Origin: Rhodospirillaceae bacterium | GTDB taxonomy: Bacteria; Pseudomonadota; Gammaproteobacteria; Steroidobacterales; Rariloculaceae | Length of the DNA stretch: 36,180 bases | NCBI GenBank assembly: GCA_024640685.1 | Contig: JAHEEN010000010.1 | Coordinates: 1-36,180 of the forward strand | Reading direction: 5' to 3' | In this document: piece by piece, positions 1 to 36,180 of the stretch | How the letters are laid out: the number at the start of each line of letters is the position of its first letter | Position numbering within the stretch: position 1 is the first letter of the stretch | Notes under the pieces: model-generated | The model's database searches: none | Told to the model about the DNA's origin: nothing | Seen by the model: the letters and a program-made list of their open reading frames with translations, nothing else | Translations under genes and position numbers: made by a program

Positions 1-1160
1 TCGTAGCACTCGTGGTCGGCGGGATGTTGGCGTCCGGTTGCGCAATGTTTGGCGGTAGCGACGAGGAAGATCCGATCGAGCCGCCTGCCGAGCTCGTCGA
101 GTTCGAGCCTACGCTCGAGATCGACGAGGTCTGGAGCGTCAACGTTGGCGGCTCGGCGGAGCAATTGCGGCTGGGTCTCGGTCCGGCCACAGACGGCACG
201 TTCGTCTATGCCGGTAGCCATGACGGTCAAGCCGGCGCGTTCGAAGTCGAGACCGGCCGCCGACGATGGCAGGCGCGACTCGACTTGCCGCTCTCGGCCG
301 GCCCCGGGTACGGACTCGGTGTGCTTGCGTTCGGCACGAACGACGGCGATCTCGTGACGCTCGAAGCCGCAACCGGCGAGGAGCGCTGGCGCCGGCAGAT
401 CGGCAGCGAGGTTTTGGCGTCACCGGCGATCAGCGGCGATGTCGTCGTCGTGCGCTCGGTCGACGGCCGGTTGCGCGGCTTTTCAGTTATCGACGGTCGC
501 GAGCTGTGGACTGTCGAGCACCAGATGCCGCCGCTGACATTGCGGGGCACGACCGCGCCGGTCATCGCCGGCGATATGGTCGTTGCCGGCTTCGATAATG
601 GTCGCTTGGGCGTTTACGAGCTTGCGAGTGGTGACGTGCTTTGGGAGGCGCCGATGGCGGCGCCGGCGGGTCGCACCGAACTCGAGCGTCTCGTCGACAT
701 CAGCGCTGGGCTCGCCGTCGTCGGTGGAGAGATTTTTGCGGTCGGCTATAACGGTCGCGCGATCGGCGTGACACTCGACACCGGCCAGCTGATGTGGGAG
801 CAGGAGCTCTCGAGCTATGCTGGTCTCGGTGCCGGTTTCAACGGTGTCTATGTGGCCGACGAGTTCAGTGCGGTCGTTGCGCTCGATCGCACGCTCGGTA
901 ATGAGCTCTGGCGGCAGTCGGGATTGCGATTGCGGGACGTGACGGCGCCGACGTTCTATCGCGGCACGGTCGTCGTCGGCGACCTCGAGGGTTATCTGCA
1001 CTGGCTGTCGGCCGACAACGGCCAGTTCCGAGCGCGCGAGCGTCTCGCGAGGCAGCGGATCGGCGTCGCGCCGATCGTCGTCGGCGACTACGTTATCGCG
1101 CAAGGTGACGACGGCCGACTTGCAGCGTATACGATTGTCGTTCCCGAAGCCGATGAGTGA
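1..1160 (+). CDS. bamB: Outer membrane protein assembly factor BamB (5' partial)
   Basis: BamB is the beta-propeller lipoprotein of the BAM complex, on the periplasmic face of the outer membrane, where it helps BamA fold beta-barrel proteins. The protein shows repeated PQQ-type propeller blades, with recurring G..LW / G.E.WR patterns (for example GRRRWQ, GEERWRR, GRELWTVE, GDVLWEAP, GQLMWEQE). Near the window edge there is a signal-peptide end with a lipobox-like LASGC, followed by an acidic stretch, as in E. coli BamB. The reading frame is open to the window edge with hydrophobic codons (VALVVGG), so the true start lies upstream and a GTG at 12 is probably internal to the signal peptide. der follows 115 bp downstream, matching the conserved bamB-der order; hisS and yfgM would be expected upstream. 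The identity rests on blade pattern, lipobox and synteny together. Confidence 0.93.
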   Translation, partial: VALVVGGMLASGCAMFGGSDEEDPIEPPAELVEFEPTLEIDEVWSVNVGGSAEQLRLGLGPATDGTFVYAGSHDGQAGAFEVETGRRRWQARLDLPLSAGPGYGLGVLAFGTNDGDLVTLEAATGEERWRRQIGSEVLASPAISGDVVVVRSVDGRLRGFSVIDGRELWTVEHQMPPLTLRGTTAPVIAGDMVVAGFDNGRLGVYELASGDVLWEAPMAAPAGRTELERLVDISAGLAVVGGEIFAVGYNGRAIGVTLDTGQLMWEQELSSYAGLGAGFNGVYVADEFSAVVALDRTLGNELWRQSGLRLRDVTAPTFYRGTVVVGDLEGYLHWLSADNGQFRARERLARQRIGVAPIVVGDYVIAQGDDGRLAAYTIVVPEADE

Positions 1161-1275
1161 TGCGTCCCATAAACTGCGTGCATGCGACGCGCGCGCTATT
1201 GCTCGCACGCCAGTGTCGATCGGTGCGTGACGGTCGCGCGTTGCACCGTTGCGAGAACCGTTAGGACCGTGATCG

Positions 1276-2664
1276 ATGTTGCCCGCCGTCGCGATCGTAG
1301 GCCGGCCCAATGTCGGTAAATCCACGCTCTTCAATCAGCTGACGAGATCCCGAGACGCACTCGTTGCGGATTTTCCGGGGCTGACGCGTGATCGGCGCTA
1401 TGGTTACGCGGAGGTCGACGGTAGGACCGCTGTCGTCATCGACACTGGCGGGCTCGACGACGATGAGAGCGAGCTAGGCCGTCTTGCCGAGCAACAGACA
1501 GCGTTTGCTATAGCCGAGACGAATCTCATCGTCTTCGTCGTCGACTGCCGCGACGGGCTGACAGCTGCCGACCAACGAATCGCCGAAGCGCTGCGCGCTT
1601 CGGGAAAGCCCGTGCTCGTTGCCGTCAACAAATCCGAAGGCGTCGATGCCGAGATCGAAACCGCCGAGTTTCACAGCCTAGGGCTCGGTTCGCCGTTGCC
1701 GATTGCCGCGCTGCATGGGCGTGGCCTTCGCTCGTTGGTGCAGGCGGTCGGCGAGCAGCTGCCGAACTCGGACGAGCCCGCCACGATCGAGCGCGACGAG
1801 TCGGTTCCGGCCGTCGCCGTCGTCGGCCGACCCAACGTCGGCAAGTCGACACTGATCAATCGCTTGCTGGGCAGCGAGCGCATGATCACGTCCGCCGAGC
1901 CCGGCACGACGCGCGACAGTGTCGACGTCATGTGCGAGCGAGCTGGCCAGCGTTACCTGCTGATCGATACGGCCGGCATTCGACGGCGCGCGAAAGTCAG
2001 CGATACGATCGAGAAGTTCAGCGTCGTGCAGAGCTTGCAGGCCATCGAGAACGCTGGCGTCGTGATCTTGCTGCTCGACGCGCGAGAAGGCGTGACCGAG
2101 CAGGATCTGCATTTGCTGGGGCTCGTTATCGAGCGCGGCAAGGCGTTGACGATCGGCATTAACAAATGGGATCACTTGTCGCTGGCGCGGCGCCGGCAAA
2201 TCGAGTCACAGGTCGCGCGTAAGCTGAGGTTTGCAGAATTCGCCCGCGTCACCTACGTCTCGGCGCTTCATGGCAGCAAGATCGACGATCTGCTCGACAA
2301 TGCGATGCGGGCGTACGCGGCGGCCGGCCAAACCTTTGCGACGCCGAGGCTCAACGAGATTCTCGAGCGCACGACCGCAGCGCACCAGCCGCCGATCGTC
2401 GCCGGGCGCCGGATCAAGCTCAAGTTCGCGCACCAGGGCGGGCGTTTTCCGCCGATAATCGTCATTCACGGCGGGCGGGCAGAACGGATGCCGCATCAGT
2501 ATCGGCGCTATCTGACGAACGCGTTTCGCGACGCATTGGGCTTAGTAGGGACGCCGCTCAAGCTCGAGTTTCGCAGTGGCGAGAACCCGTTCGAGGGCCG
2601 GCGCAACGCGCTGACCCGGCGCCAGCAAAAGCGTCGCCAGCGGGTCATCCGCCATCGACGTTAG
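1276..2664 (+). CDS. der: Ribosome assembly GTPase Der (EngA)
   Basis: Der is an essential GTPase with two G domains in tandem, needed for late 50S subunit assembly. The 462-aa product has the first P-loop GRPNVGKS at residues 9-16 and an identical second P-loop near residue 184. Switch motifs are DTGG in domain 1 and DTAG in domain 2. The base-specificity motifs are NKSE in domain 1, where the usual NKxD Asp is Glu, and canonical NKWD in domain 2. The C-terminal third is the KH-like domain (GRRIKLKFAHQGG...) and ends in a basic tail. The length is normal for the family. The ATG at 1276 is preceded by AGGA at 1263-1266, nine bases away. It lies downstream of bamB in the same direction, as in many Gammaproteobacteria, and is probably co-transcribed with it. 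Confidence 0.97.
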   Translation: MLPAVAIVGRPNVGKSTLFNQLTRSRDALVADFPGLTRDRRYGYAEVDGRTAVVIDTGGLDDDESELGRLAEQQTAFAIAETNLIVFVVDCRDGLTAADQRIAEALRASGKPVLVAVNKSEGVDAEIETAEFHSLGLGSPLPIAALHGRGLRSLVQAVGEQLPNSDEPATIERDESVPAVAVVGRPNVGKSTLINRLLGSERMITSAEPGTTRDSVDVMCERAGQRYLLIDTAGIRRRAKVSDTIEKFSVVQSLQAIENAGVVILLLDAREGVTEQDLHLLGLVIERGKALTIGINKWDHLSLARRRQIESQVARKLRFAEFARVTYVSALHGSKIDDLLDNAMRAYAAAGQTFATPRLNEILERTTAAHQPPIVAGRRIKLKFAHQGGRFPPIIVIHGGRAERMPHQYRRYLTNAFRDALGLVGTPLKLEFRSGENPFEGRRNALTRRQQKRRQRVIRHRR

Positions 2665-2717
2665 GCTGTCGACAGAGCCGGGCTTATGCCGAAGTCGACG
2701 TTTTCGGCCTATTCAAA

Positions 2718-2761
2718 TAACCAAAGGTTACTAGCGGCGCCACGGCAGTGATTACACTGCC
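2718..2761 (+). promoter_or_regulatory. Two inverted repeats upstream of the metX-family gene
   Basis: Two perfect inverted repeats sit in the 123-bp gap between der and the acyltransferase gene. The first is TAACC-AAA-GGTTA at 2718-2730. The second is GGCAGTG-ATTA-CACTGCC at 2744-2761, ending 26 bases before the preferred ATG. The second could be an operator or an RNA hairpin in the leader, but it has no T-run and so does not look like a terminator. The regulator is unknown; neither repeat is a MetJ box (AGACGTCT) or a clear MetR site. Confidence 0.45.
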
Positions 2762-2787
2762 CCGATGGATTCTCGAAGGCATTGGCA

Positions 2788-3912
2788 ATGAGCAAGGCGC
2801 GCCAGTACTTGACGCTGGACTGTGACTTGCCGTTCCATCGCGGCGGTGTGCTCGTCAAACCGACCATCGCCTATGAGACCTGGGGTGCGCTGAATTCCCG
2901 CGGCGACAACGCAATTCTGATCTTCACTGGTCTCTCGCCATCGGCTCACGCGACGTCGTCGGTCGCCGATCCGTCGCCCGGCTGGTGGGAGCAGATGGTT
3001 GGCCCAGGCCGGCCGATCGACACGCGGCGCTACTTCGTGATCTGCGTCAACTCGCTCGGCAGCTGCTACGGGTCGACGGGTCCGGCGTCGATCGACCCGG
3101 CAACGTCTCTGCCGTACCGGTTGTCATTCCCGGTGCTGTCACTCGAGGACGTCGCAACCGGAGGCCGCGAGGTCCTGCGTCATCTCGGTATCGAGCGGTT
3201 GCACGCGACTGTCGGCCCGTCGATGGGTGGCATGACGGCGCTCGCTTTCGAGATTATGTTCCCCGGCATGAGCCATGGTCTCGTCATCATCTCCTCGGGT
3301 GCGCGATCGTTGGCGTTTGCGACTGCGCTGCGCTCGCTGCAACGCGAGATGATTCGCCGTGACCCGAACTGGCAGGACGGCAACTACACGTCCGAGTCGA
3401 TGCCGATCTCCGGGATGCGGCTTGCGCGCAAGCTCGGCATGATCACTTATCGCTCGGCCGAGGAGTGGCGCACGCGCTTCGGTCGAGAGCGAATCGCCGC
3501 CGAGCGCGAAAGCGACGACCCATTTGGTCTCGATTTCGAGATCGAATCGTACCTCGAGCACCAAGCGAATAAGTTCACGGGCCAATTCGATCCGAATTGT
3601 TATCTCTACTTGTCACGTGCGAGTGACCTGTTCGACGTCGCCGATCACGGTGGCTCGGTGGAGGCGGGGCTTGCGAAGATTCGCGCGCGCCGGGTTCTGG
3701 TCGTCGGCGTGACGACGGATTTCCTGTTTCCGCTCTATCAACAGCGGGAGCTTGCCGAACTGCTGCGTGAGCCCGGCCGGGAGGTCGATTTCGTAGAGCT
3801 CGACTGCATTCAGGGGCACGATTCGTTTCTCGTCAACATGGATAGCTTCCGGCCGGTCATCGGCCAGTTCTTCGCGCCCGTACGCGGAGCGATCGCACGG
3901 TCCACTGGCTGA
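2788..3912 (+). CDS. MetX-family serine/homoserine O-acyltransferase, probably serine O-succinyltransferase
   Basis: This is an alpha/beta-hydrolase acyltransferase that activates the hydroxyl of serine or homoserine for sulfur assimilation into cysteine or methionine. The 374-aa product has the nucleophile elbow GPSMGGM, the late Asp region (TTDFLFP) and a C-terminal catalytic His in QGHDSFLV. Several segments match what I recall of the serine O-succinyltransferase subgroup of Xanthomonas relatives better than homoserine acyltransferases: TGLSPSAHA, VNSLGSCYGSTGPAS, SGMRLARKLGMITYRSA and DPNCYLYLSRA. In homoserine enzymes the second segment normally reads LGGC.GTTGP. The substrate is therefore inferred and homoserine cannot be excluded. 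The ATG at 2788 is preferred over the in-frame TTG at 2782 because GAAGG at 2775-2779 is eight bases from the ATG but only two from the TTG. The gene converges on xseA. Confidence 0.85.
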   Translation: MSKARQYLTLDCDLPFHRGGVLVKPTIAYETWGALNSRGDNAILIFTGLSPSAHATSSVADPSPGWWEQMVGPGRPIDTRRYFVICVNSLGSCYGSTGPASIDPATSLPYRLSFPVLSLEDVATGGREVLRHLGIERLHATVGPSMGGMTALAFEIMFPGMSHGLVIISSGARSLAFATALRSLQREMIRRDPNWQDGNYTSESMPISGMRLARKLGMITYRSAEEWRTRFGRERIAAERESDDPFGLDFEIESYLEHQANKFTGQFDPNCYLYLSRASDLFDVADHGGSVEAGLAKIRARRVLVVGVTTDFLFPLYQQRELAELLREPGREVDFVELDCIQGHDSFLVNMDSFRPVIGQFFAPVRGAIARSTG

Positions 3913-3964
3913 CGCCGATATCACGAGAAGGTAGCCGCAGCGACAGCGCGGCATTCCCGGTATG

Positions 3965-5338
3965 TCACTCGCCTTGTTCGACGTCGGTAACCGTCGCGTT
4001 GAAGCGGCCCCGGTGCACCCGGATCGTCACTTCCGTGCCGTTGTTAACGTCCCCTGCATCCGTCACGAGTGTGCCCGTGTCCCGCTGCGTCGCGATCGCG
4101 TAGCCGCGCGCCAACGTTGCGAGTGGGCTTACCGACTCGAGTGCGCGCGCCGCAGTCGCAATCCGATGACTCGCGCTAGCCAATTGCTCACTGATCGTAT
4201 GCGCTAGCGCGTGATGGCTGAAGCGGCAACGCTCGCGCAAGCGATCGATCCGCGCGCGCGGCGCCGCGGCTCGCAGCGCGAGCGTTGCGGCAGTGAGCTC
4301 AGCTCGGCCGGTTGCGAGCTCGTTGACGATGCGGCTGCGCATCCGGACGTCGAGCTCGTCGATTCGCTGACCGAGCTGCTGCAGCCTGACGCCGGGGTGC
4401 GTTCGATGCAGCCGATGCGCGAGCGCGTCGAATTGCTGCGTGCGATCGTTGATCCGTGTGGCTATTCCGACGCCGAGCCGGCGCTGCAACGTCGCGAGCG
4501 CGGCGCGAAGCTCCCGCTGGTCGGTGACGGCGATCTCGGCAGCGCCCGATGGCGTTGGCGCGCGCCGGTCGGCGACGAAATCGGCAATCGTCATGTCGAT
4601 CTCATGCCCGACGCCAACGATGACGGGTATGTCGACGTCGAACAGCGCGCGTGCAACAACCTCCTCGTTGAAAGCCCAGAGGTCCTCGAGCGAGCCGCCG
4701 CCGCGCGCGAGAATCAATAAGTCACAGTCCCGGCGCCGATTCGCGAGCGCGAGCGTGGCGGCGATTTGTTCCGCTGCACCCTCGCCCTGCACCGGGGTTG
4801 GGTAGATCAGCACGCGGGTCGCGGGGGAGCGGCGGCCGAGCACATTCAAGACATCGCGAATCGCGGCACCGCTCGGTGACGTGACGACGCCGATGCGTGC
4901 CGGCAGCGTCGGCAACGGCCGCTTGTGGATATCGTCGAACAACCCTTCGGCCGAGAGCTTGCGTAGCAACGCCTCGAAGCGCTGCCGCAATGCCCCTTCG
5001 CCGGCTGGTTCTGCATGCTCGATGATCAGTTGATAGTCGCCGCGGGCTTCGTAAATGCTCAGACGGCCGCGTGCGAGGAGCTGCTGGCCATTGCGCGGTT
5101 CGAATCCGAGCTGCCGATTGTGCTGCCGGAACATCGCGCACCGCAGCTGCGCATTCTCGTCCTTGAGCGTCCAGTACATGTGCCCGGAAGCGGGGCGGGC
5201 GAGGTTGGAGAGCTCGCCCTCGACCCAGACGACGCCGAGGTTGTCCTCGATGACTGAGCGGGCCTCGCGGTTCAGAGCCGCGACCGTGTAGACCTTGCGC
5301 TGCTCGTCGGAGGCGCTGAAATCCAATGGCAACGTCAT
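3965..5338 (-). CDS. xseA: Exodeoxyribonuclease VII large subunit
   Basis: XseA is the catalytic subunit of exonuclease VII, which degrades single-stranded DNA in both directions together with several small XseB subunits. The product has an N-terminal OB fold (VYTVAALNREAR, VWVEGELSNLARPASGHMYW), a catalytic domain with GVVTSPSGAAIRDVLNVL and LARGGGSLEDLWAFNEE, and a long helical, probably coiled-coil, C-terminal region rich in Arg and Leu. Starting at the ATG whose first base is 5338 (MTLPLDFSASDEQ) gives 457 aa, almost the length of E. coli XseA (456). The open frame continues 17 codons further upstream but that extension has no family resemblance. The gene is divergent from guaB across about 150 bp, a conserved arrangement. 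No xseB is present in this window. Confidence 0.96.
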   Translation of the reverse strand: MTLPLDFSASDEQRKVYTVAALNREARSVIEDNLGVVWVEGELSNLARPASGHMYWTLKDENAQLRCAMFRQHNRQLGFEPRNGQQLLARGRLSIYEARGDYQLIIEHAEPAGEGALRQRFEALLRKLSAEGLFDDIHKRPLPTLPARIGVVTSPSGAAIRDVLNVLGRRSPATRVLIYPTPVQGEGAAEQIAATLALANRRRDCDLLILARGGGSLEDLWAFNEEVVARALFDVDIPVIVGVGHEIDMTIADFVADRRAPTPSGAAEIAVTDQRELRAALATLQRRLGVGIATRINDRTQQFDALAHRLHRTHPGVRLQQLGQRIDELDVRMRSRIVNELATGRAELTAATLALRAAAPRARIDRLRERCRFSHHALAHTISEQLASASHRIATAARALESVSPLATLARGYAIATQRDTGTLVTDAGDVNNGTEVTIRVHRGRFNATVTDVEQGE

Positions 5339-5392
5339 GGCCTCGAGTATACGTGAGTCCGAATTCGAGCCTCGGGGAGCGTCGTGCAATAG

Positions 5393-6958
<1,566 letters not shown>

Positions 6959-6960
6959 GG

Positions 6961-8547
6961 ATGGTTGCTGACCCGAAGGCACAGAACGTACGCGCACCCG
7001 ATGCCGCGCGAATTCTGATACTCGACTACGGCAGTCAGTACACGCAGCTGATCGCGCGTCGCGTCCGCGAAGCCGGTGTCTATAGCGAGATTCGGCCGCA
7101 CGATCTGGCTGCCGAGGAGATCGTCGCGTTCGGCGCCGCCGGAATCATTCTGTCGGGTGGTCCGGAGTCGGTGGCCGCGGCCGATGCGCCGACGATCGAC
7201 GACGCCGTCCTCGAGCTCGGTGTGCCGGTGCTCGGCATTTGTTACGGCATGCAGGCGCTCGCGGTCAAGCTTGGTGGACACGTAGAACCGGCAGCGCAGC
7301 GCGAGTACGGTCATGCTGAGGTTGCCGTGCCGTCGGCTAGCCCGTTGCTCGGCGACTTGGTGCCCGCCGATACGTTGTTGCACGTCTGGATGAGCCATGG
7401 TGACCGAGTCGTCGAGCTACCGACCGGCTTCGTAGCTATCGCCGCTTCGACGAATGCGCCGCTCGCCGGCATGGCCGATGCCGGGCGGCGGATCTTCGGT
7501 TTGCAGTTTCATCCCGAAGTGACTCACACCGATCATGGCCAGGCAATCATCGAACGATTCGTCCATGAGATCTGCGACTGCGGCAACGATTGGACGCCGC
7601 ACAACATCATCAACGAGCATATCGCGCGTGTGCGCGCGGAGGTCGGCACAGGGCGAGTTTTGCTTGGCCTGTCGGGTGGTGTCGATTCGTCGGTCGTGGC
7701 TGCGCTGCTGCATGAGGCGATCGGCGATCAGCTCGTTTGCGTGTTCGTCGACAACGGACTGTTGCGCCTGAACGAGGGCGATCAAGTCATGGCTGTCTTC
7801 AAGGAGCACCTCGGAGTCAACGTCGTGCGTGTCGATGCCGAAGCTGAGTTTCTCGAAGCGCTCGCGGGCATCGACGATCCGGAGCGCAAGCGTAAGGTCA
7901 TCGGCGCGAAATTCATTGAGGTGTTCGAGCGAGAGGCGGCTCGGTTCGACGATGTCGAGTGGCTTGCTCAGGGTACGATCTATCCGGATGTCATCGAATC
8001 CGCCGGCGCTGCAACCGGCAAAGCGCACGTCATCAAATCGCACCACAATGTCGGCGGGCTACCGGAGAACATGCGGCTCAAGCTCGTCGAGCCGCTGCGC
8101 GACCTTTTCAAGGATGAGGTGCGCAAGATCGGCATCGAACTCGGGTTGCCTAAGGTACTCGTCGGGCGGCATCCGTTTCCGGGGCCGGGGCTCGGCGTGC
8201 GCATCCTCGGCGAGGTGAAGAAGGCGTATGCCGACACGTTGCGAACGGCTGATGACATATTCATTACCGAGTTGCGCAAGCATGATTTGTATGACCGAGT
8301 TAGCCAGGCGTTCGCGGTGTTTCTTCCGGTCAAATCCGTCGGCGTCATGGGAGATGGTCGAACGTATGAGTACGTCGTTGCGCTGCGGGCAGTGGAAACG
8401 GTCGATTTCATGACCGCGCACTGGGCGCATCTGCCCTACGAACTCCTTGATCACGTGTCGCGCAGAATCATTAACGAGATTCCGGGCATATCGCGTGTGA
8501 CCTACGATATCTCGGGCAAGCCGCCGGCAACGATCGAGTGGGAGTGA
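6961..8547 (+). CDS. guaA: GMP synthase (glutamine-hydrolysing)
   Basis: GuaA converts XMP to GMP using ATP and glutamine-derived ammonia. The 528-aa product has an N-terminal class I glutamine amidotransferase domain ([20 protein letters not shown]) with the nucleophile Cys94 in GICYGMQAL and the His/Glu pair in LQFHPEVTH. The ATP pyrophosphatase domain has the PP-loop SGGVDSS at residues 238-244. The C-terminal dimerisation domain includes [17 protein letters not shown] and ends in KPPATIEWE. The ATG at 6961 is two bases after the guaB stop and has no well-spaced Shine-Dalgarno sequence of its own, so translation is probably coupled to guaB. This completes the guaBA pair. Confidence 0.98.
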
Positions 8548-8573
8548 CCACGCTAGCGTCGAGGCCTGCGGCG

Positions 8574-9029
8574 ATGCAGGAATCCGATCAGCCTTACATG
8601 GAGCGCGCGCTCGCATGTGCGCGGGTTGCGCGCGACGCCGGCGAGGTGCCGGTCGGCGCCGTGCTCGTCGACACTGAAGGCGTGGTCCTTGCCGAGGCCG
8701 GCAACTCGCCGATTGCGACAAACGACCCTACCGCGCACGCTGAGCTGCGTGCGTTACGTGCGGCGGCTGAACGCTGCAACAATTATCGCCTGCCGGGAAC
8801 CACGCTCTACGTGACGCTCGAGCCGTGTCCGATGTGCGCCGGCGCGCTCGTCCACGCGCGCGTTGCGCGGATCGTTTACGGCGCGGCTGATCCACGAGCC
8901 GGCGCATGTGGCAGCGTTCTAAACATTGCGCAATGCGATGCGCTGAATCATCGGATCGACGTTGTCGGCGGCGTCGGTGCCGAGCAGAGCGCCGCGCTCC
9001 TGAAAGGTTTTTTTGCCGAGCGTCGTTAG
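8574..9029 (+). CDS. tadA: tRNA-specific adenosine deaminase TadA
   Basis: TadA deaminates adenosine 34 of tRNA-Arg(ACG) to inosine, widening codon reading. The 151-aa product has the zinc-dependent deaminase signature: His55 and the proton-shuttle Glu57 in TAHAE, and zinc ligands Cys85 and Cys88 in LEPCPMC. The ATG at 8574 has GAGG at 8561-8564 nine bases upstream, and the protein then starts like known TadA (YMERALACARVARDAGEVPVG). In-frame GTG codons at 8538 and 8544 overlap the guaA end and would add 12 or 10 residues; translational coupling from the GTG at 8544 cannot be excluded. The gene is probably the third gene of the guaBA transcript and faces mltF. Confidence 0.94.
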   Translation: MQESDQPYMERALACARVARDAGEVPVGAVLVDTEGVVLAEAGNSPIATNDPTAHAELRALRAAAERCNNYRLPGTTLYVTLEPCPMCAGALVHARVARIVYGAADPRAGACGSVLNIAQCDALNHRIDVVGGVGAEQSAALLKGFFAERR

Positions 9030-9081
9030 ACGATCCTGGCACCGCACGCGCGAACCGCTGATCGCTGTTACGGCTGCGTGT

Positions 9082-10488
9082 CTAGCCGGCCTGCAACGCG
9101 ACGTCGCGATCGTCTGGCGTCGGTCTCTCCTCTTCGGTGAATAGCTCGTCCGCCGTCAACCACGATAGGATTTCGAAATATCGGCGCACGTTTTCGGCGT
9201 ACAGTGCCGCCACCGCGCCCCGCGCGTAGCCCCGGCGGGCTCGCTCGTACCATTGCGGCTCGCTCAACAGTGGCAAGCGCTCGCGGACATCGCTCCAATT
9301 GTCGGGATTACCGCCTTGCGCCTGCGTGATGATGCGCGCATCTTCGAGATGCCCGAAGCCGATGTTGTATGCGGCGACGGCTAGCCATGTCCGATGTGGC
9401 TCAGGGATCCGAGTCGGCAGCTTGGCACGCACGTGTGCGAGATACGCCGCGCCTCCCAGAATGCTCTGGCGTGGATCGACGCGATCGGCAACGCCCATCA
9501 TCGAGGCCGTCTTGCGCGTCAACATCATCATGCCGCGGACGCCGGTTGGAGACACTGCGACTGGATTCCAATGTGACTCTTGGTAGGCCAGCGCTGCGAG
9601 CAGCCGCCAGTCGAAGCCCATGCGACCGGCTGCCGCCTGAAATTCGGATCGGTATGTCGGCAGGCGCTCGCTGACGTGTTTGACGAACGCCCTCGAACCG
9701 ACGTGGTCGAACTTGTCGAGATCGTCGAGGCGGTACCGATCGATTAGCCTAGACAACCTGCCCGATGCTGCGGCCTCGGCAAAGTAACTGGACACGGCTT
9801 CGCGCAGCGACGAATCCGCGAGCTTCGGCAGCGCCCATGCGATGGGTATTCCCTGCTTGATCTCGAAGCCGACGCGCGCATTCGGATGGGCGTGCTGCAG
9901 GTGCTCGAACATATTCGAATCGACAAGGGTGAAGCGAAGCTCGCCTGCGGCGACTCGATGCACGAGTTCCTCGATGTCGACGTCGGCGTTCTCCGTCCAT
10001 TCAAGGTTTCTATGCTCGCGTTTTGCTTCCTCGAGCGTGCCAACGTACGCCGAGCCCGCGAGCACTTCGATGTCGCTGCCGTAGAGGTCCTCGATCCGAT
10101 AGGGGCGGCGTGTGCCGCGGCGATAGATCACATGTTGCGATGCGTACTGATACGGTGGGCTGAAATCGACAATTTCCTTTCTAGGTTCGGTTACGGTCAG
10201 ACCGGCGGCAGCGATGTCTGCGCGCCTCAACATCAGATCCGGGAAAATCTGCCAAAATTGATCTGCGACGTAGATGTCGAGCTTAACGCCGAGTCGGTCG
10301 GCAAACCCCTTCGCAAGCTCGTACTCGATGCCGCGCGGCTCGTCCACGCTCGGGTAGTAAGTCGTCGGGCTTTGCCGCGTCACAAAGGTCAAAGAGCCGG
10401 ACTCGATGATTTGCTCGAGCACAGACGGGGGAGCTGAGCACGTAACGAGTGCCAGACTCATGGCGATTGTTGTCATTCTTAGTGCCAC
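9082..10488 (-). CDS. mltF: Membrane-bound lytic murein transglycosylase F
   Basis: MltF cleaves peptidoglycan glycan strands to 1,6-anhydro products at the outer membrane. The 468-aa product starts with a short signal peptide and a lipobox (LVTC, Cys17), so it is a lipoprotein. Residues of roughly 25-260 form a family 3 solute-binding-like domain (GSLTFVTRQSPTTYY, FADRLGVKLDIYVADQFWQ), thought to regulate activity. The C-terminal SLT domain has the catalytic Glu304 in ALAYQESHWNP, plus GVRGMMMLT and AVAAYNIGFGHLEDA. The GTG at 10488 has GAGG about seven bases upstream; an ATG four codons later is possible. tadA beside mltF is as in E. coli, but the purL usually divergent from mltF is missing here. 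Confidence 0.94.
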   Translation of the reverse strand: MALRMTTIAMSLALVTCSAPPSVLEQIIESGSLTFVTRQSPTTYYPSVDEPRGIEYELAKGFADRLGVKLDIYVADQFWQIFPDLMLRRADIAAAGLTVTEPRKEIVDFSPPYQYASQHVIYRRGTRRPYRIEDLYGSDIEVLAGSAYVGTLEEAKREHRNLEWTENADVDIEELVHRVAAGELRFTLVDSNMFEHLQHAHPNARVGFEIKQGIPIAWALPKLADSSLREAVSSYFAEAAASGRLSRLIDRYRLDDLDKFDHVGSRAFVKHVSERLPTYRSEFQAAAGRMGFDWRLLAALAYQESHWNPVAVSPTGVRGMMMLTRKTASMMGVADRVDPRQSILGGAAYLAHVRAKLPTRIPEPHRTWLAVAAYNIGFGHLEDARIITQAQGGNPDNWSDVRERLPLLSEPQWYERARRGYARGAVAALYAENVRRYFEILSWLTADELFTEEERPTPDDRDVALQAG

Positions 10489-10802
10489 GGCGTCGCCTCG
10501 AGACGCATCCGATGCAGGCGGAATTCTACGATTGCGGACGCTAACGCACGATTGTGGGACCGCAGGCGGCGACGGCCATCCGACGGTTGACGGAGCGAGA
10601 TCACAGCGTCGACGATGCGAGACCGTCCGTGTACAAGCAGTTTGGTAGATTCGCCTGATTCGACGCAGGCTATGCTTGTGGCGCCTCGAAGGCCTTACGC
10701 ATCGGAGCGATCGCGTTGGCGCTTAACATAACGTCTCCGCTCCCGCACGCAAACTGTATCCGTGCGCGGCGACGACGACCCCGAGGGGGAACTTCTATTG
10801 GA
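10489..10802. other. Intergenic gap between mltF and the next minus-strand gene
   Basis: This is 314 bases without a convincing gene. It must hold the mltF promoter reading leftward and the end of the preceding minus-strand transcript. Short open frames cross it but none has a recognisable product or ribosome-binding site. I see no tRNA, clear terminator or repeat. Confidence 0.5.
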
Positions 10803-11534
10803 TTAGAAGTCGCTCAGTATCGAGCGTGTCGCTTGCGCGCACGCGCTTTTCTCGATGACGCCCGTTCGCGCGAGTCGGTAGTGCTCGCGTACCTCGGCGC
10901 GCAGTCGCGCAACGGCGTCGCCATCGAGCTTGCCGTTCGCATGCCGAATGGCTGCGACGATTGTCGGCACTGCTGCCCGATAGGCTTGCTGAGATCCGAT
11001 GTTTGCAACGAGCGATAGGACAGTGGCACGGCCAGTACGCGTCTGAAACTCGATCGTATCTCGCGTCTTCAGCGCGTAGCGTCGAACAGTGACGCCGGTA
11101 GCTACGAGCGATGCGCAAGTGAGCATACCTGTGACGGCAGGCCATAGGCCGAGGATTGCGAGTACCGACCAGATCATTGTCGAGACCGCCAGGGTTCCAG
11201 CCAGTTTCGCAGTCTTCATTGCGATGTAACGGGATAGTTTCGGCGCCGCATCCAAGTATCTGAGGTCAATGACGCGCTCCGGCCGCCGCCGCTTGCCCTT
11301 ATGCTCGAGCACGGACATGAAGCCGTCTTTGAAGATGCGCAGCTCGATCCGCGTGCGCTGAATCGGGTTCTTGAGCTCGATGCTCTGCCGCACGACAGTG
11401 CTGCGCTGCTCATCCGGAGCGTCGTCTCCACCGCCGTCTAGAACGACGTGCTCTGCAGTAATTCCGCCTCGTGCGGCAAGCTCCTCGATTGATGTTTCCC
11501 CAATCGCATAGGCTGCATTCGAAGTCGGCTTCAT
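10803..11534 (-). CDS. Hypothetical two-TM inner membrane protein
   Basis: I do not recognise this 243-aa protein. Residues 1-105 are soluble and partly charged, with an acidic patch GGGDDAPDEQ near residues 34-42 and a likely beta-rich segment (RTRIELRIFKDGFMSVL). Two closely spaced hydrophobic segments at about 111-131 and 133-150 form a membrane hairpin, with Arg and Lys on both flanks suggesting cytoplasmic ends. Residues 150-243 are soluble and helical. The ATG at 11534 is chosen because a GTG start 30 codons upstream has no matching ribosome site; a weak purine stretch (AGAAG) precedes the ATG. It is divergent from the motor cluster at 11830, so the shared gap may drive both. Base composition here is less GC-rich than in the housekeeping genes. 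Confidence 0.6.
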   Translation of the reverse strand: MKPTSNAAYAIGETSIEELAARGGITAEHVVLDGGGDDAPDEQRSTVVRQSIELKNPIQRTRIELRIFKDGFMSVLEHKGKRRRPERVIDLRYLDAAPKLSRYIAMKTAKLAGTLAVSTMIWSVLAILGLWPAVTGMLTCASLVATGVTVRRYALKTRDTIEFQTRTGRATVLSLVANIGSQQAYRAAVPTIVAAIRHANGKLDGDAVARLRAEVREHYRLARTGVIEKSACAQATRSILSDF

Positions 11535-11829
11535 TGGATTTAATTCTTCTATTTCACGACTGATAGCTGGTGAAAAGTACGTTCCCGAATAACACGAGAC
11601 CGTGACGTTCTTCGCAGTCCTCACTTATTTTGGATTCTGTTAAAAAGCGCCACAGAAAAAGTCCGAGCGGATAATTGCGGTGCAGTTCACACATTGAAGT
11701 TAGCAATTCGTCAACACTTGTCCCCTGTGCGCGACGGCGTATTGCAAGCATAGTTAGAACGCAGACGAAGGAGTGTCTGTGTCAATTTGTGCCGTTCGCC
11801 AAGCAGTTATTTGCAAGGGAATGTCAACA
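11535..11829. other. AT-richer divergent gap before the motor cluster
   Basis: About 295 bases separate the divergent membrane-protein gene from the first gene of the motor cluster. The stretch is visibly richer in A and T than its surroundings and must carry the cluster promoter, but no hexamer pair is convincing. AAGGAG at 11767-11772 is a strong ribosome site lying six bases before an in-frame GTG at 11779, which could be an alternative start of the next gene. Confidence 0.4.
11554..11751 (-). CDS. Possible small ORF, unknown
   Basis: A 65-codon open frame lies 19 bases upstream of the minus-strand membrane-protein gene and in the same direction. It would encode a basic then hydrophobic peptide (PLGLFLWRFLTES). 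It has an ATG but no visible Shine-Dalgarno sequence and no family resemblance, so it may be chance. It is listed only because it fills most of an otherwise empty gap. Confidence 0.15.
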   Translation of the reverse strand: MLAIRRRAQGTSVDELLTSMCELHRNYPLGLFLWRFLTESKISEDCEERHGLVLFGNVLFTSYQS

Positions 11830-12351
11830 ATGAGTCGCGTAATTCCACTCGCCGTCGTGCTGCTATTCCATTCGCTCACTGTGTCGGCGCAACCCGATTC
11901 CCGCGAGCAGATGCGCAGCCTCGATGAGCAAGTTCAAGAGATAAAGTCGGACGTGCTCGGTATAGCTGCGGAGCTCGGGACGCTCGAAGAACGCTTGTTG
12001 TTTCCATCGAATACCCAACTCGCAGTATTCGTTGCGCTCGCAGATGGTGATTCGTTTCGCCTCGATGCCGTGCAGATAGAAATCGACGGCGAGCTTGCTG
12101 CGCACTATATCTATAGCTTCAAGGAGCTCGAAGCGTTGCAGGATGGCGGCGTGCAGCGAATCTATACCGGTAACGTCACGACCGGTAATCACGAGTTGTT
12201 CGTTTCCGTCACCGGGAAATCCGCGTCGGGTCGTGACTTCTCGAACTCCGAGCGGTTCACATTCAATAAAGGCATCAATCCGCGGCTCGTTGAGCTGACG
12301 TTGGCCGGGCCCGGTTCGGGCGGCGGCGCGATTCAGTTGGGAGAGTGGTAA
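11830..12351 (+). CDS. Small secreted coiled-coil/beta protein, first gene of motor cluster
   Basis: No family was recognised. The 173-aa product has a signal peptide (MSRVIPLAVVLLFHSLTVSA, cleavage likely before Gln21). A short heptad-like helix follows at about residues 24-55 (MRSLDEQVQEIKSDVLGIAAELGTLEERL as two joined turns of coil). The remaining ~115 residues are probably a beta-sandwich (AVFVALADGDSFRLDAVQIE) ending in a Gly-rich tail (GPGSGGGAIQLGEW). It should act in the periplasm. The ATG at 11830 has AAGGGA nine bases upstream and starts a clean signal peptide; a GTG at 11779 with AAGGAG six bases upstream is an alternative adding 17 residues. The next gene begins three bases after its stop, so the two are an operon. 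Confidence 0.75.
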   Translation: MSRVIPLAVVLLFHSLTVSAQPDSREQMRSLDEQVQEIKSDVLGIAAELGTLEERLLFPSNTQLAVFVALADGDSFRLDAVQIEIDGELAAHYIYSFKELEALQDGGVQRIYTGNVTTGNHELFVSVTGKSASGRDFSNSERFTFNKGINPRLVELTLAGPGSGGGAIQLGEW

Positions 12352-12354
12352 CTC

Positions 12355-14235
12355 GTGGCCAGAACTGCGGCCATATTCTGCGTAGTTCAGCTTTTCGTCG
12401 TTGCGGTTGTCAACGCGGACGAGGAGGGTCTGCGCGACCTCTACTTCGGTGAGTCGCTCTTCTACGCGAGTCAGGGCGAATACTTCGACGCGCTGGAGCG
12501 ATTGGATACAGAGCTCGGCCAGTACTATAGGCTGGACGAGCCGTACCTCGACACATTGCATCTACATGTCGGCGATGCGGAATTCTCAGTCGGTGACTTC
12601 GAGCTCAACTATCGAATGCATCATCGTGCCGGCCGCGCGATTTCCGCGGTTCTCGAAGGTAATGTCGATGAGCTCGTTCGCAATGAGGCAGCATTTCGAC
12701 TCGCGCGGATACATTTTCAGAAAGACCAGGCCGAGGATGCGTTACACGCGCTGAATCGAATTCAGGGCCGCACGCCCGAGCCTTTGGTCGATGAGATTGA
12801 ATTTTTACGCGCCAACGTGTTTCTCGCGTTGGACCGAGTGCCCGAAGCGATTGACGTTCTCGAGCGAATCGAGAATGCCGAAGGGCTAGAGGGGTTTGCC
12901 GCCTACAATCTCGGTATTGCGTACCTCAGACACGGAGAGCAGCAAGAAGCACTCGACCAGCTCGGTCGAGCTGGTGTCGTCGAAGTCCTCGACGAGGGCG
13001 GCCGCTCGATTCGAGATAAATCCAATCTGGTGCTCGGCACGCTGTTACTCGAGGAGCGTCAATTCTCCGGAGCACAGAGCGCGTTGGACCGAGTACGTCT
13101 CACGGGCCCGTTAGCTAATCAGGCATTGCTCAGTGCAGGCTGGGCGGATTTCTCCGCGGAGAACTATCAACGTGCCGTCGTGCCTTGGGGCATCTTGGCT
13201 GGCAGAGAGTCGACCGACGCTGCCGTGCAGGAAGCGAAACTCGCACTGCCGTACGCGTACAGCCAGCTCGAAATCTTCGGTCGCTCGGCAGTGCTCTACG
13301 GCGAGGCGCTAGAGTCGTTTACCGATGAGCTGCGCAAGGTCGACGAGTCGATCAAAAGCATTCGCGATGGCAAGTTCCTAGAGGCCCTCGTTCGCGAGGA
13401 GATCCGGCAGAGCAAGGATTGGGTCATCGGCTTGCGGTCGCTGCCGGAGTCTCCTGAGACCTACTACTTGATGGAGCTATCGGCGTCGCACGATTTTCAA
13501 ACGGGCCTGCAGAACTATCTCGACCTAGAGGATCTTCGCGAGCGTCTCGAGTCATGGCAGCACAGCTTCGATGCGTTCGAGGACATGATCGCCGTTAGAC
13601 GCGAGTACTACGAGCCGTTGTTGCCCGAGATTGACCAACAGTTCCGCGAGCTCGACTCGCGCATTCTATTGCGCCAAGAGCAGTACAGGCTGCTGACCCA
13701 GCGTTTACAAAACCTTCTCGTCTCACCCCGCCCTGACTTTCTTTCTACGGACGAGGAGCGCCTGCTGATCGGTCAGCTGGATCGCCTAGAAGAGCGCCTT
13801 GGGAACGATTCTCGGCCCGAAGCCGTTAGTCTGCGCCACCGAATCGGCCGGTTGCGCGGTCAGGTGATTTGGACGATTCGAATCGAGTATCACGATCGAT
13901 TGACCGAGTTTGCCGAGCATCTTGCCGATCTGCAGTCGGCGATGGATGTCATGACCGAGCAATACGAGAGCTTTGTGCGTATCCGTCAGGCCGCGCTGCA
14001 TAGCTTCGAAGGCTACGATCGACCGATAACGCGCATGCGTACGCGAGTCAGAGAAGCGCTCGACCGCGTGAAGCTGCTGATGGGGCGTCAAGGGCACGCG
14101 CTCGAGCTTGTCGCAATCGACGAGCTGCTCGAGCGTCGCCGACGTCTCGACGACTACCGTAACCAGGCACGGTATGCCCTTGCCGACAGCTACGATAGGG
14201 CGACGAAAGGGCAAGTGAGTCGGGCAGAGCCATGA
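12355..14235 (+). CDS. Secreted TPR protein of the motor cluster
   Basis: This is a 626-aa periplasmic protein with a signal peptide (residues 1-21, ending VVNA before DEE). The N-terminal half carries TPR-like helical pairs (AEDALHALNRIQG, VPEAIDVLERIENAEG, AAYNLGIAYLRHGEQQEALDQL, NYQRAVVPWGILAG). The C-terminal half, from about residue 390, is charged and probably coiled coil (LEDLRERLESWQHSFDAFED, EEERLLIGQLDRLEERLG), ending in Arg-rich helices. The GTG start at 12355 has GGAGAG nine bases upstream. The stop overlaps the next start (ATGA), so translation is coupled. TPR proteins of this sort accompany TolQR-type motors in the Myxococcus Glt system; I infer a scaffolding role in the periplasm. 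Confidence 0.82.
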   Translation: MARTAAIFCVVQLFVVAVVNADEEGLRDLYFGESLFYASQGEYFDALERLDTELGQYYRLDEPYLDTLHLHVGDAEFSVGDFELNYRMHHRAGRAISAVLEGNVDELVRNEAAFRLARIHFQKDQAEDALHALNRIQGRTPEPLVDEIEFLRANVFLALDRVPEAIDVLERIENAEGLEGFAAYNLGIAYLRHGEQQEALDQLGRAGVVEVLDEGGRSIRDKSNLVLGTLLLEERQFSGAQSALDRVRLTGPLANQALLSAGWADFSAENYQRAVVPWGILAGRESTDAAVQEAKLALPYAYSQLEIFGRSAVLYGEALESFTDELRKVDESIKSIRDGKFLEALVREEIRQSKDWVIGLRSLPESPETYYLMELSASHDFQTGLQNYLDLEDLRERLESWQHSFDAFEDMIAVRREYYEPLLPEIDQQFRELDSRILLRQEQYRLLTQRLQNLLVSPRPDFLSTDEERLLIGQLDRLEERLGNDSRPEAVSLRHRIGRLRGQVIWTIRIEYHDRLTEFAEHLADLQSAMDVMTEQYESFVRIRQAALHSFEGYDRPITRMRTRVREALDRVKLLMGRQGHALELVAIDELLERRRRLDDYRNQARYALADSYDRATKGQVSRAEP

Positions 14236-17200
14236 AGCACTGGCAATGGGGTGCCGTCGGATCGGCTGGTGTCTGGCTAGTCGCGTGCGCTAGCGGGCCG
14301 GAGCGAGACACGCTCGCCGAGCTTCGCGACATAGAGCCGGATGTCGCGGAAGTCGACGTCGAGGACAGTCTCGATCGCGCGATGGCAAGCTACAGGGATT
14401 ACCTCGAGGAAACGCCCGAATCGGTGATGACGCCCGAAGCGCTACGGCGTCTTGCCGATCTGCAGATCGAGAAGCAATACGGGATCATCGGCGATGGCGA
14501 GATCGTCGAGCTCGCTGCGCCCGAGCCATCGGCCGACGTCGATAACGTTGCCGCTGCGCGGCCGGCGGCCGAAGCGCTGAGCTTGCCGGAATCGGCGCGC
14601 AGCACGGCCCCGATTGCGACTGGCGAGACTGCCGGTGGCAACGTCGAGGGGCTCGCGGATCTATCCGAATCGGATCAGGACTTCGAGACTCGGACGACCG
14701 GGCAGGCCGAGCTGACGGCCGCAGCCGATACGCCGGCGCTTGGAATTCCTAACGCGGACGACGACGTCGCGGCGGCCGGCCCGCTAGAAGCGATCGCGAT
14801 CTACAAACGCATCCTTACCGAGTATCCGAACTACGAGCGTACGGATCAGGTGCTCTATCAACTCGCGCGTGCGTACGACGAGATCGGTCAACCCGAGGAA
14901 GCGATGAGCGTCATGGACGACATGGCTGCGCGCTATCCGTACTCTCGTTATCTCGATGAAGTGCAGTTTAGACGTGGCGAGTTCCTGTTTACGCGCCGCC
15001 AATTCCGCGCCGCTGAGGAAGCATACGAAAAGATCATCGAGACGGGTCCTGGGTCGTCGTACTACGAGCTTGCGCTGTACAAGGTCGGTTGGTCGCTCTA
15101 CAAGCAGGAATTTTATGAAGAAGCGCTACACCGCTATTTGGCGCTGCTCGATTACAAGATGTCGATTGGCTACGACTTCGACGAGTCGCATGCCGAGGAC
15201 GAAGAGCGTCGGGTTGCCGACACGTTTCGCGTTATCAGCTTGAGCTTCTCGAATCTCGGCGAGCCCGAGTATGTCGATGAATATTTTACGACGTTCGGCC
15301 GGCGAAGCTACGAGGATCGCGTTTACAGCAATCTCGGTGAGTTCTATCTGACGAAGCTGCGCTACAACGACGCTGCGAAGGTTTATAACGCATTCGTCGA
15401 GCTCAATCCGTTTCATCGCTCGGCGCCCCGATTCAGCATGCGGATTACCGAGATCTACGGCGAAGGCAATTTTCCGCTGCTCGTCGTCGAGGCGAAAAAG
15501 GAATTCGCGACGCGCTATGGTCTCGAGTCGGAGTATTGGCAGCACTTCGACGTGGCTGAGCATCCCGAGGTCTTGGACTATCTGAAGACCAACCTCAAGG
15601 ATTTGGCGATCCACTATCACTCGCTGTATCAAGACGAAGTCTTGGCAGAAGCGAAACCGACGAACTTCAATGAAGCCTCGCTGTGGTACCGCGCGTTCCT
15701 GACATCGTTTCCTGACGATACCGAGACTCCATCGATCAACTATCAGCTGGCCGATCTGCTGCTCGAGAACGAGGACTATGGCGCCGCGGCGACGGAGTAT
15801 GAGCGTACGGCGTATGACTACGCGACTCACGAGCAGGCGCCGGCCGCCGGTTACGCGGCCGTTTTTGCGCATCGTGAGAACCTTGCAGCCGCTCAGGAGT
15901 TCGAGTATCCGGCGGCGCGCCGTGCGACTGTCGAAAGCTCTCTGCGTTTCTCCGAGACGTTTCCCGATCACGAGAACGCCGCCGTCGTGCTGGGCGCTGC
16001 GGCCGACGACTTGTACGAGATGCGGGAGTTCGAGCGAGCGATCATGGCCGGGCGTACTGTCGTCGAGCGATACCCGTCGGCAGAGACCGACTTGCGGCGA
16101 TCGGCATGGATCGTCATCGCGCACGCTTCGTTCGAGCTTAGCGATTTTCCGAATGCCGAGCAGGCCTATGCACAACTGCTTGATCTGTTGCCGACGGACG
16201 ACGAGTCGCGGCCGGGCTTCGTGGAGAATCTCGCAGCGGCAATCTACAAGCAAGGTGAAGAGGCTAATCTGATCGAGGATTATCGCGCTGCGGCCAATCA
16301 TTTCCTCCGGGTCAAGGCTGTTACGCCGACATCCGAGATTCGGCCTGCGGCGGAATACGACGCCGCAGCCGCGCTGATCCGATTAGAGGACTGGCCGGCG
16401 GCAGCATCCGTCCTAGAGGCCTTCCGCGAGAGTTTCCCCGAGCACGAATTCCAACCCGAGGTCACGAAACAGCTTGCGTCCGTCTACCGTCAGGGCGGTC
16501 AGATCGATCGCTCGGCGAGCGAGTACGAGCGCGTTGCAGCCGAATCGGACGATCCGCAGCTGCGCAGCGAAGCCATGTTGTTGGCCGCCGAGCTTTACGA
16601 GGAAGCAGGGCTGCTCGACAACACGCTCGACGTCTACCTGCGCTACGTTGCCGAGTTCCCGCAACCCCTCGACGTTGCTCAGGAGACACGCTCGAAAATT
16701 GCCGATATTTATGAGTCGCGCAGCGATATCGTCAACTATCACGAGATGCTACGCGAGATAGTTGCCGTCGATAGTGCCGCCGGTGCCGACCGCTCCGATC
16801 GCAGCCGGTTCCTCGCTGCCGGTGCAGCACTCGTGTTGGCGGAGCCGAGCTTCGATCGATTCATTGAAATCGAACTCACGCAGCCGTTTGCGGACAGTCT
16901 CGCCGAGAAGCAGCGGCGTATGGATGCGGCGCTGCAAACTTTCGAGTCGCTCGTCGGCTACCAAGTGGGCGAAGTCACGGCGGCGGCCACGTACTACATC
17001 GCTGAAGTCTACTTCGAGTTCAGCCGGTCGTTGCTCGAGTCCGAGCGCCCAGCCGACTTGGCGGCCGGTGATCTCGTCGACTACGACCTCGCGATCGAAG
17101 AGGAAGCGTTTCCGTTCGAGGAGCAAGCGATCGAGGTGCACGAGTCGAACTTCGAGCTCGTGACGGCAGGTGTCTATAACGAGTGGGTACAGAAGAGTCT

Positions 17201-17438
17201 CGAGCGCCTCGGCGTCCTGATGCCCGGGCGCTACGCGAAGTATGAAATCAGCAGCGGTTTCTTGGACTCGCTAGAAAGTTACTCGTATCAATCACCTGCG
17301 GCGATCGAGGCTGTGATGCAGGAGCTCAGCGAGCCGGCCGCATCGACCGATGGCGTCGATGGCGTCCCAGATGATGAGGACGATCTAGAGCCCGCAGATG
17401 ATTTCACGGAGGAGTATTCCAGTGCATCGGCACAATGA
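14232..17438 (+). CDS. Large TPR-repeat lipoprotein of the motor cluster
   Basis: This 1068-aa protein begins with a lipoprotein signal peptide and lipobox (WLVAC, Cys19), so it should be anchored in a membrane facing the periplasm. Residues ~20-180 are acidic and Ala-rich and look like a disordered linker. From about residue 183 to 960 many TPR or Sel1-like helical repeats follow (EAIAIYKRILTEYPNY, EEAMSVMDDMAARYPYS, RAAEEAYEKIIETG, NAEQAYAQLLDLLP, AASVLEAFRESFPEHEF). The C-terminus is acidic and disordered (DGVDGVPDDEDDLEPADD). The repeats fall in the family of periplasmic TPR proteins such as BamD, YbgF and the Glt TPR proteins. It overlaps the upstream gene by four bases and the downstream gene by 17. 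It is the largest protein of the cluster and a candidate structural arm between membranes. Confidence 0.85.
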   Translation: MKHWQWGAVGSAGVWLVACASGPERDTLAELRDIEPDVAEVDVEDSLDRAMASYRDYLEETPESVMTPEALRRLADLQIEKQYGIIGDGEIVELAAPEPSADVDNVAAARPAAEALSLPESARSTAPIATGETAGGNVEGLADLSESDQDFETRTTGQAELTAAADTPALGIPNADDDVAAAGPLEAIAIYKRILTEYPNYERTDQVLYQLARAYDEIGQPEEAMSVMDDMAARYPYSRYLDEVQFRRGEFLFTRRQFRAAEEAYEKIIETGPGSSYYELALYKVGWSLYKQEFYEEALHRYLALLDYKMSIGYDFDESHAEDEERRVADTFRVISLSFSNLGEPEYVDEYFTTFGRRSYEDRVYSNLGEFYLTKLRYNDAAKVYNAFVELNPFHRSAPRFSMRITEIYGEGNFPLLVVEAKKEFATRYGLESEYWQHFDVAEHPEVLDYLKTNLKDLAIHYHSLYQDEVLAEAKPTNFNEASLWYRAFLTSFPDDTETPSINYQLADLLLENEDYGAAATEYERTAYDYATHEQAPAAGYAAVFAHRENLAAAQEFEYPAARRATVESSLRFSETFPDHENAAVVLGAAADDLYEMREFERAIMAGRTVVERYPSAETDLRRSAWIVIAHASFELSDFPNAEQAYAQLLDLLPTDDESRPGFVENLAAAIYKQGEEANLIEDYRAAANHFLRVKAVTPTSEIRPAAEYDAAAALIRLEDWPAAASVLEAFRESFPEHEFQPEVTKQLASVYRQGGQIDRSASEYERVAAESDDPQLRSEAMLLAAELYEEAGLLDNTLDVYLRYVAEFPQPLDVAQETRSKIADIYESRSDIVNYHEMLREIVAVDSAAGADRSDRSRFLAAGAALVLAEPSFDRFIEIELTQPFADSLAEKQRRMDAALQTFESLVGYQVGEVTAAATYYIAEVYFEFSRSLLESERPADLAAGDLVDYDLAIEEEAFPFEEQAIEVHESNFELVTAGVYNEWVQKSLERLGVLMPGRYAKYEISSGFLDSLESYSYQSPAAIEAVMQELSEPAASTDGVDGVPDDEDDLEPADDFTEEYSSASAQ

Positions 17439-18135
17439 GAGACTCGACCGATGGCGCGTTGCTGCCCGCTGGCTCTTGCCGGTGACCGCGCTCGCGTTCT
17501 TCGCCGGCTGCGCGTCGGCACCGACTAGCGATCAGGCCGACACAGCTTTAGAAGCGGGCGTTGAAGAAACGACCGCAGAAGCCGAGCTGGAGCGTTCGCC
17601 GCGCGACATTGCGACTGTCGATTCCGACGAGCTGGGCTTCACGGTCACCGAGCAGCTGCAGATAAGTGGCGATGCACGCACCGCCTACGATCTTGCGATG
17701 CAGTACTTGATGCAGGATCGAATCGAGGAGGGCATCGATCAACTGCAGCAGGTCATCGAGCAAGTGCCGGATGTCACTGCGCCTTATATCAATCTCGGCA
17801 TCGCCTATGGGCGACTCGGCGACAACGAATCTGCAGAGTCCGCGCTACGCGACGCGATTGAGCTGACGCCCGAGCACCCGATTGCGCACAATGAGATCGG
17901 CATCGTCTATCGCCGCACGGGCCGATTCGACGAGGCGCGCGCGAGCTACGAGCGGGCGATCGAGATTCATCCGGCATTCCATTTCGCGCGGCTGAACTTG
18001 GCCGTGCTTTGCGATCTCTATCTGCGTGATCCTGCCTGTGCGATCGAGCATTACCAGGCCTATCTCGACGCCGTGATCAAGGACGAGCAAGTCGAGATCT
18101 GGGTTGCGGACTTACGCGCAAGAAACGGACTATAG
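17422..18135 (+). CDS. TPR lipoprotein of the motor cluster (AglT/GltE-like role)
   Basis: This 237-aa lipoprotein has the lipobox FFAGC with Cys30, then a disordered acidic segment and three or four TPRs (ARTAYDLAMQYLMQDRIEEG, YINLGIAYGRLGDNESAESA, AHNEIGIVYRRTGRFDEARA, FARLNLAVLCDLYLRDPACA). The GTG at 17422 is chosen over the ATG at 17398 because GGAGGAG at 17408-17414 is seven bases upstream of it, and it gives a compact signal peptide. The gene starts inside the end of the preceding one (17-base overlap). Small TPR lipoproteins beside TolQR pairs are a hallmark of Myxococcus Agl/Glt loci, where AglT (GltE) is needed for gliding. The functional equivalence is inferred from architecture only. 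Confidence 0.85.
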   Translation: MHRHNERLDRWRVAARWLLPVTALAFFAGCASAPTSDQADTALEAGVEETTAEAELERSPRDIATVDSDELGFTVTEQLQISGDARTAYDLAMQYLMQDRIEEGIDQLQQVIEQVPDVTAPYINLGIAYGRLGDNESAESALRDAIELTPEHPIAHNEIGIVYRRTGRFDEARASYERAIEIHPAFHFARLNLAVLCDLYLRDPACAIEHYQAYLDAVIKDEQVEIWVADLRARNGL

Positions 18136-18146
18136 GAGCGACAATC

Positions 18147-18509
18147 ATGTACAAAGCTTCGCAGTTTCTCCTGCTGCTATCGTTCTCACTGTGGTTCAGC
18201 GTCACGCACGCGCAGGAAGCGGCTCTGGAGACGGATGCTGAAGTCCCACAGAGCGAAACCGAGGCCGACACCGAGTCGCCTGCGGATACGCAAGTCGCCA
18301 GCAACGGCATCAAGACGCTGTCAGGCATATCGATTCTGGGTAACGAAGAGGCACCGAAGTCACTCGTGATCGTGCCGTGGAAGAGTTCGGAGCTCGGCGA
18401 TGGCATCAGCGTCAACGATATCGTCAATGAGCGCGCGCGTCCGGTCGACAAGGACGTGTTTCTGCGTGAGATCCGTTACTACGAGCTTCGATCCGGCACT
18501 GCGGAATGA
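18147..18509 (+). CDS. Small secreted protein of the motor cluster, unknown
   Basis: This 120-aa product has a signal peptide (MYKASQFLLLLSFSLWFSVTHA, stated here as residues 1-22, split as MYKASQFLLL and LSFSLWFSVTHA). An acidic low-complexity spacer follows (residues 25-50). A compact, conserved-looking C-terminal segment then includes ISILGNEEAPKSLVIVPWKS and PVDKDVFLREIRYYEL. I do not recognise a named domain. The ATG at 18147 has AGGAG about eight bases upstream. It lies 11 bases after the TPR lipoprotein gene, so it is in the same transcript. A 162-base gap then separates it from the TolQ-like gene, suggesting the motor genes may have an extra promoter. Confidence 0.75.
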   Translation: MYKASQFLLLLSFSLWFSVTHAQEAALETDAEVPQSETEADTESPADTQVASNGIKTLSGISILGNEEAPKSLVIVPWKSSELGDGISVNDIVNERARPVDKDVFLREIRYYELRSGTAE

Positions 18510-18671
18510 TCCGAACAGCACAGTTGCAGTATGGGGCGGCAAGGCTGCGTGCGATTGGAGGATAGTTTTTGTGAACGTGCGTCCTATCACACAACAACGA
18601 GCGCGTAGAAATTATTCTTACTAACTGTACCCGAGTTTAGTTATGACATTATGTCTAATGAGGTTCATGCG
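18510..18671. promoter_or_regulatory. AT-rich gap inside the motor cluster, possible internal promoter
   Basis: This is the only sizeable gap inside the cluster. The last 70 bases before the TolQ-like start are markedly AT-rich (for example AGAAATTATTCTTACTAACT and TTTAGTTATGACATTATG). That would suit a promoter for the tolQ-tolR-tolR-tonB half, but no canonical -35/-10 pair with correct spacing is clear. No hairpin with a T-run is seen. Confidence 0.3.
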
Positions 18672-19364
18672 ATGAACGTTTTCTACTCAATGGTCACCTT
18701 CTTCTCCACTGGTGGACTGTTCATGTATCCGATCTTGTTGGTGTTTGCGGTCGGGCTTGCGATCGCAGTCGAGCGCTATATCACGCTGACACTGATCACC
18801 AACAAGAACGCTAGTGTTTGGAGTCAGATTCAACCGATGCTGCTGAATGGCGAGTTCGAGCAGGCTCGCGAGATGACCGACAAGGACGAGTCGACGATCT
18901 CGCGCGTGCTCAGCATGGGACTCGCCCGTCAGGGTGCGGTGCGCCGACGCGAGGACATCGAGATCGCGATGGAAGAGAGCATGATGGAGATCATTCCGCA
19001 GCTCGAGAAGCGAACGCCGTATGTCGCATTGTCATCGAATGTTGCAACATTGCTGGGTCTGCTCGGAACGATCATGGGCCTGATACAGGCGTTTACGGCC
19101 GTTGCGAACGCGAATCCAGCCGAGAAAGCGGATTTGCTATCGGCAAGTATTTCCGTTGCGATGAACACGACGGCGTTCGGCCTGATGGTCGCGATCCCAT
19201 TGCTGGTTACGCATGTCGTGCTGACAGCAAAGACCGGTCAGATCGTAGATAGCCTCGAGATGGCATCGGTCAAGACGCTGAACGTGTTGTCGTCTCGAGC
19301 GAAGCGCGCTATCGGGGTTGAAGCTGACTCGAGCTCGAGCACAGAAGTTCCGGCCCTAACCTAG
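18672..19364 (+). CDS. TolQ/ExbB/MotA-type proton channel subunit (AglR-like)
   Basis: This 230-aa inner membrane protein would form the pentameric proton channel that powers the cluster. It has three predicted TM helices: about 15-37 (LFMYPILLVFAVGLAIAVER), 118-141 (SSNVATLLGLLGTIMGLIQA) and 155-183 (SISVAMNTTAFGLMVAIPLL). TM2 has the Gly-rich LLGLLGTIMGLI and TM3 the Thr-containing AMNTTAFGL expected of TolQ/ExbB. The cytoplasmic loop carries the family MSLARQGAVRRREDIE-type region (here MGLARQGAVRRREDIE). The ATG at 18672 is preferred to 18651 because GAGG lies eight bases upstream of it. Two TolR-like genes follow, as in AglR-AglQ-AglS of Myxococcus; TolA, TolB and Pal are absent, so it is not the cell-division Tol system. 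Confidence 0.92.
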   Translation: MNVFYSMVTFFSTGGLFMYPILLVFAVGLAIAVERYITLTLITNKNASVWSQIQPMLLNGEFEQAREMTDKDESTISRVLSMGLARQGAVRRREDIEIAMEESMMEIIPQLEKRTPYVALSSNVATLLGLLGTIMGLIQAFTAVANANPAEKADLLSASISVAMNTTAFGLMVAIPLLVTHVVLTAKTGQIVDSLEMASVKTLNVLSSRAKRAIGVEADSSSSTEVPALT

Positions 19365-19379
19365 TACGCAGCATTCGTC

Positions 19380-19934
19380 ATGGCTAGACGGCATCATTAT
19401 CGGTTGCGTTCAAAGCAGCCCATGGAGCTGGACGTCACCACCTTCCTGAACCTCATGGTGGTGCTGGTCCCGTTCCTGCTCATTACGGCTGTATTTTCTC
19501 GAATTACGATCGTCGAGCTGACGCTGCCGAGCTCTTCGGGCGGTAGCTCGGCGCAACCGCCTGCGTTTCGCGTCGAGGTCATCGTGCGGCAAACGGGTCT
19601 CGAGATCAGCAACGGTAGCGCAGTCATCGCAGCGATACCGAAGATCGACGAAGAGTACGATTTCCCGACGCTCAGCCGGTACATGATGTCGCTAAAGCGT
19701 GACTATGCCGATCTCGAATCGGCATCCGTCTTGCTCGAGAAAGATATCCCGTACGACTATTTGATTCAGACGATGGACGTCGTTCGCAGTGCCGAGGTCC
19801 CCGCGGAATCCGCTGAGCTGAGCGAGGTAGCCGAGATCGAAGGAGTGCTCGTAGCTGAGAACTCAGACGAAGAGCAGGCTGGCTTCATTCGTGTCGCGCT
19901 GTTTCCGAATATTTCGATTGGAGAGGCTCCGTGA
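19380..19934 (+). CDS. TolR/ExbD-like protein lacking the proton-carrying Asp
   Basis: This 184-aa protein has a basic N-terminus, one TM helix (about residues 22-43) and a periplasmic ExbD-type domain with an acidic tail. In canonical TolR/ExbD the TM starts with a motif like NVTPLVD, whose Asp carries the proton. Here the same stretch reads DVTTFLN: Asn24 (codon 19449-19451) is at the Asp position, and Asp18 sits where the family usually has Asn. The protein may therefore be a structural partner rather than a proton-carrying one. The next gene is a second TolR with the normal Asp and overlaps this one by four bases (GTGA), so they are probably made in equal amounts. There is no clear Shine-Dalgarno sequence before this ATG. 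Confidence 0.88.
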   Translation: MARRHHYRLRSKQPMELDVTTFLNLMVVLVPFLLITAVFSRITIVELTLPSSSGGSSAQPPAFRVEVIVRQTGLEISNGSAVIAAIPKIDEEYDFPTLSRYMMSLKRDYADLESASVLLEKDIPYDYLIQTMDVVRSAEVPAESAELSEVAEIEGVLVAENSDEEQAGFIRVALFPNISIGEAP

Positions 19935-20437
19935 AAAATTCTCGGCGCATTAAGCGTATGTCTCGCAATCGCTCGGCGATGACGAAGATGAATCTGACGT
20001 CCTTGATGGACGTGTTTACGATTCTCGTCTTCTTCTTGCTCGTGAATTCGGGCCAATCCGAGGTGCTCGACTCACCGAACGAGGTCGTATTACCCGAGTC
20101 GGTCGTCGAAACGAGGCCGCGCGAGACAGTTGTGATCTTCATCAGTCCCGACGAAGTCGTCGTTCAGGGCGAGGCAATGATCAGCACTGCGGAGATCGCT
20201 GCGAGCACGGGCAGCATCGAGCCTATCGTCGCTAAGCTGAATGAGATCAACGAGGCGATCATCGGCCCGAGCACTCAGGTCATTGCAGCTAGCCAAGAAG
20301 TCACAATTCTGGCCGACAAATCCATTCCGTTCGACGTAATTAAAAAGGTTATGTCGACGTGCACGAACGAGGGCTTTACGCGCATCTCGCTCGCCGTTAC
20401 GCAGAAGGCCTCGCAAGTGGCTGTTTCCGAGGTCTAG
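19931..20437 (+). CDS. TolR/ExbD-like protein with the conserved Asp (AglQ/S-like)
   Basis: This 168-aa protein has a strongly basic N-terminus (KNSRRIKRMSRNRS), a single TM helix at about residues 22-42 and a periplasmic ExbD-type domain. The motif NLTSLMDVFTILVFFLLV carries the conserved Asp27 (codon 20009-20011) expected to shuttle protons with the TolQ-like channel. The periplasmic part ends in the ExbD-like IPFDVIKKVMSTCTNEGFTR. The GTG start at 19931 has GGAGAGG a few bases upstream and overlaps the stop of the first TolR-like gene. I infer that the working stator is TolQ with this subunit plus the Asn-bearing paralogue, probably as a TolR heterodimer. Confidence 0.92.
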   Translation: MKNSRRIKRMSRNRSAMTKMNLTSLMDVFTILVFFLLVNSGQSEVLDSPNEVVLPESVVETRPRETVVIFISPDEVVVQGEAMISTAEIAASTGSIEPIVAKLNEINEAIIGPSTQVIAASQEVTILADKSIPFDVIKKVMSTCTNEGFTRISLAVTQKASQVAVSEV

Positions 20438-20449
20438 ACCGATTCGCGC

Positions 20450-21868
20450 ATGAGCCTATCACCGGAACACGACCAGCAGCCCGTCACGGCCAAGATCGAC
20501 GAAGCCAACGATCGGCTGTCCGGGCTCGAGCGCGATCTAGCCGAGATCGACCAAGAGCTCGGGGCGCTTGCTGAGCAGCGCTCCAAGTACCAGCTGCTGG
20601 AAAACATCTGCGGGTCTCTCGATGAGCTCGTCGAGATCGACGGTGCGGCGTTGTTCTGGGGGCAGCATGCACAGGGCTTGAGCCCGGCGGAGCAGATCCA
20701 AAATGCTCGCGCTCGGATCAACGATTTTCACCGCGAGATCGAGCAGGTCCAGAACCGACGCAGCGAATTGCTCGAGGGTATCAAAGAAGGTCAAGACGTT
20801 CTCGATATTCTCGAGGACGATCTCCTCGAGCAGCAGATCGCTCAAGAAGATCGTAATTCCGAATGGCTCATCGAGCGCGACTTCGGGGAGCGCGCCGAGC
20901 GCGCAATCGTCATGCCGTGGGCACACCGTGGCGAGGATGACCAGCGCTTCCGCAGGACGCTCGCCGCGTCGCTGTTGGCGTGTCTGTTTCTTGGCCTCGT
21001 GATCCCATTGATCGACGTTCCGCTGATTCAGCGCGAGCAAGATTACGAGGTGCCCGAGCGGTTCGCCGAGCTGATTCGCGAGGAGCCGCAGCCGTTACCC
21101 GAGATCGAGCCGGAGCCGGTTCAGGCCGAGATCGAGGAACCGGAGCTCGAGCCCGAGCAAGAGCCGATCGTTGCAGAGGAAGAAACGCCTGTCGAGGCGC
21201 CGGTTGTCGACGACGAATCACCGGTTGTGGCCGAAGAGACGGCGCCGGTCGAGGAAGCACCGCCGGCAAGCGGTATTCTTGCATTCCGCGAGACGTTTTC
21301 GAATCTCGCGGCCGGACGGCCATCGACGCAGCTCGGCTCGGAGGCTCAAATCAGCAGCGCCGGCGAGGACGCGATCGGCCTGCCGGAGCGCTCGATGGTT
21401 ACGACGCAAGGCCCCGGTTCGAGCGGCGGCATCAATCTGTCCTCGTTGAGTCGTGATGTTGGCGGTGGCGGTGGTTCGGGCGATCAGATCGGTGGCGTCG
21501 CGGTGACGCGCGTTGCAAGCTCGATCGGCGGTAACGGCACGTCGAATCGGCCGCTTGCGGGTACCGCGGCTGCCGGGCGCACCGATGAAGAGATTCAAAT
21601 CGTTTTTGATCGCTACAAGGCGTCGCTCTATCGACTCTACAATCGCGAGCTGCGCAATGATCCGACGTTGCGCGGGCAAATCGTGCTGCGTCTGACGATT
21701 GAGTCGAACGGTACGGTCTCGTTCTGTGAGGTTCAGGCGTCCGACATGAATGCGCCAGCGCTCGAGCAGCAAGTCGTCGGTCGCGTCCTGACATTCGACT
21801 TCGGCGCGAAGGAAGACGTTCCGGCGCTGACAATCCTCTATCCGATCGATTTCTTGCCTGCCGCTTAG
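20450..21868 (+). CDS. TonB-like protein with AgmX/PglI-type C-terminal domain
   Basis: This 472-aa protein would transmit motor movement to the outer membrane. Residues 1-150 are cytoplasmic and mostly coiled coil (DEANDRLSGLERDLAEIDQE, ARARINDFHREIEQVQNRRS). A single TM helix lies at about 170-187 (TLAASLLACLFLGLVIPLI). Residues ~200-275 are Pro/Glu/Val-rich like the periplasmic rod of TonB, and 320-375 are Gly/Ser-rich. The C-terminal ~95 residues (EIQIVFDRYKASLYRLYNRE, LRLTIESNGTVSFCEV, LTILYPIDFLPAA) resemble the TonB_C-like domain named after AgmX/PglI of Myxococcus. Unlike classical TonB it has a large cytosolic part. The ATG at 20450 is 12 bases after the second TolR gene. It is the last gene of the cluster. 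Confidence 0.88.
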   Translation: MSLSPEHDQQPVTAKIDEANDRLSGLERDLAEIDQELGALAEQRSKYQLLENICGSLDELVEIDGAALFWGQHAQGLSPAEQIQNARARINDFHREIEQVQNRRSELLEGIKEGQDVLDILEDDLLEQQIAQEDRNSEWLIERDFGERAERAIVMPWAHRGEDDQRFRRTLAASLLACLFLGLVIPLIDVPLIQREQDYEVPERFAELIREEPQPLPEIEPEPVQAEIEEPELEPEQEPIVAEEETPVEAPVVDDESPVVAEETAPVEEAPPASGILAFRETFSNLAAGRPSTQLGSEAQISSAGEDAIGLPERSMVTTQGPGSSGGINLSSLSRDVGGGGGSGDQIGGVAVTRVASSIGGNGTSNRPLAGTAAAGRTDEEIQIVFDRYKASLYRLYNRELRNDPTLRGQIVLRLTIESNGTVSFCEVQASDMNAPALEQQVVGRVLTFDFGAKEDVPALTILYPIDFLPAA

Positions 21869-22752
21869 TCTGGCGAGCTCATCGCGCTAAGCGCGGATTC
21901 CGTGACCTGACTATTCACGAGCGCCTTCGGCGTTGTGTCGAGCGTGCAATAGAGAAAATCGGCACGCAATTCTCTCAAGCCGCCAGCTTGTCGACATCGA
22001 ATCGACGTCGATTATTGGCTTAACTACGCCGATATTTGTTTGCAACTGCGCGACTCGAATTGCGCGTTGGAGCGTATTGAAATGCTGCCATCGGTTTTTC
22101 ATCCAGCAGGGGTTCTCGTGGCGCGGTGCGTCACTCGTCAGGCCTTAACGCGCTCGTCGATGGACATAATCCTCGAGAACTTCGACTGCGTCATGAATTC
22201 GCCGTTTGGCGACACTTCTGCACGTCGATGCTCGAAAAATCGAGCGCTCGGAGATCCAGGTTCTAAGCCGTTTTTGAGGCCGGCTCAAATGTGTGCCCGT
22301 AGTTACCCAAGCTGTGATGTCTGTCACCCAATCGACATCACTTGATGCGCGATATTTCTGCTCAATGTGATTTTGACAAACGTGTTGCCACGATTACGTG
22401 GGGATGCACAACACCAATTGCGTGGACGTGACGCGTGACGGTGGAGCAGCAGCATGACGTAAGGATGCGTCAAGACAACAGGCTGCTCCTGGCAAGTGGG
22501 ATTGGAAATGAGACAGGGACGTTTTCTCGCAGGATGTGGCTGCGGCGCAGTCGGCATGCACGAGGCCGATCTGCGTCGGTCGTGTACCCGACGCGATAGC
22601 GCGAATCTAGGCTCGCGCGCAACGGCGATCGCGGCTCGTTCGTAGCCCGAGAGATCATGAGCAGCGCGTCGAACGAATTCACGCTTAGCGACCACGTTGG
22701 CGGTGCAGCGGCTGCATCGGCACGCGTGCGCATAGGTGGTCGGTTCCCTGTG
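21869..22752. other. Long gap between motor cluster and DUF11 gene
   Basis: About 880 bases without a supported gene; short frames on both strands show no family features. Just after the motor cluster two small hairpins occur: CGCGC-TAA-GCGCG at 21883-21895, and a six-pair stem AGCGCC-TTC-GGCGTT about 25 bases further on. Neither is followed by a T-run, so termination is uncertain. A CRP/Vfr-like TGTGA-N6-TCACC lies at 22313-22328. The rest may be a long leader of the giant gene, or decayed sequence. No riboswitch of the c-di-GMP class could be recognised. Confidence 0.45.
22313..22328 (+). promoter_or_regulatory. CRP/Vfr-like site upstream of the DUF11 gene
   Basis: TGTGA-TGTCTG-TCACC matches nine of ten bases of the CRP half-site consensus TGTGA-N6-TCACA. 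It is 425 bases upstream of the preferred DUF11 start, which is far for direct activation unless the leader is long. A chance match is possible. Confidence 0.3.
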
Positions 22753-25700
22753 ATGAGTCGGCTGCGCTCACTGCCTTTCGCAATCGTCGGTTTGTTGCTT
22801 CTCGCGTTTGGCTCCAATCCCGCGCAGGCGCAAGATTGCTCGGACTTCGGCGGTGTGCTCGACGGCTTCGCCGGCGACATCGCGCCGTCGCAGTTGCAGA
22901 TCGACATGAATTGCACGATCCGCAATTACCCCGCATCCAATCCGCTCAACACGAACTTCAGTTTCTTCACGCAGCCGGGCCAGAATGACGAGCGTTGGCT
23001 CATCGTGTTCGACAACGTCGTCCACACGGGCAACATGTCGTGTAACTCCGTCCTCGAGCACAAGATCTGGTTCACGAACGGCTCGTCGACGAAGATCCAA
23101 GAGGGTTGTCAGAATCTCTTGATCCCTGTCGAGAAGATCGAGAAAGACAATCCGGCGGGCGCGACGACAGCCACGATCGGCGTGCCATTCACGTACACGC
23201 TGACGACGCCGGTGCTGTTCGACGCCGGCACCGGCACGGTCATCAACAATCAAGGCTCGCTGAACGACCTGCACGGTGTCGTTCTGACCGACGATCTGAA
23301 TGCGACCGGAGTCGATCTCACGTACGTCAGTCACGTCGCGTACTGGGAAGCAACCGGGCAGCCTGTCGCGCACAGTTTCGACAACACCGGCGGTTTCCTG
23401 ACGTTCGACAACTTCCCGATCGTTCCGGCCGACGAGCAGATCATCATCGAAGTCACGGTGGTGCTCGAGGACACACCGACGAACTCGCCCGGTACGCAGT
23501 TCATCAATACGGCGAAGTGGGAGTTCGGACGCCTGATCGACGGCGTGTTCTACGAGCCGCTGCCTGGCGAATGGGGCATCTCCGATCCGCTGACGATCGC
23601 TGCGCCGAATGTCGTTGTCACGAAGACCGGGCCCGCCACGCTGGGCCGGACGCTGAATCTCGGCGAGTGGGGCGACTTTGGCATCGACGTTCAGAACACC
23701 GGTCTGACCGATGCGTGGAACGTGACGATCGTCGATGAGCTGCCTCGCGGTCCGACCGGCGGCATGTGCGACCTGATGCCTGAGATTGTCTCGGCACAAG
23801 TGTTCGCAGCCGACGGCACGACGCCGGTGCCAGGTAAAGGCCCGCTCGTGCCGGGCGTCGACTACACGGTTGCGTACACGGGTTTCCCGCAGTGTGAGTT
23901 GACGCTCGAGACATTGACCGCTGCCGCGGCGATCGGACCGACCGAGCGGTTGATCGTCGACTACCGCACGCGGCTCGATACCGATAGCCAGGACGGCATC
24001 GCGCTGACGAACATCGTAGGCGCGACGCAGTGGTACAACGGCGACGTTACCAATCCCGAGCGACAACTCTATACACGCACGGTCACGAACGGTACGCCGG
24101 GCGTCGTCGATCATCAGGATGCGCACACGGTTACCGTCGAGCTTTTCGGTTACTTCTTCGAGAAGACCGTCGAGAACCTGAACACCGGTGCGAATCCGGC
24201 GACGACAGCCGCACCCGGCGACGTGCTGCGTTACTCGTTGCGGCTGCAAGCGACCGATGTCGCGCTCGACGACGTTCAGTTCCTCGACGACCTCGGTGAT
24301 CTCAATGCCGGCGCCGTATTCGTGCCCGGCAGCCTGACGATCGTACCCGGTACGCTGCCGCCGGGCGCCGATGCGACGAATACCAACCCTAGCGGCGGAA
24401 CGAACAGCAATGGTCTGCTCGACATTCGTAATATCGATGTTGCTGCGTTCAGCGACATCACGATTCAGTTCGACATCACGCTCGATGGCGCGCTGCCCGA
24501 CGGCACGCTCGTCACGAACCAAGCCGACCTGATCAGCGTCGTCAAGATTGCCGATAGCGACGACCCGAACGTCAACGGCCAGGCCGATCCGAGTGTGCCC
24601 GGCGACGAAGATCCTACACAGCTCTTAATCGAGGACGTGCCGCCGGCGGCATTGGCCAAAGCTACGACGCAGGCGACCGCGGCCGTCGGTGAGGAATTCG
24701 TCTACGAGATCACCGTGCCGTCGGCCCCGCATACGGCGCCGCTCTATGACGTGCGAATCTTCGACGATCTGTCGGCATCGGCCGCGGATCTCGAGTTCGT
24801 CAGCGTTGCGCGCGTCTCGGGACCGGCCTTCACGCCTGACAACACCGGGACACTGACGAGCCTCGTCATCGAGGATCTGCCGGGCGGCATCGACATCCCG
24901 GCTGGACAGCAGGCCGTCATTGCCGTGACGGTCCGCGTGCTCGACACGCCGACCAACGTTGCCGGTCTGACATTTACGAATACGGCGAGCTACGCCTATA
25001 ACCTGATTAACGGCAACGATGCGAGCGTACGGCCGGGCGACCCTGGCACGAGCGGTCCGATGACGATCGTCGAGCCGGAGCTAACGCTCGAAAAATCGGG
25101 GCCGGTGCAGATGCGCATCGGTATCCCCGGCACGTTTACGCTGAACGTGCAGAACACCGGCGACTCGCCGGCGCACGCGCTGACGATCGTCGACATCCTG
25201 CCGAACTCGCAGACCGGCGGCATGTGCGACGCGGCGCCGGTGAACTTGGCGGCACAGATCTACGAGGCCAACGGGACGACACCTGTTGGCGCAGCGTTGG
25301 CCGAGGGCGTCGATTTCTCGGCGGTATTCGATGGCGATCCGACGTGCGTGTTGACTTTGACGATGCTGACGCCGGCTGCCGCCATCGGGCCGACGCAGCG
25401 CTTGATCGTGACCTACGAAGCCTCGCTCGATCCGATCACGCAAGATGTTGCGCTGATGAATATCGCCGGCGCAACCGAGTGGTATAGCGTCGATATTTCA
25501 GCGCCTAATGATGAAGCGCGCCAGTACGTGCGTCCGGTCACCGACGGTACGCCGGGAACGCTCGATCATGAGGATGCGCATACGGTCACGATCAATTTGG
25601 CCGTGCTGCGTTTCGAGAAGACTGTCGAGAACGTGACGACCGGCGTCAACCCGGCCGCGACTGCGACGCCTGGCGACACGCTGCGCTACACGCTTTATTT

Positions 25701-28700
25701 GGAGAATACCTCCGACGCCGATCTCGCCGACTTCAGCGTTATTGACGCGCTCGATGCGCTCAATGCGCCGCCGGCATTCGTGCCCGGGACGCTGACTGTG
25801 ACGAGTGCGCCGGCGGGTGCCGATCTGACGAACACGAACCCGACCGGTGGGCCGGCCGGGACGGGTCTCCTCGATATCCGCGGCTTGAGCATTGGCGGGC
25901 TTGGCGCGACTGTGACGATCGAGTTCGAGGTCGTGCTGGCGCCAGTGCTGACGAACGGCAGTTTCGTCCTGAATCAGTCGCGTGCGACCGTTGGCGGTTT
26001 CGACGTTGCCGTCAGTGACGACCCGAACGTCAACGGCGCAGCCGACCCGGACGTCGCCGGCGACGAGGATCCGACGCAAATTCAGATCACCTCGGCGCCG
26101 CTGTTCGACGTCGACAAAGTCTCCGCGTACATGACGGGTGATCCCGCCGTGTTGCTCGCCGGTGAGACGCTGCGTTATACGCTGACTGTTGCGAACATCG
26201 GCACCGACAACGCGACCGACGCGATGTTGCGCGACGATGTGCCTGCAAATACGACGTACGTCGCCGGCAGCATGACGCTGAACGGCGTTGTCGTCGCCGA
26301 TCCATCGGCCGGTGTATCGCCTCTGACGGCCGGTATTCCGTTGAACGCACCCGAGGACTCGACACCGGGCGCGCTCAGAGCCGATGCGTCCGCACCGGCG
26401 GCGGCGACAGCGACGATCGTGTTCGACGTCGTCGTCGACCCGAACGTTGTCGACGGCACGATCATTTCCAACCAAGGCTTCGTTAGCGCGCCGGTCGGCG
26501 GTGTCGTCGATCAACCGTCCGACGACCCGCGCACGCCCGTTGTCGACGATCCGACACGCGACATCGTTGGTGCGCTGCCGCTGATCTATGCGGAGAAATC
26601 AGCGGCGTTGGTGCCCGGCCTGGACTTCGGCACGCTTGGCGTCGTCGATCCGGGTGACACGCTGCGTTACACGATCACGATGTTCAACAACGGCTCGGTG
26701 GCGTCGACCGAGGTTGTGCTGACCGACAACGTGCCGCTCAACACAGCCTACGTCGAGGACTCGACGACTCTGAACGGTCTGCCAGTCGGTCAGCCAGACG
26801 GTGGAACGTCACCTCTCGTCGCCGGCATCCCGGTGAGATCGACGGACCTCATGCCGCCGTTGCCAGGCGTGGGTGAGGGCACGTTGTCGCCAGGCGAGTC
26901 GGCCGTCGTGCAGTTCGATCTGCTCGTCGACGGTGCGGTCGCACCGGGCACGCTGATCACGAATCAGGCGCTCGTGCAGAGCTATGAGCTACCGGCGGTG
27001 TTTACCGACGGTGATGGAAATCCTGCTACGGGGCCGGAGCCGACGGTCGTCGTCGTCGGGCCCGGCCAGCAGCTGACGATTACGAAACAAGTCGCCATTG
27101 TCGGCGGCGGCCCGGCCGTTGCTGGCGCGACGCTCGAGTACACGGTCCGAGCGCTGAACGTCGCGGCAGTCCCGGCATCCTACGTCGTCATTACGGACGA
27201 CATCGATGCGGCAACGCCGAACGCGCTGCAGTACGTTGCGGGTTCGGCAACGCTCAACGGCTCGACGAACGGTGTCGTGTTCACCGACCCCGTGATCGCG
27301 GCCGATTATGCCGCGACCTACGGTGATCTCGCCCCGGGTGAGGAAGCCGTGCTGCGCTTCCAGGCCATCATCGAGCCGACGCTCGCGATCGGCTCGGTCG
27401 TCACGAACATGGCCGAGGTCGTCTGGGACGATCCTCCCGTGCCGCCCATCAGTGCGAGCGTCTCGATCTCGGTCGGCGGCGTTCCGGGTGTCGGTATCGT
27501 CAACGGCACCGCTTGGCACGACGCCGACTTCGACAACGTGCTCGACTCGAGTGAGCGGCTGCTCGAAGGCTGGACCGTCGATCTGTATCGCAACGCGAAT
27601 CGAATTCATACGACGCTGACGGCCGCCGACGGCACCTATCAAATCATCGGCATCGCGCCGAACTATCTGACGAGCGACCAATACGAGCTGCGCTTCGTCG
27701 CGCCGGGTGCCGGCACGAATACGGCATTGCTCGGTATCACCGACTCGCCGTTTACGAACGAGCTGCAGCGCATTGCCGATGTCGTCGTCCAGTCCGGCGA
27801 CAATCTGCTCGACCTCAACCTGCCGATCGACCCGAACGGCGTCGTCTACGACGCAATGCAACGCACGCCGGTTGGCGGAACGATCCTGACGCTCGTCAAC
27901 CCCGCAAGCGGTGCGGCGCTGCCGGCAGGCTGCTTCGTCGATCCGGCGCAGCAGGACCAGATCACGCTCGCGGACGGTTACTACAAGTTCAATCTCGATT
28001 TCTCGGGCCCGGGCTGCGCGATCGGTGACTATCTGATTCGTGTGACCGTGCCAAGCGTAGGCTACGTCGACGGTTACTCGGCGATCATGCCGCCGTCGTC
28101 GGATGCGACGACCGCGCCGCTGTCCGTGCCGCTGTGTCCGGCATCACCGCAAGACGCGGTCCCGGCTACCGCGCAGTTCTGTGAGGCGCAGCCGTCCGAG
28201 TTCGCGCCGTCGGCCGCGATTGCCGCGCGCGCCAACGGCTCGGAGTACTACGTCCACTTGGCGCTCGACGACAGTCAGTCGCCGGGCTCCGGTCAGATAT
28301 TCAACAACCACATTCCGATCGATCCGACTCTCGAGGACGCGATTTCGATCACCAAGACGACGCCGTTGATCAACGTGACGCGTGGCCAGCTCGTGCCATA
28401 CACGATCACGATCGACAGCGAGGTCGACTTCGATCTGACGAACCTGACGATCGCCGATCGGTTCCCGGCCGGATTCCGCTATGTCGCGAACTCCGCGCGC
28501 ATCGATGGCGTCGAGTCCGAGCCCGTCGTCAACGGCCGCGAGCTCTTGTGGAACGATCTCGGCGTAACCGGGACCGGTCGCCATACGCTGCAGTTGCTGT
28601 TCGCGGTCGGTGGCGGCATCAGCGAAGGCGAGTACGTCAACCGAGCCCAGGCCATGCACAGCCTGACCGGCAACCTGCTGTCCGGCGAGGCGACCGCGAC

Positions 28701-29361
28701 CGTTCGGCTGACGCCAGACCCGACGTTCGACTGCACCGACGTCATCGGCAAGGTTTACGATGACGCCAATCGCAACGGCTTCCAGGATCTCGACGAGCGC
28801 GGCATCGGCGGAGTGCGCCTCGTCACGGCGACGGGCCTCGCGGCGACGACCGACGAATACGGCCGCTATCACATTACATGCGCAACGGTGCCGCGCGAGG
28901 GTCGTGGCAGCAACTTCGTCGTCAAGATCGACGACAGAACATTGCCGACGGGGTTCCGCTCGTCGACGTCGCTGGTGCAGATGGAACGAGCCACGCGCGG
29001 TAAGACGCTACGGCTCAACTTCGGCGCATCGATCCATCGTGTCGTCGGGCTAGACATCTCCGACCCGGTCTTCGAGCCGGACTCGGTCGAGCTTCGCGGG
29101 CAATGGGCGCCGCGAATCAACTTGCTGATCGAGGAGCTTCAGAAGGGGCCGGCAACGCTGCGCTTGTCGTATCTCGCTGACGTCGAGCGTCCCGCGCTCG
29201 TCGATGCGCGTGTTGCTGCCCTGCGGAATCAAATTCTGACGGCCTGGCAGGCGCTCAATTGCTGTTACGAGCTCGTGATCGAGCCCGAGATTTTCTGGCG
29301 CCGTGGTGGCCCTCCCGCCCAGCCACGCTCGGCAGTAACGCCAGCAGAGGGCGGCAGATGA
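22753..29361 (+). CDS. Giant secreted DUF11-repeat surface protein with C-terminal OmpA-like domain
   Basis: This 2202-aa protein has a signal peptide at residues 1-26 (cleavage AQA before Gln27). A Cys-containing N-terminal domain comes first, then about 1400 residues of DUF11-type Ig-like repeats with recurring patterns such as GDTLRYTLTVANIG, TYVAGSMTLNG and VTNQA. Two ~486-residue units are clear tandem duplicates (TGGMCD at residues 335 and 821; SDDPNVNG at 602 and 1088). Two SdrD B-like modules follow near 1585 and 1999, the second with a calcium-loop-like DDANRNGFQDLDE. Residues ~2095-2185 look like a degenerate OmpA-like domain. The ATG at 22753 gives a clean signal peptide; an ATG at 22657 would add 32 residues. 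The stop overlaps the next start (ATGA). I infer a long extracellular or periplasm-anchored fibre. Confidence 0.85.
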   Translation: MSRLRSLPFAIVGLLLLAFGSNPAQAQDCSDFGGVLDGFAGDIAPSQLQIDMNCTIRNYPASNPLNTNFSFFTQPGQNDERWLIVFDNVVHTGNMSCNSVLEHKIWFTNGSSTKIQEGCQNLLIPVEKIEKDNPAGATTATIGVPFTYTLTTPVLFDAGTGTVINNQGSLNDLHGVVLTDDLNATGVDLTYVSHVAYWEATGQPVAHSFDNTGGFLTFDNFPIVPADEQIIIEVTVVLEDTPTNSPGTQFINTAKWEFGRLIDGVFYEPLPGEWGISDPLTIAAPNVVVTKTGPATLGRTLNLGEWGDFGIDVQNTGLTDAWNVTIVDELPRGPTGGMCDLMPEIVSAQVFAADGTTPVPGKGPLVPGVDYTVAYTGFPQCELTLETLTAAAAIGPTERLIVDYRTRLDTDSQDGIALTNIVGATQWYNGDVTNPERQLYTRTVTNGTPGVVDHQDAHTVTVELFGYFFEKTVENLNTGANPATTAAPGDVLRYSLRLQATDVALDDVQFLDDLGDLNAGAVFVPGSLTIVPGTLPPGADATNTNPSGGTNSNGLLDIRNIDVAAFSDITIQFDITLDGALPDGTLVTNQADLISVVKIADSDDPNVNGQADPSVPGDEDPTQLLIEDVPPAALAKATTQATAAVGEEFVYEITVPSAPHTAPLYDVRIFDDLSASAADLEFVSVARVSGPAFTPDNTGTLTSLVIEDLPGGIDIPAGQQAVIAVTVRVLDTPTNVAGLTFTNTASYAYNLINGNDASVRPGDPGTSGPMTIVEPELTLEKSGPVQMRIGIPGTFTLNVQNTGDSPAHALTIVDILPNSQTGGMCDAAPVNLAAQIYEANGTTPVGAALAEGVDFSAVFDGDPTCVLTLTMLTPAAAIGPTQRLIVTYEASLDPITQDVALMNIAGATEWYSVDISAPNDEARQYVRPVTDGTPGTLDHEDAHTVTINLAVLRFEKTVENVTTGVNPAATATPGDTLRYTLYLENTSDADLADFSVIDALDALNAPPAFVPGTLTVTSAPAGADLTNTNPTGGPAGTGLLDIRGLSIGGLGATVTIEFEVVLAPVLTNGSFVLNQSRATVGGFDVAVSDDPNVNGAADPDVAGDEDPTQIQITSAPLFDVDKVSAYMTGDPAVLLAGETLRYTLTVANIGTDNATDAMLRDDVPANTTYVAGSMTLNGVVVADPSAGVSPLTAGIPLNAPEDSTPGALRADASAPAAATATIVFDVVVDPNVVDGTIISNQGFVSAPVGGVVDQPSDDPRTPVVDDPTRDIVGALPLIYAEKSAALVPGLDFGTLGVVDPGDTLRYTITMFNNGSVASTEVVLTDNVPLNTAYVEDSTTLNGLPVGQPDGGTSPLVAGIPVRSTDLMPPLPGVGEGTLSPGESAVVQFDLLVDGAVAPGTLITNQALVQSYELPAVFTDGDGNPATGPEPTVVVVGPGQQLTITKQVAIVGGGPAVAGATLEYTVRALNVAAVPASYVVITDDIDAATPNALQYVAGSATLNGSTNGVVFTDPVIAADYAATYGDLAPGEEAVLRFQAIIEPTLAIGSVVTNMAEVVWDDPPVPPISASVSISVGGVPGVGIVNGTAWHDADFDNVLDSSERLLEGWTVDLYRNANRIHTTLTAADGTYQIIGIAPNYLTSDQYELRFVAPGAGTNTALLGITDSPFTNELQRIADVVVQSGDNLLDLNLPIDPNGVVYDAMQRTPVGGTILTLVNPASGAALPAGCFVDPAQQDQITLADGYYKFNLDFSGPGCAIGDYLIRVTVPSVGYVDGYSAIMPPSSDATTAPLSVPLCPASPQDAVPATAQFCEAQPSEFAPSAAIAARANGSEYYVHLALDDSQSPGSGQIFNNHIPIDPTLEDAISITKTTPLINVTRGQLVPYTITIDSEVDFDLTNLTIADRFPAGFRYVANSARIDGVESEPVVNGRELLWNDLGVTGTGRHTLQLLFAVGGGISEGEYVNRAQAMHSLTGNLLSGEATATVRLTPDPTFDCTDVIGKVYDDANRNGFQDLDERGIGGVRLVTATGLAATTDEYGRYHITCATVPREGRGSNFVVKIDDRTLPTGFRSSTSLVQMERATRGKTLRLNFGASIHRVVGLDISDPVFEPDSVELRGQWAPRINLLIEELQKGPATLRLSYLADVERPALVDARVAALRNQILTAWQALNCCYELVIEPEIFWRRGGPPAQPRSAVTPAEGGR

Positions 29362-32300
29362 TCGGGCTCAGGCACAGTATGCTGATGCTCGCGACGCTAG
29401 CCGGTTCGCACGCGGTCGCGCAAAACTTGCTCGAGCCACCGCGCGGTGAGGCCGTCGAGCGACATCTGACGCCGGATGCCGAGCCGATGCAGTGGGCGCA
29501 CGATCCGGACTACGTGGCTGTCGAGCAGGGCGACGCTCTCGAGACGCGCGAGGTCGAGGTCGAAGAGCTCGAGACGATCAAGCTTGCGAACTTGGTCGAG
29601 CCGATTCGTTTCGGGTCGGGCGTTGCGAATATTCCCGATAGCACCGTCGAGGAGCTGCGCGGGATACTCGATCGCATGCGCGATCGCCGTAATGTGCGGT
29701 TGCACTTCGTCGGCCATGCCGACAATCAGCCGTTGTCGGTCGCGCTCGCCGCGGTATTCGGCGACAACGAAGGGCTGTCGAGAGAACGCGCGGGCGAGGT
29801 CGCGGAGCTTTTCAAGGCGTCGCTCGGCTTGCCGCCCGAGGCGGTCTCGTACGAGTGGGCAGGCGCGAGCCGTCCGATCGCATCGAACGACACGATTGCG
29901 GGCCGCGCGCTCAATCGCCGCGTCGAGGTCGAGATCTGGTACGACGAAGTGCGCGACGGCGTGGCGCTAGAGGAGTTTCTCGTCGAGCAACAGATTTCGC
30001 GGATCAAAGTCTGTCGGATGGAGACTGTCTGTAAGCTCACATATGTAGAAGGTCATCAGCACCGCGCGCGCGTACAGAACTTCATCGCACCGCTGCACTA
30101 CGACGCGGAGACGATCGATGTGTCGGATGCGTTCATCGCGCGCGTCAAAGAAGCGTTCGATAACCTGTCGGACAAGCGGAACGTCGTCGTCAGGTTCGTT
30201 GGCTACACGGATACGATTCCGCTCGTCGGTCGCGACGAGCGCATCTATGGCTCGCACGTCGGGCTGTCGCGAGCACGCGCCCGCCGGGTTGCGCTGGCGG
30301 TGCAAGACGCATTGGGTTTATCGACGGCCGCCGTCGAGAGCGATGGTCGCGGCGCCGAGCGTCCGCTCGGGTCGAACGACACCGACCGCGGCCGACGGCT
30401 CAATCGTCGCGTCGAGGTCGAGTTCTGGTACGACGATCCGTTGCAGGAGTTGCCGGACGAGCCGCAGCTCTGCCCGGCTGACGCAGGCGCGAACCTGGTG
30501 TCGAAGGTCTACGATCCGCCGTGGGGCGACATCGACGTATTGCAGCTCGATCAGGGTCAGCCCGTGCTGCCCGCGGGTTATACGCAGCAGCTGCGCCGCG
30601 CCATGGACGATGTCGCCGACAAAGCCAACGTGCGCTTGCGCGTTGTCGGTTACACGGCGAACGAGCGCCTCGATCGTCGTACCGCGATGGCCTACGGCGA
30701 CGACATCGGCTTGTCCGCTGCACGGGCACGCCGGACGATGGAGCTCTTGGCCGAGGATATGGCTCTCGCCGCCGATCAAGTCGAGTTTGAAGGTCGCGGC
30801 TACGTGCACTCTAGCGACGTCGTCAACGCCGGCTTCATGCAGGGTGAAGAGTCGTTCGTCGCAGTCGAGGTCGTCTACGACGATCTCGCGATCCTCGACG
30901 ATTACGAAGGCGTCGATATCACGCGGCTGACGCGCGAGCTTGCGCCCGAGAATCCGTACGCGCTCAACATGATGCGCATCACGGTCGACGGCGAGCCGAT
31001 CGACGACCCGAACCGCAGCTCTGCTGACATCCAGCGCTGTACCGACGTTGCGCTGCAGGATGCCGATATTCAGTTTAATTTCGACAATCTGCGCGCGAAC
31101 CCGCGGCTCAGCGTATCGGCATTCCCGGTCACGCTGGAGCTTCGCGAATCGGACTTCGAGGCTGCGCCAATCTTCGGTCCTTTCACGACCGGCGTCGGCA
31201 ACGAAGAGGTTCGTGACGACGATACCGTGACGATGCTCGAAGGTGGCATGACGGCCGAGGAGCGTGCTGAGCAAGAACGGCTGCAGGCGGAATTGGCAGT
31301 ATTCGCCGATGCAGAGCCGCCGCGATCGAATCGCTTGATGAGTGCGCTGGACTTCCTGATCCCTGGCGGTGACGGTGGTGACGTCGAGGACGTCGTGCCT
31401 GGCATCGAAAATGCCGAGCCGCCGCGTGTGGCTAGCGGCGCGATCCGATTCCGGATGTACAACAACTATTCGTATTTCATCGAGCGCAGCGAAATTCGTA
31501 TCTTCGACGCCGAGGATTCGACGCGTGCGACGCCTGTCGACGTTATCGAGATTGGCGAGGATGGGATAGCGGCCTGGCAACCGGCCGCCGAGCGATTCCG
31601 GGCACCGGTCCGCGAGCTCAAGTACGTGTTGCGGGCGTACGGTGAGGATGGCGCGTTCGACGAGACTGCGCCGCAGCCGCTGTGGCTGACGTACGAGCTG
31701 CCCGATCGCGGCGCTGACGAGTCATCCGACGATGCCGCGCCCGCCGACGATGCGTCGTCGGTGCCAGCGTTCGCCGAGTCGGATACAGAGGCTGGCGATG
31801 ATGGCATCTTGCCGGAGACCGCAGCCTGGGATCCGCGACTGTTTGCCGACTACGGCGAAAACGAGCTTGCGATGCGCAACATCTCGCTGTCGAGCGGCAC
31901 CGTGACCGTAACCGGCAGTGGCCTTGCGCCGGACCAGACCGTGCTCGTCGCCGGTCAGCCGACGCCGGTCGACTCGTCCGGCAACTTCGTGACCGAGACG
32001 ATATTGCCCACCGGCCTGCATACGGTCGAGGTCGCCGTGCTCGACGAGGAGGGCAGCGGCGAGCTTTATCTACGCGATCTCGAGTTCAAGCAGAACGACT
32101 GGTTCTACGTCGGCATGGCCGATATTACGCTGTCGGCTGACAAGACGAACGGCCCGGTCGACTTGCTGCAAGGCGAGAACTCGACATTCAACTTTGACGA
32201 TACGTCGACGGGACGCCTTGCGTTTCTCGTCAACGGCCGCTTCGGCGATCAATGGAAACTGACCGGGGCCGTCGATACGCAAGAGGAGCCGCTTGACGAT

Positions 32301-34790
32301 TTGTTCGGCAACTTCATGAACAAGTCGCCGGACTCGCTGTTCCGCCGCATCGACCCGGACTACTTCTATCCGACTTTTGGTGACGACAGCACGGTCGAGC
32401 AGCTTGCGCCGACAATGGGCCGGTTCTTCGTCAAGCTGTCGCAGCGCGAGAACTACGGCCAGTGGGGCAACTTCAACATCGGCTACATGAATAACGAGCT
32501 TGCACAGGTCGATCGCGGTCTCTACGGCGGTAACTTCCATTACCAGTCGCCGACGACGACGAGCTTCGGCGAGCAACGCTTCGCATTCGATACGTTCGTC
32601 GCCGAGCCCGGAACCGTGCCGAGCTGGGAAGAGTTCCGCGGCACCGGTGGCTCACTGTACTTCCTGCGTCGCCAGGACATTCTTGCGGGCTCGGAGCGCG
32701 TGCGCGTCGAGGTTCGTGACAAGGCGTCTGGTATCGTCACCGGCGTCGTCAACCTGCGCCCGGTGCTCGATTACGACATCGACTATCTCCAGGGCCGGAT
32801 TCTGCTAGCCGAGCCGTTGTCCTCATCGGTCGATGACGGCTTGCTCGTGCGCAGTAACTCGATTCAGGGCGACGAGGCCTATCTCGTCGTGCGCTACGAG
32901 TACACGCCGGGCTTCGAGGATCTCGACGCGATGTCGGTCGGTGGCCAAGTGCACTACTGGTTCAACGACCACGTCAAGGTCGGCCTGACCGGCAACTCGA
33001 ACGAGCAGGGCGACACCGACAGCAACTTGAGCGCGGCGGATCTGACGATCCGTAGGAGCTCGCAGACTTGGGTCAAGCTGCAGAACGGCCGCACCGAGGG
33101 ACTGCTGACGACGGCCGTGCGCTCGAACGACGGCGGCTTCGGGTTCACTGGCTTCAACGACCTCTCATTTGCCGATGCCCAAGCGGCAGCGCAGCGTGTC
33201 GACGTCAGCGTCGGTTTCGATGACTTCTTCGATCGTGCGCGCGGTCAGGTGACGCTCTACGGCCAGGACATCGATGCCGGCTACGCAGCGCCGGGCCTGT
33301 CGGCATTGACCGATACGCGCACGTACGGCGCGACGGTCACGGTGCCGGTCGGTGACAATTTCTCGGTTACGGCGAAATCGGATACGCGGATCCAGGAGCA
33401 GGGTGTAGAGACCGAGGCGCACGAGGTCGACGTCGGGTATCAGATCAATCCGCAATGGGACATGAGCGTCGGTCTGCGGCAGGACACACGTCTCGATAAC
33501 TCGCCGGCCGTGCCGCTGACGCAGCAGCAGGGTGAGCGCACCGATGCCGTCGTGCAGGTCGGTTACGACTCGCGCGGCCAGTGGAATGCGTATGGCTTCT
33601 TGCAGGATACGGCGTCTTTGACCGGCGATCGCGAGGAGAACGGCCGCGTCGGTGTCGGCGGCAGTTACCAGATCACCGAGCGCATCGGGATCGATCTCGA
33701 GGTCTCCGATGGCGACCTCGGCGCCGGTGGCAGGCTCGGTACGAGCTACATTCATTCCGAGCGCACGAGCTTCTATCTGAATTACGCGCTCGAGAACGAG
33801 CGCACCGACAACGGCCTGCGCACAAATCGCGGCCAGGAAGGCAATCTCGTCGCCGGCGCCAAGACGCGGCTGTCGGACAGCGCGAGCGTCTTCATTGAGG
33901 AGCGCCATCAGCAGAACGACTACATGACCGGCTTGACGCATTCGACCGGTGTCACGCTCGCACCGACCCAGCGGCTGAATTTGAGCGCGAACACCGATAT
34001 CGGCACGCTGCGCGATCTCGTCACCGGCGCGGAGACGAAACGCACGGCCGCGGGCTTCCAGGTCGGCTACGGCTTCGAGAACGCGCAGTTGTCGAGCGGG
34101 ATCGAATTCCGCAACGACGAGATGCAGCAGCTCGATCTGTCGACGAACACGCGTGACACCTGGCTGTTCCGCAACACGTTCCGTTGGCAGTTCACGCCTG
34201 CGGCACGCTTGCTCGGTAAGCTCAATCACTCCGAGAGCGAGAGCACCGAAGGTCAGTTTTATGACGGTGGCTTCACCGAGGCCGTGGTCGGCTTCGCGTT
34301 CCGCCCGGTGCGCAACGACCGCCTGAATGCGATCGCAAAGTACACGTACTTCTACAACGTGCCGACGGCCGGCCAGATCACCGTGCAGAACACGGCATCC
34401 GAGTTCATCCAAAAATCGCAGATCGCGTCGTTCGACTTCACGTACGATATTCGGCCGAACTGGTCTGTCGGCGGCAAGTACGCGCTGCGCACGAGTCAGG
34501 TTAGCCTCGATCGCGAGAATCCGCAGTTCTTCGACAACGGTGCGTCGCTATACATCGTGCGCACCGATTGGGAGTTCAGGCCGCAGTGGGAGGCGTTGTT
34601 CGAGGCGCGTCTGCTCGACTTGAGCGACCTCAACGAGCAGCGCTCGGGCGGGCTCGTCGTCGTGTCGCGTTACTTAGGCCAGAATCTCAAGGTCGGTATC
34701 GGCTACAACTTCACCGATTTCTCCGACGACCTGACGGACTTGAGCTTCGATCATCAGGGCGCGTTCATCAATCTGACCGGCGCGCTGTAA
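29358..34790 (+). CDS. Giant outer-membrane protein: three OmpA-like domains plus predicted beta-barrel
   Basis: This 1810-aa protein has a signal peptide at residues 1-21 (AVA before Gln22). OmpA-like domains follow at about 78-198, 242-360 and 383-507. The first two keep the Asp of the peptidoglycan-binding motif (HADNQPL, YTDTIPL) and the terminal NRRVEVE; the third has Ala there (YTANERL) and lacks NRRVE, so it has probably lost binding. A linker and an Ig-like segment (about 830-910) precede a ~900-residue region of alternating polar/apolar strands with frequent Gly and aromatic residues, taken as a large beta-barrel. The C-terminus is Leu (FINLTGAL), not the usual aromatic. The ATG at 29358 is chosen over 29259 because GAGGG lies six bases upstream and the signal peptide then starts cleanly. 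Likely anchor or exporter of the preceding protein. Confidence 0.85.
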   Translation: MIGLRHSMLMLATLAGSHAVAQNLLEPPRGEAVERHLTPDAEPMQWAHDPDYVAVEQGDALETREVEVEELETIKLANLVEPIRFGSGVANIPDSTVEELRGILDRMRDRRNVRLHFVGHADNQPLSVALAAVFGDNEGLSRERAGEVAELFKASLGLPPEAVSYEWAGASRPIASNDTIAGRALNRRVEVEIWYDEVRDGVALEEFLVEQQISRIKVCRMETVCKLTYVEGHQHRARVQNFIAPLHYDAETIDVSDAFIARVKEAFDNLSDKRNVVVRFVGYTDTIPLVGRDERIYGSHVGLSRARARRVALAVQDALGLSTAAVESDGRGAERPLGSNDTDRGRRLNRRVEVEFWYDDPLQELPDEPQLCPADAGANLVSKVYDPPWGDIDVLQLDQGQPVLPAGYTQQLRRAMDDVADKANVRLRVVGYTANERLDRRTAMAYGDDIGLSAARARRTMELLAEDMALAADQVEFEGRGYVHSSDVVNAGFMQGEESFVAVEVVYDDLAILDDYEGVDITRLTRELAPENPYALNMMRITVDGEPIDDPNRSSADIQRCTDVALQDADIQFNFDNLRANPRLSVSAFPVTLELRESDFEAAPIFGPFTTGVGNEEVRDDDTVTMLEGGMTAEERAEQERLQAELAVFADAEPPRSNRLMSALDFLIPGGDGGDVEDVVPGIENAEPPRVASGAIRFRMYNNYSYFIERSEIRIFDAEDSTRATPVDVIEIGEDGIAAWQPAAERFRAPVRELKYVLRAYGEDGAFDETAPQPLWLTYELPDRGADESSDDAAPADDASSVPAFAESDTEAGDDGILPETAAWDPRLFADYGENELAMRNISLSSGTVTVTGSGLAPDQTVLVAGQPTPVDSSGNFVTETILPTGLHTVEVAVLDEEGSGELYLRDLEFKQNDWFYVGMADITLSADKTNGPVDLLQGENSTFNFDDTSTGRLAFLVNGRFGDQWKLTGAVDTQEEPLDDLFGNFMNKSPDSLFRRIDPDYFYPTFGDDSTVEQLAPTMGRFFVKLSQRENYGQWGNFNIGYMNNELAQVDRGLYGGNFHYQSPTTTSFGEQRFAFDTFVAEPGTVPSWEEFRGTGGSLYFLRRQDILAGSERVRVEVRDKASGIVTGVVNLRPVLDYDIDYLQGRILLAEPLSSSVDDGLLVRSNSIQGDEAYLVVRYEYTPGFEDLDAMSVGGQVHYWFNDHVKVGLTGNSNEQGDTDSNLSAADLTIRRSSQTWVKLQNGRTEGLLTTAVRSNDGGFGFTGFNDLSFADAQAAAQRVDVSVGFDDFFDRARGQVTLYGQDIDAGYAAPGLSALTDTRTYGATVTVPVGDNFSVTAKSDTRIQEQGVETEAHEVDVGYQINPQWDMSVGLRQDTRLDNSPAVPLTQQQGERTDAVVQVGYDSRGQWNAYGFLQDTASLTGDREENGRVGVGGSYQITERIGIDLEVSDGDLGAGGRLGTSYIHSERTSFYLNYALENERTDNGLRTNRGQEGNLVAGAKTRLSDSASVFIEERHQQNDYMTGLTHSTGVTLAPTQRLNLSANTDIGTLRDLVTGAETKRTAAGFQVGYGFENAQLSSGIEFRNDEMQQLDLSTNTRDTWLFRNTFRWQFTPAARLLGKLNHSESESTEGQFYDGGFTEAVVGFAFRPVRNDRLNAIAKYTYFYNVPTAGQITVQNTASEFIQKSQIASFDFTYDIRPNWSVGGKYALRTSQVSLDRENPQFFDNGASLYIVRTDWEFRPQWEALFEARLLDLSDLNEQRSGGLVVVSRYLGQNLKVGIGYNFTDFSDDLTDLSFDHQGAFINLTGAL

Positions 34791-34870
34791 GCCGAAAACC
34801 AAAACCAATCAACCGCTTAGACAGCCGGTCGCCGGAATACGGAGCCCTGCAATTTTCTCGATCGTTATTA

Positions 34871-34886
34871 TTGACCGATCGGTAAT
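34871..34886 (+). promoter_or_regulatory. Putative TetR operator, copy 1 (before tetR)
   Basis: TTGACCGATCGGTAAT contains the 10-base palindrome ACCGATCGGT and is flanked by ATTATT on the left and AATAAT on the right. The same 16-base pattern recurs twice before the exporter gene. Its TTGACC could also be a -35 box, with TAACGT at 34894-34899 as a weak -10, so repressor binding would block the tetR promoter. The transcript would then start almost at the ATG, consistent with the missing ribosome site. Confidence 0.6.
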
Positions 34887-34907
34887 AATTTGCTAACGTG
34901 CGTCGCC

Positions 34908-35495
34908 ATGGTTGGTAGACCCCGACAATTCGATGTGGATCAGACCCTCGATGCGGCAATGCGGGCGTTTTGGGCGCGCGGCTACGAGGCGACGTCGATG
35001 GCCGACTTGATGGCCGCGACAGGTTTACACAAGGGCAGTCTCTATCAGGCGTTCGGCGACAAGCACGCGCTGTTCATCGAGGCACTGAAGCGCTACCTCG
35101 CCGAGATGGCGCGGGCGGGGGCGAAGGCGATTCAGACGGCACCGACACCGCGCGACGGTCTGGAGCGGCTCGGCCACATGCTGATCGACATGACGGGCGA
35201 GGATCCCGATGGGCCGAGCGGCTGCATGGCGTTGAATGCGCTGTCGGAGCTCGCGCCGCACGATACCGAGGTTCGCGAGCTGCTCCAAGGTCAGGTCACG
35301 CGCATACGCGAGGCGATTGCAGCCACGGTCGCAGGCGCGCAAGAGCAGGGTCAGATCGCAGCGGACCGCTCCCCGGAGGTATTAGCCGACATGTTGCTGA
35401 TGTTCGTCTGGGGGCTGTCGATGTCGACGAAGGCGTATCTCGACAAGACCCACGCGCATGCGCTGCTCGACGAGCAACTCGAGGCCATTTTTTGA
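34908..35495 (+). CDS. TetR/AcrR-family transcriptional regulator
   Basis: This 195-aa repressor-type regulator has an N-terminal helix-turn-helix (about residues 10-55: LDAAMRAFWARGYEATSMAD, TGLHKGSLYQAFGDKHALF) with the LYQAFGDK signature of the TetR family. A helical ligand and dimer domain follows (ending near TKAYLDKTHAHALLDEQL). The ATG at 34908 gives the usual short lead MVGRPRQFD; the in-frame TTG at 34890 has no support. There is no Shine-Dalgarno sequence, and the mRNA may be leaderless. The gene precedes an RND-type exporter, and a shared 16-base element occurs before both genes, so it probably represses itself and the exporter. The inducer is unknown. Confidence 0.93.
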   Translation: MVGRPRQFDVDQTLDAAMRAFWARGYEATSMADLMAATGLHKGSLYQAFGDKHALFIEALKRYLAEMARAGAKAIQTAPTPRDGLERLGHMLIDMTGEDPDGPSGCMALNALSELAPHDTEVRELLQGQVTRIREAIAATVAGAQEQGQIAADRSPEVLADMLLMFVWGLSMSTKAYLDKTHAHALLDEQLEAIF

Positions 35496-35521
35496 CGGCG
35501 CGCGAGGTGCCGCGTTTTTTT
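35496..35521 (+). terminator. Rho-independent terminator after tetR
   Basis: Starting right after the tetR stop, CGGCGC (35496-35501) pairs with GTGCCG (35507-35512) around a GCGAG loop, with one G-U pair. Two bases later a run of seven T follows at 35515-35521. This would separate tetR from the exporter transcript. Confidence 0.65.
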
Positions 35522-35530
35522 GGGTATTTG

Positions 35531-35546
35531 TTGACCAATTAGTCAT
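35531..35546 (+). promoter_or_regulatory. Putative TetR operator, copy 2
   Basis: TTGACCAATTAGTCAT is an imperfect palindrome (TGAC-C-AATT-A-GTCA) matching copy 1 at most positions. It lies 74 bases upstream of the exporter ATG and 41 bases (about four helical turns) before copy 3, which allows both to be bound on the same DNA face. Confidence 0.6.
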
Positions 35547-35571
35547 TTATAGGCTTTTTTTTAGTTAAATT

Positions 35572-35587
35572 TTGACCAAACAGTAAT
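35572..35587 (+). promoter_or_regulatory. Putative TetR operator, copy 3
   Basis: TTGACCAAACAGTAAT is the third copy of the element, 17 bases before the exporter ATG and directly upstream of its AGGAGG. Bound here, a repressor would block transcription through the ribosome-binding region. The common pattern of the three copies is TTGACCrAnnrGTmAT. Confidence 0.6.
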
Positions 35588-35604
35588 CAATAGGAGGCTT
35601 CGAC

Positions 35605-36180
35605 ATGGGTAGCTCATTTGAAACGATTGATCGCTTCGCGGCCGCGCTTGCGCAAGCGGTCGTTCGCTGGCGCTACGCCGTCATCGTCGTTGCGGTTGCG
35701 ATTGCCGCGGCGATCGGCACCGGCGCTACGCACCTCGAGTTCGCGAACAACTATCGCGTGTTCTTCTCCGCGGAGAACCCCGAGCTCGTCGCGTTCGAGG
35801 AGCTGCAGGCGACGTATACGAAGAACGACAACTTCCTGTTCGTTGTCGAGCCGAACGGCGGTGACGTCTTCGGTGCGGAGACGATTGCCGCGGTCGAGTC
35901 GTTGACCGATGCGGCGTGGCAGATCCCTTACGCGATTCGCGTCGACTCGATCAGCAACTTCCAGCACAGCTATGCCGTCGACGACGATCTGATCGTCGAG
36001 GATTTATTCGTTAACGGCGCTGAGCTAAACGACGCCGAGCGCGCGCGCCGCGGCGCGATTGCGTTGGCCGAGCCACTGCTGCGCAGCCAGCTCGTGACGC
36101 CGGACGCCGATGCGACGGCCGTCAACGTCGTGCTGCAGTATCCGGAGGAGTCGCTGACGGAGATTCCCGAGGCCGTCGAG
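35605..36180 (+). CDS. RND-superfamily (MMPL/COG1033-type) exporter, 3' partial
   Basis: Only the first 192 residues lie in the window. After a short cytoplasmic N-terminus (MGSSFETIDRFAAALAQAVV) comes the first TM helix at about residues 24-40 (YAVIVVAVAIAAAIGTG). A periplasmic porter-type domain follows (HLEFANNYRVFFSAENPELV, TYTKNDNFLFVVEPNGGDVF, PYAIRVDSISNFQHSY). This start is typical of single-chain RND exporters of the MMPL/patched group, which move lipids or hydrophobic compounds using the proton gradient. The ATG at 35605 has a perfect AGGAGG seven bases upstream. Control by the upstream TetR is likely from the shared operator-like elements. Substrate cannot be told from the fragment. 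Confidence 0.9.
   Translation, partial: MGSSFETIDRFAAALAQAVVRWRYAVIVVAVAIAAAIGTGATHLEFANNYRVFFSAENPELVAFEELQATYTKNDNFLFVVEPNGGDVFGAETIAAVESLTDAAWQIPYAIRVDSISNFQHSYAVDDDLIVEDLFVNGAELNDAERARRGAIALAEPLLRSQLVTPDADATAVNVVLQYPEESLTEIPEAVE

Follow-up and report, generated by a model that had tools for sequence, protein, structure and literature searches.

Can a motor of the TolQ/TolR type run with a proton-carrying side chain in only one of the two subunits of its axle? The question is raised by three consecutive genes in a 36,180-nucleotide stretch of DNA (the window; contig JAHEEN010000010.1 of assembly GCA_024640685.1, from a bacterium of the gammaproteobacterial family Rariloculaceae), which encode a TolQ-like protein followed by two TolR-like paralogues, here called TolR1 and TolR2, the first of them without the channel aspartate of its family. 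In the turnstile model of 5:2 motors, one proton is used per 36 degrees and two sites alternate (PMC9389320). Most solved structures of Ton and Tol motors show one Asp meeting a Thr of the pentamer, with the other Asp of the dimer facing a cytoplasmic cavity (PMC12905483). The literature that we searched, which included few subscription papers and no preprints, holds no description of an Asp-less TolR or ExbD partner.

The window's cluster shares with TolQR/ExbBD 5:2 motors the Pfam families MotA_ExbB and ExbD, the ion-path threonines of TolQ—both kept in every TolQ compared—and a TolR-like periplasmic domain (Table 1). Both paralogues pass the Pfam ExbD (PF02472) cut-off of 25.4 bits, TolR1 with 43.5 bits and TolR2 with 53.2 bits. 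The AlphaFold2 model of TolR1 has the architecture of the family, a single N-terminal transmembrane (TM) helix (residues 19–46) followed by a small periplasmic α/β domain with pLDDT above 90 across most of its length; the top fold matches in the PDB are periplasmic domains of ExbD and TolR, at weak E-values (0.013–0.019) that make this comparison supporting evidence only. The difference lies in the axle: ExbD and TolR are homodimers with two Asp, whereas here there are unlike paralogues, one of them without Asp. The initial annotation had read Asn24 of TolR1 at the essential Asp site and a retained Asp27 in TolR2, and alignment with solved ExbD and TolR chains bears out both, placing TolR1 Asp18 at the usual Asn position. 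By homology, TolR1 is filed as a member of the ExbD/TolR family, and not as a functional proton-carrying ExbD or TolR; on the channel Asp, TolR2 agrees with the family. Two further departures from TolQR/ExbBD are Pro31 in the Asp-less TM helix and, in the partner, a Ser at the site three residues ahead of Asp27 where Pro is usual. The four-base overlap of the two genes is also as first described; this −4 spacing is the commonest arrangement (75 loci) and suggests coupled translation of TolR1 and TolR2. Open frames of 349–369 amino acids were considered as TolR1–TolR2 gene fusions and rejected, as they are two genes in one frame with a stop between them.

Table 1. Positions of the motor genes, their key codons and the neighboring genes in the window
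Feature	Position	Strand	Basis
TPR protein, probably GltC-like	12355..14235	+	TPR matches
Large TPR protein, probably GltD-like from cluster order	14232..17438	+	YbgF/BamD-type TPR matches
GltE/Tgl-like TPR lipoprotein	17398..18135	+	NCBIfam matches below equivalog cut-offs
Small predicted secreted protein, 120 aa	18147..18509	+	ORF
TolQ/ExbB-like pentamer subunit (AglR-like), 237 aa	18651..19364	+	Pfam MotA_ExbB, 88 bits; alignable to solved TolQ/ExbB
TolQ Thr140 codon, ion-path Thr (E. coli TolQ T145/ExbB T148)	19068..19070	+	Alignment; invariant
TolQ Thr173 codon (Thr without TolR1 Asp, Asn/Cys in Asp/Asp motors)	19167..19169	+	Covariation survey
TolQ Thr174 codon, ion-path Thr (E. coli TolQ T178/ExbB T181)	19170..19172	+	Alignment; invariant
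TolR1, first TolR/ExbD paralogue, 184 aa, without channel Asp	19380..19934	+	ORF, Pfam ExbD, alignment, survey
TolR1 Asn24 codon AAC, channel Asp site	19449..19451	+	Alignment with solved ExbD and TolR chains
TolR1 Pro31 codon, TM helix, 7 residues after Asn24; only in TolR1 without Asp	19470..19472	+	Covariation survey
GTGA, 4-bp overlap of TolR1 stop and TolR2 start	19931..19934	+	Sequence
TolR2, second TolR/ExbD paralogue, 168 aa, GTG start, channel Asp kept	19931..20437	+	ORF, Pfam ExbD, alignment, survey
TolR2 Ser24 codon, 3 residues before Asp27; Pro/Ala in Asp/Asp motors	20000..20002	+	Covariation survey
TolR2 Asp27 codon GAC, on essential Asp; single remaining channel carboxylate	20009..20011	+	Alignment, survey
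GltG/AgmX-like coupling protein, AgmX/PglI C-terminal (TonB-like) domain, 472 aa	20450..21868	+	NCBIfam NF033768, 55.5 bits, above cut-off

The first important finding is that the Asp-less TolR1 is a conserved pattern in two phyla and not a local oddity. Matches came from 147 genomes of the window's order, 274 of its class and 299 of its phylum, and 146 TolQ–TolR1–TolR2 triplets were read from these three ranks. The channel site of TolR1 is Asn in 132 of the 146 and Asp in the other 14, and that of TolR2 is Asp in each of the 145 readable sequences; gene order is the same in every cluster, and TolR1 is always accompanied by TolR2. In a 19-sequence alignment (A1), Asn24 is invariant. By way of control, all 30 other ExbD/TolR genes taken one per genome have Asp, a sample of best family matches that is biased towards canonical proteins. 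One gamma-type cluster of the Asp/Asp kind lies in a Nitrospirae genome bin (GWC2_57_13; L239), which suggests horizontal transfer or a binning error. The window's own genome carries eight ExbD-family genes, six of them with Asp, and the two without are the first TolR of this cluster (C73) and the first TolR of another (C208), so that both clusters share the Asn/Asp state. The C208 cluster (L325:4932-13534; TolQ, TolR1, TolR2) adjoins a PA2778-family cysteine peptidase.

The Myxococcota hold both kinds of cluster. In Myxococcus sp. CA023, the named Myxococcus genome, located through MglA, the two Q-R-R clusters found (L242 and L254) are Asp/Asp and AglQ/AglS-like, and Asp/Asp clusters also occur in Corallococcus, Hyalangium, Archangium, Anaeromyxobacter and Sorangium; in Nannocystis and Enhygromyxa, TolR1 carries Asn. 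When the Nannocystis TolR1 served as query against 113 Myxococcota genomes, it returned 30 loci, in 27 of which TolR1 lacks Asp and its partner keeps it, a proportion that is no estimate of prevalence given that the query favors the Asp-less form. Asp-less first paralogues (L265–L294) are found in many Myxococcota outside the model genera. Most of the 27 have Asn, one has Ser (L272) and two have Gly (L276 and L294), and given these variants the kept feature is the absence of an acid, and not Asn itself. Incidentally, a record labeled "Comamonas sp. KCTC 72670" (L160, L241) contains an aglRQS cluster like those of Myxococcus and an MglA sharing 99% identity with the M. xanthus protein, and is probably mislabeled.

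The second important finding is that the state of TolR1 is linked to single positions in all three proteins. The comparison covers 192 clusters with TolQ, a total in which one Nannocystis cluster appears twice (L260 and L265). TolQ residue 173, adjacent to the ion-path Thr174, is Thr in 155 of the 159 in which TolR1 lacks Asp, and Asn or Cys in all 33 in which TolR1 has it. Similarly, TolR1 residue 31 is Pro in 156/159 versus 0/33, and Ser occupies TolR2 residue 24 in 151/157 readable sequences versus 1/33, with Pro or Ala taking its place in the latter group. Each link is present separately in the gammaproteobacterial and the myxobacterial groups, and among about 200 TolQ columns only 173 divides the TolR1 states so cleanly in both; four gammaproteobacterial clusters with Asn in TolR1 are without Thr173. 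At least six changes of TolR1 state are required on a TolQ tree built without column 173, and at least five on a tree that includes it. Across four independent contrasts on well-supported branches, Thr173 co-changes in about 4/4, Pro31 in 4/4 and Ser24 in 3/4, with none in the opposite direction, although sign tests on four contrasts (p 0.125 to 0.25) cannot reach significance. We dropped the view that Asp is ancestral and Asn derived, since the TolQ tree places a gammaproteobacterial Asp/Asp clade, as well as two more Asp rows, inside the Asn group; being unrooted, the tree does not separate gain from loss in TolR1. Another position of TolQ, that of ExbB Glu176 (Val169 in the window), carries Glu or Lys in the Asp/Asp motors of myxobacteria; most of their Asp-less motors have a hydrophobic residue or Thr there, and nearly all gammaproteobacterial motors a hydrophobic residue.

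What kind of motor would this be? On balance, we think it probable that the cluster encodes a conserved 5:2 motor, a variant of the AglRQS/TolQR type, in which TolR1 and TolR2 form a heterodimeric axle with one carboxylate. The initial annotation had predicted such a heterodimer and had proposed that a consistently Asn-bearing first paralogue would support it; this axle fits because the orthologues do bear Asn and because the changes in TolQ and TolR2 are coupled to it. TolQ, TolR1 and TolR2 change together, and because the change is linked in TolQ and TolR2, the covariation argues, but does not prove, that TolR1 sits in the same pore as TolR2, one of each per pore. A TolQ pentamer would then enclose one TolR1 and one TolR2, Asp27 of TolR2 would be the sole proton carrier, and Asn24 of TolR1 (Ser or Gly in a few relatives) would present a permanently uncharged side chain at the matching site. 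Asp27 would bind a proton at one periplasmic half-channel, turn while protonated, release the proton and turn deprotonated to the next half-channel, which would give one proton per 72 degrees and about five per turn, as opposed to ten in 36-degree steps; a reciprocating motion is also conceivable. Two unlike periplasmic domains would give the axle a fixed polarity and perhaps a division of labor, in which one domain could be fixed to the wall while its counterpart, together with the GltG/AgmX-like protein, moves proteins of the outer membrane and the surface. The fuller claim, that natural 5:2 motors with a heterodimeric axle, a single proton site and five-fold instead of ten-fold periodicity operate in clades of both Gammaproteobacteria and Myxococcota, is one that we make tentatively.

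A known mutant bears on this. In M. xanthus, AglQ D28N abolishes proton conductance and motility (PMC3858216), which weighs against the single-site reading: that Asp/Asp motor does not tolerate a neutral residue there. The loss would be understandable if the M. xanthus motor is without the linked changes.

The other readings of an Asp-less TolR1 differ in how well they withstand these data. The one that withstands them best, which we nevertheless regard as unlikely, is that the cluster makes two homodimeric complexes, an ordinary Asp/Asp motor of five TolQ and two TolR2 using ten protons per turn, and a proton-tight complex of five TolQ and two TolR1 serving as an anchor, a brake or a titrator. 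ExbD, TolR and MotB as a rule form homodimers, and a review of 5:2 motors, which records Asp in both AglQ and AglS, leaves open whether these two form homo- or heterodimers (PMC9389320). However, Ser24 of TolR2 and Thr173 of TolQ change with TolR1, which a TolR2 homodimer unaffected by TolR1 would not need, and TolR1 never occurs without TolR2 in the 146 clusters, their genes often overlapping. Doubtful to a greater degree is a heterodimer in which Asn24 is not inert but takes an active part in the ion path, as a hydrogen-bonding relay or a coordination ligand, perhaps for another ion. In favor of this, Asn makes up 156 of the 159 replacements and goes together with a polar Thr at TolQ 173, but some Myxococcota have Ser or Gly in its place with the same Pro and Ser signature. 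Highly improbable is a takeover of the channel role by another carboxylate of TolR1, Asp18 or Glu16, which would leave the axle with two proton sites. Position 18 is indeed acidic in the window and its near relatives, and the initial annotation had seen in Asp18 and Asn24 an apparent swap; the two residues are as it described, but a functional swap does not hold, as position 18 is free to vary, with Asn the most frequent residue (Asn 74, Asp 51 and Glu 4 among 131 Asn-type gammaproteobacterial proteins). Glu16 is an ordinary conserved acid that Asp-type proteins have too, and no later acid that could replace the carboxylate was found in the TM helix of the gammaproteobacterial TolR1 proteins. 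Finally, paralogues that have lost a catalytic residue are often decayed, but that TolR1 is a degenerate or redundant copy in which the loss of Asp was neutral is scarcely credible, and neutral decay is ruled out by conservation and dN/dS: TolR1 is under strong purifying selection (dN/dS about 0.10 against its nearest relative, with dN 0.13 and dS 1.33, similar to its partners), its TM helix is nearly invariant and it is retained across families and two phyla.

The neighbors of the genes place the heterodimer candidate in a known type of machine. The cluster lies in a same-strand run of TPR proteins (12355-18135), a small secreted protein, TolQ, TolR1, TolR2 and a GltG/AgmX-like protein, and so has the make-up of the AglRQS/Glt core complex: one TolQ-like and two TolR-like proteins, Glt TPR proteins and a GltG-like coupler. 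A gltDEG-gltC-aglRQS core complex in Gammaproteobacteria has been described as one gene cluster (Luciano et al. 2011, PMC3169522). In NCBIfam, only the AgmX/PglI C-terminal domain scores over its cut-off; equivalog-level matches to GltG, GltE and GltJ are not reached, the GltG match of the coupling protein being 31.7 bits and below cut-off, and profile searches gave no family match for the 120-residue secreted protein. As in M. xanthus AglRQS, which serves Agl-Glt gliding and Agl-Nfs sporulation, a TolQ-like gene is followed by two TolR-like genes and accompanied by Glt-like TPR proteins and a GltG/AgmX-type coupling protein. Unlike in Myxococcus sp. CA023, where both TolR paralogues have Asp, and in M. 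xanthus, where the first, AglQ, needs its Asp28 (PMC3858216), the window's first paralogue has none, so that the Asp given for both AglQ and AglS (PMC9389320) is here confined to one subunit.

Downstream of the motor cluster, the window encodes a 2234-residue DUF11-repeat protein (22657-29361) and a long OmpA-domain protein (29259-34790). The DNA downstream of the cluster was read in six relatives: five have a giant DUF11-repeat protein (2061–3413 residues) there, four an OmpA-domain protein of 1.7–1.8 thousand residues, and one (L331) has neither within the 9 kb read. These giants may be cargo of the motor or its outer-membrane track; gliding and the transport of spore coat offer an analogy, in which the motor may move or position the giant surface protein. 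Anti-phage defence models gave no match, and a plasmid search found no relative.

If the single-site reading is true, the motor would pass five ions per turn and, for the same proton-motive force, have a torque limit half as high, and evolution would have switched several times between one-site and two-site designs. There is a possible parallel in the c-rings of V-type ATPases, where ion-binding carboxylates were lost from duplicated rotor subunits and fewer ions pass per turn. This would be a similar change of gear, although the proteins are unrelated and a ring rotor differs from a dimeric axle. According to a review of 5:2 motors, ten-fold symmetry is "almost certain to be a universal feature" (PMC9389320), which would not hold as a general statement if motors with one carboxylate are a widespread class. 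The presence of Asp in both AglQ and AglS does not extend to their relatives. These clusters are a natural experiment on whether both proton sites are required, on how many ions pass per turn and on how work is shared by two unlike axle arms, and the clades that switch state, together with the linked positions in three proteins, provide a list of mutations with which to ask what separates the two designs.
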